Part shown: positions 1 to 64,000 of the stretch, in pieces
Layout of the letters: every line of letters starts with the position of its first letter
How positions within the stretch are numbered: the first letter of the stretch is position 1
Assembly: GCF_900099935.1 (NCBI RefSeq)
Contig: NZ_FNEK01000016.1
Location: forward strand, 1 to 64,000
From: Aliiruegeria lutimaris
Lineage (GTDB): Bacteria > Pseudomonadota > Alphaproteobacteria > Rhodobacterales > Rhodobacteraceae
Length of the DNA: 64,000 bases
Direction: 5' to 3'
The notes under the pieces: model-generated
What the model was told of the DNA's origin: nothing
The model's input: the letters and a program-made list of their open reading frames with translations, nothing else
Database searches by the model: none
Made by a program: the position numbers and the translations under genes

Positions 1-411
1 TCACCCGGAGGTGGATCTTGGTCGTGAAGCCACCCTTTGAGCGGCCAAAACCCTGTCGCGGAGTCCCCCTTTAGCGCCCGCTGCCTGATGATGGGCGCGA
101 ACCACGGTGCTATCGACCATTTGCAGGGCGTCAGGGACGATCCGGCTCTCGGTCAGCGCCTCCAGGATCTGTTCCCAGAGACCGGCGAGCGTCCAGCGGC
201 GGAACTGCCGATAGACACTTGACCATTTTCCGAACTCTTCGGGCAAGTCCCGCCATGGTGCTCCTGTCCGAGCGATCCAGAAAACACCATCAAGAACACG
301 CCGGTGGTTTGTGGGTTTGCGCCCATTCGAGGCGCGAACAGACAAGATGAAACGCTCAAAGAACGCCCACTCCTCGTCCGACATCAGGTCTCGTGCCAAG
401 CTGGTCTCCAT
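1..411 (-). CDS. IS5-family transposase, first frame (frameshifted, partial)
   Basis: The 136-residue frame carries the N-terminal IS5/DUF4096-type region (WRDLPEEFGKWSSVYRQFRRW) and the first catalytic Asp region (QMVDSTVVRAHHQAAGAKGG). It then runs into a meaningless tail. At the lysine-glycine codons the minus strand reads GCTAAAGGGGGACTCC. Moving back one base gives GTPRQGFGRSKGGFTTKIH, the normal IS5 continuation, so this is a -1 slippage site of the kind used by two-frame IS5 elements. The second frame runs off the window. Transposition function cannot be judged from this fragment. Confidence 0.85.
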   Translation of the reverse strand: METSLARDLMSDEEWAFFERFILSVRASNGRKPTNHRRVLDGVFWIARTGAPWRDLPEEFGKWSSVYRQFRRWTLAGLWEQILEALTESRIVPDALQMVDSTVVRAHHQAAGAKGGLRDRVLAAQRVASRPRSTSG

Positions 412-472
412 CGCAGATACCAGCTTGAATCACGCCTATCGCCGAGTGTGAATCCCTTTTGTCAACACGACC
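1..472 (-). mobile_element. IS5-family insertion sequence, truncated by window edge
   Basis: Only one end of the element is present. It contains the first transposase frame, with its start codon at 411, and about 60 bp of terminal sequence. Read on the minus strand, the end beginning at about 472 reads GGTCGTGTTGAC. It abuts a CTAG tetranucleotide at 472-475, a typical IS5-type target, but the boundary is an estimate because the other inverted repeat lies outside the window. The element sits next to a degenerate secreted-protein remnant (485-743) and about 750 bp upstream of the sucC operon. Confidence 0.75.
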
Positions 473-484
473 TAGCAAGCGCAG

Positions 485-743
485 CTATTTCGGTCTTCCC
501 GCCCTGACACTGATCGCCGGAATTGCCCGGATCCCGGTTTCTTCTGTTTTCCTAGTTGTTAATGTCTCGCCATTCGACACGGCGCAGCTTTTCACTGCCA
601 TTTCCGTGTCCGGAATCGGTATTGCGACTTTGTTCGACCTGGGCAGCCTTCTCTGCGTCTCAGTTCTCGCTGTCCGCAATGGCCGGAGCCGAAACCGAAA
701 TGCAGAGCATGGCGGCAAGCGAGGTTGTAATAAGAAGTTTCAC
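485..743 (-). pseudogene. remnant of a small secreted protein beside the IS
   Basis: A GTG at 741-743 opens VKLLITTSLAAMLCISVSA, a textbook Sec signal peptide with an Ala-X-Ala cleavage site (AIA) at residues 21-23. Translation then stops at a TGA (660-662) after 27 codons. Downstream coding is ambiguous. The same frame continues through a second stop, while a one-base shift gives an open frame ending at 485 with regular-looking composition. Either reading describes a gene that has decayed, and the IS boundary lies just beyond it. It may also be a chance open frame; no family was recognised. Confidence 0.3.
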
Positions 744-1080
744 GGATTATCAGTCCCGACCCCGAGAATTTTCTTCGCGTTTGCGGGCATTCGGGGCCAT
801 GCCCGCCACTCAGAACATCTGTTGATGTGGGGTAAGTTCTCTGACATAAAATTGATTGAAAATATAGCATAATGGACACTTCCCATCGAGTGCCTCGGCG
901 GAGCCGACCGCGAAGCGTCGGCCGAGCGGGGGATGGCGCTGCCGGAATCATGTGCTGGATCGGGAAACGATGCGCGGCTCCCGGTGGTCGCCCTATCTGA
1001 ACCCAGCGGGCCCGAATACGGTGTAATTCCACCGACGTCGCGCGTTGAATTTCACCTGCAGCGAATCGCTTGATTTTAAT

Positions 1081-1113
1081 TTGTGATCACACTTTTTGTG
1101 GGTGTGATCACAA
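1081..1113. promoter_or_regulatory. twin TGTGATCACA palindrome, putative operator of suc operon
   Basis: TTGTGATCACAC (1081-1092) and GTGTGATCACAA (1102-1113) form a perfect 12-bp inverted repeat around a 9-bp spacer. Each arm is itself built on the 10-bp palindrome TGTGATCACA. The two palindrome centres are 21 bp apart, about two helical turns. This spacing suits cooperative binding of two dimers. It lies 105 bp before the sucC start codon. The regulator is unknown; GntR/FCD proteins often use GT(N)AC-type palindromes, so one is possible. Confidence 0.6.
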
Positions 1114-1139
1114 AAGTACGATTTTGCGCTAACAGATCC

Positions 1140-1158
1140 CCGTTTTGACAAAAAACGG
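1140..1158. promoter_or_regulatory. inverted repeat in sucC promoter region
   Basis: CCGTTTT (1140-1146) pairs with AAAACGG (1152-1158) across a 5-base spacer. The repeat overlaps a TTGACA hexamer at 1145-1150 and lies 60 bp before sucC. It could be an operator covering a -35 element or a leader hairpin; the sequence alone does not decide. Confidence 0.4.
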
Positions 1159-1218
1159 TTTGACGGCACACGAAGGTATGCCAATCAGGCAAAAATCGCA
1201 GCTAGACGGGACATTTTC

Positions 1219-2412
1219 ATGAACATCCATGAATACCAGGCGAAGGCTCTGCTTCGCGACTTCGGCGCCCCGGTCAGTGATGGCCGTATCGTTTACAAGG
1301 CGGAGGAGGCCAAGACGGCCGCCGGCGAAATGGACGGGCCGCTTTGGGTCGTCAAGGCTCAGATCCACGCGGGTGGCCGCGGCAAGGGCCATTTCAAGGA
1401 GCCGGAAGCTGGCGAAAAGGGCGGCGTACGGATCGCAAAGTCGGTCGAAGAGGCCGCCGAGGAAGCCAGAAAGATGCTTGGCCGCACGCTCGTTACCGAA
1501 CAGACCGGCCCGGCGGGCAAGGAAGTCCACCGCGTCTATATCGAGGATGGCTCCAACATCCAGCGTGAGCTTTACCTCGCGCTGCTGATCGACCGCCAGA
1601 CCTCGCGCATCTCTTTCGTCTGCTCCACCGAGGGCGGGATGAATATTGAAGAGGTGGCTGCCGAGACCCCGGAAAAGATCCTGTCCTTCTCCGTCGATCC
1701 GGCCACAGGTTATCACGGCTACCATGGCCGCCGCATCGCCTTCATGCTCGGCCTCAAGGGGCCGCAGGTCAAGCAATGCGTTGCCCTGATGAAGACGCTC
1801 TACCGGATGTTCGTCCAGAAGGACATGGATATGCTGGAGATCAACCCGTTGATCATTTCCGACACGGGCGACCTCAAGTGCCTCGATGCCAAGATGGGCT
1901 TCGACGGCAACGCGCTCTATCGCCACCCTGACGTGGCCGCGCTGCGCGACGAGACCGAAGAGGACCCGAAAGAGCTGGAAGCCAGCAAGTTCGACCTCAA
2001 CTACATCGCGCTCGACGGTGACATCGGCTGCATGGTGAACGGCGCGGGCCTGGCCATGGCGACGATGGATATCATCAAGCTCTACGGTGCCGAGCCGGCG
2101 AACTTCCTCGACGTGGGCGGCGGGGCGACCAAGGAAAAGGTCACCGAAGCTTTCAAGATCATCACCTCGGACCCGAACGTGAAGGGCATCCTGGTGAACA
2201 TCTTCGGTGGCATCATGCGCTGTGATGTCATCGCCGAGGGCGTGATCGCCGCGGTGAAAGAGGTTGGCCTGCAGGTTCCGCTGGTCGTGCGTCTCGAAGG
2301 TACGAATGTTGAAAAGGGCAAGGAAATCATTGCCTCCAGCGGTCTGAACGTGATCGCGGCGGACGATCTCGCCGATGGCGCCCAGAAAATCGTCGCAGCG
2401 GTGAAAGGATAA
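1219..2412 (+). CDS. sucC: succinate--CoA ligase (ADP/GDP-forming) subunit beta
   Basis: The 397-residue protein is full length for SucC. It forms succinyl-CoA synthetase with SucD and converts succinyl-CoA to succinate with substrate-level phosphorylation in the TCA cycle. The N-terminal ATP-grasp fold shows [16 protein letters not shown] and the nucleotide-binding [13 protein letters not shown]. The C-terminal CoA-ligase domain carries [14 protein letters not shown] and [12 protein letters not shown]. The ATG at 1219 is the family start. It has only a weak Shine-Dalgarno sequence, which is odd for an operon leader. sucD follows after 5 bp. Confidence 0.97.
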
Positions 2413-2417
2413 GAAGA

Positions 2418-3305
2418 ATGGCTGTTCTCGTTGATGAAAACACCAAGGTGATCTGCCAGGGCTTCACCGGCTCGCAGGGCACCTTCCACTCCGAGCAGGC
2501 GATTGCCTATGGCACCAAGATGGTCGGCGGCGTAACGCCGGGCAAAGGTGGCCAGGAGCATCTTGGCCTGCCGGTCTTCGACTCCGTGCACGAAGCCAAG
2601 GCCGTGACAGAGGCAAACGCGACCGTGATTTACGTGCCGCCCCCCTTCGCGGCGGACTCGATCCTCGAGGCCATCGACGCCGAGATGGAGCTGATCGTCT
2701 GCATCACGGAAGGCATCCCGGTCATGGACATGATGACGGTCAAGCGCGCGCTGCAGTGCAGCAGGTCGCGTCTGATCGGCCCGAACTGCCCCGGTATCAT
2801 CACGCCGGATGCCTGCAAGATCGGCATCATGCCGGGCCACATTCACAAGCGCGGCTCCGTGGGCGTTGTCTCCCGCTCGGGCACGCTGACCTACGAGGCT
2901 GTTAAGCAGACCTCCGATTCCGGCCTCGGCCAGTCCACCGCTGTCGGCATCGGCGGCGACCCGATCAAGGGCACCGAGCATATCGACGTGCTGGAGATGT
3001 TCCTCGCCGATGACGAAACCCAGTCGATCATCATGATCGGCGAGATCGGTGGCGCGGCCGAAGAGGAAGCCGCGCAGTTCCTGGCCGACGAGAAGAAGCG
3101 CGGCCGCTGGAAGCCGACCGCCGGTTTCATCGCCGGCCGCACGGCCCCTCCGGGCCGCCGCATGGGCCATGCCGGTGCGATCGTCGCCGGTGGCAAGGGC
3201 GGTGCCGAGGACAAGATCGAAGCCATGCTCTCCGCGGGCATCACCGTCGCCGAAAGCCCGGCTCACCTGGGCCAGGCGGTTCTGAAGGCCATCGACAAGG
3301 GCTGA
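2418..3305 (+). CDS. sucD: succinate--CoA ligase subunit alpha
   Basis: The 295-residue alpha subunit is close to the usual length of about 290. The Rossmann CoA-binding domain begins [20 protein letters not shown]. The phosphorylated active-site histidine is in [19 protein letters not shown] near the C-terminus. The ATG at 2418 follows the sucC stop by 5 bp with AAGAAG as ribosome-binding site, so the two subunits are co-translated in equal amounts. A 225-bp leader separates it from sucA, so the two enzyme complexes may be uncoupled at RNA level. Confidence 0.97.
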
Positions 3306-3382
3306 GTGACGGCTGGGGGGGGTAAACCCGCAATGGGACGAGCGACAGCGAACCGCTTGTACATCCTCCCCCGCAATCACTG

Positions 3383-3407
3383 CTCGGGCCGTTCCATGCG
3401 GCCCGAG
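3383..3407 (+). promoter_or_regulatory. perfect hairpin between sucD and sucA
   Basis: CTCGGGCCG (3383-3391) and CGGCCCGAG (3399-3407) form a 9-bp GC-rich stem with a 7-base loop, followed by only three T residues. It is too poor in U for a standard terminator. It could attenuate transcription, stabilise the sucCD mRNA 3' end, or mark a processing point in the 225-bp sucD-sucA gap. Confidence 0.5.
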
Positions 3408-3442
3408 TTTCGGCATGTGGAGCAAGGCTTTGTGCCTGACAA

Positions 3443-3457
3443 ATTGTCTCCGACAAT
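3443..3457. promoter_or_regulatory. ATTGTC-GACAAT palindrome upstream of sucA
   Basis: ATTGTC (3443-3448) and GACAAT (3452-3457) are perfect inverted arms around TCC, 74 bp before the sucA ATG. An overlapping TTTGT/ACAAA repeat lies just upstream. This suggests an operator for an internal promoter that serves sucAB-lpd separately from sucCD. No clear promoter hexamers were recognised. Confidence 0.35.
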
Positions 3458-3530
3458 GGGTGCCGAACAACTGGAATTTCGCCACAGACAACCTTAGGTC
3501 CGAACACAACAAAAGCGCCAAGGACTCGCC

Positions 3531-6482
3531 ATGACCGAACACAGCCGCAACGATATTTTCCATGCGTCCAGCTTCCTGCAAGGCCACAATGCGGAATATG
3601 TGGAGCAACTCTACGCCCGCTATTCCCAGGACCCGACCTCGGTCGACGAAGCCTGGGGCGAGTTCTTCCGCCAACTCGGCGATGAGGAACAGGAAGTGCG
3701 GGCCGAGGCGACAGGCCCGTCCTGGGCGCGGCCGTCCACTTTCATCGCCGATGAGCTGACCGCGGCGTTGACCGGTGAATGGGCTGAACCGGAAGTTCGT
3801 GATGCCGGCAAGAAAATCAAGGCCAAGGCGGCCGAAAAGGGCGTCGAGGTTTCTGACGACCAGATCAAGCGCGCCGTTCTGGACTCCATCCGCGCCCTGA
3901 TGATCATCCGCGCCTACCGGATCCGGGGCCACCTGGTTGCCGATCTGGACCCGCTGGGCATGCGCGATGCCACACCACACCCGGAGCTCGATCCGGCCTC
4001 CTACGGCTTCAAGGACGCCGACATGGACCGGCCGATCTTCATCGACAATGTGCTCGGTCTGCAAGTGGCGACGATGCGCCAGATCCTCGACATCGTGAAG
4101 CGCACCTATTGTGGCACCTTCGCGCTGCAATACATGCACATCTCGGACCCGGAGCAGGCCGCCTGGCTCAAGGAGCGGATCGAGGGTTTCGGCAAGGAAA
4201 TCCAGTTCACCCGTGAGGGGCGCCGCGCGATCCTCAACAAGCTGGTCGAGGCCGAGGGCTTCGAGAAGTTCCTGCACGTGAAATACATGGGCACCAAGCG
4301 CTTCGGTCTCGATGGCGGTGAATCCCTGATCCCGGCCATGGAACAGATCATCAAGCGCGGCGGTGCGCTCGGCGTGACCGACGTGGTGATCGGCATGCCC
4401 CACCGCGGTCGCCTCAGCGTGCTCGCCAACGTGATGAGCAAGCCCTACCGGGCCATCTTCAACGAATTCCAGGGCGGCAGCTTCAAGCCCGAGGACGTGG
4501 ACGGCTCCGGCGACGTGAAATATCACCTCGGCGCTTCCTCTGACCGCGAGTTCGACGGCAACTCGGTGCACCTCTCGCTGACCGCGAACCCCTCGCACCT
4601 CGAAGCCGTGAACCCGGTCGTGCTGGGCAAGTCCCGCGCCAAGCAGGACCAGAACAACGACCCGCATCGCACCTCGGTGATCCCGATCCTGCTGCACGGT
4701 GACGCGGCTTTCGCCGGTCAGGGTGTCGTTGCGGAATGCTTTGCGCTGTCCGGTCTCAAGGGCCACCGCACCGGCGGCACGATCCATATCGTCGTGAACA
4801 ACCAGATCGGCTTTACCACGGCGCCGCATTTCTCGCGTTCCTCGCCCTATCCGACGGACAACGCGCTGGTGGTGGAAGCGCCGATCTTCCACGTCAACGG
4901 CGACGATCCCGAGGCCGTTGTGCACGCGGCCAAGGTCGCCACGGAGTTCCGCCAGAAATTCCACAAGGATGTCGTGATCGACATCTTCTGCTACCGCCGC
5001 TTCGGTCACAACGAGGGCGACGAGCCCATGTTCACCAACCCGGTGATGTACAACAACATCAAGAAGCACAAGACGACGCTTGCGCTTTATACCGAGCGGC
5101 TGGTCAAGGACGGCCTCATCCCCGAGGGCGAGATCGAGGACATGAAGGCCGCCTTCCAGGCCAAGCTGAACGACGAGTTCGAGGCCGGCAAGGAATTCAA
5201 GCCGAACAAGGCAGACTGGCTCGACGGCCGCTGGTCGCATCTCGACCGCGAGGGCGACAGCTACCAGCGCGGCGAAACCGCGATCCCGGACGAGACCTTC
5301 GACGCGGTCGGCCGTTCACTGGTTACTGCCCCTGACGGCTACCCGCTGCACAAGACGGTTGGCCGGCTGCTCGACGCCAAGTCGCAAATGTTCGAAACCG
5401 GCAAGGGCTTCGACTGGGCCACCGGTGAGGCGCTGGCCTTCGGCTCGCTTCTGACCGAGGGCTACCCGGTGCGTCTCGCGGGTCAGGACTCCACGCGCGG
5501 CACCTTCTCGCAGCGCCATTCCGGCTTCGTGAACCAGCTGACGGAAGAGCGCTACTACCCGCTCAACCATATCCGCGAGGGCCAGGCGCAGTACGAGGTG
5601 ATCGACTCGGCGCTGTCGGAATATGCGGTGCTCGGCTTCGAATATGGCTACTCGCTGGCCGAACCGAACGCGCTCACGCTTTGGGAAGCCCAGTTCGGCG
5701 ACTTCGCCAACGGCGCCCAGATCATGTTCGATCAGTTCATCAGTTCGGGTGAGAGCAAGTGGCTGCGCATGTCCGGCCTCGTCATGCTGATGCCGCATGG
5801 TTTCGAAGGGCAGGGACCGGAGCACTCCTCCGCGCGCCTTGAGCGCTGGCTGCAACTGTGCGGTCAGGATAACTGGATCGTGGCGAACTGCTCGACGCCC
5901 GCGAACTACTTCCACATCCTGCGCCGCCAGCTGCACCGCTCCTTCCGCAAGCCGCTGGTTCTGATGACGCCGAAATCGCTGCTGCGCCACAAGTTCTGCA
6001 TCTCGGACCGCGAGGATTTCACCACCGGATCCTCTTTCCATCGCGTCCTCTGGGACGACGCGCAGAAGGGCAATTCGGACACCCAGCTCAAACCGGACTC
6101 CGAGATCAACCGCGTGGTCATGTGCTCGGGCAAGGTCTATTACGACCTGCTCGAAGAGCGCGACGCCCGCGGCATCGACGATATCTACCTGCTGCGTATC
6201 GAGCAGTTCTACCCCTTCCCGGCGATCTCGCTGGTCAAGGAACTTGAGCGCTTCAAAGGCGCCGAGATGGTCTGGTGCCAGGAAGAGCCCAAGAACCAGG
6301 GTGCCTGGACCTTCATCGAGCCGAATATCGAATGGGTCCTGACCCGCATCGGCGCAACCCATAGCCGTCCGGCTTATGCCGGCCGCGCCGCCTCCGCCTC
6401 GCCGGCTACCGGCCTGGCCTCCATGCACAAAGCACAGCAAGCCGCGCTCATCGACGAAGCGCTGACCATCGAAGGGAAGTGA
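3531..6482 (+). CDS. sucA: 2-oxoglutarate dehydrogenase E1 component
   Basis: The 983-residue thiamine-diphosphate enzyme decarboxylates 2-oxoglutarate and succinylates the lipoyl arms of SucB. The N-terminal E2-docking segment ([20 protein letters not shown], about residues 13-32) is present. So are the ThDP/Mg site [12 protein letters not shown] with [10 protein letters not shown] and the transketolase-like C-terminal half ([19 protein letters not shown]). Length and motifs are normal. The ATG at 3531 follows a weak AAGGACTCGCC site. sucB begins 4 bp after the stop codon, so the E1 and E2 subunits are closely coupled. Confidence 0.97.
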
Positions 6483-6486
6483 AAAA

Positions 6487-7971
6487 ATGACCATTGAAGT
6501 CCGCGTGCCCACCCTGGGTGAAAGCGTCACCGAAGCCACCGTCGCAACCTGGTTCAAGAAACCTGGCGATGCTGTCGCCGTCGATGAGATGCTGTGCGAG
6601 CTGGAAACCGACAAGGTGACGGTCGAGGTCCCGGCGCCGGCCGCCGGTGTGCTGGGCGAGATCGTCGCCGGCGAAGGCGAAACCGTCGGTGTCGATGCCC
6701 TGCTGGCCACGCTGCAGGCCGGCGAAGGTGCGGCCCCGGCGCCCGCCGCACAAGCTGCCCCCGCCAAGGCCGCATCGGCCCCGGCTTCTGGCGGCGCCTC
6801 GGTCGACGTGATGGTCCCGACCCTTGGTGAGAGCGTCACCGAAGCCACTGTTTCCACATGGTTCAAGGCCGTCGGCGATACTGTCGCGCAGGACGAGATG
6901 CTGTGCGAGCTGGAAACCGACAAGGTTTCCGTCGAGGTTCCGGCCCCGGTCGCGGGCGTCCTGACCGAGATCGCCGCGCCGGAAGGCTCTACCGTCGACG
7001 CCGCTGCCAAACTGGCCGTGATCGCCGCCGGTGAAGGCGCTGCCGCGGCCCCTGCGCCCGCCGCCGCCGCCCCGGCGTCTGCCAAGGACGTCGCGGACGC
7101 GCCTTCCGCCCGCAAGTTGATGGCCGAAAAAGGTATGGACCCGGCTGCCGTCCAGGGCTCCGGCCGTGACGGCCGCGTGATGAAGGAGGACGTCATCGCC
7201 GCGCTCAACAAGCCGGCCGCCAAGCCCGCCGCCCCGGCCGCCCCGCGCGCGCCGGTCCCGGCCGAGGATGCGGCCCGCGAAGAGCGCATCAAGATGACCC
7301 GCCTGCGCGCCACCATCGCCCGCCGCCTCAAGGACGCACAGAACAACGCCGCGATCCTGACCACCTATAACGAGGTGGACATGACGGAGACGATGGCGCT
7401 GCGCTCGCAATACAAGGACGAGTTCGAGAAGCGCCACGGCGTTCGCCTCGGCTTCATGTCCTTCTTCACCAAGGCCTGCTGCGCCGCGCTGAAGGAAGTG
7501 CCCGAGGTCAACGCAGAGATCGACGGCGACGAGATCGTCTACAAGAACTTCGTCCATATGGGCATCGCCGCCGGCACGCCACAGGGCCTCGTCGTCCCCG
7601 TCATCCGCGACGCCGACCAGATGGGCTTTGCCGAGATCGAAGCCGCCATCGCCGAGAAGGGCCGCCGCGCCCGCGACGGCAAGCTCTCCATGGCCGAGAT
7701 GCAGGGCGGCACCTTCACCATCTCCAACGGTGGTGTCTATGGCTCGCTGATGTCCTCGCCGATCCTCAACCCGCCGCAATCGGGTATCCTCGGCATGCAC
7801 AAGATCCAGCAGCGCCCGATGGTCATCAACGGCGAGATCGTCGCCCGCCCGATGATGTACCTGGCACTCAGCTACGATCACCGCATCGTCGACGGCAAGG
7901 GCGCCGTGACCTTCCTGGTGAAGGTCAAGGAAGCGCTCGAAGACCCGCGCCGCCTGCTGATGGATCTCTGA
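6487..7971 (+). CDS. sucB: 2-oxoglutarate dehydrogenase E2 with two lipoyl domains
   Basis: The dihydrolipoyl succinyltransferase is 494 residues, against about 400 for single-lipoyl E2o. Two lipoyl domains are visible, residues 1-77 with LETDK lysine 43 and about 105-180 with lysine 146, joined by Ala/Pro-rich linkers. An E3/E1-binding domain ([20 protein letters not shown], about 212-231) and the catalytic domain with the active-site [10 protein letters not shown] near the C-terminus follow. The lipoyl copies share long identical DNA stretches, which points to internal duplication. It lies 4 bp after sucA. Lpd, the E3 component, is next. Confidence 0.96.
6512..6955 (+). repeat. duplicated lipoyl-domain coding segment in sucB
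   Basis: The DNA around 6512-6645 and 6821-6954 encodes the same lipoyl module, [12 protein letters not shown] through LETDKV to VEVPAP. It includes a perfect run of more than 25 bases spanning the GAGATGCTGTGCGAGCTGG coding stretch. The identity at synonymous positions suggests recent duplication or gene conversion. Confidence 0.75.
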
Positions 7972-8010
7972 TCCCGACGGCGGCCGCCGATCCCGCGGCC
8001 GTCGCATCCT

Positions 8011-8070
8011 CTTTCTTGAAGTATCCTCGGGGGAGGCGCCGCAAGGCGCCGGGGGGCAGACGGCCCCCCT
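8011..8070 (+). repeat. ATATCC-type intergenic element, copy A (single)
   Basis: CTTTCTTGAAGTATCCTCGG (8011-8030) leads into GGGAGGCGCC, GCAA, GGCGCC and then a G6/C6 hairpin around CAGACGG. The arrangement matches copies B, C and D elsewhere in the window: a short TTCTT-type lead, AT-rich ATATCC core, GGGGGAG, short GC palindrome, then a GGGGGGCAGACNGCCCCC stem. It lies between sucB and lpd inside the operon, where it could form an mRNA stem-loop. Confidence 0.7.
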
Positions 8071-8114
8071 CCCACGCCGCCCAAAGGCGCGCGCCAACCG
8101 CAAAGGAACACATC

Positions 8115-9509
8115 ATGGCAAGCTATGACGTTATCGTAATCGGCGCCGGCCCCGGCGGCTATGTCTGCGCCATCCGCTGCGCCCAACTGGGCCTGAAAAC
8201 CGCTTGTGTCGAGGGCCGCGAAACCCTCGGTGGCACCTGCCTCAACGTCGGCTGCATCCCCTCCAAGGCGCTGCTGCATGCCTCGCACCTGTTGCACGAG
8301 AGCGAGCACAATTTCGAGGAAATGGGCATCAAGGCCGGCAAACCGAAGGTCGATTTCGAAAAGATGCTCGGTTACAAGCAGGGCGTGATCGACACCAACA
8401 CCAAGGGCATCGAGTTCCTGTTCAAGAAGAACAAGATCGACTGGCTGAAGGGCTGGGGCTCGATCCCCGAGGCTGGCAAGGTCAAGGTCGGAGACGAGAT
8501 CCACGAAGCCAAGAATATCATCATCGCGTCCGGCTCCTCTGCGGCCTCGATCCCGGGCGCCGAAGTCGAGATCGACGAGAAGATCGTCGTCACCTCCACC
8601 GGTGCTCTGGAACTGCCGAAGATCCCGAAAAAGATGGTCGTGGTCGGTGCAGGCGTGATCGGGCTGGAGCTTGGCTCCGTCTATAGCCGCCTCGGCACCG
8701 AGGTCACCGTGATCGAGTTCCTGGACGGTATTACCCCGGGCGCCGATGCCGAGGTTGCCCGTGCCTTCCAGAAGATCCTCAAGAAGCAGGGGCTGGATAT
8801 CATCACCGGCGCCGCCGTTTCCAAGGTCGAGACGCTCAAGACCAAGGCCAAGGTCACGTACGCGATGCGCAAGGATGGGGCCGAGCACACGGTCGATGCC
8901 GACGTGGTCCTCGTCGCCACCGGCCGTCTGCCCTTTACCGAAGGGCTGGGGCTCGACGCACTCGGCGTCAAGATGTCCAAGCGTGGCCAGATCGAGGTCG
9001 ATGCGCATTACCAGACCAATATCCCCGGCGTTTACGCCATCGGCGACGTGATCGACGGCCCGATGCTGGCGCACAAGGCCGAGGACGAGGGCGGCGCCGT
9101 GGCCGAGATGATCGCCGGGCAGAAGCCGCATATCGACTACAACCTCATCCCCGGCGTGATCTACACCACGCCCGAGGTGGCTTCGGTCGGTGCGACCGAA
9201 GAGCAGCTCAAGGAGGCGGGACGGGCCTACAAGGCTGGCAAGTTCAACTTCATGGGCAATGGCCGCGCCAAGGCGATGATGCAGTCCGACGGCTTCGTGA
9301 AGATCCTCGCCGACAAGGAAACCGACCGCATCCTTGGCGCCCATATCATCGGCCCGGTGGCCGGCGAGATGATCCACGAGATCTGCGTCGCGATGGAGTT
9401 CGGCGCCTCGGCCGAGGATCTTGCCCGCACCTGCCACGCCCACCCGACCACCTCGGAAGCGGTGCGTGAGGCGGCGATGGCCTGTGGCGACGGACCGATC
9501 CACGCCTGA
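8115..9509 (+). CDS. lpd: dihydrolipoyl dehydrogenase (E3)
   Basis: The 464-residue flavoprotein reoxidises dihydrolipoyl groups of the E2 core with NAD+. The FAD Rossmann motif [13 protein letters not shown] is at the N-terminus and the redox disulfide is C42-C47 in [13 protein letters not shown]. The NAD-binding [17 protein letters not shown] and the C-terminal HAHPTTSE active-site acid-base pair are intact. The frame stays open back to 8016, but the ATG at 8115 preceded by AAAGGAA gives the family N-terminus. The upstream extension would read through repeat copy A. Confidence 0.97.
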
Positions 9510-9517
9510 TTGGCCGG

Positions 9518-9590
9518 GGACGGGGGGCTGTCTGCCCCCCGCGCGCCCCGGTCGGGGCGCTCCCCCCGAGGATATTTTTGGACAGAAGAA
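9518..9590 (-). repeat. ATATCC-type intergenic element, copy B (single, inverted)
   Basis: On the minus strand this reads CTTCTTCTGTCCAAAAATAT CCTCGGGGGG, then AGCGCCCCGACCGGGGCGC and GGGGGGCAGACAGCCCCC. It is the same layout as copy A and shares the CAGAC loop of the G/C stem. It follows the lpd stop codon by a few bases and precedes the terminator at 9593-9613. Confidence 0.7.
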
Positions 9591-9592
9591 GA

Positions 9593-9613
9593 GGGCCCCT
9601 TGGGGCCCTTTTT
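9593..9613 (+). terminator. rho-independent terminator of the suc-lpd operon
   Basis: GGGCCCC (9593-9599), a two-base loop, GGGGCCC (9602-9608) and T5 (9609-9613) make a compact intrinsic terminator 84 bp after lpd. The minus strand shows only a weak A-run on the other side, so it acts mainly on the plus strand. It overlaps the last codons of the convergent lipoprotein gene. Confidence 0.85.
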
Positions 9614-9693
9614 CAAATGATGGGGACGAGGGGAACGCCGCCGCAGCCTGCCAGGAGGACAAGCATGGCGGTCAGCGTGGAGATGCGGATCAT
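9613..9693 (-). CDS. 26-residue lipoprotein, coupled to KAS III-like gene
   Basis: The complete frame MIRISTLTAMLVLLAGCGGV plus PLVPII has a positively charged start, hydrophobic core and a perfect lipobox LLAGC, with Cys17 as the lipidation site. The mature peptide would be only about 10 residues. Its ATG overlaps the TGA of the upstream KAS III-like gene as ATGA, which implies translational coupling. It resembles entericidin-like or unannotated mini-lipoproteins by architecture only. The function is unknown. Confidence 0.6.
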   Translation of the reverse strand: MIRISTLTAMLVLLAGCGGVPLVPII

Positions 9694-10817
9694 GCGGATT
9701 TCCTTTCGACGATGACTGAGCCTACCGAATAGCCGGCGCCAAACGAACAGATCAGGCCGATATCGCCAGTCTGCATGTCCTCGGAAAACTTGGAAAAGGC
9801 GATGATGGAACCGGCGGAGGAGGTGTTGGCGTAGTCCTGCAGGATATTGGGCTGTTCTTCGGGCGTGGGCACGCGGCCCAGCACCTTCTTGCCGATGAAA
9901 TCGTTCATCGTCTTGTTGGCCTGGTGCAGCCATATCCGCTTCAGGTCTTCCTTGGCGATACCCTCGTCGGCCATGTGCGCGGCGATATGGGCGCTGACCA
10001 TCGGCAGCACCTGTTTGAAGACCTTGCGGCCCTCCTGCATGAAGAGCATGTCGCGGCGGTCTTGCATGTGGCCCTTGCGGGTACGACGCAGGAAGCCGTT
10101 ATTGTTGCGGATATTGTTGGAAAATTCCGTCGCCAACCGCGTGGAGCGGATGGTGAAATGCGGCCCCTTCGCGTCTTCTTCGCGCTCCAGCAGCACGGCG
10201 GTGCAGACATCGCCGAAGATGAAATGGCAGTCCCGATCGCGCCATTCGAGGTGGGCCGAGCAGATTTCCGGGTTGACCACCAGCGCCTTGCGGATGGAGC
10301 CGGCGCGGATCATGTCGGCCGCGGCCTGGATGCCGAAGGTGGCGGAAGAACAGGCGACATTCATGTCGAAGCCGAAACCGCCGCAGCCGAGCAGTTTCTG
10401 GATCTCGACCGCGATGGCGGGATAGGCGCGCTCGTGGTTGGAGGCGGCGCAGAGCACGGCATCGACCTCGGCGGCGTCCACGCCCGCCTGTTCGAGCGCC
10501 TTGGTGCAGGCATCGACGGCCATTTCTGCCATCACGCCGGGTTCCTCGTCGGAGCGCTCCCGCAGGATCGGCGCCATAACCCCGGGGTCGAGCACGCCGG
10601 ATTTGTTCAGCACGTAGCGGTTCTCGATACCGGAGGCGGCGATGATGAACTCGGTGGAGGAATGCTGTATCGGTTCCACCTCGCCGGCAGCGATGGCATC
10701 GGCATTCGCTGTGTTCACGCGGTCGGCATAGGCGTTGAAGGCCGCGACCAACTCATCATTGGTAATGATCTCAGAGGGCGTGAAGACCCCCGTTCCGGTG
10801 ATCGCTGGCTGATACAT
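9690..10817 (-). CDS. beta-ketoacyl-ACP synthase III family protein
   Basis: The 375-residue thiolase-fold enzyme carries the KAS III catalytic triad: C156 in NVACSSATFG, H298 in LHQANKTMND and N331 in YANTSSAGS. KAS III enzymes condense acyl-CoA primers with malonyl-ACP. The protein is some 50 residues longer than FabH, with an insertion near residues 25-60, like the longer FabH-like paralogues involved in special acyl chains. It is not beside fab or plsX genes, so housekeeping FabH is less likely. AAGGAG precedes the ATG at 10817. Confidence 0.85.
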   Translation of the reverse strand: MYQPAITGTGVFTPSEIITNDELVAAFNAYADRVNTANADAIAAGEVEPIQHSSTEFIIAASGIENRYVLNKSGVLDPGVMAPILRERSDEEPGVMAEMAVDACTKALEQAGVDAAEVDAVLCAASNHERAYPAIAVEIQKLLGCGGFGFDMNVACSSATFGIQAAADMIRAGSIRKALVVNPEICSAHLEWRDRDCHFIFGDVCTAVLLEREEDAKGPHFTIRSTRLATEFSNNIRNNNGFLRRTRKGHMQDRRDMLFMQEGRKVFKQVLPMVSAHIAAHMADEGIAKEDLKRIWLHQANKTMNDFIGKKVLGRVPTPEEQPNILQDYANTSSAGSIIAFSKFSEDMQTGDIGLICSFGAGYSVGSVIVERKSA

Positions 10818-11057
10818 CGCGGGACTCCTTGTCGATCCCCGTCAAAGATCGCTTGTTTACGGGAAGGTCAAGAGGTGCCGGTATCCACAGGTGTCGGACC
10901 CGAGCCTGAGCGGCAAGAAAATGCCGGGCAAGGCCCTCGCGGCTCCTGTCAAAGTGATAGCCTGCGTTGCAGGGGAGAAATCCCGCGGGGCGGGTGCGAT
11001 TGGGCGCGGGCAGGACGCGCCACGGCACACCGGGACTTGCCAGAGCCAACCAATCCC

Positions 11058-11723
11058 TCAGTTCAGATGCAGAAGGCGTTCTTCGAGGCTGTCTTCCAAC
11101 AGCTCCGGCGGGAGCATTTCGCCCAGCCAGTCCAAAAGGGGCAGCAGGCCGGTTGGGTTTCGGTCGAAATCGGCGTGGTCGATGAGAAAACTGCGTTCCG
11201 GATTGGCCGCATGCGCCTTGTGGAAACGCTCGATCGTCATTTCGAGAACATCCGTGACCACGTCCTGGTCCCGGTCCTGCCACCATCCCGAGTGAGACGC
11301 CTCCGCCGGATCTCGGGTGAGGAAGATGATGTGCGGGTCTTCGAAATAGCGAAGCATGAAGCCCAGAACGGCGTCGAAATTCCGGTCCGTCAGCGTCTCG
11401 TCGGTGTAGTTGATTTCCTTGAACCCCGTGATCCGGGTCCCCTCCGGCGGGTTCAGCACGTCGCGCACGAAGCTTCGTGCGAGGGAATGGGCGAAGGCTT
11501 CGGGGTTGGCCTCATTGATGCCGTACCAGGGGTTTCCGGTGAACCGCGCGCGGTTTCCCGAGCGTTCCCGGTGCCGGTCCGCGAGGGCTTCGGCAGCCTC
11601 GGCAAGGCTGCACAGGAGCGCGCCGTTCTGCCCCCGGATACAGGCTCCTTCGATGGCATTGAGCGTTTTGAGCAAAGCCGTGGAACCGGTGCGTCCGAAA
11701 GTGACGATGAAAATATGCTTCAT
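11058..11723 (-). CDS. sulfotransferase family protein
   Basis: The 221-residue protein begins MKHIFIVTFGRTGSTALLKT, whose GRTGST loop is the 5'-phosphosulfate-binding P-loop of PAPS-dependent sulfotransferases. A 3'-phosphate-binding segment fits IIFLTRDPAEASHSGWWQ near residues 133-150. It is compact for the family, and the acceptor is unknown. It stands alone between KAS III and the GlsB-like gene on opposite strands. No signal peptide is seen, so it should be cytoplasmic. Confidence 0.8.
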   Translation of the reverse strand: MKHIFIVTFGRTGSTALLKTLNAIEGACIRGQNGALLCSLAEAAEALADRHRERSGNRARFTGNPWYGINEANPEAFAHSLARSFVRDVLNPPEGTRITGFKEINYTDETLTDRNFDAVLGFMLRYFEDPHIIFLTRDPAEASHSGWWQDRDQDVVTDVLEMTIERFHKAHAANPERSFLIDHADFDRNPTGLLPLLDWLGEMLPPELLEDSLEERLLHLN

Positions 11724-11891
11724 GAAAACAGATCCTTAAATCTTCGGTCTCGCCGTAACATGCACGGGAGCGGGCGGAAAGAGACAGGGGCGCCAGTTTG
11801 TGCGTTTTTGAGTGCCATGATGTGACCGAGCTTTTGGCTTGGTGTGCAACGCTGCAGTGCCTAGGGTTCTTCCATCGGAGTCTTGGGGAGC

Positions 11892-12182
11892 ATGAACGGC
11901 ATGGATGGAGTTTCGCAGGCAGAGACGATGGTTTTCTCGGGGTGGTTGATCGCGATCGTGATCGGGGCCATCGCGGGCTGGTTGGCTGGCAAGCTGGTGG
12001 CGGGCGGCGGTTTCGGTTTCCTGGCCAACACGGTTCTGGGGATCGGCGGCGCGATCCTCGCCAATTTCGCGTTGCCGATGATCGGCGTGCGTTTCGGGAG
12101 CGGCTTTTTCGGCTCCATCGTCGCGGCCTCAATCGGGGCGGCCGCGGTGTTGCTTCTGATCCGGATCATCAAGCGGATCTGA
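11892..12182 (+). CDS. GlsB/YeaQ/YmgE family membrane protein
   Basis: The protein of about 96 residues has three hydrophobic Gly/Ala-rich segments (WLIAIVIGAIAGWLAGKLV, GFLANTVLGIGGAILANFAL, IVAASIGAAAVLLLIRII). This is typical of the transglycosylase-associated stress-protein family of the inner membrane. The start is uncertain: GGGGAG at 11885-11890 is too close to the ATG at 11892 and better spaced for the ATG at 11901, while a TTG at 11883 also keeps the frame. Confidence 0.85.
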   Translation: MNGMDGVSQAETMVFSGWLIAIVIGAIAGWLAGKLVAGGGFGFLANTVLGIGGAILANFALPMIGVRFGSGFFGSIVAASIGAAAVLLLIRIIKRI

Positions 12183-12196
12183 GGGCCGTCGCCAGT

Positions 12197-12847
12197 TCAG
12201 GCGTGCGAAAACTGCCCGAGGAAATCCGCCAGATCGTCCGTGTGGTGATCAATATGGGGCGCAGGCGCCGGGGCCGGTGCGACATGGACCGTCCGCATAC
12301 CCATTTCGAACGGCGCGGCCAGGTTGCGCGGGTCGTCTTCGAACATGGCGGCTCGGGCCGGGTCCAGACCGTCGGCGGTAAAGACAGCCTCGAAGGCAAC
12401 ACGTTCCGGTTTCGGGTGAAAGCCGGCATGTTCCACACCGTAAATCGCGTCGAAAAGCCCCCCCAGACCACGAGCCGCGACCACCCGTTCGGCATAGGGG
12501 CGCGAGCCATTGGTATAGACGATGCGCCGGCCGGGCAGGGCGCGGATGCCGCTGGCAAGGGCCGGGTCCGGTACCAGGTGGCTCAGGTCGATCTCGTGCA
12601 CTTCGTGCAGGTAGGGCGCCGGATCCACCCCATGTTCGCGCATGAGCCCGGCCAGCGTCGTGCCGTATTGGGCCCAGTAATACTTACGCAGCCGGTCGGC
12701 CTCGTCCCGGTCAACCGAAAGCGTGCGCATCACCCAGTCGGTCATGCGAACCTCGATCTGGTCGAAGAGGCGCGCATGCGGCGGATAGAGCGTGTTGTCC
12801 AGGTCGAAGACCCAAGTCGTTACGTGAGAAAAGCGATCGGTCACCAT
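12197..12847 (-). CDS. HAD-superfamily pyrimidine 5'-nucleotidase-like hydrolase
   Basis: The 216-residue protein shows HAD motif I as WVFDLDNTLYPP near the N-terminus, motif II as IVYTNGSRPYAERV, the motif III lysine in HPKPERVAF and motif IV as MFEDDPRNL. DLDNTLYP is typical of the SDT1-type pyrimidine nucleotidase subgroup. The open frame starts at 12883, but the ATG at 12847 (MVTDRFSHVTTWVFDLDNT) gives the usual short N-terminus. It is divergent from the GntR gene. The substrate is inferred from family only. Confidence 0.85.
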   Translation of the reverse strand: MVTDRFSHVTTWVFDLDNTLYPPHARLFDQIEVRMTDWVMRTLSVDRDEADRLRKYYWAQYGTTLAGLMREHGVDPAPYLHEVHEIDLSHLVPDPALASGIRALPGRRIVYTNGSRPYAERVVAARGLGGLFDAIYGVEHAGFHPKPERVAFEAVFTADGLDPARAAMFEDDPRNLAAPFEMGMRTVHVAPAPAPAPHIDHHTDDLADFLGQFSHA

Positions 12848-12980
12848 GGGGCGAAACCTATGTACGGGCGAAGACGGGCGCAAGCGGAGCCGTTGCCACA
12901 GTGTCGCGGCGCTTGCCTTCGGCTTCTTGAATATACATGCGATTGCTGTAGCTTATACGCCTCGCAGTAGAGGAAACGGG

Positions 12981-13631
12981 ATGTCGAACGAAAAACCGGC
13001 CCAGAAGGATGCCTATGACCTTATCCTGGAGGCGATTGACGTCGGCGTCTACAAGCCCGGCGACCGGCTGGTCGAGTCCGAGCTGGCCGAGCGGTTCGGC
13101 GTCTCCCGCACGCCGATCCGGGAGGCCTTGCAGCGTCTGGAGACGCAATCGCTTCTGGCGCGCGATGGGCGCAGCCTGATCGTGGCATCGCTCGATCACA
13201 ACCAGCTGGCTGAGCTCTACGTGGTGCGGTCCGAACTGGAGGGGCTCGCCGCCCGCCTGGCCGCGCGTCATGCAGCGGTCGAGGAAGTGCGCGTGATGGA
13301 GCAGATGATCGCGGCGGACCGCAAGCTGATCAGCAATCCCTCGGCGCTTGCCCGCGCCAACCGCCGCTTCCACCGGCAGATCCATCTTGCGTCCCATAAT
13401 CGCTACCTCGTTCAGCAGCTCGACCTCGTCTATCGATCGATGGCGCTTATGGCGACGACCTCGCTGGCTGCCGAGGGTCGGGGAGAGACGGCGATGGTGG
13501 AACATGAAGCGATCGTTTCCGCGATCAAGGCGCGGGAAGAGCAGGCCGCCTATGACGCGCTGAAGGCTCATATCTCCAATGCCTTCATCGAACGGCTGAC
13601 GCAGGACAGCGAGGCGTCCAAGGCGCTCTGA
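12981..13631 (+). CDS. GntR family transcriptional regulator (FCD domain)
   Basis: The 216-residue regulator has an N-terminal winged helix with the GntR signature AERFGVSRTPIREALQRLET (about residues 40-59). The all-helical FCD effector domain keeps likely metal/ligand histidines in NRRFHRQIHLASHNRYL, VEHEAIVSA and LKAHISNAF. FCD regulators usually sense organic acids or sugar acids. AGGAAA precedes the ATG at 12981; the frame is open further upstream but without similarity. No operon partner lies beside it, so its target is unknown. Confidence 0.92.
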   Translation: MSNEKPAQKDAYDLILEAIDVGVYKPGDRLVESELAERFGVSRTPIREALQRLETQSLLARDGRSLIVASLDHNQLAELYVVRSELEGLAARLAARHAAVEEVRVMEQMIAADRKLISNPSALARANRRFHRQIHLASHNRYLVQQLDLVYRSMALMATTSLAAEGRGETAMVEHEAIVSAIKAREEQAAYDALKAHISNAFIERLTQDSEASKAL

Positions 13632-13651
13632 CAGCCTGAGAACAATCCGGG

Positions 13652-15622
13652 TCAGATCATCGGATCGGGCGAGACCGGTTCGGGTTCGGCGGCCTCGTCA
13701 TGCAGGCCGTGCCGGGTCTTGTCCCAGTAGAACGGTTTGGTCAGGATCTCGAAAAACGCCTTGTAGGAGGCGATGGCCGCCAGCGGAAAATAGGCATGCA
13801 TGGTCGGCACCCAGACCATGAGAAACCGCCGCCCGCGCTGTTGCACGGCGAAAAGCCCGAGGGTGATGGTGATGGCTTCGGAAAAGACGAAGAGCGCGAT
13901 CATCGACAGGTACAGGCCGGGCGGGATAATGCCCTTCAACGGGTGCGGCAGATCGAAGGCCAGCAGCCAGAAGGATCACAGAACCGGCGCCAGCAGGAAT
14001 TGCGACAGCGTTCCGAGGAACAGCACCTGGAAGCCCGCGAACTGCCATGCGCCCAGCTCGCGCCAGAGCTTGGCCGGGTTGCGCATGTGAACCGCCCAGG
14101 TCATGGCATAGCCCTTGAGCCAGCGCGAGCGCTGCTTGATCCATGGCAGGACCCGGCAATTCGCCTCCTCGCGGGTGGTCGTGTCCACCATTTCCGTCCG
14201 GTAACCCATGCGCACCAGCCGCATGCCGAGATCGGCATCTTCGGTCACGTTATGCGCGTCCCAGCCGCCCAGCTTTTCGAGCGCGGCGCGGCGGAAATAG
14301 AGCGTCGTGCCGCCAAGCGGCAGCGCCAGCTTCATCCGTTGCAGGCCGGGCAGCACGACGCCGAACCAGCTCGCATATTCGATGGTGAAACAGCGGCTGA
14401 GCCAATTCGTGCGGGCGTTGTAGTAATCCAGCCGTCCCTGAAGGCAGGCCACATCCGGCCCGCGGTCGTGGAAATGGCGCACCACCTTGTGCAGCTGGTC
14501 GGCATCGGGCGCGTCTTCTGCATCCCAGACGCCGATGATCTGGCCCTTGCAGAAATCGAGTGCATAGTTCAGCGCGCGCGGCTTGGTCTGAACGCCGCCA
14601 GCCGGCACCACGATCACCCGCATCCACCGCGGCAGTTCCGTGCGCTCCAGAACCTCCTGCGTCTGCGCATCCGTCTGCTCGACCACCAGCAGGATATCCA
14701 TCAGCTCCTTGGGATAGGCCAGCCGCTCCAGCCGCTTCACCAGCTTTCCGGCGATATTCTCCTCCTTGTAGAGCGGCACCATGACCGAAACGGTCGGCAG
14801 GCGAGCGATGGTCGGCCCCTTGCGGCGCATCGTGTGAAAGAGGTTCGGCCGATTGCCGGCGCGCCGGCGCACAGCGAAAAACAGCGCCGCCGTCTTGAGT
14901 GCGAGGGTGACGGCCAACGTGCCGATCGCCCATGCGGCAAGCAGCGAGAAGGTGGCGATCGGCCAGAGTACCCCGACAAGCGTCACCAGCACCAGCGCCA
15001 GCGTGATGATCCGGGCCGCCTTGCGTCCGTCCCAAGCGCGACAGGACAGGTTCAAGGCAACACGTTGTTCGGCCCGTTCGGCCAGCAGAGGGTTGCGGAC
15101 GAGCGTAATGGCCCGGTGCAGTTCCGGATCGGTTGTCAGCGCCATCCGGACTGTTCCGAAGATCGCCTCGAGCTCGTCGCGGAAAATTGCGAAACGTTCG
15201 GGGCGCGTGGTCGCAACGATCACACCGGATTCATCGCGGCGCCACGGTACCAACCCGTCGGTCAGGCAGCGCGTTGCGCCATAGGCGTCGATCAACTCGG
15301 GGTCGGGCGGGCGGGAGTCCAGTTCGACCACATCGGCCTGCCATTGCTCCGACAGCACCGCCAGCAGCGCGGATTGCGTGACCATGCCGTTGGACAGCAG
15401 GATGTCGCCCAGCCGGGCATCCTGCCGTGCCTGCATCGCCAGCGCCTTGACCAGGTCGCCCGGCTTGACCGCGCCACGATGGATCAGGCGCTGTCCAACC
15501 AGGTTCTTGGCCGGTGCGCCGCCGTCGATGACGCGCGGTTCGTTGCGGATAGTTCGAAAACGCGGCGGATCCGACGGCTTGACCAGGTTGGTCAGTTGCG
15601 AAAGGCGTGTGGGCGCGGTCAT
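13652..15622 (-). pseudogene. family 2 glycosyltransferase with GspE-N domain, split by in-frame TGA
   Basis: The 657-codon frame is interrupted once by TGA at 13976-13978, in LLAPVL-stop-SFWLLAF, where TGG (Trp) would restore it. The first 548 residues carry an MshEN/GspE-N-like domain (about 40-165), two membrane segments and the full catalytic set WDAEDAPD, TEDADLGMRL and KQRSRWLKG. The last 108 codons encode transmembrane helices. Such processive-type GT2 proteins make extracellular polysaccharide. The shortened product may be unstable or altered; a sequencing error is the alternative. Confidence 0.8.
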
Positions 15623-15713
15623 TTGCGAGTCGGAATCCCTGCGTTTGGGACGACTCTGTGAACAGCGTGGTTAAGGAGCGGTTAACCTATGGGGGCGTGC
15701 CGCGCGGAGAAGG

Positions 15714-16871
15714 TCAGGCTGTGACCTTACGCGCGTCCATTGCGGCGGCAAAACGCTCGAACAGGTAGAAGCTGTCCTGCGGGCCGGGGCTCGCTTCCGG
15801 GTGGTACTGGACCGAGAAGACCGGGCGTTCGGACATCCTGATGCCGCAGTTCGAGCCATCGAACAGCGAGACATGCGTCTCGACCACGCCTTGCGGCAGG
15901 GTCTGGCTGTCCACGGTAAAGCCGTGATTCATCGATGTGATCTCGACCTTGCCTGTCTCCAGATCCTTGACCGGGTGGTTCGCCCCGTGATGGCCGTGGT
16001 TCATCTTGATCGTCCGGGCACCAAGGGCGAGGGCGAGCATCTGGTGGCCGAGGCAGATTCCGAAGACCGGCAGGTTCGTCTTCTCCAGAATGTCCTTGAT
16101 CATCGGCACGGCATATTCTCCCGTCGCCGCCGGATCGCCCGGGCCGTTGGAGAGGAACACGCCATCGGGCTCATGCGCCAGAACTTCTGCGGAGGTAGCG
16201 GTGGCGGGCAGCACGGTCACGTCGCAACCCACCGAGGCCAGGCAACGCAGGATATTGCGCTTGGCGCCGAAATCGAGCGCGACAACCTTGAATTTCGGCT
16301 CGGTCTGCGGCGCGTAGCCTTCCGGCCAGGCCCACCGCATCTCGTCCCAGCGATAGCTCTGCGCGCAGGTCACGTCCTTTGCGAGGTCGAGCCCGACAAG
16401 GCCGGGGAAGCCACGGGCGGCCTTGACCAGCGCGGCAATGTCGAAATTGCCCTCCGGGTCGTGCGCCAGTGCCACATGGGGCGAACCTTGCTGCCGGATG
16501 GCGCGGGTCAGCCGCCGAGTGTCCACGCCGCCGATTCCGATCCGGCCGCGCCGTTCGAGCCAGGGCTTGAGGTTCTCCGCCGCGCGCCAGTTGGAGGGTT
16601 CGGTCGGGTCCCACTTGACGACCATCCCGGCGGCGACCGGGTCGCCCGTCTCGTCATCGTCGGGGTTCACGCCAACGTTGCCCACGTGGGGGAAGGTGAA
16701 GGTCACGATCTGACCGGCATAGGAGGGATCGGTCATGATCTCCTGGTAGCCGGTCATCGACGTGTTGAAGCACAGCTCGGCCACGGTCTGACCGGTTGCT
16801 CCGAAGCCCTGTCCGTAAAACAGCGTTCCATCGGCGAGGGCAAGGCAAGCGGTGGGCTTGGACTGGGGCAT
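15714..16871 (-). CDS. carA: carbamoyl-phosphate synthase small subunit
   Basis: The 385-residue glutaminase subunit supplies ammonia to CarB for carbamoyl phosphate, which feeds arginine and pyrimidine synthesis. The N-terminal CPSase domain (CLALADGTLFYGQGFGA, SMTGYQEIMTDPSYAGQIV) and the C-terminal class I amidotransferase are complete. The latter has the nucleophilic Cys in VFGICLGHQMLALALG and the HPE pair in VQYHPEASPG. It starts at ATG 16871 with CAGGAG in front. carB is not adjacent. Confidence 0.97.
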   Translation of the reverse strand: MPQSKPTACLALADGTLFYGQGFGATGQTVAELCFNTSMTGYQEIMTDPSYAGQIVTFTFPHVGNVGVNPDDDETGDPVAAGMVVKWDPTEPSNWRAAENLKPWLERRGRIGIGGVDTRRLTRAIRQQGSPHVALAHDPEGNFDIAALVKAARGFPGLVGLDLAKDVTCAQSYRWDEMRWAWPEGYAPQTEPKFKVVALDFGAKRNILRCLASVGCDVTVLPATATSAEVLAHEPDGVFLSNGPGDPAATGEYAVPMIKDILEKTNLPVFGICLGHQMLALALGARTIKMNHGHHGANHPVKDLETGKVEITSMNHGFTVDSQTLPQGVVETHVSLFDGSNCGIRMSERPVFSVQYHPEASPGPQDSFYLFERFAAAMDARKVTA

Positions 16872-17062
16872 CTGGCAACTCCTGCGGGCAAATCGGCGGC
16901 AAACTATGTGGCGGGCGGCGGGGCGTCAAGGCAGAGCGAGCAGGCGTTTCGGCAGCGGTTGCCGGTGGGGGCGTATTTCGGCGAATCCGCTCGCGGCTTG
17001 CCAGATGCCGCCGAAACTACTATCACCCCCGCCCGTGGTTGGGGAACCCAAGGATATCCGAA

Positions 17063-17524
17063 ATGATGCAGCTCAGAGACCGTGTAAGTGCTGGCCTAAA
17101 GGACGCGATGCGCAACAAGCAGGCCGACAGGCTGTCGACCCTGCGCCTGATTACGGCCGCGATCAAGGACCGCGACATTGCCACCCGCGCCGAAGGCGCA
17201 ACGGAAGGCGCAACGGATGCCGATGTGCTCCAGATCCTCGGCAAGATGGTCAAGCAGCGCCAGGAAAGCGCGCGGGCCTATGAAGAGGGCGGGCGGCTGG
17301 AACTGGCCGAGAAGGAACGCAATGAAATCCTCGTTCTGGAGGAATTCCTGCCGCGCCAGCTCGACGAGGAAGAGGTCGAGAAGGCCATTGCCGAGGCCAT
17401 TGCCGCCACCGGCGCGGAGAGCATCCGCGACATGGGCAAGGTCATGGGCGCACTCAAGGCGAAATATACCGGCCAGATGGATTTCGGCTCTGTTGGACCG
17501 CAGGTGAAATCTCAGCTCGGCTGA
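17063..17524 (+). CDS. GatB/YqeY domain-containing protein
   Basis: The 153-residue protein matches the YqeY family throughout: MQLRDRVSAGLKDAMRNKQ, then KMVKQRQESARAYEEGGR, EEFLPRQLDEEEV and the C-terminal MGALKAKYTGQMDFG. It corresponds to the tRNA-binding tail domain of GatB as a free protein. A role in tRNA-dependent amidation or tRNA metabolism is assumed but unproven for the family. AAGGA precedes two consecutive ATGs at 17063 and 17066. It diverges from carA. Confidence 0.93.
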   Translation: MMQLRDRVSAGLKDAMRNKQADRLSTLRLITAAIKDRDIATRAEGATEGATDADVLQILGKMVKQRQESARAYEEGGRLELAEKERNEILVLEEFLPRQLDEEEVEKAIAEAIAATGAESIRDMGKVMGALKAKYTGQMDFGSVGPQVKSQLG

Positions 17525-17541
17525 ACGCGAAAGGGCTCCGC

Positions 17542-18084
17542 ATGGCGGATCTGCTTGTTCGAGACAGCGCGCCGGAGGACTTGCCGGCGATCCAGAAGAT
17601 CTATGCCTACGAGGTTCTGCATGGGCTGGCGACTTTCGAGGAGGTTCCGCCCTCCGCCGACGAACTTGGCCAGCGTCGACAGGCTGTGATCGAGATGGGG
17701 CTGCCCCATCTGGTGGCGGAACGGGACGGTGAAGTGCTCGGCTATGCCTATGCCGGGCTCTATCGTCCGCGTCCGGCCTATCGAAACACGGTCGAGGATT
17801 CAGTCTATGTCTCCGAGACCGCGCGCGGGCAGGGCGTCGGCAGGGCGCTGCTGGCGGAGCTGGTTGCGCACTGCGAGGCCGGATGGCGCCGCCAGATGAT
17901 CGCGGTGATCGGCAACAGCGCCAATCGCGGCTCCATCGAGTTGCACCGGGCGCTCGGTTTCGAGGAAATCGGAACCCTCAAGGCCGTGGGTTTCAAGCAC
18001 GGCCAATGGGTGGACACTGTCTATATGCAACGCGCCCTGGGCGAGGGCAGCCGTACGCTGCAATCGCCTCCCACGCAGGGCTGA
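17542..18084 (+). CDS. GNAT acetyltransferase, phosphinothricin-acetyltransferase-like
   Basis: The 180-residue GNAT enzyme has the acetyl-CoA-binding signature RGQGVGRALLAELV (about residues 95-108) and the Pat-type hallmarks YAGLYRPRPAYRNTVEDSVYV and NSANRGSIELHRALGFEEIG. Enzymes of this group acetylate phosphinothricin, methionine sulfoximine or related amino-acid analogues; the natural substrate here is unknown. It lies 17 bp after the yqeY stop with AAAGGG before the ATG, probably in one transcript. Confidence 0.9.
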   Translation: MADLLVRDSAPEDLPAIQKIYAYEVLHGLATFEEVPPSADELGQRRQAVIEMGLPHLVAERDGEVLGYAYAGLYRPRPAYRNTVEDSVYVSETARGQGVGRALLAELVAHCEAGWRRQMIAVIGNSANRGSIELHRALGFEEIGTLKAVGFKHGQWVDTVYMQRALGEGSRTLQSPPTQG

Positions 18085-18093
18085 CGAGGGCCT

Positions 18094-18981
18094 CTAGTCC
18101 CGCGTGGCGACCGGTGGCAGCGCCTTGAGATAGGCGGCAATCGCTTCAAGGTCGCGCGACGGCAGGTGGGTCAGGTCGATCCGGATGGCCGCCATGCCAG
18201 CGAAACCCGCCCCCTCATGTGGCTGCAAGGTCTCGATGATCTCGCCGCTGCTCCAACCGGCCAGCCCGTCCTCGTGCGGGGTGAGGTTGGGCGCATAGCC
18301 GCTGCCATCGAGCATCTCCGCCCCGCTCAGCCAGAGCCCGAGTTTCTGGCCGCCAAGCGCGTTGCGCGGGGTGTGGCAGGTACCGCAATGGCCCGGCCCC
18401 TCAACGAGATACTGGCCGCGGGCAAGCTCTGCGTTTGGTGTCTCGAAGGACATTACCGGCGCCGGGTGCAGGTTCAGTGTCTGCCATGTCCGCATGGCGC
18501 CGGGTTGGTTGACGGGAAAACTGGCCCGGCTCGCCTTGCTGGGGCTGTCCACGGAAGGCAGCGCCTTCAGATAGGCAAACAGATCGACAATATCCCGGTC
18601 CGTCATCCGCGCATAGGAGGTATAAGGAAAGGCGGGATAATAGGCCCGGCCATCGAGCGAGATGCCGTGCCGCATCGCGCGGTCGAAATCCTGAAGCTTC
18701 CAGGCGCCGATGCCCGCCTGTTCATCCGGCGAGATATTGGGCGCACGGAACAGGCCCTGATCGGCCTGGATCGCATGGCCGCCGCCAAGTTGTGGCGCGC
18801 GGCTCGACAGCCGTCCTGGGCTGGCATGGCAGGAAGCGCATCCGCCCGCCCAGAAGACTAGCTCCCCGTTGGCCCGGGAAACCTCCACACCTGACTCCGT
18901 CATCACCGCTTGCTCCGGCACCTCGCAAGCAGCCGCAGACAGCAGTAGCACAGAACTCAGAACTCGGACTGTCTTGCGCAT
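18094..18981 (-). CDS. periplasmic dihaem cytochrome c
   Basis: The 295-residue protein has a signal peptide ending near SAAACEVPE; that Cys may be a lipidation site. Two class I cytochrome c domains follow, with CXXCH motifs CASCH (about residue 50) and CGTCH (about residue 199). Distal methionine candidates lie in the C-terminal halves. Related proteins are electron-transfer subunits of dehydrogenases or stand-alone periplasmic cytochromes. It converges on the GNAT gene. It ends with TAG. Confidence 0.88.
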   Translation of the reverse strand: MRKTVRVLSSVLLLSAAACEVPEQAVMTESGVEVSRANGELVFWAGGCASCHASPGRLSSRAPQLGGGHAIQADQGLFRAPNISPDEQAGIGAWKLQDFDRAMRHGISLDGRAYYPAFPYTSYARMTDRDIVDLFAYLKALPSVDSPSKASRASFPVNQPGAMRTWQTLNLHPAPVMSFETPNAELARGQYLVEGPGHCGTCHTPRNALGGQKLGLWLSGAEMLDGSGYAPNLTPHEDGLAGWSSGEIIETLQPHEGAGFAGMAAIRIDLTHLPSRDLEAIAAYLKALPPVATRD

Positions 18982-18990
18982 CCGCCGGCC

Positions 18991-19683
18991 CTACCAGCGG
19001 CTGAGGGTGTAATTGACGCCGAAGGCGACCTGGTTGCTGCGGATGTCGGTCTCCAGCCAGCCATCGTATTGCAGGTCGACGTCGATCCAGAACATGGCCG
19101 TTTTCAACTCGCCGAATACGCTCCAGCGGTCATTGATCCGGGCCTCCAGCCCGACCAGCGCCCGTGCCGAGAAGCCGCCGAACTGGTACCAGAAGGTTTC
19201 ACTGGTCCCATCGGTATTCGTGGCCTCGACATGGGGCGTGGTGATACCGACACCGGCGCCGACATAGGGCGTGAAACGCGTTCCGTTCAGGAAGCGGTAA
19301 TGCACGTTGCCGGTGATCATGTTCACGCCATCGGTAAACTCGAGCGTGGTGAACTCTTCCGGCATCGGGTCGGCGGCCACCTTGGCATGGACATTGTCGA
19401 TGCCGACGCCCCAGTTGGGATGGTCTTCAAACCACCAGATCGCACGCAGGCCGAAATAAGGCGGGAACTTGAAGGTTTCGCCGTCCCAGGAGACGGTCGT
19501 GGATTGCGCTCCGTCGCCGCGGGCGAAGTCGTACTCCACGGTCGAATCCGGCGAGGCGTTGCTACCGAGGTAGAAGGACAGCACCATTTCGGCGCGGGCC
19601 GGGCCTGCGAGGGCAAACAGTGCCGCGAACAGCGCACCTGCCAGGAAGAGACGGGGGAGCGGGAGAATGCGAATGTGGTTCAT
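18991..19683 (-). CDS. outer-membrane beta-barrel protein
   Basis: The 230-residue protein starts MNHIRILPLPRLFLAGALFA with a signal peptide cleaved near ARA-EMVLS. The mature part has alternating polar/aromatic strands typical of eight-stranded OmpW/OmpA-like barrels (SFYLGSNASPDSTVEY, FTPYVGAGVGITTPHVEA, WSVFGELKTAMFWIDVDLQY) and ends in a terminal aromatic, SRW. The open frame reaches 19842, but the earlier part has no similarity and the signal peptide fixes the start at 19683. It lies 9 bp before the cytochrome gene. The function is unknown; a structural or transport role is possible. Confidence 0.85.
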   Translation of the reverse strand: MNHIRILPLPRLFLAGALFAALFALAGPARAEMVLSFYLGSNASPDSTVEYDFARGDGAQSTTVSWDGETFKFPPYFGLRAIWWFEDHPNWGVGIDNVHAKVAADPMPEEFTTLEFTDGVNMITGNVHYRFLNGTRFTPYVGAGVGITTPHVEATNTDGTSETFWYQFGGFSARALVGLEARINDRWSVFGELKTAMFWIDVDLQYDGWLETDIRSNQVAFGVNYTLSRW

Positions 19684-19965
19684 GCCTGTGCCTGACTTTT
19701 TTCTGTCCGCGAACCGGATCGTCTCAGGTGGCGGGCTCGGGCCCGGGGCCTGTGGCGCAACCGGAACGGCTGGCGGGCGAGCCGACTCACGGACCGCTCT
19801 TTCTCTTGCTGTCCTATGCCGATCATTCCGGGGTTCAACCATTCGGAGGTGAATGGCGTTTTCTGTGGCTTGGGTTCAACACCGGGCACGACCCCGGGTT
19901 TGCCGAAAACGGACAGCAGGCTATGGTCGATCCTAATTGCAGTCGAACCGAGGGCGAGCCGAAGC

Positions 19966-20799
19966 GTGCCACTGATCATCGCCGACACTTTTGCCGACAG
20001 CCTCGAGAACTTGACCAAGCAGGAACAATCCGCCGTCAAGCAGACGGCCTTCGATTTGCAGGTGAACCCGGACAATCCGGGGCTGTCCTTTCACCGGATC
20101 GACAAGTCGAAGGACAAGTATTTCTGGTCTGTTCGCGTCAACCGCGACCTGCGGGTGATAATCCATAAGCGCGGGGACTCCGTCCTGCTGGCCTATGTCG
20201 ATCATCACGACGACGCCTATAAATGGGCCGAGAAGCGGAAGCTAGAAATCCATCCGCGCACAGGGGCAGCCCAGATCCTGGTGCTGCGCGAGCGTGTGGA
20301 AGAGGTCGTGATCCAGCGGGTCGTGGAGCAGACGGTTGCGAAGTCGCCGCTCTTTGCGGACGAAAGTGACGATACATTGCTTGATTGCGGCGTGCCCGAG
20401 GACTGGTTCGACGAAGTCCGCAAGGCGACAGACGAGACGCTGCTCGACATTTGCCGTTTCCTGCCCGCGGAGGCCTCGGAAGGGCTCTTGAACCTTGCCA
20501 CGGGGATACGGCCGGAAAGGCGGATGCATGACGCAGACGCTGATCCATTCCAGCACCCTGATGCCAGCCGGCGTTTCTGGCCGCTGAACGAGGGGCAGGA
20601 CCTGCGCGAGGCGATCAAGGCGAGCTGGGAGAAGGTCGAGTTGACGGTGGGCCGGGAGCAGCGCGATCTGGTGGCGCGCTATTTCGAGCGCGGCCGCACG
20701 AATGAGGAGCGGGAGGCCGACAGGGCGGACAGAGATTTCTCCGATCCCGCCAAGCTCGTCTTCCGCCGCAAGAAACGCGGGCCGATGGGGTCTCTGTGA
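19966..20799 (+). CDS. RelE-like/UvrD-helicase N-terminal stub protein
   Basis: Residues 1-90 (GTG start at 19966) look like a RelE/ParE-type fold: IADTFADSLENLTKQEQSAV, then LQVNPDNPGLSFHRIDKSKDKYFWSVRVN. This module, followed by the segment up to about residue 200, is the N-terminal part of large UvrD-like helicases known from alphaproteobacteria. Here the protein ends at 277 residues with DLREAIKASWEKVELTVGRE and a basic tail, just before the Walker A region would begin. The motor domain is absent. It may be a decayed helicase or a free toxin-like module. Confidence 0.6.
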   Translation: MPLIIADTFADSLENLTKQEQSAVKQTAFDLQVNPDNPGLSFHRIDKSKDKYFWSVRVNRDLRVIIHKRGDSVLLAYVDHHDDAYKWAEKRKLEIHPRTGAAQILVLRERVEEVVIQRVVEQTVAKSPLFADESDDTLLDCGVPEDWFDEVRKATDETLLDICRFLPAEASEGLLNLATGIRPERRMHDADADPFQHPDASRRFWPLNEGQDLREAIKASWEKVELTVGREQRDLVARYFERGRTNEEREADRADRDFSDPAKLVFRRKKRGPMGSL

Positions 20800-20866
20800 C
20801 CCGCATCAAGCCTAGTAACCGCCGTGCGAAGATACAGGCGTGGGAAATTGCAAGGGGCGGCGATTC

Positions 20867-21298
20867 ATGCCGGTAGAAATCGAGGTTACATTTTGTCCTG
20901 TCCGCTCTGATCTCGACCGGCTTAAGGCGGGTTTCCGAGAATATGAGCTATTGGCCATACCGGGTCTGCCGCCCGAATCCGAAGACAGACGGTTCGCCGC
21001 CTTTGCCCGTTCAGATGCAGGAGTGATCATCGGGGGGATTGAAGCCAATATCTACTGGGATGGTGTCGAAATCGAATTGCTGTGGGTTGCCGCAGAGCAT
21101 CGGGGAGAGGGCTTGGGGCGGCAGTTGCTGTCTCAGGTCGAGCAGGCCGCGATTGAACGGGGCGCAGGCATTGCGTTTCTCAAGACAGTGGGCGCGGGCG
21201 GCTTCTACGAATCCATGGGTTACGAGGTCTATGGCGTGCTCGAAGATCGCCCGAAAGGGACGCGGCTCTATCACATGAAGAAGCGTTTGCATCCGTGA
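20867..21298 (+). CDS. GNAT family N-acetyltransferase
   Basis: The 143-residue single-domain GNAT has the acetyl-CoA pyrophosphate loop EHRGEGLGRQLLSQVEQAA (about residues 77-95) and the typical GGFYESMGYEVYGVLEDRPKG ending. The frame is open from 20840, but the ATG at 20867 (MPVEIEVTF) sits behind a GGGGCGGCG stretch and is preferred. The substrate is unknown. It may be co-transcribed with the helicase-stub gene 67 bp upstream. Confidence 0.85.
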   Translation: MPVEIEVTFCPVRSDLDRLKAGFREYELLAIPGLPPESEDRRFAAFARSDAGVIIGGIEANIYWDGVEIELLWVAAEHRGEGLGRQLLSQVEQAAIERGAGIAFLKTVGAGGFYESMGYEVYGVLEDRPKGTRLYHMKKRLHP

Positions 21299-21316
21299 TG
21301 CACCGTCCGTTCGGGT

Positions 21317-22231
21317 TCACGCCATCGGGAATTCCGCCTCGATCCGCGCGAGCGTGCCGGGATCGGTGACCGGGAAGCGCTTCACGTAACGGGTCTTGAA
21401 GTCAACGCGGCCACGGCGCTTGCCGAAATTCTCCCCGTGATTGACCACGTAGAGCACCGCCTCCTGTTGCATGGGCGTCAGCCGGCGACCGGCCAGCGCG
21501 GCGAGATAGGGGAACATGCGGTGTTCATGGCTGGTGACGGCGGCGAGGTATTCGGCGTCGCGACGGTCCTGGCTGAAATCGAAGCGGAAGGCAGCGCAGG
21601 AGCCGCACATCTTCCAGAACGCCTTGCGGCCCGGATGTAGCAGCGTCTGCGGCGTGCACAGGCCGACCTCGTGGCTTTGTGCATCCATCACCCAGCCGCG
21701 AGTGACGAGATAGCCGCCGCGCTGCTTGCGCCGGGCCATCTCGGCGACGGCGCCGGGGGCCAGCATGTCGTCGGCATCGAAGGGCATGGCATAGCCGGAG
21801 GCGACGCCCAGATCGGGCAGCGCGCGGAAAAGCGTCTCCAGCTTGGCCCATTTGTCATTGCCCACGAAGGGCTTCGTGAAGGGCAGGAAACGGACCTGCT
21901 CGTCGAACCGTATCCGCTCTGGCCGGTCCTGCCCGCAGATCACGGCGTGCCAGCAATTGTTGCTCTGGCGGCGAAAGCTCTCCACCGTATCCGCCAGCCG
22001 CTCCTCGATCTTGCACCAGTCATCGACGTGATGGCGACCTACCAACGGGATCAGGAAGACGACCGCCGGCTCCTCCGCCGGGCCCAGCCGCGCATGGGCA
22101 CGCCGCTCCAAAGCCTCCTGCTCGGACCATTGCGTCGCGAGCTTTTCATAGGTCCAGCGCGGACCGAGCGTCGCCGCCGCGGCGCGGATTAACGCCCGGC
22201 GCGGTTTGGGTGTGGCGGGAACCTGAGCCAT
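21317..22231 (-). CDS. putative glycosyltransferase (GT-A-like)
   Basis: The 304-residue cytoplasmic protein has an N-terminal basic segment, a nucleotide-sugar-binding Rossmann start (VVFLIPLVGRHHVDDWCKIE, about residues 56-75) and a DXD-like metal motif in YAMPFDADDMLAPG (about 157). It resembles putative rhamnosyltransferase-type proteins of alphaproteobacteria. It lies 6 bp after the DUF2244 gene in the same direction. The acceptor and sugar are not predictable. Confidence 0.7.
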   Translation of the reverse strand: MAQVPATPKPRRALIRAAAATLGPRWTYEKLATQWSEQEALERRAHARLGPAEEPAVVFLIPLVGRHHVDDWCKIEERLADTVESFRRQSNNCWHAVICGQDRPERIRFDEQVRFLPFTKPFVGNDKWAKLETLFRALPDLGVASGYAMPFDADDMLAPGAVAEMARRKQRGGYLVTRGWVMDAQSHEVGLCTPQTLLHPGRKAFWKMCGSCAAFRFDFSQDRRDAEYLAAVTSHEHRMFPYLAALAGRRLTPMQQEAVLYVVNHGENFGKRRGRVDFKTRYVKRFPVTDPGTLARIEAEFPMA

Positions 22232-22237
22232 TGGAAA

Positions 22238-22738
22238 TTACCCCCTGCTCGGAAGGTATCGCGCCAGTTCGTTGTAAAGGTCAACGCGCTCATCGTCGCT
22301 GAGGAACGCGCCGATCTCGACCTCGCGGTTCGCGCCGCGCAGGGTCACGTAGTTTGCCACCGGGCCCCCTCTTTCGTGCAGCTTGACCTCTACCCAATGC
22401 GGGTTGGCCTCCCAGTCCTGTGTGGCCCTGTGGCGGGAATGCCGCTCCAGCCGCACCTTGTCCTCCCAGATCCGCAACTCCTCCAGCACTTCGCCGTCCC
22501 GATAGCTTTTCTGGATCGCCCAGTAGAGCAGCCAGAGTGTGCCCATCAGGAAAGGAAGTAGGCCCCAGAGCACCGGCGAGCCGATGGCCGGGTAAAGCGG
22601 CAGGAGCAACAGCAGGAAGGTGCCGCCGATGAAGGCCGCAAAGCCACGCTTGGGCAGCGACCGGTGCGGCCACAAGTGCAGTTCCCGCAGTGGTGCCTGC
22701 GGGTCAGCGGGGGAAGGGGAAATCCATTCGTAGGGCAT
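22238..22738 (-). CDS. DUF2244 domain membrane protein
   Basis: The 166-residue protein has two adjacent transmembrane segments (FAAFIGGTFLLLLLPLYPAI, LWGLLPFLMGTLWLLYWAI) followed by a soluble WEDKVRLERHSRH region, the DUF2244 arrangement. It lies downstream of ctaD on the same strand, separated by repeat copy C. DUF2244 genes often accompany cytochrome oxidase genes in alphaproteobacteria, but the function is unknown. Confidence 0.88.
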   Translation of the reverse strand: MPYEWISPSPADPQAPLRELHLWPHRSLPKRGFAAFIGGTFLLLLLPLYPAIGSPVLWGLLPFLMGTLWLLYWAIQKSYRDGEVLEELRIWEDKVRLERHSRHRATQDWEANPHWVEVKLHERGGPVANYVTLRGANREVEIGAFLSDDERVDLYNELARYLPSRG

Positions 22739-22777
22739 GACGGGGTCTGGTTGCTCTGCTTGAAGCGGATATTCAAG

Positions 22778-22885
22778 AAGGGGGGCGTTGCCCCCCGTCG
22801 CGGCAAGCCGCGCCTCCCCCCAGGATATTTTCTGAAAGATGATCGGCAGCCTGGACTCTCATCATCTTTCCCAAAATATCCTCGC
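22778..22885. repeat. ATATCC-type intergenic element, copy C (head-to-head pair)
   Basis: Two inverted cores face each other. GGATATTTTCTGAAAGATGAT lies at 22823-22843 and ATCATCTTTCCCAAAATATCC at 22861-22881, so the pair can fold into a long stem around a 17-base loop. The left core carries the full G6/C6 stem and GC palindrome (22780-22820); the right core has lost them. It lies between ctaD and the DUF2244 gene. Confidence 0.7.
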
Positions 22886-23025
22886 CGAAGGCACGATCCG
22901 AAGGATCGTATTGCGTATCCGAATGGCGGCAACATCCGCAAGGCCAAGCTTCGCGTAAATCTGGCCGCAAATTGAAAAAGGCCCCGGCGTTTCCACCGGG
23001 GCCCTCCGATCTCATCCGAGCGGGA

Positions 23026-24699
23026 TCAGTGGGCGTGGCCCTTGTCCCAATCCTCCTGCTTGGGGAGCGTCTCGAAGGTGTGCTCCGGCGGCGGGCAGGG
23101 GAGCGTCCATTCCAGCGTGTCCGCATGCTCGTTCCAGTAGTTCGCCTCGGTGATCTTCTCGCCTTTCCGCAAGGTGGCATAGACGATGTAGAAGAACAGC
23201 AGGAACGAGGCGAAAGACAGAAGCGCACCCATCGAGCTGACATAGTTCCAGGTGGCGAAGGCCTCCGGATAGTCGATATAGCGGCGCGGCATGCCCTGGC
23301 GGCCAAGGAAGTGCTGCGGGAAGAAGGTCAGGTTAACCCCGATGAAGAACAGCCAGAAATGCAGCTTGCCGAGGGTCTCGGGATACTGACGGCCGCTCAT
23401 CTTGCCGATGTAGAAATAGACCCCGGCAAAGATGGTGAAGGCTGCGCCCATGGACATGGTGTAGTGGAAGTGGGCCACCACGTAATAGGTGTCGTGATAG
23501 GCCCGGTCGATGCCCGCCTGGGACAGGACCACACCGGTCACGCCACCGATAGTGAAGAGCAGCAGGAAGCCGATGGCAAAGAGCATCGGCGTCTTGAACT
23601 CGAGCGAGCCGCCCCACATCGTGGCGATCCAACTGAAGATCTTGATGCCGGTTGGCACCGCGATGACCATCGTGGCCAGCATGAAGTAGCTCTGCTGGGA
23701 GAGCGACATGCCCACCGTGTACATGTGGTGCGCCCAGACGACGAAGCCCAGAACACCGATGGCGACCATGGCATAGACCATCGGCAGGTAGCCGAAGATC
23801 GGCTTGCGCGAGAAGGTCGCGATGACGTGCGACGCGATGCCGAAGCCCGGCACGATCACGATGTAGACTTCGGGGTGACCGAAGAACCACAGGATGTGCT
23901 GGTACAGGATCGGATCGCCGCCACCGGCGGGATCGAAGAAGGTGGTGCCGAAATTGCGGTCCGTCAGCAGCATGGTGATGGCGCCGGCCAGCACGGGCAA
24001 GCTCAGCAGAATCAGCCAGGCGGTGACGAAGATCGACCAGGCAAAGAGCGGCACCTTGTGCAGCGTCATGCCCGGGGCGCGCATGTTGAGGAAGGTTGTG
24101 ATCATGTTGATCGCGCCGAGGATCGAGCTGGCGCCCGACACATGCACGGCAAAGATCGCCAGATCCATCGAGAGGCCACCTTCGCGCACCGACAGCGGCG
24201 GGTAGAGCACCCAGCCCACTCCGGAGCCGAGCTGTCCGTTGCCGCCGGGGCTAAGCACCGAGCAGACCGCGAGCGTACAGCCGGCGGCATAGAGCCAGAA
24301 GCTCAAGTTGTTCAGCCGAGGGAACGCCATGTCCGGCGCGCCGATCTGCAACGGCATGAAATAGTTACCAAAACCGCCGAAAAGCGCCGGGATGACGACG
24401 AAGAACATCATCAGGATCCCGTGCGCCGTGATCAGCACGTTCCAGATATGGCCGTTGGGCGTACAGCCCTCGGTCGAGCTTGCAAAGAGCCGGAAGCCTT
24501 CCATGCACATGTGCTGAACGCCCGGCGTCATCAGCTCGATGCGCATCAGCACGGTGAAGAAGACGGCTATGAAGCCGACGGCGGCCGAGACGATCAGGTA
24601 GAGAATCCCGATGTCCTTGTGGTTGGTGGACATGAACCAGCGGGTGAAAAATCCCCGCTCGTCCTCATGGTCATGCCCATGAATGGCAGCATCGGCCAT
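23026..24699 (-). CDS. ctaD: cytochrome c oxidase subunit I (aa3 type)
   Basis: The 557-residue integral membrane protein forms the haem a / haem a3-CuB centre of the terminal oxidase. Family motifs are intact: [16 protein letters not shown] at the start, [17 protein letters not shown] with the His-Tyr cross-link region, [11 protein letters not shown] with two CuB histidines, and [15 protein letters not shown] with the haem ligands. GGAGGAAATGC precedes the ATG at 24699; the open frame to 24804 is not coding. The other cta genes are not adjacent, so this is an isolated subunit I gene. Confidence 0.96.
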
Positions 24700-24948
24700 G
24701 CATTTCCTCCGGTAATCTGTCCTGTTTATCTGGGCATACCTTTCCCGAGATATGCCCGCGCGTTCGACCGCTACCCTAGGGTGATAGGGCAGGGGCGGCA
24801 ACATTCAATATGCGCGATACGAAACATTATTGCGGATGCGGGATTTCGCTGATCCGGGCGTTGCGCCGGGATCATGGCGGGAAAACGTTCCACCTTGCGT
24901 CGCTGGAAGCTAAGAGAAGGGTGCCCATTCCCTGCCCGGATCTCCGCG

Positions 24949-25695
24949 ATGTCTGCTTGCCTCCGTACTGTTGTCACAGGTTGTTCCGGCGCGCTCGGCG
25001 ACGCTGTCTGCCATGCGCTTCTCCGGCGTGGAGACCGGGTGGTCGGGCTCGACCGCACGCCAAGCGGTCGAGACGGGATGAGCTTCCTGCCCTTCGATCT
25101 CGGCGAGCCCGAATCCGTCACCGGCGCGGTCCGGCAGGCGAACGAACAGCTTGGCGGCATCGATGCGCTGGTCCATGCCGCCGGTGTCATGTGGACGTCC
25201 GATTTCCTAGACACTACGGAGGCGGATCTGCGGGGGCATCTCGATGTCAACCTCATCGGCGCTTTCCGGGTGGTCCGGGACGTTGCGCGTTGCATGGTCG
25301 AAGCCGAGGCGAGCGGCAATGGCCGGGGAGGGCGCATTGTCCTCGTGACCTCGCTGCATGGCCGGATCGGCGTGCAGAAGCGCTCGGCCTACGCGGCGTC
25401 CAAAGGGGCGCTGGAAGCGCTTGGCCGGGTGGCAGCTGCGGAACTCGCGCAGCACCGGATCCGGGTCAACATGCTGGCGCCGGGTGCCGTTGACGGCGGT
25501 ATGCAGCCAAATCCGGGCAGCCGGGCGCATTGGGTTGAGGCGACGCCCATCCATCGGGTCGCGACCACGGACGAGGTCGGGCGCGCCGCCGCCCTGCTTA
25601 CCTCGGACGATGCAAGTTTCATCACGGGTCAGACCATCGCAATTGATGGCGGGGTCACGAATCTGCGCCCGTTTGGGCTTCCATCGGGTGTTTGA
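24949..25695 (+). CDS. short-chain dehydrogenase/reductase
   Basis: The 248-residue SDR has the NAD(P)-binding glycine motif VVTGCSGALGDAV, the NAG-like AAGVM, catalytic Ser in VLVTSLHG and the YXXXK pair in SAYAASKGALEAL. The ending TGQTIAIDGGVTN is the classical SDR C-terminus. The ATG at 24949 is chosen because the upstream frame is Arg-rich and lacks similarity. It diverges from ctaD across 249 bp. The substrate is unknown. Confidence 0.9.
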   Translation: MSACLRTVVTGCSGALGDAVCHALLRRGDRVVGLDRTPSGRDGMSFLPFDLGEPESVTGAVRQANEQLGGIDALVHAAGVMWTSDFLDTTEADLRGHLDVNLIGAFRVVRDVARCMVEAEASGNGRGGRIVLVTSLHGRIGVQKRSAYAASKGALEALGRVAAAELAQHRIRVNMLAPGAVDGGMQPNPGSRAHWVEATPIHRVATTDEVGRAAALLTSDDASFITGQTIAIDGGVTNLRPFGLPSGV

Positions 25696-25995
25696 AGACG
25701 GTTTCTGCCCTCATGGCGGTGACTTCGATACGGCAATCTGCGCCCCGGCAGCGCAGGATCTGATCGGCTCCGGTCGATTCGTGGCTGATCCGGATCGGTC
25801 GGAGGATCCGGTCTCGCTTCCCATGTTTTGGCCACCAAACCCACGTGAGGCCGCCTGTGGTGCCGGAACCAATTGAAAATCCCTAGAACTTTCCGAAAAA
25901 CCAGTGGATTGACCACTATTTGGACTCTGTGAATACCCGCGGATGGCGTAAAATGAGGGTGTTTTCCGCTGTTGTGTCATCCGGGGGGGAGTTCC

Positions 25996-27375
25996 ATGCA
26001 TCGTTCCATTCTCACTTCGGCCATTGTCATGGTCGCTTTAGCACTTAATCCGGTATCTCGCGCCAATGCCGGTTCAGGTGACGCCGTGGCAGGTGCCATC
26101 ATCGGCGGCATTATCGGCAGCGCCATTGCCAGCCAGCCGCGCCAGAAAACCTACACCAAGAGAACCTATACCAAGAAGTCGACCGTTTCTTCGGCGCAAC
26201 GCGCCGAGAACCGCTCTGTCCAACACGCCTTGAACTATTTTGACTTCAATGCAGGTACGCCAGATGGCGTGATGGGGCGCAACTCCCGTTCGGCTGTCTA
26301 TGCGTACCAGGCACAACTGGGCTATCCGGCCACGGGGCAGTTGACCACGTACGAGAAGGACTTCCTTCTTACCTCGCATAACCGCGCGCTGGCCGGTGGG
26401 CCGGCGACCAGCCAGATGATCGCGGCGAACCCGATGGGAACGCGTGGATTGCTGCTTACCTATCGCGATCAGGCCGCCGGCATCATGACCGCGCAGCCGG
26501 GAACCGTTAGCGCGCCGCCGCCCGTGGCGACTGTTGTCGCAGCGCCGCCAGCGGAACCGCAGGCCACCGGCCCGGCGGCCGTCACTGCCGGGGTTGCGGG
26601 GGCCGTGGCCGGAGCGGCCAACACGCAGCTTGCCGCCGCCGCTTCCAAGGCGCCGCAGATGCCGTCTTTCTTCGGCGGCGTGGGCCAGCGGTAGCTCGCC
26701 TCGCATTGCAACGCGGTCAACCTGATGACCAATGCCAAGGGTGGCTTCACCGACGTATCGCAGATGTCCGATCCGACGATCGTGCTGAACGAGCAGTTCT
26801 GCCTCGCGCGGACCTACGCGATTGCCCAGAGTGAGAAGCTCATGACCCAGGTGCAGGGCGTGAGCGCTGCCGACGTTACGGCGCAATGCAAGCAACTGGC
26901 CCCGCTGCTCAAGGAGCAGGTCGCGTCGGTCTCCGTCAATAACCGTCCGGCCGTGATCGACAAGGTTTCTTCCTTCGTGCTCTCCACCGGCATGGCGCCG
27001 AGCCAGATGGCGCAGACGGCGCGGATCTGCCTCGGCGACGGTTACCGGGTTGATGACATGGATGTGGCCCTCGCCTCGGCACTGATCCTCGTCGTGCTGG
27101 GCGAGCCGGTCTATGGCGAGCTTCTCGGGCATCACCTGACGGCAGGTTTCGGGACGTCCTCGCGAGTCGATCTCGCCTATGAATGGTATCAGGCCAGTTC
27201 GGATGCCGTCGCGCGCGGCGCGACGCAGGTCTTTGCGCCGGGACAGGCCGGACGTGCAGAACTCATCCTGACCGCCGCGACGGAGATGAGGGGCGGCGGC
27301 ACCGGTGCCGCGATGGGGACAGTGCCGCAGCCGGCAGCCGCGAATTCGGTGCCGAGCTTCAACATCGCGCAATAG
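25996..27375 (+). pseudogene. secreted peptidoglycan-binding-domain protein, split by in-frame TAG
   Basis: A 460-codon frame is interrupted by TAG at 26692-26694 (GVGQR-stop-LASHCNAVNLM); TCG would restore Ser. Residues 1-26 are a signal peptide. A Gly-zipper segment (AVAGAIIGGIIGSAIAS) follows, then a peptidoglycan-binding fold (VQHALNYFDFNAGTPDGVMG to QLTTYEKDFLL). The part after the stop is helical with paired cysteines (CNAV, CLART, AQCK, ICLGDG). Both halves keep normal codon use, so the lesion is recent or a sequencing error. It is probably a cell-envelope protein. Confidence 0.75.
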
Positions 27376-27430
27376 CGCGAGCAGACTTTGCCGAAATGAA
27401 ATGGAGGTGCGCGCCGGTTTGGCGCGCCTT

Positions 27431-28111
27431 TCATTGGGGCTCGCTCGCCCCGCCGTCTTCGGGCATAGGCAGGGCGTCATCGAAGGTTGCGCGGAGCGCT
27501 ACGTCGAGATCGTTCATCGTCACCGGCAGCCCAAGATCGACCAGGCTGGTGACGCCATGCCCGGTAATGCCGCAGGGCACGATCCCGTCGAAATGGCTCA
27601 GATCTGGTTCGACATTGATCGAAATTCCATGAAAACTGACCCATTTGCGCAGGCGAATGCCAATCGCGGCGATCTTGTCCTCGCGCGGGGAGCCATCCGG
27701 CAGCGGTGCCTTTTCCGGTCGCGTGACCCAGACCCCGACCCGCCCGGGGCGTATCTCGCCCTTGATGTTGAAGGTATCGAGCGTCGAGATGACCCAGTTT
27801 TCGAGCGCTTCGACAAAGGCGCGCACATCGCGTCCACGCCGGTTCAGGTCCAGCATCACGTAGACAACCCGCTGGCCCGGGCCGTGATAGGTGTATTGCC
27901 CGCCGCGCTTGGAGTCGAAAACCGGGAAACGCTCCGGCTCCCGCAGGTCCTCGATCTTCGCGGATGTACCCGCCGTGTAGAGCGGCGGATGTTCAAGAAG
28001 CCAGATAGCCTCGTCCTCGGTGCCCGCGTGAATGGCCGCGGCGCGCCTTTCCATCTCGGCAACTGCCTCGGGATAGGGGACAAGGCCCGGACTCGTGATC
28101 CATTCAACCAT
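27431..28111 (-). CDS. lipB: octanoyltransferase
   Basis: The 226-residue LipB transfers octanoyl groups from octanoyl-ACP to lipoyl domains, such as the two of SucB in this window. The family signature [20 protein letters not shown], the substrate-binding [17 protein letters not shown] and the catalytic Cys in [14 protein letters not shown] are intact. GGAG with 8-bp spacing favours the ATG at 28111 over the longer open frame to 28171. LipA is not adjacent. Confidence 0.95.
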
Positions 28112-28199
28112 CGGGTGCGCTCCGTTTGCTTTCGCGGTCACAGCATTTCGCGTCTCCAGCCTTTGACTCATCGCGCCGTTGGGAGCAAGTCCGTGCCGG

Positions 28200-30194
28200 T
28201 TACTGACGGGCCGCGATCAGCACCGGCAGAAGTGGTTCTTCAAGCAGCGCCTCGGCCGCCCGGCGGGTCAGGTGATTGTCGTCGGAGTAGAGCGGAATAC
28301 CGTTGGCGTCGGTCGTCCGGCAGAATTCACCGCAAAAGACACCGCTGAGCGAGATGTGTCTGGTGCCTTCATCGCTGTCTGCGACCCGCGCCAGAAGGGT
28401 CTCGGTGCGCCCCGACCTGGCAAGATGGGCGGCGCGGCTCAAAGGTTCTGGCGTCGGACGCCCGAAGGTGAGCGCACTCCTGGCCATTCGGATCGGCACG
28501 TCCCAGCCAGCCTCGGGCACGGGGCCAAGGATCACCACACGACGGTGGTTCGCCCGAAGCGCCGCGACTGTCTCGCCGAGCGCCTGCTCCACGATTTCCG
28601 CATTTCGCAGCGCGGGAGTGCTCGGAAGGCCGGTGCCGGCGATTTCCTGCAGGTGAACATCGCGGCCGGTCTCTTCGCCAAAACGCGTCCCTTCCACGGA
28701 TAGCGTCCAACGGCCGGAGAGAATGACCAGCGGCATATCCTGCCGTGTTTCCAGAAAGGCCAGGACGGATTGGTTCAGCTCGGTGCAGGCACGGTCCTCG
28801 GGGATTCGGCGCAAACCCGGTACGGGAAGGCAGGCGCTCCTGCCGGCGAACAGTCCGCTCAGCCCCGCGCGCCGCGCCGCCTTTTCCAGCCCGGGCAGGA
28901 TTGCCAGCGCGTGGCTGTCGCCCCATAGCAGGAAATCGGCCTTGCCTTCGGTCTGCGAGGCGCCAATTCGGCAAAGACCTTCGGCGGGAAGGGGTCCGAA
29001 ACAGGCATCGCGTTGCGGCGCCGTGTCCTGTGCGGCGGCGGCGACCGCCTGAACATGACCTGATATTCTCCAGGGTGCGCCATCGCTGAGCGCCAGCGCC
29101 GCGCCAATTCCGGCGGTCATGCAGAGGGAACCTGCCGACAGGGCAAAGACGCTTCTGCGCCCCCTTCCCGCCGTTGGGACATGGCGGAACGGTCGCTCGA
29201 TGAAGCGATAGGAAAAGGCGGCAAGGCCAACCGAGAGTGCCACAGCGCACAAGCCGATAGGCAAGGGCAGTTCCACGGATCCCCGGACGCTGCGCAGCAA
29301 GGCCATCACGGGCCAGTGCCAGAGGTAGAGCGAATAGGAGATCAGCCCGATCCAGACCAACGGGCGGCAGGACAGCATGTTTCGCACATGGGTGCCGTGA
29401 TGCCTGCCGGAAAGAATGATGGCGGCGGTCCCGAACACCGGCGGCAGGGCGGCCAGGCCCGGAAACGCCGTTTCAGTGCCGTAGAAGATTACAGGAAGAA
29501 GGATGCAGCCAAACCCGAGTGCCCCGAGCACATCCGCCTGCCAGCGGGCCATGGCCCCGCGCGCCGGTTGCAGGGCCAGGATTGCGCCGAGCGCGAATTC
29601 CCAGGCGCGAAACGGCAAGAGATAGAAGGCCCACTCGGGGCGGGCTGGCAGCGTAAGGGCGGCCAGAAGAAGCGACGTAGTTGCCAGCAGGAGCAGGCTG
29701 GCGAACACGACGATGCGCTTGAACCTCAGCAGTGCGAGGAGAAGCGACGGGAATAGCAGGTAGAATTGCTCCTCGATGGCGAGGGACCAGCTGTGCAGAA
29801 GCGGTGAAAGTTCGGCTGCCGGGGCGAAATAGTCCTGGTTCGCTGCGAAATGGAAATTCGAGGCGAACAGGACCGTGGCCACGGCCGATTTTCCGAGCGC
29901 GTCCATTTCGGCAGGCAACAGGACGAGGCTTCCGACCGCGAAGGTGGTCAAAATCACCACCGTGAGGGCCGGAAGGATGCGCCTGGCGCGACGCTCGTAG
30001 AAATCGAGCAACGAGAACTGGCCATTGTCGGTCTGGCGCAGGATGATCGAGGTGATCAGGAAGCTCGAGATCACGAAGAAGATGTCGACTCCGACGAAAC
30101 CGCCGTCAAATCCGGGGATGCCGGCGTGAAACAGGACCACCGGGAGGATCGCCAGGGCACGGAGCCCGTCAATGTCGGTGCGGTAACGGATCAC
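28200..30194 (-). CDS. OafA-like acyltransferase with SGNH domain
   Basis: The 664-residue protein has an N-terminal acyltransferase-3 domain of about ten helices, beginning [20 protein letters not shown] with the [17 protein letters not shown] motif. A periplasmic SGNH hydrolase-like domain follows, with [11 protein letters not shown] near residue 420 and the SGNH-type [13 protein letters not shown] near the end. Such proteins O-acetylate surface polysaccharide or peptidoglycan. The GTG at 30194 gives the family N-terminus; a TTG at 30224 keeps the frame. It stands between lipB and the two-component genes. Confidence 0.9.
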
Positions 30195-30383
30195 CGATCC
30201 ACATGCCTTGGGTGGGGCCGGCAAGGGCCGGCGATTCTTGCATTTGCCCAGTTGGACAGCTCACCGTGGTTTTGCGCCGATAGTGGTTACTACCGGGTTA
30301 AGTTTGTTGGGCGCTGCCCCAGGGGAGTCCAACTCCGCGTGGAAGCGCAGGAATGAACATCTCCGAAAGGCAATACGTTCGGC

Positions 30384-31067
30384 CTATTCCTCGTAGGAAT
30401 AGCCCACGCCATAGACGGATCGGATCGGATCCCAATCGCCACTCACCGCCTTGATCTTGTGACGGATATTCTTGATGTGGCTGTCGATCGTGCGGTCGAT
30501 GATGGCCGCGTTCTCGGGAAAGGCGAAATCGAGCAGCTGCGAGCGCGAATAGACCCGACCAGGCCGACGGTGCAGCACCTGCAGCAGCTGGAACTCCCGA
30601 CGGGTCAGGTCTAGCGGTTCGTCGCCGACAGTCGCTCGCCAGGAGTTCTCGTCCAGTACGATGCCATGAGGATTGGCCTGTTCGCGGGCATCCCGCGGCG
30701 CCGATCGCCGGAGGATCGCCCGCACGCGGGCAACCAGCTCGCGCGGTGAAAAGGGTTTGCACATGTAGTCGTCCGCGCCCAGTTCCAGCCCCAGGAGCCG
30801 GTCGATTTCCTCGACCTTTGCCGTTTCCATGATGATCGGAACATCGCTTTTCGCCCGCACCTCGCGGCAGATCGTCAGCCCGTCCTTTCCGGGCAGCATC
30901 AGGTCCAGAATGACGAGGTCGGGCGCTGTTTCCAAGATCGTCTCGGTCGCGTGGGTGCCCGCGTTCAGGATCGTGGCGCGATAACCGGCCTGTTCGAGAT
31001 ACTGGCGCAGAATGTCGGAGAGGGCGGGCTCGTCCTCGACAACGAGAATGTGGCTAGGCGTGTTCAT
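30384..31067 (-). CDS. OmpR-family response regulator, BaeR-like
   Basis: The 227-residue regulator has a REC domain with phospho-acceptor Asp in DLVILDLMLPGKDGL (about residue 54), acidic pocket VVEDEPALSD and Lys in MCKPFSPREL. The winged-helix output domain (LDLTRREFQLLQVL, IDRTIDSHIKNIRHKI) is of OmpR/PhoB type. BaeR-like spacing such as EIDRLLGLELGADDYMCKPF is seen. Its ATG lies inside the kinase gene, overlapping by 14 bp, so the two are translationally coupled. Confidence 0.9.
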   Translation of the reverse strand: MNTPSHILVVEDEPALSDILRQYLEQAGYRATILNAGTHATETILETAPDLVILDLMLPGKDGLTICREVRAKSDVPIIMETAKVEEIDRLLGLELGADDYMCKPFSPRELVARVRAILRRSAPRDAREQANPHGIVLDENSWRATVGDEPLDLTRREFQLLQVLHRRPGRVYSRSQLLDFAFPENAAIIDRTIDSHIKNIRHKIKAVSGDWDPIRSVYGVGYSYEE

Positions 31068-32487
31068 GTGCGGGTCCTTGTTTGGGGAGCGCTATCCTGA
31101 TCCGCAGCCCGCCGAGCGGCGAGACGTCCGCCGTGATCGTGCCGTTATGCGCGGTGACGATGGCCGAGCAGATGGACAGGCCAAGACCCGAACCGCCAAG
31201 CCTTCGGCTGCGGGAGGCTTCCGCGCGATAGAAGCGCTTGAAGAGAAAATCCATCGCGTCCTCGGGGGGCGCGGGCGAGGTGTCGTCGACAATGGCGATC
31301 ACCTCCTCCCCTTGCTGATAGGCGGTGAGCCGTATTGTTCCGGGAACAGAGGTGTAACGCATCGTGTTCTCGATCAGGTTGTCCATGACCTGCTCCATGC
31401 GATCGGGATCGCAGAAGAGGTCGAGCCCCTCTTCGATGTCGCGTTCCACCGCCAGACCGGTCTCGTTGAGGCGCATTTCGGCGTGATCCAGCCGGAGGTT
31501 GAGCAAATCGCTGAAATCGGTGAGGCGGGTGGCGACGGCAGTACGGCCTTCGCGCGAAAGGGACAGCGTCTTCAGATCCGCCACCAGCCGGGACAGCCGC
31601 ATGACCGCATCATGCATCTCGTCCAGGGTGGGCGTGTCGGCCTTGCGAATGCCATCCTGCATCGCCTCGATCTCGGCCCTGAGCACCGCGAGCGGGGTCT
31701 GCAATTCGTGAGACGTGTCGGAAATCCACTGCTTTTCGGCATCCCGGGCGTCTTGCAGGCTTTGCGCGAGGACGTTGGTATGTTCGATCAACTGGCCCAA
31801 CTCGTCCTTGCGGTCACTGGGAATGCGGTGGTGAAATTCGCCCTGCGTCAGGGTTCGTGCCCCCCTTTCGAGCGCCTTTATCGGCTTCAGAAGGTGGCGT
31901 GCGAGCAGACTCGCGGCCAATGCCGAGACACCCATGGCAAAAAGCGAGGCGAGCAGGAGATTCTTGGTCTGCCCCTTCAGGAAGAAGAGATCGGTCTTGC
32001 TGCGCCCGCCGCGCGGGGCCGTCAGACCGACATAGCCGAGCGTTCCGCTGCCGTCCGCGGCCGGGATCTCGCGGCGTTCCGAAAGGTTGCCGGGGGCTCG
32101 CGGCGGAATGAGCAAGGTGCCATCCCGCGCCATCAGGAACATGCGCGCGTCGAGTCGCATCGGGCTTGCATCATGCGGTGGCGGGGGGGGCTTCCTGCTC
32201 AGTCTTGGCGGCCTCGGCTCGGGCATGAGATTGGTCATGAGAAAATCGGCCCATGCTTCGGGACTTGCCGCCAGTTCCGGCCATCCCGGATGGGTGGGGT
32301 CGTGCTGCCGGGACAAATTCTCGACCAGATTGTCCAGCTGTTGCAATTCGCCTTGCAGCAGGTAGCGCGAGAACCCGTCCCGCATGGAATAGGAAACCAG
32401 CCCGGCAAGCGTCGCCACGACCAGAACGGCGGTCAGAGCGAAGGCGGCGAAGAACTGCAGGGCGAGGGAGCGGCGAAACAGATTCAT
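31054..32487 (-). CDS. sensor histidine kinase, BaeS-like
   Basis: The 477-residue membrane kinase has two transmembrane helices (about residues 10-30 and 160-180) bracketing a periplasmic sensor region with a Pro-rich patch (RPPRLSRKPPPPP). HAMP (LARHLLKPIKALERGARTLT), HisKA with SDTSHELQTPLAVLRAEIEA and HATPase (LIENTMRYT, GGSGLGLSIC) follow. BaeS homologues respond to envelope stress. The ATG at 32487 starts MNLFRRSLALQF; the longer open frame to 32613 is not supported. It precedes and overlaps the regulator gene. Confidence 0.9.
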   Translation of the reverse strand: MNLFRRSLALQFFAAFALTAVLVVATLAGLVSYSMRDGFSRYLLQGELQQLDNLVENLSRQHDPTHPGWPELAASPEAWADFLMTNLMPEPRPPRLSRKPPPPPHDASPMRLDARMFLMARDGTLLIPPRAPGNLSERREIPAADGSGTLGYVGLTAPRGGRSKTDLFFLKGQTKNLLLASLFAMGVSALAASLLARHLLKPIKALERGARTLTQGEFHHRIPSDRKDELGQLIEHTNVLAQSLQDARDAEKQWISDTSHELQTPLAVLRAEIEAMQDGIRKADTPTLDEMHDAVMRLSRLVADLKTLSLSREGRTAVATRLTDFSDLLNLRLDHAEMRLNETGLAVERDIEEGLDLFCDPDRMEQVMDNLIENTMRYTSVPGTIRLTAYQQGEEVIAIVDDTSPAPPEDAMDFLFKRFYRAEASRSRRLGGSGLGLSICSAIVTAHNGTITADVSPLGGLRIRIALPKQGPAHEHA

Positions 32488-32510
32488 GCTGCCCACTCTA
32501 TCGAGCAATT

Positions 32511-32525
32511 TGCAGGGAAAATGAA
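32511..32525 (-). promoter_or_regulatory. TTCATTTTCCCTGCA motif before kinase gene
   Basis: Read on the minus strand this is TTCATTTTCCCTGCA, ending 24 bp before the kinase ATG. It matches 13 of 15 bases of the motif before the divergent secreted-protein gene, in the same orientation relative to its own gene. It is a candidate autoregulatory site for the BaeR-like regulator. Confidence 0.45.
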
Positions 32526-32670
32526 GTTCGCGGCAATCGGCGGAGCGATTTGGCACAGGCGAAATGTTATTCGCCCTGCATCCGGGACCGCCGACCGGTT
32601 GTCGAGCATCCACAGCATCGGCAGTGATCGAACATGGCCTTCGGCGGTCAGACGCGAAAAAAACGGCAGC

Positions 32671-32696
32671 TTCACTTTTCCTTCATTCTACCTGCA
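32671..32696 (+). promoter_or_regulatory. tandem 11-bp motif before secreted-protein gene
   Basis: TTCACTTTTCC and TTCATTCTACC are adjacent 11-base units sharing the TTCA start, the usual tandem layout of OmpR/PhoB-family sites. The second unit runs into TTCATTCTACCTGCA (32682-32696), shared with the kinase promoter. It lies 58 bp before the ATG at 32755. Confidence 0.45.
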
Positions 32697-32754
32697 CGGA
32701 GCGCGGTCAGAAGCGGGCCTGTCGAGATATCCGAACCAGCAGGAAAGTTTCATC

Positions 32755-33054
32755 ATGCACCGTCTCCCCAGAGCTGCCCGCCAGCTTATCTTGTCGCGCC
32801 TCATTGCCATTGCCGTCACCGTGGCGATGGCCGGGCTTCTCATCGGCATTGCTCAGGCCCAGCAATCCCGGCAGGGCCGCCCGGACGGGGCGCCGCCCGA
32901 AGCGCTGTCGGCCTGCAGCGGCAAGTCGACCGGCGATGCCTGCCAGATGACCATTCGCGGCAAGGGTGACAGCGCTTCTGGCCAATGCATCGACACGCCA
33001 GACAACAATGTCGCCTGCCTGCCGGAAGGCGCGCCGCAACCGCCCAAATCCTGA
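32755..33054 (+). CDS. small secreted Cys-rich protein
   Basis: The 99-residue protein has a signal peptide (LIAIAVTVAMAGLLIGIAQA, about residues 16-35). The mature part has four cysteines, C54, C63, C78 and C88, within SACSGKSTGDACQMTIRG and SGQCIDTPDNNVACLPE, consistent with two periplasmic disulfides. It is transcribed divergently from the BaeSR-like pair and shares a promoter motif with it, so it is probably a regulon member. The family was not recognised. Confidence 0.75.
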   Translation: MHRLPRAARQLILSRLIAIAVTVAMAGLLIGIAQAQQSRQGRPDGAPPEALSACSGKSTGDACQMTIRGKGDSASGQCIDTPDNNVACLPEGAPQPPKS

Positions 33055-33095
33055 CTCGTCCCGCTGTGAGCAGGTCTGCCGGAAACGGCAGCACT

Positions 33096-33132
33096 GCCGG
33101 CCTGCTGTCTTCCCCGGCAGGCCGGCTTTTTT
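33096..33132 (+). terminator. rho-independent terminator after secreted-protein gene
   Basis: GCCGGCCTGC (33096-33105) pairs perfectly with GCAGGCCGGC (33117-33126) around an 11-base loop and is followed by T6 (33127-33132). It lies 42 bp after the stop codon at 33054 and isolates this gene from the UbiA operon. Confidence 0.9.
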
Positions 33133-33266
33133 GTGCCTTCGGCCAAGGGTATCCTGCCAGCGGATCGCGGTAGCGGGGCTTCGGCGCAACAGGTGAAAAG
33201 CTTGGCAATTGAGGGGATACATGCCGACTCCCTCTTTGCTACACTTCGTCGCAAAAAAAGAGCAGT

Positions 33267-34715
33267 GTGAGAAAAATTTTGACAGATCATGAGATTAGCT
33301 CGGGGGTTCTGGCTGTCGACCTCGATGGTACCTTGCTGCGCTCGGATATGTTGTTCGAATGCTTCTGGTCCGGGCTCGGGCAGGATCTGCGCGGAACGCT
33401 GAAGGCGGTCCGCCAGCTTTCGTATGGAAAGGCACAGCTGAAGCAGGCGCTTTCAGATGTGGCCTCGGTCGATATTTCTACGCTGCCCTATGACGCGGAT
33501 GTCATCGCCTATATCGAGGCATGGCGTGCCAAGGGAGGGCGGACGGCCCTGGTGACGGCGTCGACCCAACCCATCGCGGAGGAGATCGCCGCGCATCTGG
33601 GCATCTTCGACGAGGTGCACGGAACGGACCGCACAACCAATCTGAAAGGCCCGGAAAAGGCGCGTTTCCTTGTCGAGCGCTTTGGCGAAGGCGGCTTTGC
33701 CTATATGGGCGACGCGGAGGCGGATCTTCCTGTCTGGGAAAAGGCGGCCAAGGCGATCACCGTGAACGCGCCGCGACAGCTCCGGGAGGCGGCGGCATCG
33801 CTGGGCGTGGAAGCCGAGCATGTCGGTGCCGAGAAAGTGCCCGCGCGGACCTATCTCAAGGCGCTTCGCCCGCATCAGTGGATGAAGAACCTGCTGATTT
33901 TTCTGCCCATGCTGGCGGCGCATAACTTCACCGCCCTGAGCGTTCTGCAAAGCGTGCTGGCCTTCGTGGCTTTTTCGGCGGTGGCCTCCTCGGTCTATGT
34001 ACTCAACGACCTGCTGGACCTTTCGGTGGACCGGGCGCACCCGCGCAAGAAAGCCCGCCCCTTCGCCGCCGGTGCGATCCCGATCCAACATGGAACCTGG
34101 CTGGCAGCGGGATTGCTCGGCCTGGGCGTCGTGATTTCCCTTCTGCTCGGGCGCTCTTTCCTGTTTTTCATGCTGGTCTATTTCGCGACCACCACGGCCT
34201 ATTCGATGACGCTCAAGCGCCGGGTCGTGATCGACATCTGCACACTCGCGATCCTCTACACGCTGCGCATCGTCGCGGGCGGGGCGGCCACGGCGATCCC
34301 GCTCTCGGTCTGGCTGCTGGCCTTCTCGATTTTCTTCTTCCTGTCGCTCGCGGCGGTGAAAAGGCAGGCGGAACTGGTGGACAATGAAAAGCGCGGCAAG
34401 CTCAACGTCTCCGGGCGCGGATACCAGACCGAGGATCTGCCGGTCATTTCGATGATGGCGATCAGTTCCGGCTACGTGGCCGTGCTTGTGCTGGCGCTCT
34501 ACGTCAACTCCGCCTCGGTGACCCAGCTCTACTCACTTCCTGGCACGCTCTGGGGCGTCTGCCTTGTGCTGCTCTACTGGATCAGCCGCATCGTGATGCT
34601 GACCCATCGCGGTCACATGCATGATGACCCGGTCGTCTTTGCCGTACGGGACAAGAACAGTCGCATCGCCTTCCTGGTGATCCTAGGCTTCGCGGTCGGG
34701 GGGGCAGTGTTGTGA
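33267..34715 (+). CDS. HAD-UbiA fusion: polyprenyl-phosphate transferase-like membrane protein
   Basis: The 482-residue fusion has an N-terminal HAD phosphatase-like domain (AVDLDGTLLRSD with D18/D20, ALVTASTQPIAEEI, YMGDAEADLPVW). A UbiA-type prenyltransferase of about nine helices follows, with NDLLDLSVDRAHPRKKARPF as the first polyprenyl-diphosphate motif. NDXXDXXXDRXHPXKXXRP is typical of decaprenyl-phosphate phosphoribosyltransferase relatives, which make lipid-linked pentose donors. The fused HAD domain could then remove the phosphate. The start is GTG at 33267. It heads a five-gene operon. Confidence 0.88.
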   Translation: MRKILTDHEISSGVLAVDLDGTLLRSDMLFECFWSGLGQDLRGTLKAVRQLSYGKAQLKQALSDVASVDISTLPYDADVIAYIEAWRAKGGRTALVTASTQPIAEEIAAHLGIFDEVHGTDRTTNLKGPEKARFLVERFGEGGFAYMGDAEADLPVWEKAAKAITVNAPRQLREAAASLGVEAEHVGAEKVPARTYLKALRPHQWMKNLLIFLPMLAAHNFTALSVLQSVLAFVAFSAVASSVYVLNDLLDLSVDRAHPRKKARPFAAGAIPIQHGTWLAAGLLGLGVVISLLLGRSFLFFMLVYFATTTAYSMTLKRRVVIDICTLAILYTLRIVAGGAATAIPLSVWLLAFSIFFFLSLAAVKRQAELVDNEKRGKLNVSGRGYQTEDLPVISMMAISSGYVAVLVLALYVNSASVTQLYSLPGTLWGVCLVLLYWISRIVMLTHRGHMHDDPVVFAVRDKNSRIAFLVILGFAVGGAVL

Positions 34716-35131
34716 CAACGGCGCGGCTTGTGATCCTCTATGCCTTCTTTGCCGTGATCGCGACGCTGGCCAACCTCGGCGTGCAACGGGTCGTGCTGCT
34801 CGGCGGCAAAGGTGGCCTGTGGCTGATGGCGGCCATTGCGACCGGAACGCTGGCCGGACTGGTGATCAAGTACATCCTCGACAAGCGCTGGATCTTTTTC
34901 GACCAAAGCACCGGAGTCGCCGTGCACGGACGCAAGTTCAGCCTCTATACCGCGATGGGTCTTGTCACGACGGCCATTTTCTGGGGCGCAGAGGCGACGG
35001 CCTGGGCGATCTGGCAGACGGATCTGGCGCGCGAGATCGGCGCGGTGCTGGGCCTGAGCGTCGGATATGTCGTGAAGTTCAAACTCGACCGGAAATTCGT
35101 CTTTCCGGACGCTCGGATGAAGCCAGCTTGA
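34712..35131 (+). CDS. GtrA family membrane protein
   Basis: The 139-residue protein has four transmembrane helices (LVILYAFFAVIATLANLGVQ, LMAAIATGTLAGLVIKYILD, MGLVTTAIFWGAEATAWAIW, IGAVLGLSVGYVVKFKLDRK) and the GtrA hallmark KYILDKRWIFF. GtrA-like proteins are thought to flip or help transfer polyprenyl-linked sugars. The GTG start at 34712 overlaps the stop of the UbiA gene (GTTGTGA), so translation is coupled. It supports a lipid-linked glycan pathway. Confidence 0.88.
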   Translation: MTTARLVILYAFFAVIATLANLGVQRVVLLGGKGGLWLMAAIATGTLAGLVIKYILDKRWIFFDQSTGVAVHGRKFSLYTAMGLVTTAIFWGAEATAWAIWQTDLAREIGAVLGLSVGYVVKFKLDRKFVFPDARMKPA

Positions 35132-35234
35132 GGGACGCAAGAGACGTGAAAAGACGTGAGAGATATACCCTGTTCAGCCGCCAAATGCCGTCGGAGATTC
35201 GAAACCGGAAAGGGCGCGATGCCATGGTGACGTC

Positions 35235-36545
35235 TTGACGGACTGGTCGCGCACGATCTTTTTCACATCGGTTTCCGTCACGGTGATCGCGGGGTCCTTC
35301 CTTTATGGCGTCTATGGCTACCGCAATGCCTGGCCGCCCGTTCCGGCGGTCATCAAGCTGCACAACACGGTCCGGGAGGTGATTTCCCCGAGCGACAGCA
35401 TCCTGGAGACTACGACCGCGCCTCTGCCGGAGCCGGTTGCGACCCTGCTGCCCGATGCGCTGGAGCCCGGGCTTGTCGCCATGGCCGCGGGTCTGGACGA
35501 GCGCATCGCCGAGGTGCGGGTGATCGATCGCGCGGGCAATCTGATCCACACATACGCGACCAACTGGACCGAGATCTGGCCCGACGGGGAGGGCGATTTC
35601 CCGCGCCGGCCCGTGCAGGACATGTATCTGCATGGCGTCGGTTTCCTGCCGGACGGATCGCTGGTGGCAAATTTCGACCACCAGAGCACCTTTCGCATGG
35701 ATGTCTGCGGCGAGATCCTGTGGAAACTGGAAAATCTTGGCCACCATTCCATCCATATCGACAAGGACAGCACGATCTGGGTTCCCGCCGAAATCCGCCC
35801 CTCGGAAGCGCCCATGCCCTATCCGCTGCACCAGCCGCAGGTGCTGAACTGGACGCTTGAGAAGATTAGCCCGGACGGCGAGATCCTGAAAACCGTCCCG
35901 ATCCTGGAGCTGTTGATGAAGGCCGGTTACGAGGGCCTGCTCTTCATGTCGGACCTCAACAACCTGGCCTTGCCCGTGACGGGCGACACCCTGCATCTGA
36001 ACGATGTCGAGGTCTTCCCGGAAGGCATGGATTCCACCCTGTTCGCGCCCGGCGACGTGATGCTCTCGCTGAGAAACATCCATACGATCATCGTTTTCGA
36101 TGCCGACCTGGAACGCGTCAAGTTCGTCAGCTCCGGCCGTGTCATGCGGCACCACGATCCGGATTTCGCAGGCGGAAACCGGATCTCGATCTTCGACAAC
36201 AGGAGTTTCACCAAGTCGGACGGGCTGGAGACGGCCGCCAGCCGGATCGTCGAGATCGACGCTGCAACCGGGGAGCTCTCCGTCCTGATTGACGGTGCCG
36301 ATCCGGAGGTAGGCTTCTATACCGAGATCATGGGGATGCATCAGCGTCTGCCGGGCGGAAATATCCTCGTCACATCGGCTGGCGAAGGACGGGTTCTGGA
36401 ATATACCGCTGATGGAAAACTGGCGTGGCGGTTCCAGAACCAGACCGAAGGCGGCGACGTCTGGCGGGCATTCTGGGCCGAGGTGCTGCCGCCGCAACTG
36501 GACAAGACATTCTTTGAAGAGGCGAAATCGAGATGCGGAAACTAA
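35235..36545 (+). CDS. arylsulfotransferase-like beta-propeller protein
   Basis: The 436-residue protein is membrane-anchored by an N-terminal helix (TIFFTSVSVTVIAGSFLYGV). A periplasmic six-bladed propeller of the Arylsulfotransferase family follows: YLHGVGFLPDGSLVANFDHQ, GHHSIHIDKDSTIWVPAE and MGMHQRLPGGNILVTSAGEG. Family enzymes transfer sulfate from phenolic sulfate esters without PAPS via a catalytic His; several candidate His are kept. The start is probably TTG at 35235, since no other start keeps the helix. Position in the operon suggests sulfation of an exported lipid-linked glycan. Confidence 0.75.
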   Translation: MTDWSRTIFFTSVSVTVIAGSFLYGVYGYRNAWPPVPAVIKLHNTVREVISPSDSILETTTAPLPEPVATLLPDALEPGLVAMAAGLDERIAEVRVIDRAGNLIHTYATNWTEIWPDGEGDFPRRPVQDMYLHGVGFLPDGSLVANFDHQSTFRMDVCGEILWKLENLGHHSIHIDKDSTIWVPAEIRPSEAPMPYPLHQPQVLNWTLEKISPDGEILKTVPILELLMKAGYEGLLFMSDLNNLALPVTGDTLHLNDVEVFPEGMDSTLFAPGDVMLSLRNIHTIIVFDADLERVKFVSSGRVMRHHDPDFAGGNRISIFDNRSFTKSDGLETAASRIVEIDAATGELSVLIDGADPEVGFYTEIMGMHQRLPGGNILVTSAGEGRVLEYTADGKLAWRFQNQTEGGDVWRAFWAEVLPPQLDKTFFEEAKSRCGN

Positions 36546-36760
36546 GCAAGCTGGCCGCCATGCTCTGTGCGGCCCTGTTGATCTCGGCCAATCCGGCGCT
36601 GGCCTATATCGGCCCGGGGGCCGGGCTTGGCGCCATCGTCATCACCGGGGCGCTGATCGTGGGCGTCGTGCTGCTGGTCGTCGGCTTTCTCTGGTATCCG
36701 CTCAAGCGTATGCTGAAGGGTAAAAAGCAGGCTGACCAAGGGGCTGGCGCCGAGAAATGA
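36533..36760 (+). CDS. 75-residue membrane protein
   Basis: The small protein has a signal peptide (LAAMLCAALLISANPALAYI), a conserved-looking YIGPGAGLGAIVITGALIV, one strong helix to about residue 56 and a short basic tail. It overlaps the arylsulfotransferase-like gene by 13 bp and the next gene by 4 bp (ATGA), so it is translated within the operon. Its place suggests an accessory subunit; the function is unknown. Confidence 0.7.
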   Translation: MRKLSKLAAMLCAALLISANPALAYIGPGAGLGAIVITGALIVGVVLLVVGFLWYPLKRMLKGKKQADQGAGAEK

Positions 36761-38232
36761 GCGTCCTGGCGCCGCTTGCCGTCTGCCTTGTCGCGGTTCT
36801 GTGTTTCGGCATCGGCCTTTGGAAAACCGCCATTGCGTCTTCGGCCAAGAGCGTCCTGTCGTCTGTTCAGGCCGGCGTTTCGGCCATGTCGGACCCGGAT
36901 ATGGACGACGCGGCCAAGGAACGCGCGGTGCAGAAGGCCGGGCTCTCGCTGATCGGCAAGACTTTCGGGCTGACGACCCGGCTGCTGGCGACCTTCGCGC
37001 TGGCCGCCCTGCCAATCTTCGCGGCGGATCTGGCCGGTCTTGTTCCCTATGCGGCCAGCATGGACATGATGCTGCGGTCGGAATTCATCATCGGCGTGTC
37101 GATTGTCGCCATTCTTGTTGGCGGCGGGATCTCCCGCAGCTTTGGCACCGCACAGACGGAGGCAAGTGACGAGCCCTATAACGCGGGCGACCAACTGGTG
37201 CACACGCTGGCATTCGCCTCTCCGGCGGTCATGCGTGGACTGGGGCGTCTGGACGACCGGCTGTTCGCCCGGACGATCTCCGAGGTCAAACTCGCTCACC
37301 CCGTCTTCATCACTTCGCTGGCACGCGGTGGCACGACAGCGGTTCTGAACGCGCTGCACGGGCTGCCCTCGGTTGCGACCCATCGCTACCGCGACATGCC
37401 CTTCATGACCGCACCGCTCTCATGGTCGCGCGTCTATGGCAGCCGCGCCCGTGCGGTCGCGCGCCGGGAACGCGCCCATGGCGACGGCATGGAGATCGAT
37501 CTCGACAGCCCGGAAGCCTTTGACGAGGTCCTGTGGCGTCTCTATTGGCCGGAGAAATATGGCGCGCGGAGCATTTCGCTCTGGCAGGAGAGCGATCAGC
37601 GGCCGCGGGCAGAAGATGTCTTCGACCGCCATTTTGCCAAGATCGGACATCTGCGGCGGCCTGAGACCGCGTCGGACGGCAACGTGCATTACCTGTCCAA
37701 GAACAACGCCAATATCGCGCGGCTCTCGCTTTTGCCCGCGATGTTCCCCGGTTGCCGGATCGTCGTGCCGCTGCGCAGCCCCGGCGCGCATGCGGCCTCG
37801 CTCCTGCGTCAGCACCGCAATTTCCTCGAACGGCACGCGACCGATGCCTTCACCCGCCGCTACATGCGCGATATCGGCCACCTGGAATTCGGCTCGCTTC
37901 TGAAACCGATCGCCTTTGATGGCTTTGAGCTGTCCGAACGGGACGCAACTGAGCCGGATTTCTGGCTGTCCTACTGGATCGCGGCTTTCAACGAGATCGC
38001 TCGCAAACGCGATGCCTGCCTTTTCGTCACGCAAGACGACCTGCGTGCGCGACCGCAAGCCACGATGCAGGCACTGTGTGAAGCGAGCGGAATCCCGGAT
38101 AACGGCGCCGATTTCACCGGCCATTTCCGGGCCGGGGCGGACAGTTTCAATGCCAGCGCCTTTTCTCCCGGCCTGCTGAAAGAGGCCGAGGAGATCTACG
38201 CAGAGCTGTCAAAAGGCGCCGTGCGCGGCTGA
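36757..38232 (+). CDS. membrane-anchored sulfotransferase domain protein
   Basis: The 491-residue protein has three membrane segments in residues 1-130 and then a cytoplasmic sulfotransferase domain. The domain has the 5'-PSB loop HPVFITSLARGGTTAVLNAL (about residues 180-199) and a 3'-phosphate region CRIVVPLRSPGAHAASLLRQ (about 336). It probably uses PAPS to sulfate a substrate presented at the membrane. Its ATG overlaps the preceding stop (ATGA). Combined with the arylsulfotransferase-like protein it gives the operon one cytoplasmic and one periplasmic sulfotransferase. Confidence 0.8.
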   Translation: MSVLAPLAVCLVAVLCFGIGLWKTAIASSAKSVLSSVQAGVSAMSDPDMDDAAKERAVQKAGLSLIGKTFGLTTRLLATFALAALPIFAADLAGLVPYAASMDMMLRSEFIIGVSIVAILVGGGISRSFGTAQTEASDEPYNAGDQLVHTLAFASPAVMRGLGRLDDRLFARTISEVKLAHPVFITSLARGGTTAVLNALHGLPSVATHRYRDMPFMTAPLSWSRVYGSRARAVARRERAHGDGMEIDLDSPEAFDEVLWRLYWPEKYGARSISLWQESDQRPRAEDVFDRHFAKIGHLRRPETASDGNVHYLSKNNANIARLSLLPAMFPGCRIVVPLRSPGAHAASLLRQHRNFLERHATDAFTRRYMRDIGHLEFGSLLKPIAFDGFELSERDATEPDFWLSYWIAAFNEIARKRDACLFVTQDDLRARPQATMQALCEASGIPDNGADFTGHFRAGADSFNASAFSPGLLKEAEEIYAELSKGAVRG

Positions 38233-38263
38233 TCGAACAAGGCGTGCCGCGCGGCCGGACGGA

Positions 38264-40282
38264 TTACTTCTTGCGTCGCGGCAACGCGTCGCCGCCACGG
38301 GGGGCCTTATTCACGACCGCCTTGGCCCTTGCCTTGTTCTTCTTGCTCGACGGTTTGCCCGGCGGCGGCGCCGCGCCTTTCTTCACATGCGGCTTGCGCG
38401 GCATTTCCTTGCCTTCGAAGGTGCCGGCGTCGCTCTTTTCCCACGTCTTTCCGGGCTTGCTTGCCTTGTGGCGAGGCTTGCGCGGCGCGGGGGCCTCGTC
38501 GCCGTCGGCGCCGGCCGCGCGCACGGGATTGTCCTTCCAGTCGGGCTTGGGCTTGTTCTTCCAGTCCGCTTTCGGCTTGTCCTTCCAGTCCGCCTTCGGC
38601 TTGTCTTTCCAGTCGGACTTGGGTTTGCCAGCCCCTGCCGGACGTGGCTTGCGCGGCCCATCCCCGGCGTCGAAGCGTTTGTTGGAAGGCGCGCTGCGCG
38701 GCCCGGTGGGCAGGGAGGGCGGCGAGGTCAGCCGAGTTGCGGTGACGCCGTCTTCCACGATCATGTCGGGGCCGAGCGCTTCGCAGAACCCGTCAACGCT
38801 GGCTTCGGCGATCTCGACATAGCTTTCGTCTGCCTTGAGCCGGATCGCGCCGATCTCGGTCTTGGTGATTCCTCCCGCCTTGCAGATCATCGGCAGGATG
38901 CGCCGCGGATCGGCGCCGGAATCGCGGCCAATGGAGAGCGAGAACCAGACGCTGGGCCCGAATTCCCGGCGCGGTTTCGGAGCCGCGTCCATTTCCGTCA
39001 ATTCCTCGGGAGCGGAATGCTGCGCGCGGTAGAGGCTCAGGAAGGCGTTGGCGATCTTTTCGGCCGGGAAGCTCCGTACGAGCCTTTCGATCACCTCGGA
39101 TTCGGACTCGGTCGAGCTTTCCTGCCAGACCGGATCGGCAAAAAGCCGGTCCTCGTCGCGTGTCAGGACCGCCTCAGCCGTCGGCGCGCCGCCCCATTCG
39201 GCCTTGATCTTGGCCGCGGCCAGAAGACGCTCGGCCTTCTTGCGGAACTTGGGCTGAACGACCAACGCGCTGACGCCCTTGCGCCCGGCACGACCCGTGC
39301 GTCCCGAACGGTGCAAAAGGGTTTCGTGGTTGGAGGGCAACTGGGCGTGAATCACGAGGTCGAGGTTCGGCAGGTCGAGCCCGCGCGCGGCGACATCGGT
39401 CGCCACGCAGACGCGAGCACGCCCGTCCCGCATCGACTGCAACGCGTGAGAACGTTCGGTCTGCGAGAGCTCGCCCGACAGCGCCACCACCTGGAAGCCG
39501 CGATTGGACAGGCGTGTGGTCAGCCGGTTCACCATCTCGCGCGTGTTGCCAAAGACAATGGCATTGGGTGCTTCGTGGTAGCGCAACGTGTTGATGACCG
39601 CGCTCTCGGCGTCACGATCGGCAACCAGCATGGCGCGATACTCGATATCGGCATGCTGGCTGGCCTCGGAACGCGTGACGATACGTACGGCTTCTTTCTG
39701 ATAGCTGCGGGCCAGTTGCTCGATCGGCTTTGGAACCGTCGCGGAGAACAGAAGCGTCTGCCGAGTGTCGGGGGCCTCGTCGAGGATAAATTCCAGATCC
39801 TCGCGGAAACCGAGATCCAGCATCTCGTCGGCCTCGTCGAGAACCACGGAGCGGATCGCGCTGAGGTCGATCGAGCCGCGCATGATATGGTCCCGCAGCC
39901 GCCCCGGCGTGGCAACGACCACGTGGGCGCCGCGTGCCAGCGTGCGCCGCTCGTCGCGCATGTCCATCCCGCCGACACAGGAGGCAACCAACGCGCCGGC
40001 CTTTGCGTAGAGCCAGGCAAGCTCGCGTTTGACCTGAAGTGCCAGCTCTCGCGTCGGCGCGATGACCAGTGCGAGAGGTGCGCCGGCGGAGCCGAAAACC
40101 TCGTCGCTGCGCAGGAGCGTGGGAGCGATGGCAAGACCGAAGCCAAGAGTCTTTCCGGACCCCGTCTGTGCCGAGACCAACAGGTCCGCTCCCTCCAGTT
40201 CAGGCTGCGTCACCGCCTCCTGAACAGGTGTGAGATTGGTATATCCGCGCTCTTGGAGCGCATCGGCAAGGGCTTTTTTCAC
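38264..40282 (-). CDS. DEAD-box RNA helicase
   Basis: The 672-residue helicase has all core motifs: LTPVQEAVTQPELEGADLLV, Walker A SAQTGSGKTLGF, VLDEADEML, FSATVPK, NAIVFGNTREMVNRL and HRSGRTGRAGRKG. A DbpA-type RNA-binding domain follows (VWFSLSIGRDSGADPRRILP, about residues 480-550). The tail of about 110 residues is Lys/Pro/Trp-rich and contains an 8-residue KPKADWKD repeat. It is probably a cold-shock or ribosome-assembly helicase. It converges on the sulfotransferase gene. Confidence 0.93.
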   Translation of the reverse strand: MKKALADALQERGYTNLTPVQEAVTQPELEGADLLVSAQTGSGKTLGFGLAIAPTLLRSDEVFGSAGAPLALVIAPTRELALQVKRELAWLYAKAGALVASCVGGMDMRDERRTLARGAHVVVATPGRLRDHIMRGSIDLSAIRSVVLDEADEMLDLGFREDLEFILDEAPDTRQTLLFSATVPKPIEQLARSYQKEAVRIVTRSEASQHADIEYRAMLVADRDAESAVINTLRYHEAPNAIVFGNTREMVNRLTTRLSNRGFQVVALSGELSQTERSHALQSMRDGRARVCVATDVAARGLDLPNLDLVIHAQLPSNHETLLHRSGRTGRAGRKGVSALVVQPKFRKKAERLLAAAKIKAEWGGAPTAEAVLTRDEDRLFADPVWQESSTESESEVIERLVRSFPAEKIANAFLSLYRAQHSAPEELTEMDAAPKPRREFGPSVWFSLSIGRDSGADPRRILPMICKAGGITKTEIGAIRLKADESYVEIAEASVDGFCEALGPDMIVEDGVTATRLTSPPSLPTGPRSAPSNKRFDAGDGPRKPRPAGAGKPKSDWKDKPKADWKDKPKADWKNKPKPDWKDNPVRAAGADGDEAPAPRKPRHKASKPGKTWEKSDAGTFEGKEMPRKPHVKKGAAPPPGKPSSKKNKARAKAVVNKAPRGGDALPRRKK
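38534..38629 (-). repeat. four 24-bp tandem repeats in the helicase tail
   Basis: Units start at 38534, 38558, 38582 and 38606 with CTTCCAGTC-type sequence, the last one reading TTTCCAG. Each unit encodes KPKXDWKD on the minus strand. Being in multiples of 24, copy-number change would keep the frame and alter only the length of the basic RNA-binding tail. Confidence 0.85.
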
Positions 40283-40428
40283 GGGAGGTCTTTCGGCTGA
40301 AACGTGCGGCCCGTCTTTTTGGAGCCGCTGGAAAGGCGATGGCGCAATCTACAGAAACGCGCGGGACATTCAATGAAAAAAGACCGGGAGAGGGAAGTGG
40401 ATGTCGGAATCGCCAATCTTGTAGCCGT

Positions 40429-40550
40429 TGGGGGGCCTCCCAAACCCCCGGGATATTTGACGTCAGAAGAAGACTGGAGTGTCCGGCACGTCTTCTGACC
40501 GGAAATATCCCGGGGGAGCGCCGGAAGGCGCGGGGGGCAAGGCCCCCAGC
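40429..40550. repeat. ATATCC-type intergenic element, copy D (head-to-head pair)
   Basis: Two intact cores face each other: GGATATTTGACGTCAGAAGA begins at 40451, and GTCTTCTGACCGGAAATATC ends at 40509. Both carry outer CCCGGG-type stems, GGGGGGCCTCCCAAACCCCC on the left and GGGGGAGCGCCGGAAGGCGC GGGGGGCAAGGCCCCC on the right. GTCAGAAGA/TCTTCTGAC can pair across the centre. It lies between the helicase and nagE genes. Confidence 0.75.
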
Positions 40551-40595
40551 ACGCTTCGCCACGCGCCAACCCCAACCTTGGGAACAGAGCAGTTC

Positions 40596-42647
40596 CTAGG
40601 ACGCCATCGCCCCGCGTAGCTCTCCGGCATATTGGTCCGCGTTAAGACCGACCAGAAGATGCATGACACCGTCCTCGAAGCGCTGAATGCCACGAACGCC
40701 CGCGTCGGCGAGCGCCGCCGTGTCGAGTTTCGCGTCATCCGCCAGCGTCACCCGCAAGCGCGTCTCGGCGCAGCTTTCCGCCACCTGGACATTGCCGGCA
40801 CCGCCGAGGGCCGCGAGAATGGCCTGCGCCTTCTCGGCTGCGTGCGGATCGGCCACGCGTGGCTTCGCCGCGTCGGGTTTGTAGACCACTTTTGGTGCCG
40901 CCGAGCCTTCAGGCAGTTCTGCCTCGTCGCCCGCCGTCCGCAGGTAGTCTTTCATGTCGGTCATCAATCCCTCCGATTGCGGCCCGAAGATCGCCTGCAG
41001 GTTGTTGCCGACCTGAACCACACCGGCCGCGCCGAGCGCCTTCAGCTTGTCCTGGTTGGCCTTTGTCACATCATTCACTTCGATCCGAAGGCGCGTAATG
41101 CAGGCATCGAGTCCCGCGATGTTGGAGCGCCCGCCAAAGGCCAGCACAAGCTCCTTGGACATCTGATCGGCAGAGGCGACGCCAGCCATGGCTGGACCCG
41201 CGTCCTCGGTCTCGCGGCCCGGCGTCTTGAGATCGAATTTCACGATCAGGGTCCGGAAGGTGAGGTAGTAGACCGCAGCGAAGATCGGGCCGAGGATCAG
41301 GATCACCCAGGGCTTGATGTTCGTAACCCAGAACAGGGCGAAATCGATGAAGCCGTGGCTGAAGGAGAAGCCGAGCCGGGCCCCGAGCAGGAAGGTGATG
41401 AGCTGCGCAAGGCCGGCCAGGACCGCGTGCACCGCGTAAAGCAGCGGGGCGACGAAGAGGAAGGCGAATTCCAGCGGTTCGGTGATGCCGGTCAGGAACG
41501 AGGTCAGCGCCGCCGAGATCATGATGCCCGACACCCGCGCCCGGTTCTCGGGGCGCGCGGTGTGGATGATCGCGAAGGCCGCGGCCGGCAGGCCGAACAT
41601 CTTGAAGATGAAGGCGCCGCCGAGAATGCCGGCCTCGTAGTCGCCGGCAAAGTAGCGGTTGATGACTCCGTGGACGACGTCACCGGAGTCCGTGGTGTAA
41701 GAGCCGACCTCGAAGAAGAATGGCACATTCCAGATATGGTGCAGGCCGAATGGGATCAGCGCCCGTTCCACCACACCATAGGTCGTCACCGCCATGGCCG
41801 GGTTGCCATAGGCCGCCCAGTCGCCGAAATCGCGGATCATCGCACCGATCGGCGGCCAGATGACGGCCAGTACGGCGGCCAGCGCGATGGCGGCGAAGGA
41901 GGTGGCGATGGGCACGAAGCGCTTGCCGGCGAAGAAGCCGAGATAGGGCGGCAGCTTCATCCGGAAGAACCGGTTGAACATCGAGGCTGCGACGAGGCCG
42001 ATCAGGATGCCGCCGAAAACGCCGGTATCAATGCTCTCGAAACCGAAGATCTGCTTGATCTCGGCCCGGCTCTGCGCGGCCGGGAAGGGCTGCATCGCGC
42101 CCTCGCCGGTGGACAGATGCGCCACGCCGTCCTGCAGGGTAAAGGGGATGGAGATGTCGCCACAGGTGACGATTTCCTCCTGCAGATCCGCGATGCGGAT
42201 CTTTTCCAATGTGCGGCCGTCTGGGTCCAGGCAGACGAAGCGTTCTCGCCCGACATCATATTCGACATAGGCCGACTGGTTCTGGAAACTGATCGGCTCG
42301 ACCGGCGCAAAGAGCTGGATGGAGAGCAACCCCATCACCCCGAGCGCGGCGGTCAGGACGAAATAGCCCACCGTGGCGGACATCGCGGCCACGCCGTCAT
42401 TGTCGGTGAAGCCCACCACGACGCCGATGGCGAAGATCAGCGGCAGGATGCCGAAGACCGCACCACCGGAGGCTTCCATGATCTCGCCAACGGTTATGAG
42501 CCATGGCGCGAGGCTGTCGGAACCGGCGATGGAGGCGCCGACGCCGAGCAGGATACCGGCGACGGGGAGCACCGAAACCGGTAGCATGAGCGCCTTGCCG
42601 ACCTTCTGGAGGGTCCCGAAGCTCTTGTCGATAAATGCATTTGCCAT
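40596..42647 (-). CDS. nagE: PTS EIICBB transporter for N-acetylglucosamine/glucose
   Basis: The 683-residue protein has an EIIC domain of the glucose family (VGKALMLPVSVLPVAGILLG, FGLHHIWNVPFFFEVG, GITEPLEFAFLFVAPLLYAV). Two EIIB-like domains follow, with phospho-Cys motifs GLDACITRLRIEV and ESCAETRLRVTL. It imports and phosphorylates the sugar. EIIC carries an unusual insert of about 100 residues after the fourth helix with a Cys pair (RFVCLDPDGR, EIVTCGDISI). It lies 15 bp after nagF, which supplies EIIA. N-acetylglucosamine is likeliest from context; glucose is possible. Confidence 0.85.
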   Translation of the reverse strand: MANAFIDKSFGTLQKVGKALMLPVSVLPVAGILLGVGASIAGSDSLAPWLITVGEIMEASGGAVFGILPLIFAIGVVVGFTDNDGVAAMSATVGYFVLTAALGVMGLLSIQLFAPVEPISFQNQSAYVEYDVGRERFVCLDPDGRTLEKIRIADLQEEIVTCGDISIPFTLQDGVAHLSTGEGAMQPFPAAQSRAEIKQIFGFESIDTGVFGGILIGLVAASMFNRFFRMKLPPYLGFFAGKRFVPIATSFAAIALAAVLAVIWPPIGAMIRDFGDWAAYGNPAMAVTTYGVVERALIPFGLHHIWNVPFFFEVGSYTTDSGDVVHGVINRYFAGDYEAGILGGAFIFKMFGLPAAAFAIIHTARPENRARVSGIMISAALTSFLTGITEPLEFAFLFVAPLLYAVHAVLAGLAQLITFLLGARLGFSFSHGFIDFALFWVTNIKPWVILILGPIFAAVYYLTFRTLIVKFDLKTPGRETEDAGPAMAGVASADQMSKELVLAFGGRSNIAGLDACITRLRIEVNDVTKANQDKLKALGAAGVVQVGNNLQAIFGPQSEGLMTDMKDYLRTAGDEAELPEGSAAPKVVYKPDAAKPRVADPHAAEKAQAILAALGGAGNVQVAESCAETRLRVTLADDAKLDTAALADAGVRGIQRFEDGVMHLLVGLNADQYAGELRGAMAS

Positions 42648-42662
42648 TGTCAGTCTCCGGGA

Positions 42663-45188
42663 TCAGTAATCGAGCGGAACAAGCGCGCGCACTTCGGCGG
42701 CGCTGTCGGCCTTGAGGGCCTTCTCGGCGAATTCGCGGCATTGGCTCATCGAATATTGCCGAACGGCGGCCTTGATCGAGGGCAGTGCGGGCACGCTGAC
42801 CGATAATTCGTCGACGCCCAGCCCGACAAGGATCGGCACGGCCTGCTCGTCGCTGGCGATGCCGCCACAGACGCCGACCCATTTGCCATGGGCATGGGCG
42901 CCTTCGACGGTCTGGCCGATCAGCTTGAGTACGGCGGGGCTCATCGCGTCCGCCAGGGGAGCGAGCTTGGGGTGGCCGCGATCCATTGCCAGCGTGTATT
43001 GCGTCAGGTCATTGGTGCCGATGGAGAAGAAATCGGCCTCGCGCGCGAATTGCTCGGCCATGACCGCCGCAGAGGGAACCTCGACCATGATGCCGACCTG
43101 TACCGGCTCGCTGCGGCCGGTATTCCGGGTTTCTTCGTCAACCACCGCCCTGAGCGAGCGGAATTCATCGAGCGAGGAGATCATGGGGAACATCATGCCC
43201 AGCCGTGAGTTGTCCTGAACCTGAAGGATCGCGCGGATCTGTGTGCGCAGGATCTCGGGGCGGTCGATGGCGAGGCGGACGCCGCGCACGCCCAGGAACG
43301 GGTTTTCCTCGCGCGGAAGTGGCAGGTAGGGCAAGGGCTTGTCGCCGCCCACATCCAGCGTACGGATGATCAGCGGCCTTTGCCCGAGCGCATCGGAAAC
43401 GTCCTGGTATATCGCCCGCTGTTCTTGCTCGGTGGGGGCGGTGGCGCGCTCGAGGAACAGGAATTCCGAGCGCAGAAGGCCGACCCCTTCGCCGCCAAGC
43501 CGCACCGCTTCCTCGGCCTCGGCGACGCCGCCGACATTGGCGACGACCTCAATGCGATGGCCATCCGTGGTGGTGGCATCCTCGTGCGCAGCGGCAATAT
43601 CGGCCTTGCGCTTGACCTCGGCGCGTTCGGTCGCCTGCCGGATCCGATCGACCTCGTCGCCGTCGGGATTGAGCCGCAACGTACCGCGAGCGCCGTCGAT
43701 CACGACCATCGTGCCGGGTGCGATGTCCAGCGCATGTGGCTCGATGCCGGCCACGGCGGGCAGGTCCAGCGCGCGGGCCAGAATGGCGACATGGGAAGTC
43801 GCCCCGCCGCCAATGGTGCAGAAGCCGACCACACGGTTGCGGTCGAGGCTGGCCGTGTCGGATGGCGTCAGGTCCTCGGCGATGAGGATCGTGCCCTCGG
43901 GCAGTTCCGGTTGCTCCAGCGGTTCCCCGGTCAGGATCGACAGCACCCGGCGACCCACATCGCGCAGGTCGCTCGCGCGGGCGGCGAGCAATTCGTTGGG
44001 CAAGGCTTCAAGTTGCAGCGCCTGCGAGGAATAGGCCTGCTGCCAGGCGTATTCGGCACTCTTGCCCTTTGCGATGGCGCTTTCGGCGACGTCGATAAGG
44101 TCCGGGTCCTCGAGCAATTCCATATGCGCGGCAAAGATCGCCGCCTTGGACGGGTCTGCCTGTGCGTGCAACTCGGCTTGAAGCGCTTCCAGTTGAACCT
44201 TGGCGACGTCGATCGCATCATCCAGGCGGCGCCGCTCTGTGTGCGGGTCCGCACCCGTCTCGGGAACCTCGATCTCGGTGCGTCTGAGCTGGAACACTTT
44301 TCCGACGGCGAGGCCAGGAGAGGCGGAGACGCCAAGGAGCAGGTTCGGGTCGTCGGAGCGCCGCCTGGGAACGGGTGCCGCGACCGGCTTGATGACGGTG
44401 GTCGCGGGCGCCGGGGCAGGGGGCGTGCCCTCGTCGCCGAGCCCGGAGGCCAGTTCCGGGGCCAGCGTGTTTATTGCCTCCGCCGCGTCGAGCCCTTCGG
44501 CGACGATCTGCACCTTGGCCCCCTGTTCGAGGTTCAGCCGCATGATCGAGACAACGCTCTTGGCGTTTGCCTGATCCTCGCCCCGTTGCAACAGCACGCG
44601 CGAAGCGAATTTCTTGGCCATGTTCGACAGTACCGCGGCGGGCCGCGCATGCAGCCCGGTCGGGTTCGGGATCACGATGGCCTCGGAGACGATCATCTCG
44701 CCACCCTGAACGGCCTGCTCGGAAGTAGCGGCCATTTCGACGGTCATGATAATGTCCCGCCCGGCGGAGACCGTGCCGATGGCAGGCGTCAGCGAGGCGA
44801 CCACGTCGCTATTGGTGACTATCACCTGCGTCAGCAGGCTCTTGGCTCTGATCGCCAGCATCTGCGCGTCGAAGGCAATCAATGGATCGCCCGCGGCGAC
44901 GCTCTGCCCTTCTGTCACCTTGGGCTCGAACCCTTCGCCCTTCAGCTTCACCGTGTCGAGCCCGATATGCAGCATCACTTCGAGCCCTTCGGGCGAAGTG
45001 ATCGTCACCGCGTGGCCGGCGCGGTGGAGTTGGCTGATCGTACCCGCGCAGGGCGCTGTCAGAAGCTGGTTGAGAGGGTCGATCGAAACACCATCGCCTA
45101 CCATCTTGCCCGCGAAAACCGGATCGGGCACCTGTTCGAGAGGCAACATTACGCCATCAAGCGGCGCCACGAGTTCAATTCTGGGCAT
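42663..45188 (-). CDS. nagF: PTS EIIA-HPr-EI fusion phosphotransferase
   Basis: The 841-residue protein joins glucose-type EIIA (LVAPLDGVMLPLEQVPD, His in EVMLHIGLDTVKLKGEGF), HPr (phospho-His in NPTGLHARPAAVLSNMAKKF) and enzyme I (His in GGATSHVAILARALDLPA, Cys in GVCGGIASDEQAV). It moves phosphate from PEP to the EIIB domains of NagE. The ATG at 45188 follows AGGAGGACAAC; the open frame to 45311 covers leader hairpins and is not coding. Together with nagE this is a self-contained sugar PTS. Confidence 0.93.
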   Translation of the reverse strand: MPRIELVAPLDGVMLPLEQVPDPVFAGKMVGDGVSIDPLNQLLTAPCAGTISQLHRAGHAVTITSPEGLEVMLHIGLDTVKLKGEGFEPKVTEGQSVAAGDPLIAFDAQMLAIRAKSLLTQVIVTNSDVVASLTPAIGTVSAGRDIIMTVEMAATSEQAVQGGEMIVSEAIVIPNPTGLHARPAAVLSNMAKKFASRVLLQRGEDQANAKSVVSIMRLNLEQGAKVQIVAEGLDAAEAINTLAPELASGLGDEGTPPAPAPATTVIKPVAAPVPRRRSDDPNLLLGVSASPGLAVGKVFQLRRTEIEVPETGADPHTERRRLDDAIDVAKVQLEALQAELHAQADPSKAAIFAAHMELLEDPDLIDVAESAIAKGKSAEYAWQQAYSSQALQLEALPNELLAARASDLRDVGRRVLSILTGEPLEQPELPEGTILIAEDLTPSDTASLDRNRVVGFCTIGGGATSHVAILARALDLPAVAGIEPHALDIAPGTMVVIDGARGTLRLNPDGDEVDRIRQATERAEVKRKADIAAAHEDATTTDGHRIEVVANVGGVAEAEEAVRLGGEGVGLLRSEFLFLERATAPTEQEQRAIYQDVSDALGQRPLIIRTLDVGGDKPLPYLPLPREENPFLGVRGVRLAIDRPEILRTQIRAILQVQDNSRLGMMFPMISSLDEFRSLRAVVDEETRNTGRSEPVQVGIMVEVPSAAVMAEQFAREADFFSIGTNDLTQYTLAMDRGHPKLAPLADAMSPAVLKLIGQTVEGAHAHGKWVGVCGGIASDEQAVPILVGLGVDELSVSVPALPSIKAAVRQYSMSQCREFAEKALKADSAAEVRALVPLDY

Positions 45189-45611
45189 GTTGTCCTCCTG
45201 TTGTCGGCTCGTCCTCCGCCGACATGTTTCCCGTCTTTCCCAGACGGGAGATGAAATGATCACAGCTATGCGTCTTGCCGGGTGTGGGGTGGCGAGGCTG
45301 GAGCGTTCCAAGGGCGGGCCGCGCGCAGCCGCGGTCGGCCCGCCGTCGCCGGCCTGAGCGATTGCTGTCGGGAAAGGCCCGTTCGGCCCCCGAAATATCC
45401 GGCCTGAATGCCCTGCGGGATCCGATGATCAGCCTCCCCACGATTCGTGCCCGCGCTTCCTGATCCTAGGCCGGGTTCGCGCGTTCAATCCAGTATTCGT
45501 TGGAGATTCACACCTTTGCCGCTGAGGAAAGACGAATGGGCATGACGCCAAGCGCCCCCGGCGCGCCGAAAACGGGCGTCTCGGGGGGGCACGCTATTGC
45601 TGCAGCCGTTC
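45189..45611. other. intergenic region upstream of nagF
   Basis: The leader of nagF (minus strand) holds two tandem stems: GTCGGC/GCCGAC (45203-45223) and CCCGTCT/AGACGGG (45230-45248). Further out is GC-rich DNA with a weak GGCCCCCGAAATATCC at about 45386-45401, reminiscent of the ATATCC repeat family but lacking its stems. A GC-rich stem near 45549-45595 may serve the end of the opine-type gene. No gene is seen. Confidence 0.5.
45203..45248 (-). promoter_or_regulatory. tandem hairpins in nagF leader
   Basis: Two perfect stems lie 15-60 bp before the nagF start codon: GTCGGC (45203) with GCCGAC (45218), and CCCGTCT (45230-45236) with AGACGGG (45242-45248). The proximal stem lies just upstream of the AGGAGG site. 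They could be operators or a translational control structure. No regulator gene is beside the operon. Confidence 0.4.
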
Positions 45612-46640
45612 TCAGTCGCTGACATCGCCGCAGATCTCGTCCAGGGCCTCACCGATCATGCCGTTCTCGGTGGTGAAATCGGCGCCGAGCCCGACCGACA
45701 GCAACCGCACCCCCGCTTCGTGCAGGGGGAGCGGTATGTTCCGTCGACGCCCCAGTTCGCAGAGCGGGACGATACCATAGGGCAGGTCTTCGGTGATGTA
45801 GCGCGTATCCGTCGAAACCGGGCCCTTCGGGCCACGGCCACGTGCGGCAATCCGTTGCGTCGTCTCGTGGACATTGCCGATCTCGATGTCGGGAAAAGTC
45901 AATTGGAAATGCTGCAACACGCTGCGAACGTCGAGCCCGAATCTGGCGGCAAGCCCGCGCCGTTCCGCGTCCAGTTCCTCGATGATGCGGCCAACGGCAG
46001 GCGTGATGCCGCCGTAATTGTCCCAGTCCTCGGCCAGTTCGATGCGCGTCAGGTTGCCGAGCACATTGGCCAGGTGCACCTCCGGGTTGAGGTTGCTCAG
46101 CCCGATTGCGAGGGGGGAGCCGACATCGCGGAACACATCGCCAAAGAGTGCCCTGCACAGTGCCATCGCATCCAACGGGGATAAATTGCCGGAAGAGGCC
46201 ATGTCGACGGTTCCCCGCAAAGTGCCGACGCGGATGCCCTCGGGCCGTCTGTGCGCCGTTGCGGCGGTTGTCGACCACGAGATCAATCGGGCCTCGCTTC
46301 CAGCCACGCGCAGCTTGCGGGCGAGGTGGAAAGAGGCAAAGGACAGCTCGGCGCTGAAGATGACACTTTGCGAAGGTTTCAGCAGCGGGGCGATGGCGTC
46401 CAGCAGTGGCTGCAGGCCGGGGGCTTGCCGCGCGATCAGGAGGGCGTCGGCAAAGGCGACGGCTTCCGGCAATGTCCGGACCGGGGTGATCGTCTTTGTC
46501 ATGTTGATGGCGCCGAAGAACCGCGTTTCGTGTTCCGCGCGTCCGCTTTGAGAGTAGAGACGAACGTGATGGCCCGCCTCAAGCAGGAGCGCGCAATAGG
46601 TCTGGCCAACCGGTCCGCCGCCGAGAACTGAAATCTTCAT
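45612..46640 (-). CDS. NAD-dependent octopine/nopaline (opine)-type dehydrogenase
   Basis: The 342-residue protein has a Rossmann start MKISVLGGGPVGQTYCALLL and a ketopantoate-reductase-like N-terminal half. A helical C-terminal domain with HLANVLGNLTRIELAEDWDN and TRYITEDLPYGIVPLCELGR follows, typical of opine dehydrogenases. These couple an amino acid to a keto acid, or act in reverse on opines. GGGAGAAACGGC precedes the ATG at 46640. It lies at the end of a decayed uptake/metabolic locus, so its pathway may be incomplete. Confidence 0.78.
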   Translation of the reverse strand: MKISVLGGGPVGQTYCALLLEAGHHVRLYSQSGRAEHETRFFGAINMTKTITPVRTLPEAVAFADALLIARQAPGLQPLLDAIAPLLKPSQSVIFSAELSFASFHLARKLRVAGSEARLISWSTTAATAHRRPEGIRVGTLRGTVDMASSGNLSPLDAMALCRALFGDVFRDVGSPLAIGLSNLNPEVHLANVLGNLTRIELAEDWDNYGGITPAVGRIIEELDAERRGLAARFGLDVRSVLQHFQLTFPDIEIGNVHETTQRIAARGRGPKGPVSTDTRYITEDLPYGIVPLCELGRRRNIPLPLHEAGVRLLSVGLGADFTTENGMIGEALDEICGDVSD

Positions 46641-46763
46641 GCCGTTTCTCCCAATCAGATCGCTTCGGAACTGCCGTGCCCTTGCGCGCGGATGTCAAAT
46701 TTCGGGGCGCGCCGGATCAATGCCGACGCGCCCCCGTGTTGTGTCGTCGACCCGCCCGGAAAG

Positions 46764-47887
46764 TCAGTTGGACGAGGCGTCCGCAGCCGCGCCATTCCCG
46801 GCCAGCTTACGCCGCAGAATTCCGATCAGCGGCAGTGAGAGAATGAGGAAGCTGAGTGCCGCCAGCAGGATGGAGAGCGGGTAATGCACCAGCGACCACC
46901 AGTCGCCCTGGTTGATCAGCAGCGTCAGGCGCAGGTTCTGCTCCGCAAGGTCACCGAGGATCAGCCCGAGCACAATCGGCGCCAGTGGGAAATGGAGCCG
47001 GTCGAGGATGTAGCCGACGATGCCGATGGCGAACATCAGCCAGATGTTGAACATGGAACTGCGGAGCGCATAGATCCCGACAAAGGTCAGGCACAGGATC
47101 ATCGGCGCCAGCACCGGCTGTGGCAGGCGCATCACTTGCGCGAAAAGTCGCATGGCCACGTTGCCGCCCAGTGCGAAGAGCAGGATCGAGGTCAGGAACA
47201 TCTGCCACATGAAGCCGAAGACGATATCCGGGCTGTCGCGGAAAAGCTGCGGCCCCGGTTGCAGGCCATGCACCAGCAGGCCAGCGAGGATCACGGCCGA
47301 AACGCCGCTGCCCGGAACACCGAGCGTGAGCGCGGGGATCATGGCGGCGGCGTTGTCGGCATTGTTGCCGCATTCGGCTGCCGCGATGCCCAGCGGGTTG
47401 CCCTTGCCGAAGCTGTCGGGCTCCTTGGATACGCGCTTGGTCTCGTTATAGGCGATGAAAGCCGCCATCGAGCCGCCGGTGGCGGGCAGGATGCCGACCC
47501 AGACGCCGATCAGGCTGCTGCGCAGCCATGTCGGCACGAAGGACCAGAAATCGCGACGCAAGCCGTCTCGCGGGTGTAGGAGCAGGCGAACATCGCCGGC
47601 AAGTTGATAAAGCCCATCGTGTAGCCATCGGGATCCGACGTTGCGAGCAGGGAGAAGCCGACCTCGCCTCCGGCACCGGGTTTGTTCAGGATCACGATAT
47701 CCTCGTCGAGATATTTCTCGATGAAGGGTTCGATCGTGCGCGCGGCAACATCGGTGCCCCCGCCGGGGTTGAAGGCCACGATCACGTCGATCGCCTTTTC
47801 GGGGTATTCGGCGAGCGCCGGCGCGGCCAGCATACCGGCCGTCAGTACACCAGCGATCATGCGGCCGAGAGCGGTGGAATTCGTCAT
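46764..47887 (-). pseudogene. TctC::TctA deletion fusion, remnant of a tripartite tricarboxylate transporter
   Basis: From ATG 47887 the first 105 or so residues are a TctC-type solute-binding protein: signal peptide, IDVIVAFNPGGGTDVAARTI, GYTMGFINLPAMF. Near 47560 the match jumps to another frame and becomes the C-terminal half of the TctA permease (SFVPTWLRSSLIGVWVGILP, then IAYNETKR, GLPLIGILRRKL near the end). The rest of tctC, tctB and half of tctA are missing, and the frame changes at the joint. An internal deletion is the simplest explanation; no transporter can be formed. Confidence 0.8.
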
Positions 47888-48016
47888 TGGGGTCTCCTGT
47901 GCGTTGGATTCCGTAGTTTGGTCGTCGGGCGGTTGGGTCCGCCTGTTTTTTTGTTACGGGAGCCAGAGTTATCCCGCGGCCAGACAATTCATGGATGCTA
48001 TGGAAACGCTCCCTTT

Positions 48017-49708
48017 TCAAGCCATGGTCCTGTCGATTGCGGAGGTCGCCACGGCAAATCTCGCGGTGGCGGGATCTGCCTTGTAGAGCCTCCGAAGCGC
48101 GGCGGCCCGGGCGGCAAGCTTCGGGATCTCGTCTATGATCCGATCCGCCTCGTCATCGCTGTGCAGGTAATTGAGGTTGAGCCGGATCCAGCCCGGTTTC
48201 TTCAACTCGTCACCCGCCTCCAATTGGGCGTAAAGCTCCCTGGAAGTTTCCGGGTCCAGCCCGAGCAGCCGGTGTGCGTAGGACCCCGCGCAGGCGCACC
48301 CGTCGCGCGCCTGGATGCCGAGATGATCGCTGAGCATACGGGTGAAAAGCTGGTGGTGGATGCGGTTTCCTTCGGTATCGACAACCCGGAAGGAGAAGAA
48401 CGGCAGCGCCGCCGCGCCCGGAACCTGCCCGAGCAACCCGATGCAGGGGTGATACTTCCATGCCGCGGTCAGCCGGTCTCGCAGCGCGACGTCTCGGGCG
48501 TGGATATGATCGGTGCCGACCGCGTCCTTGACCAGAATCGCCAGCGTGGCGCGGATGTCGCCGATCACGTTGGGCGTGCCGCCTTCTTCGCGATCTTCCA
48601 ACTTGCTGCTGTAGCTCTCGCCCCTTGGGGAGACGAAACTCACCGTGCCGCCGCCCGGCGCGGTGGGAGACTGCCGCTGCACGACGCTGTCGCGCACGAT
48701 CATGATGCCAGAGGCACCGGGGCCGCCGGGGAACTTGTGGAGCGAGAAGACAATGGCATCCTTGGCGGAATCGGCGGCGGGGTTCATGTCCATCTTCAGG
48801 TAGGGGGCGCCGCCGGCATAGTCCCAGACGAACAGTGCGTTGTAGCGCTTGAGCAGTCTGCAGACCGGATCTGGATCGGTGAGTATTCCGGTCACGTTGG
48901 AGGCGGCCGAGAAGCTACCGACGACAAGGTCGCGCGCGTCGAGCGAGGCGGGTTTGCTCTCCAGGTACGTCAGATCCACCCCACCATGCACCCCTTCGTC
49001 GATTTCCAGCACCTCGGCGCCGGTCTCGCGCCAGGGCAGGATGTTCGAGTGGTGCTCGTAGGGGCCGATCAGAACGGTGATCTTTTCCCCCTGCAGGACC
49101 CGCTCGCGGATATCGAGCAAACCGACGATCCGGTTCAGCCCCGCCGTCGCACCGGCCGCCAGTGCGCGCTCGCTTAGCCGCGCGACGTCCTCCGCAAGAA
49201 TGGCAAGCGCCCGGTGGATCGGGGCGTGGTTCTGCGGATTGGCAAGCTGTTGCAGTACCCGCCCCTCGCTGAGCTTGTTGGCAATCGAAATCGGGCTGAA
49301 GACGGTGAACAGGATGGGTACATCCGGAAGCGCTTCCCGGATCAGGCTGATCGCCTGCAATTCGCGCTCGAACGCGCCGCTGTCGAGATCGGCGGGCGCG
49401 AGTTTAGTCCAGTCCGCCACCGTCTGGAACGGCGTGGAGACGACCTTGACCACGCCGCAGTTGGGAATGTCCGAGACGTCGATCTCGGTTCCCTAATCCT
49501 CAATGGCATACATGCCGTTGGGCATGTTCTTGACGAAGTCGAGATCGAAGGTTTTCTGAAACTCCACCGTCGCCGCGGCGATTTTCTCAGCGTCACGGTC
49601 GATGTCGGGAAGATGCGTCCAGAAAGAGAAGAGCCGGTCGCTCTTCTTCAGTCTTCCGGCAAACACCTCTTCGATCTTTCGGCTGTATTTCACAAACCTT
49701 ACCATCAA
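48017..49708 (-). pseudogene. UroD-like::aminotransferase class V fusion with internal TAG
   Basis: The first 71 codons (49493-49708) match the N-terminus of uroporphyrinogen-decarboxylase-like methyltransferases (FSFWTHLPDIDRDAEKIAAA). A TAG at 49493-49495 replaces Tyr in AIED-Y-GTEID. The UroD-like fold continues to about 49155 (SIANKLSEGRVLQQL, LSERALAAGAT). It then turns into a class V aminotransferase/cysteine-desulfurase-like enzyme with PLP-Lys in VFSLHKFPGGPGASG. Both enzymes are incomplete. The shared GAT at the joint suggests an illegitimate deletion. Confidence 0.75.
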
Positions 49709-49969
49709 AACTTTGCGTCAGCGCCGACGATCGAGCCCTGTGTGGCAAGGCAAAAAGCATCAGTCTGCCACGCCCGCTCATGGCGTGGACACCAACCCCT
49801 AAGACCTTCGACGCGGGTTTTGCTTTCGGCTGTGGAGCCCATCACACGGCAGTGCGGCTTTCGGTCAGTGGTAGCGCCCTGTTTTGCATATGAAAAAGAT
49901 TACTTAACTATGAGTTTCATAACGTTTTGGTATGGCACTGACAGGAACCCTGATAGGTGCCCCCCCCCG

Positions 49970-50899
49970 ATGCGACTGGATCGTCCCAAGCTGTTCATGG
50001 CGGTCGTCGACTGCCATTCCATCACCGCAGCCTCGCGCGAGGTGCACCTGGCGCAACCGGCGCTCAGCAAGCACATGCGGGCGCTGGAAGACGAAATGGG
50101 GATTGCCCTGTTCGAGCGCACCGTGCGGGGCGTGGCGTTGACGAAAGCGGGCGAACGCCTCTACGAGCGCGGCACGGCGCTGTTGCGGCGGGTCGAACAG
50201 ATCCACCAGGAGGTGATCGACACGGGCGAGTCGATGGTTGGCGACGTGAGCATTGCCATCGCGGCATCGCTGTCGCCCGTCCTGTCGGGATACCTGTTCT
50301 GGAAAACCAGATCCGCCCATCCGGGCATCAATCTCAGGACTCGCGATTCCCATGCCGTCATGACCAGCAACCTCGTGCGGAGCGGCGCCATCGATGTGGC
50401 GCTGCTGCCGAATGTTGCCGCGCTGGATCATGTCCGGTCCTTTCCGCTGGTCAGCCAGAAATTCTATCTGGTCGGAAGAGAGTTTCCTGACAGCATAGGC
50501 GCCACGATCGAGTTCCGCGATCTCAGGCGATTCCCGCTCGTGATGGGGACGCGCAACAATCACTTTCGGGTGTCGCTTGAGACTATTGCGATCGGAGAGA
50601 ATCAGCCGTTGAACATCCTGGTCGAGCAGGAATCGATCCCGGTCTATCGCAGCATCATCCTTTCCGGGCCCGCCTATACGGTCGTTCCCTATTCGGCCTT
50701 CGCCTAGGAGATCGAAACCGGCGTCCTTCAGGCCAAGGAGATCGTCAACCCGGCGGTGGAACGGGTCCTGTCGATCGCCTGGAGCGAGAGCGACAGGCTC
50801 TCTGCCGCAGCCGAAGCAGTCAAGAAACTGCTGGAGGAGTGTGTCCGCGACCTGGTGAGCCAGGGCAAGCTGATCGGTCGTATCCTGAAATCGGGTTGA
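49970..50899 (+). pseudogene. LysR-family regulator interrupted by in-frame TAG
   Basis: The 309-codon LysR gene starts MRLDRPKLFMAVVDCHSITA with the HTH ASREVHLAQPALSKHMRALE. The effector domain continues through AIDVALLPNVAALDHVRSFP. Codon 246 is TAG (50705-50707), followed by 64 further in-frame codons (ETGVLQAKEIVNPAVERVL). DNA binding may survive in the shortened product. A C9 run (49960-49968) directly precedes the ATG. It is divergent from the UroD/aminotransferase pseudogene and probably once controlled that locus. Confidence 0.78.
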
Positions 50900-51334
50900 C
50901 CCCTGGAAGCGGGGCGTTTCGCTTCCCCGATGGATCCGCGCAGGGATCCGTGCCGGAAGGAGCCGAACCCAACGGCAATCTTGAAGCCCGCTGACCGCCC
51001 GGACTTGCGCCGGAATGGCCGGTTTCGCGCTGTCGCGCTGGAGCCGTTACCAGACTGTCGGCCGGTCTTGTTTGGCTGCTCCTGAGTGATCCGCTTTGTC
51101 CAGGTTTTGCAGCGCGCACCGTCCGAGTCGTGCGCAACTGGCAATGATCCGGTCCGATTTTCTGCGGGAATCGAGAGATTTTCGCAAAAATACATTATAT
51201 TAATAATTTGAAAAATTTGGGAAAATTTGCATGACCTTACATTTGCTGGATTATGATTGACATAAGTAAGGTTTTTTGATGCTACTGCGTTTGGAACGAG
51301 CGGATGCAGATCCGGAAAACCATGGGAGGAGCCG
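50900..51334. other. intergenic region upstream of the ABC/DhaK operon
   Basis: No gene was found here. The strand changes from GC-rich DNA to an AT-rich block (51165-51265) that holds three phased AATTTG hexamers, CCTTAC/GTAAGG inverted arms (51235-51240, 51266-51271) and a TTGACA at 51257-51262. It is the likely promoter-operator region of the operon starting at 51335. Confidence 0.5.
51201..51230 (+). promoter_or_regulatory. three helically phased AATTTG repeats
   Basis: AATTTG occurs at 51205-51210, 51214-51219 and 51224-51229, within consecutive ten-base units TAATAATTTG, AAAAATTTGG and GAAAATTTGC. One-turn spacing puts all three on the same DNA face. It lies upstream of the TTGACA at 51257 and is the best candidate site for the SorC-type regulator encoded at the operon end. 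Confidence 0.5.
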
Positions 51335-52816
51335 GTGCCAGAGGCGCTTTTGGAGGTGCGCGATCTTACGAAGAACTTCGGAGGTGTCGCTGCCCTGAGT
51401 AATGGCCAATTCACCCTGCGTGCTGGAACGGTCCACGCCCTTTGCGGGGGGAACGGCGCGGGAAAATCGACGTTGCTTACGATCGTCATGGGAATTCAGG
51501 ATCGCGATGGCGGTGTCATTCGGCTCAACGGGCGGGAGGTCGATTTCGACAAACCCTCCGATGCCCGCGCCGCCGGGATCACCATTATCGAGCAGGAGTT
51601 GAGCCCCGTTCCCGCGATGTCGGTTGCCGAAAACATCTTTCTTGGCCGGGAGCCTGTGGGCTTGTTCGGCCGGGTCGATTTCGCAACCATGAACCATAAT
51701 GCGCAGGAGCTGCTGGACAGCCTCAGTTTCGACATCTCGCCCAAGACCCTGATGATGGATCTGACAGTGGCCGAGGTGCAACTCGTGGAGATCGCGAAGG
51801 CGCTGTCCTACGACGCCGAAGTCATCATCATGGACGAACCCACCTCCGCGCTCGGTGAGGCGGAGGTCGATCAGCTCTTCGAGACGATCGAGCGGCTCAA
51901 GGCCGCCGGAAAAGGGATCGTCTATGTCAGCCACCGTCTCTCCGAGATCATGGATGTGGCAGACGAATACACCGTGTTCCGGGATGGGCGCTTCGTTGCC
52001 GATGGCAAGATCGCGGACGTCTCCCGCGAAGAACTGATCCAGATGATTGTCGGCCGGCCTCTCACAGAGGAATTCGTGAAGGAGAACCAGGCAACGAGCG
52101 AGGTCGCTCTCTCCGTATCGGGCCTCAACGCAGCGGGCTGGGTCAAGGACGTCTCCTTCGAGGTCTGCAAGGGCGAGATCCTTGCGCTCTACGGGCTCAT
52201 GGGCTCGGGGCGCAGCGAGATCTTCGAGCGGATCTTCGGTCTGACACAGGATGAAGGCGGCGAGATCCAGTTCTTCGGTGAAAAGGTCCGTATGGCCACC
52301 CCATCCGAAGCGATCAAACGGGGGGTCGCGCTGGTGACCGAGGACCGCAAGGGCACCGGGCTGGTACTCGACGCCGATGTGCGGTCCAACATCTGCATGG
52401 CCCAACTGGAGGAACTCTCTGTAGGGCCGGTCATGCAGAGCGGGCGCGAAAGCGCCGCCGCAAGCCGGATGATCGAGATGTTCGACATCAAGACCCCCAA
52501 TGACCGCCTTCCCGTTTCTGGCCTGTCGGGGGGGAACCAGCAGAAGGTCGTTCTTGGCAAGTGGTTCCTGACCGAACCCAAGGTGCTGCTGCTCGACGAA
52601 CCTACTCGTGGCGTCGATGTCGGCGCAAAGCGGGAAATCTACCGGGTGATCTCGGATTTCGCCCGCGCCGGGGGGGCTGTCGTGATGGTCAGTTCGGAAA
52701 ACGACGAAGTGCTCGGCATGGCGGATCGCGTGCTCATCATGCGTGACGGGAGGGTCAGCGGAATGCTGACGCGTGACGAATTGTCGGCAGAAAAACTCGT
52801 GCACCTGGCAGCGTGA
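51335..52816 (+). CDS. sugar/polyol ABC transporter ATP-binding protein
   Basis: The 493-residue double-ABC protein belongs to the RbsA/XylG class. The N-terminal cassette has Walker A GGNGAGKST, signature LTVAEVQLVEIAKAL and Walker B VIIMDEPTSAL. The second has degenerate Walker A GLMGSGRSE, signature LSGGNQQKVVLGKW and Walker B LLLDEPTRGVDVGAKRE, as usual in this class. It powers uptake through the next gene's permease. The GTG at 51335 follows GGGAGGAG. Confidence 0.95.
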   Translation: MPEALLEVRDLTKNFGGVAALSNGQFTLRAGTVHALCGGNGAGKSTLLTIVMGIQDRDGGVIRLNGREVDFDKPSDARAAGITIIEQELSPVPAMSVAENIFLGREPVGLFGRVDFATMNHNAQELLDSLSFDISPKTLMMDLTVAEVQLVEIAKALSYDAEVIIMDEPTSALGEAEVDQLFETIERLKAAGKGIVYVSHRLSEIMDVADEYTVFRDGRFVADGKIADVSREELIQMIVGRPLTEEFVKENQATSEVALSVSGLNAAGWVKDVSFEVCKGEILALYGLMGSGRSEIFERIFGLTQDEGGEIQFFGEKVRMATPSEAIKRGVALVTEDRKGTGLVLDADVRSNICMAQLEELSVGPVMQSGRESAAASRMIEMFDIKTPNDRLPVSGLSGGNQQKVVLGKWFLTEPKVLLLDEPTRGVDVGAKREIYRVISDFARAGGAVVMVSSENDEVLGMADRVLIMRDGRVSGMLTRDELSAEKLVHLAA

Positions 52817-52842
52817 CAATGACTATTCAAGGAGAATCCACG

Positions 52843-53838
52843 ATGGCAGAAGCGGCAAGCCAGAACCGTGACTTCAAGGCGCTGGCGGCAGAATACGGCC
52901 AGAAATACGGGATCCTGATGGCGCTCATCCTGGTTTGCGTTCTGCTGACCTTCGCCAACGAGTATTTCCTGACCACACGCAACATTCTCAACGTGCTGCG
53001 CCAGACATCCATCAACGGCATCCTTGCGATTGGCATGACCTTCGTCATCCTGACTCGCGGGATCGACCTCTCGGTGGGATCGGTCGTGGCCCTTGCCGGG
53101 GTCGTTTCGGCCTCGCTCGCCACGACATCGACGACAGCCGCGGTCCTAGGCGCACCCTATTTCGCAGCGATTCCGCTTGCCGCGGGCGTGGCGGTAGGCC
53201 TTGCCTGCGGTTGGGTGAACGGGGTGATCGTCGCACGTTTCAACGTGCCGGCCTTCGTCACGACGCTCGGCATGCTGTCTGCGGCGCGCGGCATGACGCT
53301 GCTTTACACCGGCGGCAAGCCCGTCCCGGCGCTGACCGACGGTTTTCGCTATATCGGTACCGGCTCGATCCTCGGTATCCCGATGCCGATCATCCTCTTC
53401 GCGGTGATCTTTCTGGCGGCGCTCTTCGTTCTCAGCGCGACGCGCTTCGGGCGGACGGTCTACGCGGTGGGCGGCAACCCGCATGCGGCGCGGGTCTCGG
53501 GTATCAACATCCGGCGTGTGCGCCTGACGGTCTATGTCATCTCCGGGGCGCTTGCCGGCATCGCCGGGATGATCCTGGCGGCGCGGACAGGTTCGGCGCT
53601 GACACAGGCAGGCATCGCCTATGAACTCGATGCCATCGCGGCTGTGGTCATCGGCGGCACATCGCTCTCGGGCGGCGTCGGCAAGGTGACCGGAACGCTT
53701 ATCGGTGCCCTTCTGATTGCCGTGGTCAATAACGGCCTCGATCTGATGGGCGTGGAATCCTACTACCAGCAAGTCATCAAGGGCGCCCTGATCGTGGCCG
53801 CGGTGATGCTGGACCAGGCTCGGCATAAAGCGGAGTAA
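52843..53838 (+). CDS. sugar/polyol ABC transporter permease
   Basis: The 331-residue RbsC-type permease has about ten helices and the class motifs ILAIGMTFVILTRGIDLSVGS, FVTTLGMLSAARGMTLLYTG and YELDAIAAVVIGGTSLSGGVG. The ATG at 52843 with AAGGAG at 52829-52834 is preferred over upstream ATGs in the same frame. It follows the ATP-binding gene by 26 bp and probably forms a homodimeric channel with it. Confidence 0.94.
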   Translation: MAEAASQNRDFKALAAEYGQKYGILMALILVCVLLTFANEYFLTTRNILNVLRQTSINGILAIGMTFVILTRGIDLSVGSVVALAGVVSASLATTSTTAAVLGAPYFAAIPLAAGVAVGLACGWVNGVIVARFNVPAFVTTLGMLSAARGMTLLYTGGKPVPALTDGFRYIGTGSILGIPMPIILFAVIFLAALFVLSATRFGRTVYAVGGNPHAARVSGINIRRVRLTVYVISGALAGIAGMILAARTGSALTQAGIAYELDAIAAVVIGGTSLSGGVGKVTGTLIGALLIAVVNNGLDLMGVESYYQQVIKGALIVAAVMLDQARHKAE

Positions 53839-53914
53839 GTGAATAAATTCAGTGTTTTGGCGTCCGTGTTCTGCGGGCGGCAGGGTGAAGTGTGCAACAC
53901 TTAGGAGGAGCACC

Positions 53915-54898
53915 ATGACGAAACTGATGAAAACCATGACTCTGGCAGCCGCGCTGCTGAGCGGAACTGCGGCTCTGGCTGACACGCCGAAGATCGGCGC
54001 AGCCGTTTACGGCCTGAACGCCGAATTCATGCAGCTCTGGGCGGCGGCGCTCGAACAGCACCCGGCGGTAACCGAGGGCAAGGTCGACGTGACCATCTTC
54101 GACGGCCGCTATGACGCGCTCGTACAGCAAGAACAGTTCGAGACCATGATCACCCAGGGCTTCGACGCGATCATCTTCGTGCCTATCGACATTGAAGCCG
54201 GTGCCGAAGCCGTTCGCCTGGCCGACGAGGCCGGCATCCCCGTCTTCGGGTCCAACACCCGCGTCAACAGCGACAAGCTGAAGGCCTATGTCGGTTCCGA
54301 CGACGTACAGTCGGGCTACATGGAAGCCAAATACGTTCTCGACAAGATCGGCTGCACCGGCAACGTCGTGGTCATCGAAGGCCCGATCGGCCAGTCGGCC
54401 CAGATCCAGCGCCTCGAAGGCAACCAGAAGGCTCTGGCCGAATGCCCCGATGTGAAGGTCGTCGAGCAGCAGACCGCCAACTGGTCGCGTGCCGAAGCCC
54501 AGACGCTGATGGAAAACTGGCTGACCGCCCATCCCGGCGACATCGCCGGCGTGATCGGCCAGAATGACGAAATGGCGCTCGGTGCGATCGAAGCGATCAA
54601 GGCCGCCGGTCTGAACGTCAACGATTTCGCCATTGCCGGTATCGACGGCGTCACCGACGCGCTCAACGCGGTCAAGGCCGACGAAATGGCTTCGATCCTT
54701 CAGGACGGCTTCGCCCAGGCACAAGGTGCGCTCGACCTCGCCATCAAGGCAGTCGATCCTTCCTACGAGCCGATGTCGGCGATCTGGGAACAATATCCGG
54801 ACATGCCGTGGAATGACGGCGCCGATGCCGAGTACAACGTTCCGTGGACTCCGGTGACCCTGGAGAACGTGGACGCGCTGCTCGAAATGCGCCAGTAA
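53915..54898 (+). CDS. periplasmic sugar/polyol-binding protein
   Basis: The 327-residue protein has a signal peptide cleaved near ALA-DTPKIG and the two-lobed type I periplasmic-binding fold of the RbsB family (FDAIIFVPIDIEAGAEAVRL, AGIPVFGSNTRVN, GVIGQNDEMALGAIEAIKAA). It delivers ligand to the permease. AGGAGGAG before the ATG at 53915 is a very strong ribosome-binding site and a stable hairpin follows the gene, both fitting the high expression of binding proteins. The ligand is likely a small polyol or ketose by context. Confidence 0.93.
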   Translation: MTKLMKTMTLAAALLSGTAALADTPKIGAAVYGLNAEFMQLWAAALEQHPAVTEGKVDVTIFDGRYDALVQQEQFETMITQGFDAIIFVPIDIEAGAEAVRLADEAGIPVFGSNTRVNSDKLKAYVGSDDVQSGYMEAKYVLDKIGCTGNVVVIEGPIGQSAQIQRLEGNQKALAECPDVKVVEQQTANWSRAEAQTLMENWLTAHPGDIAGVIGQNDEMALGAIEAIKAAGLNVNDFAIAGIDGVTDALNAVKADEMASILQDGFAQAQGALDLAIKAVDPSYEPMSAIWEQYPDMPWNDGADAEYNVPWTPVTLENVDALLEMRQ

Positions 54899-54908
54899 CC
54901 TCCCTCCA

Positions 54909-54947
54909 CCCCGGCCCGGACACCCGTTCGCGGGGTTCGGACCGGGG
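54909..54947 (+). promoter_or_regulatory. stem-loop after binding-protein gene
   Basis: CCCCGGCCCGGAC (54909-54921) pairs with GTTCGGACCGGGG (54935-54947), 11 of 13 positions. There is no T-run, so it is more likely an mRNA-stabilising or attenuating stem that raises binding-protein mRNA over the downstream catabolic genes. Confidence 0.6.
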
Positions 54948-54977
54948 CCCTTCAACTTCTAATAGAGGACCTTCGCA

Positions 54978-55745
54978 ATGCCTTCGGGACCCGACACACT
55001 GAACTTCAATTTTCCGCTCGAGGGGAAGACGGCTTTCGTGACCGGAGGCGCTTCCGGGATCGGTGCCGCCATCGCCGAGGCCTTTACCGAAAAAGGCGTC
55101 CGTGTAGCAGTCGTCGACCTTGACGAAGCGGCCGCCAAGGCCCGGGCCGACAGCCTCGAAGGCGCCATCGCCATCGGCTGCAACGTTGCCGACCCCGCCT
55201 CTGTTCAAAAAGCCGCTGATCGCGCAAAGGCCGAACTCGGCCGTATCGACATTCTGGTCAACAGCGCCGGGATCGCGGCCCTCGCCCCGGCCGAAGACAT
55301 CTCCTTCGATTTCTGGAAGCGGACGATCGACGTCAACCTGACCGGCAGCTTCCTCGTCGCCCAGGCCATCGGCCGCATCATGATCGAGCAGGGCGGCGGG
55401 CGTATCATCAACCTCGCCTCGCAGGCCGGCTCCGTCGCCATCGACGAGCACGTCGCCTATTGCTCCTCGAAATTCGGTGTTCTCGGCCTGACCAAGTGCC
55501 TCGCCATCGAATGGGGCGAATGCGGGATCAACGTGAACTCGATCTCGCCCACGGTCGTTCTGACCGAACTCGGCAAGAACGCCTGGGCCGGCGAGAAAGG
55601 CGAGAAGGCCATCGCGCAGATTCCCGTCGGACGCTTCGCCGAACCCTGCGAGATTGCTGCGGCAGCGGTGTTCCTTGCTTCCGAAGGCGCAGCGATGTTC
55701 AATGGCGCCGACCTGATCATCGACGGCGGGTACACGATCAAGTAA
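54978..55745 (+). CDS. GolD/threitol-type SDR polyol dehydrogenase
   Basis: The 255-residue SDR has NAD-binding FVTGGASGIGAAI, NSAGIA, catalytic Ser in NLASQAGSVA and Tyr/Lys in YCSSKFGVLG. The C-terminal ISPTVVLTELGKNAWAG and LIIDGGYTIK are characteristic of the GolD / D-threitol dehydrogenase subgroup, which oxidises small polyols to ketoses and is repeatedly found beside DhaK/DhaL kinases. Oxidation of the imported polyol is inferred. It follows the binding-protein gene by 79 bp and precedes dhaK by 10 bp. Confidence 0.88.
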   Translation: MPSGPDTLNFNFPLEGKTAFVTGGASGIGAAIAEAFTEKGVRVAVVDLDEAAAKARADSLEGAIAIGCNVADPASVQKAADRAKAELGRIDILVNSAGIAALAPAEDISFDFWKRTIDVNLTGSFLVAQAIGRIMIEQGGGRIINLASQAGSVAIDEHVAYCSSKFGVLGLTKCLAIEWGECGINVNSISPTVVLTELGKNAWAGEKGEKAIAQIPVGRFAEPCEIAAAAVFLASEGAAMFNGADLIIDGGYTIK

Positions 55746-55755
55746 GGAACTGAAA

Positions 55756-56748
55756 ATGCAACGTTTTATCAACAATCCCGACGACATCGTCGACGAAACG
55801 GTCGCGGGCTTCGTCCGGGCACATTCCGACATGGTGAAGCTCGACGCCGAGAACAACCGGGTCGTGCTCTCGCAATGGGCGGGCGAGAAGGACCGCGTCG
55901 GCATTGTGACCGGTGGCGGTTCGGGCCACGAGCCGGCCTTCATCGGCTATACCGGCAAGAACATGGTCGACGCCACCGCGGTGGGCGAGCTGTTCTCCTC
56001 GCCGACGGCCAAGAGCTTCCATGACTGCATCAAGGCCGCCAATGGCGGTGCGGGCGTGGCTGTTCTCTACGGCAACTATGCCGGCGACAACATGAACGTG
56101 AAGATGGCCGCCAAGATGGCCAAGAGGGACGGCATCGAGGTCAAGACGGTTGTTGCCAATGACGACGTCTGCTCCGCACCTGCCACCGAGCGCGAAAAGC
56201 GCCGTGGCGTGGCCGGCGAAATCATGATGTGGAAGATCGGCGGCGCCAAGGCCGCGACCGGTGCATCGCTCGACGAGGTCATCGCCACCGCGCAGAAGGC
56301 CATCGACAACTGCCGCTCCGTCGGCGTTGGCCTCGGCCCCTGCACGCTGCCGGCTGTCGGTCATCCGAACTTCGAGATCGAGCCGGGCAAGATGGAAGTC
56401 GGCATCGGCCACCACGGCGAGCCGGGCACCCGCGTCGAGGAACTGAAGACGGCCAATGAAGTGGCCGACGACATGACCAGGATCGTGCTCGACGACCACA
56501 ACCTGCCCGCGGGCACGGAAGTGGCGGTGCTGGTCTCCGGTCTCGGCGCGACGCCGGTCGACGAGCTTTATGTCCTCTTCGACCGGATGGCGAGCCAGAT
56601 CGAGGCTGCCGGGCTCAAGGTCTACAAGGCCTATGTCGGCAACTATTTCACCTCGCTCGAAATGGTTGGCGCGACCCTCACGGTCCTGGCGCTGGATGAC
56701 GAACTCAAGCCGCTTCTGGACATGGACACGGCCTGCCCGGGCTTCTGA
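55756..56748 (+). CDS. dhaK: dihydroxyacetone kinase subunit DhaK
   Basis: The 330-residue subunit binds the ketose covalently as a hemiaminal and hands it to DhaL for phosphorylation. Catalytic residues are intact: H58 in GGGSGHEPAFIGYTG, D111 in GNYAGDNMN and the covalent His220 in GIGHHGEPG. The true substrate may be dihydroxyacetone, erythrulose or another short ketose. No DhaM or ATP-type fused kinase is adjacent, so whether PEP/PTS or ATP is the donor depends on the DhaL partner. Confidence 0.93.
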   Translation: MQRFINNPDDIVDETVAGFVRAHSDMVKLDAENNRVVLSQWAGEKDRVGIVTGGGSGHEPAFIGYTGKNMVDATAVGELFSSPTAKSFHDCIKAANGGAGVAVLYGNYAGDNMNVKMAAKMAKRDGIEVKTVVANDDVCSAPATEREKRRGVAGEIMMWKIGGAKAATGASLDEVIATAQKAIDNCRSVGVGLGPCTLPAVGHPNFEIEPGKMEVGIGHHGEPGTRVEELKTANEVADDMTRIVLDDHNLPAGTEVAVLVSGLGATPVDELYVLFDRMASQIEAAGLKVYKAYVGNYFTSLEMVGATLTVLALDDELKPLLDMDTACPGF

Positions 56749-56759
56749 AGGAGAAATCG

Positions 56760-57398
56760 ATGCAGGAAATCAATAACAAGGGCGCTGGCGGCATCATTTC
56801 TGGTGTCGCCGCCGTGATCGTCGACAACAAGGCCTATCTCTCCGAGATCGACGGAAAGATCGGCGATGGCGATCATGGCGTGAACATGGCCAAGGGGTTC
56901 GGGCGGGCCGCTGACCGGCTCGATCCCGAGGGCACGCTCACCGAGGCGCTGCAAGTGCTCTCGGACGTGCTCATGTCCGAGATCGGCGGTTCCATGGGCC
57001 CGCTCTATGGCATGATGTTCTCGGACATGGCCGACTCGCTCGGCGAGGCGGAGACGATAGACGCGGCGAAGTTCGGGGCAATGATCCGTGCCGGGCTCGA
57101 AGGCGTGCAAGATATCGGCTCGGCCAAGGTCGGTGACAAGACGCTTCTGGATGCCTTCACCCCCGCCGTGGATGCCTTCGATGCGTCCATTGCGGCAGGC
57201 AATACCTTCCCGGAGGCGCTGGTGGCGATGAAGGCGGCAGCGGAGACCGGACGCGACAGCACGATCGACATGGTCGCCAAGGTGGGCCGTTCTTCGCGCC
57301 TCGGTGAGCGGTCGCGTGGGGTCCTCGATGCAGGTGCGACATCCTGCGCGATGATTCTGGGCGCTTTCGCCGAGGATATCACGGCAAGACTATCGTAG
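56760..57398 (+). CDS. dhaL: dihydroxyacetone kinase subunit DhaL (first copy)
   Basis: The 212-residue nucleotide-binding subunit has the metal/ADP motif KIGDGDHGVNMAKGF and GSMGPLYG, then AKVGDKTLLDAFTPAVDAF and RSSRLGERSRGVLDAGATSC. All Asp residues that hold the Mg-nucleotide are present. It starts 11 bp after dhaK with GAAGGAG in front and is its presumed partner. It differs clearly from the second DhaL copy. Confidence 0.93.
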   Translation: MQEINNKGAGGIISGVAAVIVDNKAYLSEIDGKIGDGDHGVNMAKGFGRAADRLDPEGTLTEALQVLSDVLMSEIGGSMGPLYGMMFSDMADSLGEAETIDAAKFGAMIRAGLEGVQDIGSAKVGDKTLLDAFTPAVDAFDASIAAGNTFPEALVAMKAAAETGRDSTIDMVAKVGRSSRLGERSRGVLDAGATSCAMILGAFAEDITARLS

Positions 57399-57439
57399 AA
57401 GGCTTGCCCCCCGGCGCAGAATCCGCGCATCAAGGGTAC

Positions 57440-58084
57440 ATGTCTGAGATCGATAGCACCTACCTGATGGCCTTCTTCCGTCTCGCCGGTGAGCGGCTGG
57501 AAGAGCAGCGTCAAACGCTCTGTTCGCTCGACGGCGAGATAGGCGATGGCGATCACGGGACTTCGATGGCAAACGGCTTCGCGGCCATAAACGCGCGCCT
57601 GCGCGATCTTTCCGCGGAGCCGGCACCGCCGGCGCGGCTTTTGCGAGAAGCCGCTTCGGCTTTTATCGGCGAGGTCGGCGCTACCGTCGGGCCGCTTTAC
57701 GCGACCGGTCTTCTGCAGGGCGCAGCCATGCTTGAAGAGGGTCCGCTGGATGCCCGTCAACTTGGTGACCTTCTTGCCGCTTTCGCAAGAGGGATTGCCA
57801 TGCGCGGAAAGGCCGGGATCGGGGACAAGACCATGCTCGACGCGTGGCTGCCAGCAAGCCATGCCGCGCAGCGCGTTGCAGCCGAGGGCGGGAGCCCTGC
57901 CGAAATTGCTCGTGCGGCGGCCGAGGCCGCCGAAGCGGGCGCTGCCGCCACCACGAGCCTGATCGCGTCCCGCGGCCGCGCTGCGCGCCTGAAGGAACGC
58001 AGCATCGGGCATCCGGATCCCGGGGCCGTTTCCGCATCCCTCATCATCGGAGCCTTCGCGGAGTCCCGCGAAGAACTGGACTGA
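57440..58084 (+). CDS. DhaL-type kinase subunit (second copy)
   Basis: The 214-residue protein keeps LDGEIGDGDHGTSMANGF, GATVGPLYATGLL, KAGIGDKTMLDAWLPASHAA and GRAARLKERSIGHPDPGAVS, so the DhaL active site looks intact. The ATG at 57440 behind AAGGG is preferred to a TTG at 57404. It lies 41 bp after the first DhaL and its stop overlaps the start of the regulator-DhaK fusion by one base (TGATG). It is therefore the natural partner of that fused DhaK domain. Confidence 0.88.
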   Translation: MSEIDSTYLMAFFRLAGERLEEQRQTLCSLDGEIGDGDHGTSMANGFAAINARLRDLSAEPAPPARLLREAASAFIGEVGATVGPLYATGLLQGAAMLEEGPLDARQLGDLLAAFARGIAMRGKAGIGDKTMLDAWLPASHAAQRVAAEGGSPAEIARAAAEAAEAGAAATTSLIASRGRAARLKERSIGHPDPGAVSASLIIGAFAESREELD

Positions 58085-60156
58085 TGGGCCAGCCGCGCAA
58101 GCGGGTGTCGAAAGAGTCTCGAAGCGGACGGGCGCCGCTGCGTTTCGGAGACGATCCGTTGCTCTGGGCAAGCTGGCTCTACTACCAGGAAGGCCTGACC
58201 CAGGGCGAGATCGCCGACGAGCTCGGCATTTCCCGACCGACCGTCAATTCCTACCTCGCGGATGCCCGCGCCAAGGGCATCGTCAATATCTCGATCTCGG
58301 AAGCCCGGTTGCGCGCGGTGACCATTGCGCAGGCGCTCGAAGCCCAGTTCGGGCTTGAAAGCTGTCTCGTCGTGCCGGGCGAGGGCGGGCCACGCCCGCT
58401 GATCGACCGGCTCGGGGCCGCCGCTGCCCAATCGCTGGGTTCCCATCTCCATTCCGGCGACACGGTGGCGATCACCTGGGGCCGGACCATGCTGGCGCTT
58501 GCCGAAGCGGTGAGTGGCACCGAAGCGCGCGATCTCGTGGTCGTGCAGGCGACGGGTGGCACGACCGCTACGATCCCCTACACCCCCGAAGCCTGCGCCA
58601 CGCGTCTTGCGGAAAACACCGGCGCACGTTTCGTGCCGATCTCGGCCCCGGCAATCGTCTCTTCCTCCGAAGCGCGGGAGATCTTGCTGCGGGAGCCGGT
58701 CATCGCCGAGCAGCTCGCGCAGCTCGACCGGGTCACCTGCGTGCTGTTCGGTATCTCCTCGATGCGCCCGGACGCAACGATCCACACCAGCGGGTTCTTC
58801 GACAGTGCGCTGAAGAACAAGGGCTATTTCGACAATGCGGTCGGCGCCATGATGGGGCGTTTCATCGACGCGCAGGGCGCGGCGATCCCCAGCCCGCTCG
58901 ACGACCGTGTCATGGGGATGGAACTCGACCGGCTGCGACAGGTGCCCCGGCGGATCCTGGTGGCCGGCGGTCTGGACAAGGTTCCCCCGATACTTGCCGC
59001 CCTTCGGGGCGGGTTCGTTTCAACCCTGATCACCGATGCGACGACGGGAGAAGGCATCCTGCGGGCAGAGGGGTTTGAGCCCGAAAAGATCGCGCCGAAA
59101 CGGCGCGCCCCGACGCCGTCCGAACCGGCGCTCACCCGCAGTGACCATGTGAAAAAATTCATCAACCGGCCGAAAGACGCCGTGGACGAGGCGCTCACCG
59201 GCGCATTGGCGGCCTTTCCCGAGCATATCGAGCCGATTGGCGGCAGTCTGCGGGCCATTCGCGCCCGGGCCGATAAGCGAGACGGGAAGGTGGGCGTGGT
59301 GATCGGCGGTGGGGCCGGCCATGAACCCGGCTTCATCGGCTTCGTCGGACGCGGGCTTGCCGATGCGGTGGTGGTGGGCAATGTCTTCGCTTCGCCGCCG
59401 CCCGACCGCATCCTGAGCTGTACCCGCGATGCCGACCAGGGGGCCGGGGTTCTCTATATCTACGGCAACTACACCGGCGACGTGATGAACTTCGACATGG
59501 CCGCAGACATGGCCGCCGCCGAGGGCATCGAGGCAAGGACCATCCTGACCACGGACGACATCGCCTCTGCCGGGGCCGATGAGCGCGCCGCACGGCGCGG
59601 GACCGCCGGCAATATCTTCGTGTTCAAAGTGGCGGGCGCGGCCGCGGCGCGGATGTTGCCGCTCGATGAATGCGAGCGTCTGGCCCGCAAGGCAAATGCC
59701 GCTTGCTACACGATCGGTGCCGCGCTGGAGCCCAGCTCGATGCCCGATACCGGGCGCAGGAGCTTCAGCCTCGGGCCGGACGACATGGAGTTCGGTGTCG
59801 GTGTGCACGGAGAGCCGGGCGTCAGCCGTATCCCGCTTCAGAGCGCGGACCGGATCGTCGACCGGATCGTCGACCGGATCTTCGACGAGATGCGACCGGG
59901 GGAGGGCGGCAAGCTCGCGGTGCTGGTCAATTCACTTGGCGGCACGCCGATGATGGAGCTTTTCATCCTCAACCGGCGACTGATGCAGCGGCTCTCCGCG
60001 CGCTCGGTCGACGTCCATACGACGCTGTTGGGGCACTATTTCACGTCGCTCGACATGGTCGGTGCCTCGATCACGCTGATGGCGCTGGACGAGGAACTCG
60101 CCGGCTTGCTGGATGACCCCTGCAACGGCTTCGCGTGGATGAAGCAGGGCCGTTAG
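58084..60156 (+). CDS. SorC-type transcriptional regulator fused to DhaK
   Basis: The 690-residue fusion has an N-terminal HTH (LTQGEIADELGISRPTVNSY, residues 38-57), a SorC-family sugar-binding effector domain (about 80-335) and a full DhaK domain (about 353-690). The DhaK part retains all catalytic residues: H413 in GGGAGHEPG, D466 in GNYTGDVMN and H575 in GVGVHGEPG. One protein can thus bind DNA and a ketose. It may be a kinase, a sensor or both. It is the last gene of the operon, overlapping the second dhaL stop. Confidence 0.93.
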   Translation: MGQPRKRVSKESRSGRAPLRFGDDPLLWASWLYYQEGLTQGEIADELGISRPTVNSYLADARAKGIVNISISEARLRAVTIAQALEAQFGLESCLVVPGEGGPRPLIDRLGAAAAQSLGSHLHSGDTVAITWGRTMLALAEAVSGTEARDLVVVQATGGTTATIPYTPEACATRLAENTGARFVPISAPAIVSSSEAREILLREPVIAEQLAQLDRVTCVLFGISSMRPDATIHTSGFFDSALKNKGYFDNAVGAMMGRFIDAQGAAIPSPLDDRVMGMELDRLRQVPRRILVAGGLDKVPPILAALRGGFVSTLITDATTGEGILRAEGFEPEKIAPKRRAPTPSEPALTRSDHVKKFINRPKDAVDEALTGALAAFPEHIEPIGGSLRAIRARADKRDGKVGVVIGGGAGHEPGFIGFVGRGLADAVVVGNVFASPPPDRILSCTRDADQGAGVLYIYGNYTGDVMNFDMAADMAAAEGIEARTILTTDDIASAGADERAARRGTAGNIFVFKVAGAAAARMLPLDECERLARKANAACYTIGAALEPSSMPDTGRRSFSLGPDDMEFGVGVHGEPGVSRIPLQSADRIVDRIVDRIFDEMRPGEGGKLAVLVNSLGGTPMMELFILNRRLMQRLSARSVDVHTTLLGHYFTSLDMVGASITLMALDEELAGLLDDPCNGFAWMKQGR
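59848..59883 (+). repeat. three 12-bp tandem repeats in the DhaK domain
   Basis: GACCGGATCGTC occurs at 59848-59859 and 59860-59871, then GACCGGATCTTC at 59872-59883. The units encode DRIV, DRIV, DRIF within the fused DhaK domain just after the covalent-His segment. The in-frame expansion adds four-residue steps to a helix. Confidence 0.85.
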
Positions 60157-60163
60157 GGGGGCG

Positions 60164-62521
60164 TCAGCTCCGAGCGGACAGTTCCAGAAGCCTGGCCCGG
60201 AGATCGAGGAGTTGAAGTTCCAGCCGGGAAACCTCTTCGACAGACAGGATTTCTTCTCCCTCGTCGGCTCGGGTTTCGATATCGCGGGCCCATTGCGATA
60301 TCTCGTTCAAACCAAGCATTCCGGTAGATCCGGCAATGGCGTGGGCGGCTGCCGAGACCTCCTGCCGGTCTTCCCGGGAGACGCCGTTGCGCAGGGCCTC
60401 CAGCCGGGCCGGGGTGGAGGTCGCAAAAGCATTGATGATCCGCTGGCTCCGATCCGGGCCGAGATAGGACATGTGCTGGCGGAGCGCGGAAAGATCAGTA
60501 TCGGCCACGCTCGCCGTCACCTCGCTGGGCGCTTCCGAGCGCGTTTCGGCCAGGCAATGCGCGGGCAGCAGGTGGCGGATCGCCCGCGACAGGTCCTCCG
60601 TATCATACGGTTTGCCGAGCACGCCGTCCGGTGCCGTCCCACCTGTTGCCCCGGCTTTCACGTCGCCAACCGACGCCGTGACAATGACGATCGGGACATC
60701 GGAAATGGGGCTCTCGGGCAAGGCACGGATCTGCGCAACCAGTTCCAGACCGGAGACGCCTGGCATGCGGTTGTCACTGAGCACGAGGTCGAACGTTCCG
60801 GACCGAAGCTGCTCGATCGCGTCCGCCGCCGAGGCGACGGAGGTCGCAACATGGCCGAGTTTTTCCAGGAACCCGGTGGCAACGGCCCGGTTCACCTCGT
60901 CATCGTCGACCACCAGCACCCGCGCTCCTACCGGCTCCGATGGCGGCGCGATAGGTTCGGCTTCCGATGCGGCCAGCTCCAGCGGCAGGTCCACCTCGAA
61001 GACGCTGCCGCCGTCGGGATTGGCGCCACAGCGGATTTCCCCTCCAAGGGACGCGACAATCTTGCGGCAGATCGCGAGCCCAAGCCCGACACCACCCTTA
61101 AGCGTTCCGCCGTGCCTGTCATGTTGGGTGAAGGGATCGAACAGCCAGTCGCTTGGCCCGTCCGGCAGGCCCACGCCGGTATCGATCACCTCGAAACGTA
61201 CCCAGCCGTCCGGGCGGGTTTCGACTGCCAGCGGTGTTACGCGCACCGTGATCTCGCCCGTTTCGGTGAACTTGACGGCGTTGTGAGAAAGGTTCAGCAG
61301 CACCTGCCGGATCATGGAGGTGTCGCCGCGCAGCTTCGCCGGCAGGTCAGGGGCGATCTGCGTTTCCAGTCTCAGGCCCTTTTCGGCGGCGGGCCGATCC
61401 ACCACCATGAGGACCTGGCGTATCAGCCCGGCGAGGTCGAAATCCTCCGGCACGGGGACACGCCCGCCGACCTCGGCTTGGGAGAAGTCGAGAATATCGC
61501 CGACCACGCCCGCCAGCAATTCCCCGGACGAGATGATGCCATCCACATGCCGGGATTGGTCGGGGGAAAGCGGGGTATCCCGCAGCAGGCGCGCAAGCCC
61601 CAGAACGCCGGCAATCGGGGTGCGGATCTCGTGGCTCATCGCGGCGAGGAAGGTCGATTTGGCGTGGTCCGCGGCCTCGGCCCGGCGCAAGGCGCGCTTA
61701 TACTCGGAAACGTCGTTCAGGATGATGACGGTTCCGTCGAACTTGTGGCTGATATCCAGCATCTTCTGGATATTGACGTTGAACTCCCGCGGGCCCGACA
61801 GGGTTTCGACTACCGTGTCATAGCTGCCTTCGGAGGCCCCTTCGAGCAGGGCCGCGATCTGGGCGTTCAGAAGCGGGCTGTTCAGGGCGCCGTAATAGGA
61901 CGCACCGGGGGCCACATCGCCATAGAACAGGCGATGCGCCGCATGGTTGAGATGGGTGGGGCGGTGATTGGCATCGAGCAGCACGACCGGTTCCCGGATG
62001 CTCTCGAAGATCGTCAGGTACTTGTTCTTCTCGTTGGTCAGGTTCCGGGCACGGTTCTGAAGGTCGCGCAGGCGATCGGCGTTGGAGGCCGAGTTCCACT
62101 CGCCGCACAAGCCGATCTCCACATGGTCGAAGAAATCCAGAAAGTAGTCGCGATAGCGCCGGGCGTCTGCCTCCGGCATCTGGTTCTCGTAGATGAGATC
62201 GAGATAGGCGCGCCGGTAGTATTTCAGCAGCCCGAGAAAGTCGGTGAGTTGCACGCCGCGGGCGCGGTGGCGAAGCGCCTGTTCGACGCCGAATTCGACG
62301 ATGCTGTTTCGCGCCCTGCCGAAGCCGGCTTCGCGGGGCGACGTCGTGTCGGCCGCCGCAATCGCTTCGAGGATCGGTCCCGACAGGCCGCAAATGGAGG
62401 CCCGCCAGGCCTCGCGCAGGGTCGAGGTATATTCCGAGTAGCCCCGTTCGACCGCGTATTGGACGACCCGGTCCACGAGCCAGTCCTCGTTTTCAACGAT
62501 CAGCGTTTCGAGCGTCTTCAT
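60164..62521 (-). CDS. hybrid sensor histidine kinase with REC and HPt
   Basis: The 785-residue soluble kinase has a helical N-terminal region (about 1-150) resembling RsbR-type sensor folds. A PAS domain (TIFESIREPVVLLDANHRPT, about 168-187), HisKA with AAMSHEIRTPIAGVLG, HATPase (GGVGLGLAICRKIVASLGG), REC with Asp in DLVLSDNRMPGVSGLEL and HPt with His in AAAHAIAGSTGMLGL follow. No membrane segment is seen. The layout is TorS-like. It follows the cytochrome gene by 3 bp and probably controls the reductase locus. No response regulator is in view. Confidence 0.88.
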   Translation of the reverse strand: MKTLETLIVENEDWLVDRVVQYAVERGYSEYTSTLREAWRASICGLSGPILEAIAAADTTSPREAGFGRARNSIVEFGVEQALRHRARGVQLTDFLGLLKYYRRAYLDLIYENQMPEADARRYRDYFLDFFDHVEIGLCGEWNSASNADRLRDLQNRARNLTNEKNKYLTIFESIREPVVLLDANHRPTHLNHAAHRLFYGDVAPGASYYGALNSPLLNAQIAALLEGASEGSYDTVVETLSGPREFNVNIQKMLDISHKFDGTVIILNDVSEYKRALRRAEAADHAKSTFLAAMSHEIRTPIAGVLGLARLLRDTPLSPDQSRHVDGIISSGELLAGVVGDILDFSQAEVGGRVPVPEDFDLAGLIRQVLMVVDRPAAEKGLRLETQIAPDLPAKLRGDTSMIRQVLLNLSHNAVKFTETGEITVRVTPLAVETRPDGWVRFEVIDTGVGLPDGPSDWLFDPFTQHDRHGGTLKGGVGLGLAICRKIVASLGGEIRCGANPDGGSVFEVDLPLELAASEAEPIAPPSEPVGARVLVVDDDEVNRAVATGFLEKLGHVATSVASAADAIEQLRSGTFDLVLSDNRMPGVSGLELVAQIRALPESPISDVPIVIVTASVGDVKAGATGGTAPDGVLGKPYDTEDLSRAIRHLLPAHCLAETRSEAPSEVTASVADTDLSALRQHMSYLGPDRSQRIINAFATSTPARLEALRNGVSREDRQEVSAAAHAIAGSTGMLGLNEISQWARDIETRADEGEEILSVEEVSRLELQLLDLRARLLELSARS

Positions 62522-62524
62522 GCG

Positions 62525-63211
62525 TCACCTCCGGGCGTCCGTGTCGGCGCGGGCGCCTGCTTTGGGCTGTTGGTCGATGGTATCGCTGGCATGGTTCTGG
62601 AGGAAGGCCAGAATGAGCATCTGCTCTTCCTTGGGCAGACCGGTGCGCGGGCCCATGACCTTGATCAGGCTGCGCCACTGGTTGGCGGTGTAATGTTCGG
62701 GCACGCGGCGCTGATGGCAGGCGGTGCAGCGTTCGGCGAAAAGCTCCCATGCGGCGGCCCAGATCGGATCGAGGCGCGGCTCCGCGGCCGATTGCGGAAT
62801 CCAACCCTCGATGGAGACCCGGTTCCAGGTAATGCCCGTCTCGGGATCGCGCAGGCTTTCCAAGGGCTCGGCCAGGCCGATGTTCTGCTTCGGGATCTGG
62901 CCCGCCAGGATTCGCTTGCCGGGAAGGCTGAAAAGCACTTGTTCGGCGCCCGCGCGCGCCCAAGCCTTGAGCGCCACGCGGTGATAGCCGTCGCGGGTCT
63001 CGATCCGGTCCAGTTCGGCGGCCACGGCGACCTGCGCAAGCCGGGTTGCTTGGGCGCCGGGTGTGTCTGTCAGCGGGACAGTGGCAGAGGCATAAAGCGG
63101 CTCCGCCCTCGCTGTTCCGGCAGCAAGTGATATTGCAAACATCAAAGGAACAAGGCCACGCCGAAGCGCGGCCAAGTCCGGGAAGAAAACGGTTTGCGGG
63201 CGCTTATCCAT
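62525..63211 (-). CDS. TorC C-terminal-like monohaem cytochrome c
   Basis: The 228-residue secreted protein has a signal peptide (about residues 18-36, ending TARA) and one haem motif ERCTACHQRRVPEHYTANQW near residue 160. It ends PRTGLPKEEQMLILAFLQNH, as in the last domain of TorC/TorY. The tetrahaem NapC-like membrane part of TorC is absent. It may carry electrons to, or mark the redox state of, the adjacent TorA-like reductase. It lies 51 bp after that gene and 3 bp before the kinase. Confidence 0.8.
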   Translation of the reverse strand: MDKRPQTVFFPDLAALRRGLVPLMFAISLAAGTARAEPLYASATVPLTDTPGAQATRLAQVAVAAELDRIETRDGYHRVALKAWARAGAEQVLFSLPGKRILAGQIPKQNIGLAEPLESLRDPETGITWNRVSIEGWIPQSAAEPRLDPIWAAAWELFAERCTACHQRRVPEHYTANQWRSLIKVMGPRTGLPKEEQMLILAFLQNHASDTIDQQPKAGARADTDARR

Positions 63212-63262
63212 CGCAGCATACCGCGACGTCGGAGGCCGTAACCGGCCCCCGACTGGCGTTGC

Positions 63263-64000
63263 CTATCCCGCAGGCGCCGTGAAGACGGTCGTCGCGGGGA
63301 CTTCGCCTTCGAACTTCTCGATATCGGCGAGCGCGGTGTGGCCGCAATTGCCTTGAGCGAGGCTGGAGGTGCCGATGCCGACCGTCAGCGTGTTGACGTC
63401 GCCATAGACGCACAGTGCGCCGACTTCGCCGCCGGGTGCCGGGTCGTACCAGCCGCCCTCGTTGACCACGATCACGCTCGGGCGGATGTCGTCGGTGACC
63501 TTCGCGCCCGCGAGCATCTGCCCACGGTCGTTGAAGATGCGGACGATATCGCCATCCGAGATCCCCTTGGCTGCCGCGTCCTGGCTGTTGATCAGGCAAG
63601 GTTCGCGTCCGGCGATCGCGTAGGTCTCGCGCAGCGAGGTGCCGCAAAGTTGCGAGTGCAGCCGCGAGTTCGGGTGTGCCGTGTCGACATGGAAGGGATA
63701 TTTCGCCCCTTCCCCGCCAAGCCGTTCGATCGGTTCCATCCACATCGGGTGCGGGCCGCAATCGTCATAGCCCATTTTCTCGATGTTGCGCGAATAGATC
63801 TCGATCAGGCCGGATGGCGTGCCGAGCGGCTCGAGCAGCGGATCCTCGCGGAAGTCCGCGTAGCGCACGAACTGCTTGGACGACTCGGGGATCTCGAACT
63901 CGATGATACCCTTCTCCCAGAAATCGTCGAAGGAGGGCACCTCGATGCCGCGCCCCGGGGCCTGTTCGGCCGCAGACTCGTAGAAGCTGCGGATCCAGCC
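63263..64000 (-). CDS. torA: TorA/DorA-type molybdopterin reductase, C-terminal part
   Basis: The frame runs in-frame to the window edge, giving 245 residues of the C-terminus of a DMSO/TMAO-reductase-family enzyme. The molybdopterin-dinucleotide-binding domain shows VDTAHPNSRLHSQLCGTSLR, AIAGREPCLINSQDAAAKGI, then NEGGWYDPAPGGEVGALCVY and TSSLAQGNCGHTALADIEKF. This ending is typical of TorA/DorA/BisC. It reduces TMAO or DMSO in the periplasm. The N-terminal part and signal peptide lie outside. Confidence 0.88.
   Translation of the reverse strand, partial: GWIRSFYESAAEQAPGRGIEVPSFDDFWEKGIIEFEIPESSKQFVRYADFREDPLLEPLGTPSGLIEIYSRNIEKMGYDDCGPHPMWMEPIERLGGEGAKYPFHVDTAHPNSRLHSQLCGTSLRETYAIAGREPCLINSQDAAAKGISDGDIVRIFNDRGQMLAGAKVTDDIRPSVIVVNEGGWYDPAPGGEVGALCVYGDVNTLTVGIGTSSLAQGNCGHTALADIEKFEGEVPATTVFTAPAG

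Follow-up and report, generated by a model that had tools for sequence, protein, structure and literature searches.

A SorC-DhaK fusion behind an operator-like palindrome pair in a polyol operon of Aliiruegeria lutimaris: a candidate autoregulated repressor-kinase

We analyzed a stretch of 64,000 nucleotides (the window; positions 1-64,000 of the forward strand of contig NZ_FNEK01000016.1, assembly GCF_900099935.1) from Aliiruegeria lutimaris, a Roseobacter-type bacterium. Positions 51335-60156 read as a single operon, with all genes on the + strand and in the order given by an earlier note on this DNA. The first three genes would encode a sugar ABC importer, with an RbsA-type ATPase (51335-52816; NCBIfam RbsA was the best model, at 544.8 bits, below its cut-off of 745), an RbsC-type permease (52813-53838; NCBIfam ribose permease, 317.4 bits, below the cut-off of 398), and a periplasmic sugar-binding protein (53915-54898; Pfam Peripla_BP_4, 178.7 bits; start codon picked by eye). 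These are followed by a polyol dehydrogenase (SDR) of the GolD/DthD family (54978-55745; NF005309, 367.2 bits, above the cut-off of 286), a stand-alone DhaK that we call DhaK1 (55756-56748; Pfam Dak1, 371.3 bits), and two DhaL proteins, DhaL1 (56760-57398) and DhaL2 (57440-58084), which score 170.4 and 165.2 bits against TIGR02365 (cut-off 138.3). DhaL2 was taken to start at the ATG at 57440; there is an in-frame TTG at 57404. The last gene (58084-60156) encodes a protein of 690 amino acids in which Pfam domains and an AF2 model place a SorC regulator and a DhaK in one polypeptide. Its start codon (ATG, 58084-58086) shares one base with the stop codon of DhaL2 (TGA, 58082-58084), an overlap that the earlier note had also reported. 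Scans of the window for promoters and terminators were uninformative, because the numbers predicted (two and five) were near the means for shuffled sequence (1.4 and 7.1).

The fusion protein has the layout of the SorC family, an N-terminal helix-turn-helix and a C-terminal sugar-binding effector domain, as judged from Pfam, alignment and fold. Residues 28-328 align with DeoR, LsrR and SorC. Alignment with the structures of these proteins places the helix-turn-helix at approximately residues 28-70 (58165-58293, + strand), and the effector-binding domain covers residues 79-326 (58318-59061, +; Pfam Sugar-bind, 195.8 bits). A linker at residues 335-352 (59086-59139, +; pLDDT <50), which differs in length between fusions, leads to the DhaK domain at residues 373-681 (59200-60126, +; Pfam Dak1, 371.2 bits). 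The AF2 model (pLDDT 80.6) matched DhaK and SorC-family structures, with the DhaK half matching 3ct4 and 3pnl. Because the linker is predicted to be disordered, the model gives no sign of cross-talk between the halves.

Both DhaK catalytic triads are intact, as previously claimed. H413, D466 and H575 of the fusion were kept in all 38 aligned fusions (37 distinct), and H58, D111 and H220 of DhaK1 in all 26 DhaK1 rows. Lysine K299 was also present in 38 of 38 fusions and, by our reading of the alignment, is the counterpart of the pocket lysine in DeoR, LsrR and SorC. The position aligned with Asp243 of LsrR, which we take to be a pocket residue and whose match we counted by hand on the alignment, was Asp in none of the 38 fusions (S 20, V 12, A 4, C 1, T 1), indicating that the fusion pocket differs from that of LsrR. 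Asp at this position does not define the family, since only 2 of 16 unfused SorC relatives have it. The fusion falls under the cut-off of the NCBIfam DhaK equivalog model TIGR02363 (365 versus 406.25 bits), as does DhaK1 (346.1 bits), and on these scores we class the fused DhaK as a Dak1 kinase subunit and not as a strict TIGR02363 equivalog. The named relative Aliiruegeria sabulilitoris has a 94%-identical fusion in an identical gene order, which makes an assembly artefact unlikely. Comparison of the two gave dN/dS values of 0.00 for the helix-turn-helix, 0.09 for the effector domain and 0.06 for DhaK, and indicates that both halves are under purifying selection.

The earlier note had described both a fusion and a duplication. 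The fusion stands, with Sugar-bind and Dak1 in one open reading frame. A local duplication of DhaK is ruled out by the low identity of DhaK1 to the fused DhaK (42%) and by their separate clades in a DhaK tree, where the DhaK1 clade (26 rows, support 100) lies apart from the fusions. This tree was built from 98 of 136 rows, after omission of some repeated loci and many of the Mesorhizobium type; 41 rows were fused, with three fused loci entered twice. By these comparisons, the two DhaKs are deep paralogs.

The trees differed in how they placed the fusions. In the SorC tree, the fused rows formed one clade (37 rows, 96/93) with no reversal within it, and the first to branch were four genomes, of unstated completeness, in which the fusion was the only Dak1 domain found, among six genomes examined. 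In the best DhaK tree, which has two changes, the DhaKs of the branch to which these four genomes belong group with unfused DhaKs. A single clade of fused DhaKs appeared in 1% of 200 bootstrap trees, and an AU test does not reject one (p 0.209). One fusion event rather than two would be the simpler reading, though it is not proven. The nearest unfused SorC gene (locus L046) lies directly ahead of a dhaK gene, from which it is parted by a single stop codon and a brief stretch of spacer. This arrangement plausibly represents the state before the fusion; the position of L046 in the SorC tree depends on a branch of great length (0.86), which was flagged by the program as unsure.

The earlier note had proposed checking whether a second dhaL gene always accompanies such fusions across genomes. 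A DhaL gene was found within 400 bp of the fusion in 41 of 42 loci, and the lone exception (L030) has 142 bp of sequence upstream. The DhaL tree (92 of 136 rows, with the same kinds of loci left out) broadly tracks the fusions, and DhaL2 is the likely partner of the fusion judging from this and its position. The motif GD[AG]DHG was present in 27 of 29 proteins labelled DhaL1 and 94 of 98 labelled DhaL2. There was no match in the genome to the DhaM model TIGR02364, which matched in 3 of 14 controls. ATP, and not PEP through the PTS, is therefore the expected phosphoryl donor, and the PEP donor suggested earlier finds no counterpart here. DHAP is the product when DhaK acts on dihydroxyacetone. 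In the four genomes with no other Dak1 domain found, the fusion should be a working kinase subunit of its pathway, but this need not apply in the window, because in the best tree the DhaKs of the branch that includes those genomes fall among unfused DhaKs.

Upstream of the operon, a pair scan of the window identified a putative paired operator at 51237-51269 (+ strand), consisting of a pair of TGACAWWTGTCA-like palindromes at a spacing of 21 bp. It was the top pair in the 64 kb, with 6 mismatches compared to 8 for the runner-up. Its right half overlaps a -35 hexamer, TTGACA (51257-51262, +), at which a consensus promoter scan listed no promoter. An operator had previously been proposed at 51201-51230; that site was outside the three best pairs of the scan, and the conserved pair begins 7 bases beyond it. 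Similar pairs, spaced 20-22 bp, precede other fusion operons. The consensus was set after inspecting 17 promoters (L031, with just 41 bases, was left out), of which 16 match the operator with ≤2 mismatches, compared to a mean of 0.8 and a maximum of 3 in 40 shuffles. Because the consensus was chosen after viewing these promoters, 20 held-out loci and 51 unfused control loci provide the sole independent test. Pairs with ≤6 mismatches were found at 17 of the 20 held-out loci, some of them close kin of training loci and one of the 20 (L046) an unfused pair, and at none of the 51 controls, some of which span <20 kb. Held-out loci L052, L058 and L110 had no such pair. Of the 20 held-out loci, 13 had a single operator site with ≤1 mismatch, as did 11 of the 51 controls, and pairs thus discriminate better than single sites. 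At L040, the top pair adjoins another SorC gene, and 5 mismatches were counted in the pair ahead of its DhaKL. A trait of the SorC family, a double half-operator upstream of the operon under control, thus appears to be present at fusion loci.

A paired pattern covering the window site, allowing ≤2 mismatches, matched once in the 5.8 Mb genome, at this operon (control, 0). A stricter pattern, too narrow to take in the site of the window itself, had no match in the genome. On the single match, we reject a wider regulon.

The identity of the substrate was considered from the neighboring genes. Genes for TIM- and/or RpiB-like isomerases were near 8 of 42 fusions and near 43 of 49 unfused sister loci, many of which are close Mesorhizobium relatives. 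The window operon has none, and none were seen near 34 of the 42 fusions, some with short flanks. In this genome, they are on another contig, adjoining another DhaKL (L108), ahead of which no operator pair with ≤6 mismatches was found. A tpiB-rpiB module does occur in erythritol loci, at least in the parts of the sources available. Such neighbors would count for a C4 substrate, and their absence from the window operon against it; on balance, we slightly favor a C4 ketose as the substrate of the fusion pathway. The available text of PMC12780249 states that there are as yet no reports of transporter and kinase sets for free tetroses.

The effector can be approached through characterized relatives. 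EryD is a SorC-type regulator. An EryD reporter in E. coli responded to added erythritol, and in the available text of PMC10190533 no ery kinase is named in the reporter strain, so the effector was apparently unphosphorylated and a phosphosugar effector would be no rule. SorC effector domains are nevertheless termed phosphosugar-binding, and CggR is de-repressed by DHAP (both from the available text of PMC11229326). We infer the identity of the effector, and two results count against a ketose-phosphate.

The SorC-DhaK fusion itself is already known as a standing RefSeq annotation, with the product name "bifunctional sugar-binding transcriptional regulator/dihydroxyacetone kinase subunit DhaK". 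Among the 60 plasmid matches listed, 16 carry this name (including some in Thalassospira, Ponticoccus, Sinorhizobium, Ensifer and Paracoccus), a further 3 are labelled dhaK, and 41 are without a listed gene. Among the matches listed in our scan of genome contigs, which is no census, the fusion turns up across many genera, also on plasmids. Full-length fusions were found in 4 of 8 genomes of the same genus and 0 of 51 other relatives. With at most 2-3 candidates scored per genome, so that misses are possible, there were 0 in 384 other genomes of a class sample and 4 in 397 other genomes of a phylum sample, all four within the class. The literature matches listed, with most subscription journals outside the scope of the searches, included no study of or experiment on the fusion, in agreement with the earlier claim that this form has no described mechanism. 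It is not described in the available portions of PMC12780249, PMC11229326, PMC10190533, PMC3599248 and PMC4777399, and the tags SMb20312-20317 of the Sinorhizobium meliloti locus, which we guessed from its position, gave 0 literature matches. New here are the residue conservation, the DhaL adjacency, the genomes with the fusion as the only Dak1 domain found, the deep paralogy, the paired palindromes and the unfused sorC-dhaK neighbor.

We propose, with a probability of roughly 0.5, that the fusion is an autoregulated bifunctional repressor-kinase, probably for a ketotetrose, that is de-repressed by the ketose-phosphate its kinase half helps to make. The SorC half would bind the paired half-operators, covering the -35 hexamer, and repress the entire operon, including the fusion gene. 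The dehydrogenase would turn an imported polyol into a ketose; erythrulose, formed from threitol or erythritol, is the likeliest case. Phosphorylation of the ketose would fall to the DhaK half together with DhaL2 and ATP, and the product would bind the tethered effector domain and release the operator. DhaK1-DhaL1 would form a further kinase, independent in descent, that might act on the other enantiomer or carry bulk flux. Sequence comparison provides the gene order, the domains, the conserved catalytic and pocket residues, the neighboring DhaL and the operator-like pair; from these we infer repression, kinase activity, the substrate and the product as effector. An autoregulating DNA binder is very probable and an active kinase subunit nearly as much so; that the kinase product is the effector is a tentative step, with odds a little below even.

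Repressors normally await a metabolite made by free enzymes. In the fusion, repressor and enzyme are one molecule, so that catalysis by a DNA-bound protein could be coupled to induction. One possible but doubtful extension is a self-inducing repressor in which the kinase half makes the inducer and the SorC half reads it, so that flux through the repressor's own active site, rather than the substrate pool, would switch the operon; such a protein would have been born when adjacent sorC and dhaK genes fused, with the second kinase joining most operons later. The case is testable now that an operator-like site, DhaL2 as the likely partner, a relative that may show the pre-fusion state, and genomes in which no Dak1 domain besides the fusion was found are named. 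The operon also offers a way into the study of how Alphaproteobacteria use tetroses and tetritols.

The fusion might instead serve co-expression, with the SorC half sensing polyol, free ketose or a phosphate of any source, the DhaK half acting as an ordinary subunit, and the tether having no signalling role. The variable linker with its predicted disorder, the short gap between the L046 genes and the EryD response are all consistent with this. A neutral tether might be expected to be lost, and the absence of reversal in the fused SorC clade argues weakly against it. We consider this account rather unlikely. A second alternative, close to what the earlier note proposed, is a ketose sensor: the DhaK half would bind ketose covalently and dock DhaL2, the adduct or the state of DhaL would switch the SorC half, and catalysis would be secondary. 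DhaK relatives do regulate elsewhere, and structure matches included DhaR(N)-DhaK (4lrx, 4lry) and the co-activator DhaQ (2iu4, 2iu6). H575, which we take to align with the DhaK adduct histidine, is invariant in the fusions, and the LsrR pocket Asp is missing. However, the fusions retain the whole triad and a nearby DhaL, serve as the only Dak1 domain found in four genomes, and have a conserved effector domain of their own; the fusion also scores far under the cut-off of the DhaQ model TIGR02362 (216.7 versus 413.25 bits). We regard a sensor of this kind as improbable: the complete-triad DhaK, its DhaL and the operator-like site envisaged earlier are in place, but nothing singles out sensing of a covalent adduct or of donor state. 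That the fused DhaK is a decaying spare copy of DhaK1, or the fusion an artefact of gene calling or assembly, is refuted as far as sequence can do so and hardly credible, since, although 32 of 42 loci have another DhaK less than or up to 9 kb away, both halves are under purifying selection, the DhaKs differ in ancestry, the active site is invariant, and the fusion recurs across genera and on plasmids.

The repressor-kinase proposed here resembles several known systems in part. The RefSeq bifunctional product has an identical architecture, as a name without operator, partner or mechanism. DeoR, CggR of Bacillus subtilis and LsrR of E. coli share the helix-turn-helix, sugar-binding effector domain, pocket lysine and paired half-operators but, unlike the fusion, are stand-alone regulators, and LsrR differs further at Asp243. 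In DhaR-DhaK-DhaL of E. coli and DhaQ-DhaS of Lactococcus lactis, DhaK-type proteins help control their own operon, a link to operon control that the fusion would share; in the DhaR and DhaS systems, the regulator is a protein distinct from the kinase and belongs to a family other than SorC. The ery operon of Brucella and Rhizobium, in the material available, has a separate regulator, EryD, unlike the fusion, and ery loci use another kinase. DthD belongs to the D-threitol pathway of Mycolicibacterium smegmatis. The window shares with tetritol pathways a GolD/DthD dehydrogenase scoring over its cut-off, and some fusions share the neighboring isomerases, which the window operon, unlike tetritol loci, does not have. 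NadR, PutA and BirA, which belong to other pathways and have neither a SorC nor a DhaK domain, are each a single polypeptide that is at once an enzyme and a DNA-binding repressor.

The polyol operon proposed in the earlier note was confirmed on the + strand of the window at 51335-60156, with every listed gene in place, including a fusion of a SorC-type regulator to the kinase subunit DhaK. The fusion (58084-60156, + strand; 690 aa) has an HTH at about residues 28-70, a Sugar-bind domain at residues 79-326 and Dak1, the Pfam domain of DhaK, at residues 373-681. An AlphaFold2 model (alignment A2, 29 sequences; pLDDT 80.6, pTM 0.70), in which residues 335-352 were disordered, matched SorC-family structures (8r7y, 4go1 and 2w48) and DhaK structures (3ct4 and 3pnl) in structure comparison. 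The nearest named relative, Aliiruegeria sabulilitoris, has the same gene order and a 94% identical fusion, and dN/dS against it was low for both halves. By eye, a 785-aa frame adjoining the operon (60164-62521, - strand) was hybrid histidine kinase-like, with a receiver domain, and a 478-aa frame (48017-49453, - strand) was class V aminotransferase-like.

The fusion matched 257 PLSDB plasmid records at E 1e-60, 103 of them covering at least 80% of the protein. The fusion is no discovery in itself, since 16 of the 60 matches listed bear the RefSeq name 'bifunctional sugar-binding transcriptional regulator/dihydroxyacetone kinase subunit DhaK'. We found no paper describing it in the open-access literature, among the matches listed. 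While the architecture is known from annotation, this analysis adds new evidence on the operator, the partner, the ancestry and the fusion as sole Dak1 protein found. The earlier note had suggested that a regulator able to bind the ketose and dock a DhaL could measure substrate and phosphorylation state together. This interpretation was partly supported; self-induction, in which the kinase half would make a ketose-phosphate that the SorC half reads to release the operator, stays a mechanism that we infer and that can be tested.

Promoters of ABC-first fusion operons had in common TGACAWWTGTCA-like palindromes, often as two copies 20-22 bp apart, one copy often overlapping TTGACA. A palindrome with at most two mismatches was present in 16 of 17 promoters (40 shuffles: mean 0.8, maximum 3 of 17). 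For the TTGACA part the -35 box is a confounder, which does not apply to the second copies or to the spacing. In an independent test set of 20 unused loci (19 fused, plus L046 with unfused sorC and dhaK), 17 had a pair with at most six mismatches, versus none of 51 unfused DhaK-DhaL control loci (best control 7). Single palindromes with at most one mismatch separated the sets less well (13/20 versus 11/51). The candidate operator pair in the window lies at 51237-51269, with 6 mismatches, the best in 64 kb (next 8), and a pattern including it occurred at one place in the 5.8 Mb genome. Pairs were directly upstream of the fusion gene at L041-L044 and between or before operons at many other loci. 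A paired operator-like site was also near unfused SorC gene starts at L040:14108 and L042:16832; both loci hold a fusion, with which the sister unfused regulator may share the site.

PMC11229326 terms SorC effector domains phosphosugar-binding and describes de-repression of CggR by DHAP. The SorC-pocket lysine K299 was present in 38 of 38 fusions and corresponds in the alignment to a lysine that DeoR, LsrR and SorC share. At the position of LsrR Asp243, Asp occurred in 0 of 38 fusions and 2 of 16 unfused relatives. EryD is presumably a SorC type regulator. According to PMC10190533, it responded when erythritol was added to an E. coli reporter. With CggR and K299 arguing for product sensing by the SorC half, and the non-Asp position and EryD against, product sensing is the most economical reading but not established.

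The DhaK catalytic residues H413, D466 and H575 were present in all 38 fusions aligned (37 distinct). The earlier note had asked whether a second dhaL always accompanies the fusion; 41 of the 42 fusion loci had a DhaL no more than 400 bp away, the exception (L030) being at a contig end. The DhaL was upstream of the fusion in most Rhodobacter-type loci and downstream in most Rhizobium-type loci. At L038 and L058 the sole DhaL found adjoins a second, stand-alone DhaK. In the DhaK tree, 26 rows of DhaK1, the stand-alone DhaK of the window operon (55756-56748), formed one clade (SH-aLRT 100) separate from the fused rows and their unfused sisters; on this tree, DhaK1 and the fused DhaK are kinases of separate descent. 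DhaL1 (56760-57398; 27 rows, 99) and DhaL2 (57440-58084, adjoining the fusion) split broadly in parallel, a pattern that supports pairing DhaK1 with DhaL1 and the fusion with DhaL2. At L034, L038, L050, L052 and L058 the pairing differs, in that the stand-alone DhaK beside the fusion belongs to the sister group of the fused DhaK rather than to DhaK1; L050 has genes for a PfkB-type kinase, a solute-binding protein and an ABC permease nearby.

Thirty-seven fused rows formed one clade in the DhaK tree (98), and the remaining four, L041-L044, grouped beside unfused rows (93). On this tree the fused label took two changes; a single clade had a p-AU of 0.209 and appeared in 1% of 200 bootstrap trees. 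The SorC tree needed one change (96/93), and there the unfused SorC of L046 was sister, on a long branch, to the 37 fused SorC rows (99/85). The L046 order is sorC, dhaK, dhaL; read by eye, the SorC stop codon falls about 100 bases before a TTG with a GAGGAA-like ribosome site, the putative dhaK start (GTG at 8451 is an alternative). From its sequence, this arrangement looks like the pre-fusion state.

L041-L044 were basal among fusions in the SorC tree, and in these four genomes (completeness not stated) the fusion held the sole Dak1 domain found. Probably, then, the pathway kinase was at first the fused DhaK, and DhaK1-DhaL1 joined later, an order that we infer. The genomes of L045 and L046 had five and four Dak1 domains (completeness not stated). 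There was no second DhaK within about 9 kb on both sides at L041-L045. A TIM-like isomerase gene follows DhaL2 on the opposite strand at L043 and L044, at a distance of about 0.8 kb to the fusion; at L042 a TIM-like gene lies 7.4 kb away. A same-genus genome holds a second fusion (L113, G003:C79) with DhaL1, DhaL2 and nearby TIM and RpiB genes; a search for DhaK1 within 9 kb of it found none.

Profile search found no match to DhaM, the PTS partner of DhaKL, in the window's genome, so ATP is the likely phosphate donor. The window dehydrogenase scored above the profile cut-off as GolD/DthD. TIM- and/or RpiB-like isomerase genes were near 8 of 42 fusions. Of 49 unfused sister loci, 43 had them nearby, many of these being close Mesorhizobium relatives. 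Together, dehydrogenase and isomerase genes point to a C4 ketose as substrate; dihydroxyacetone is possible. Another locus of the window's genome (L108; G000:C109, about 8159-12286), with DhaK-DhaL in one frame beside TIM-like and RpiB-like genes, is a more complete tetrose-type locus, and no operator pair with at most six mismatches was found there. Near an unfused sister kinase in Mesorhizobium, L051:2338-3672 matched the 3-oxo-isoapionate kinase OiaK below cut-off (464.5 versus 700).
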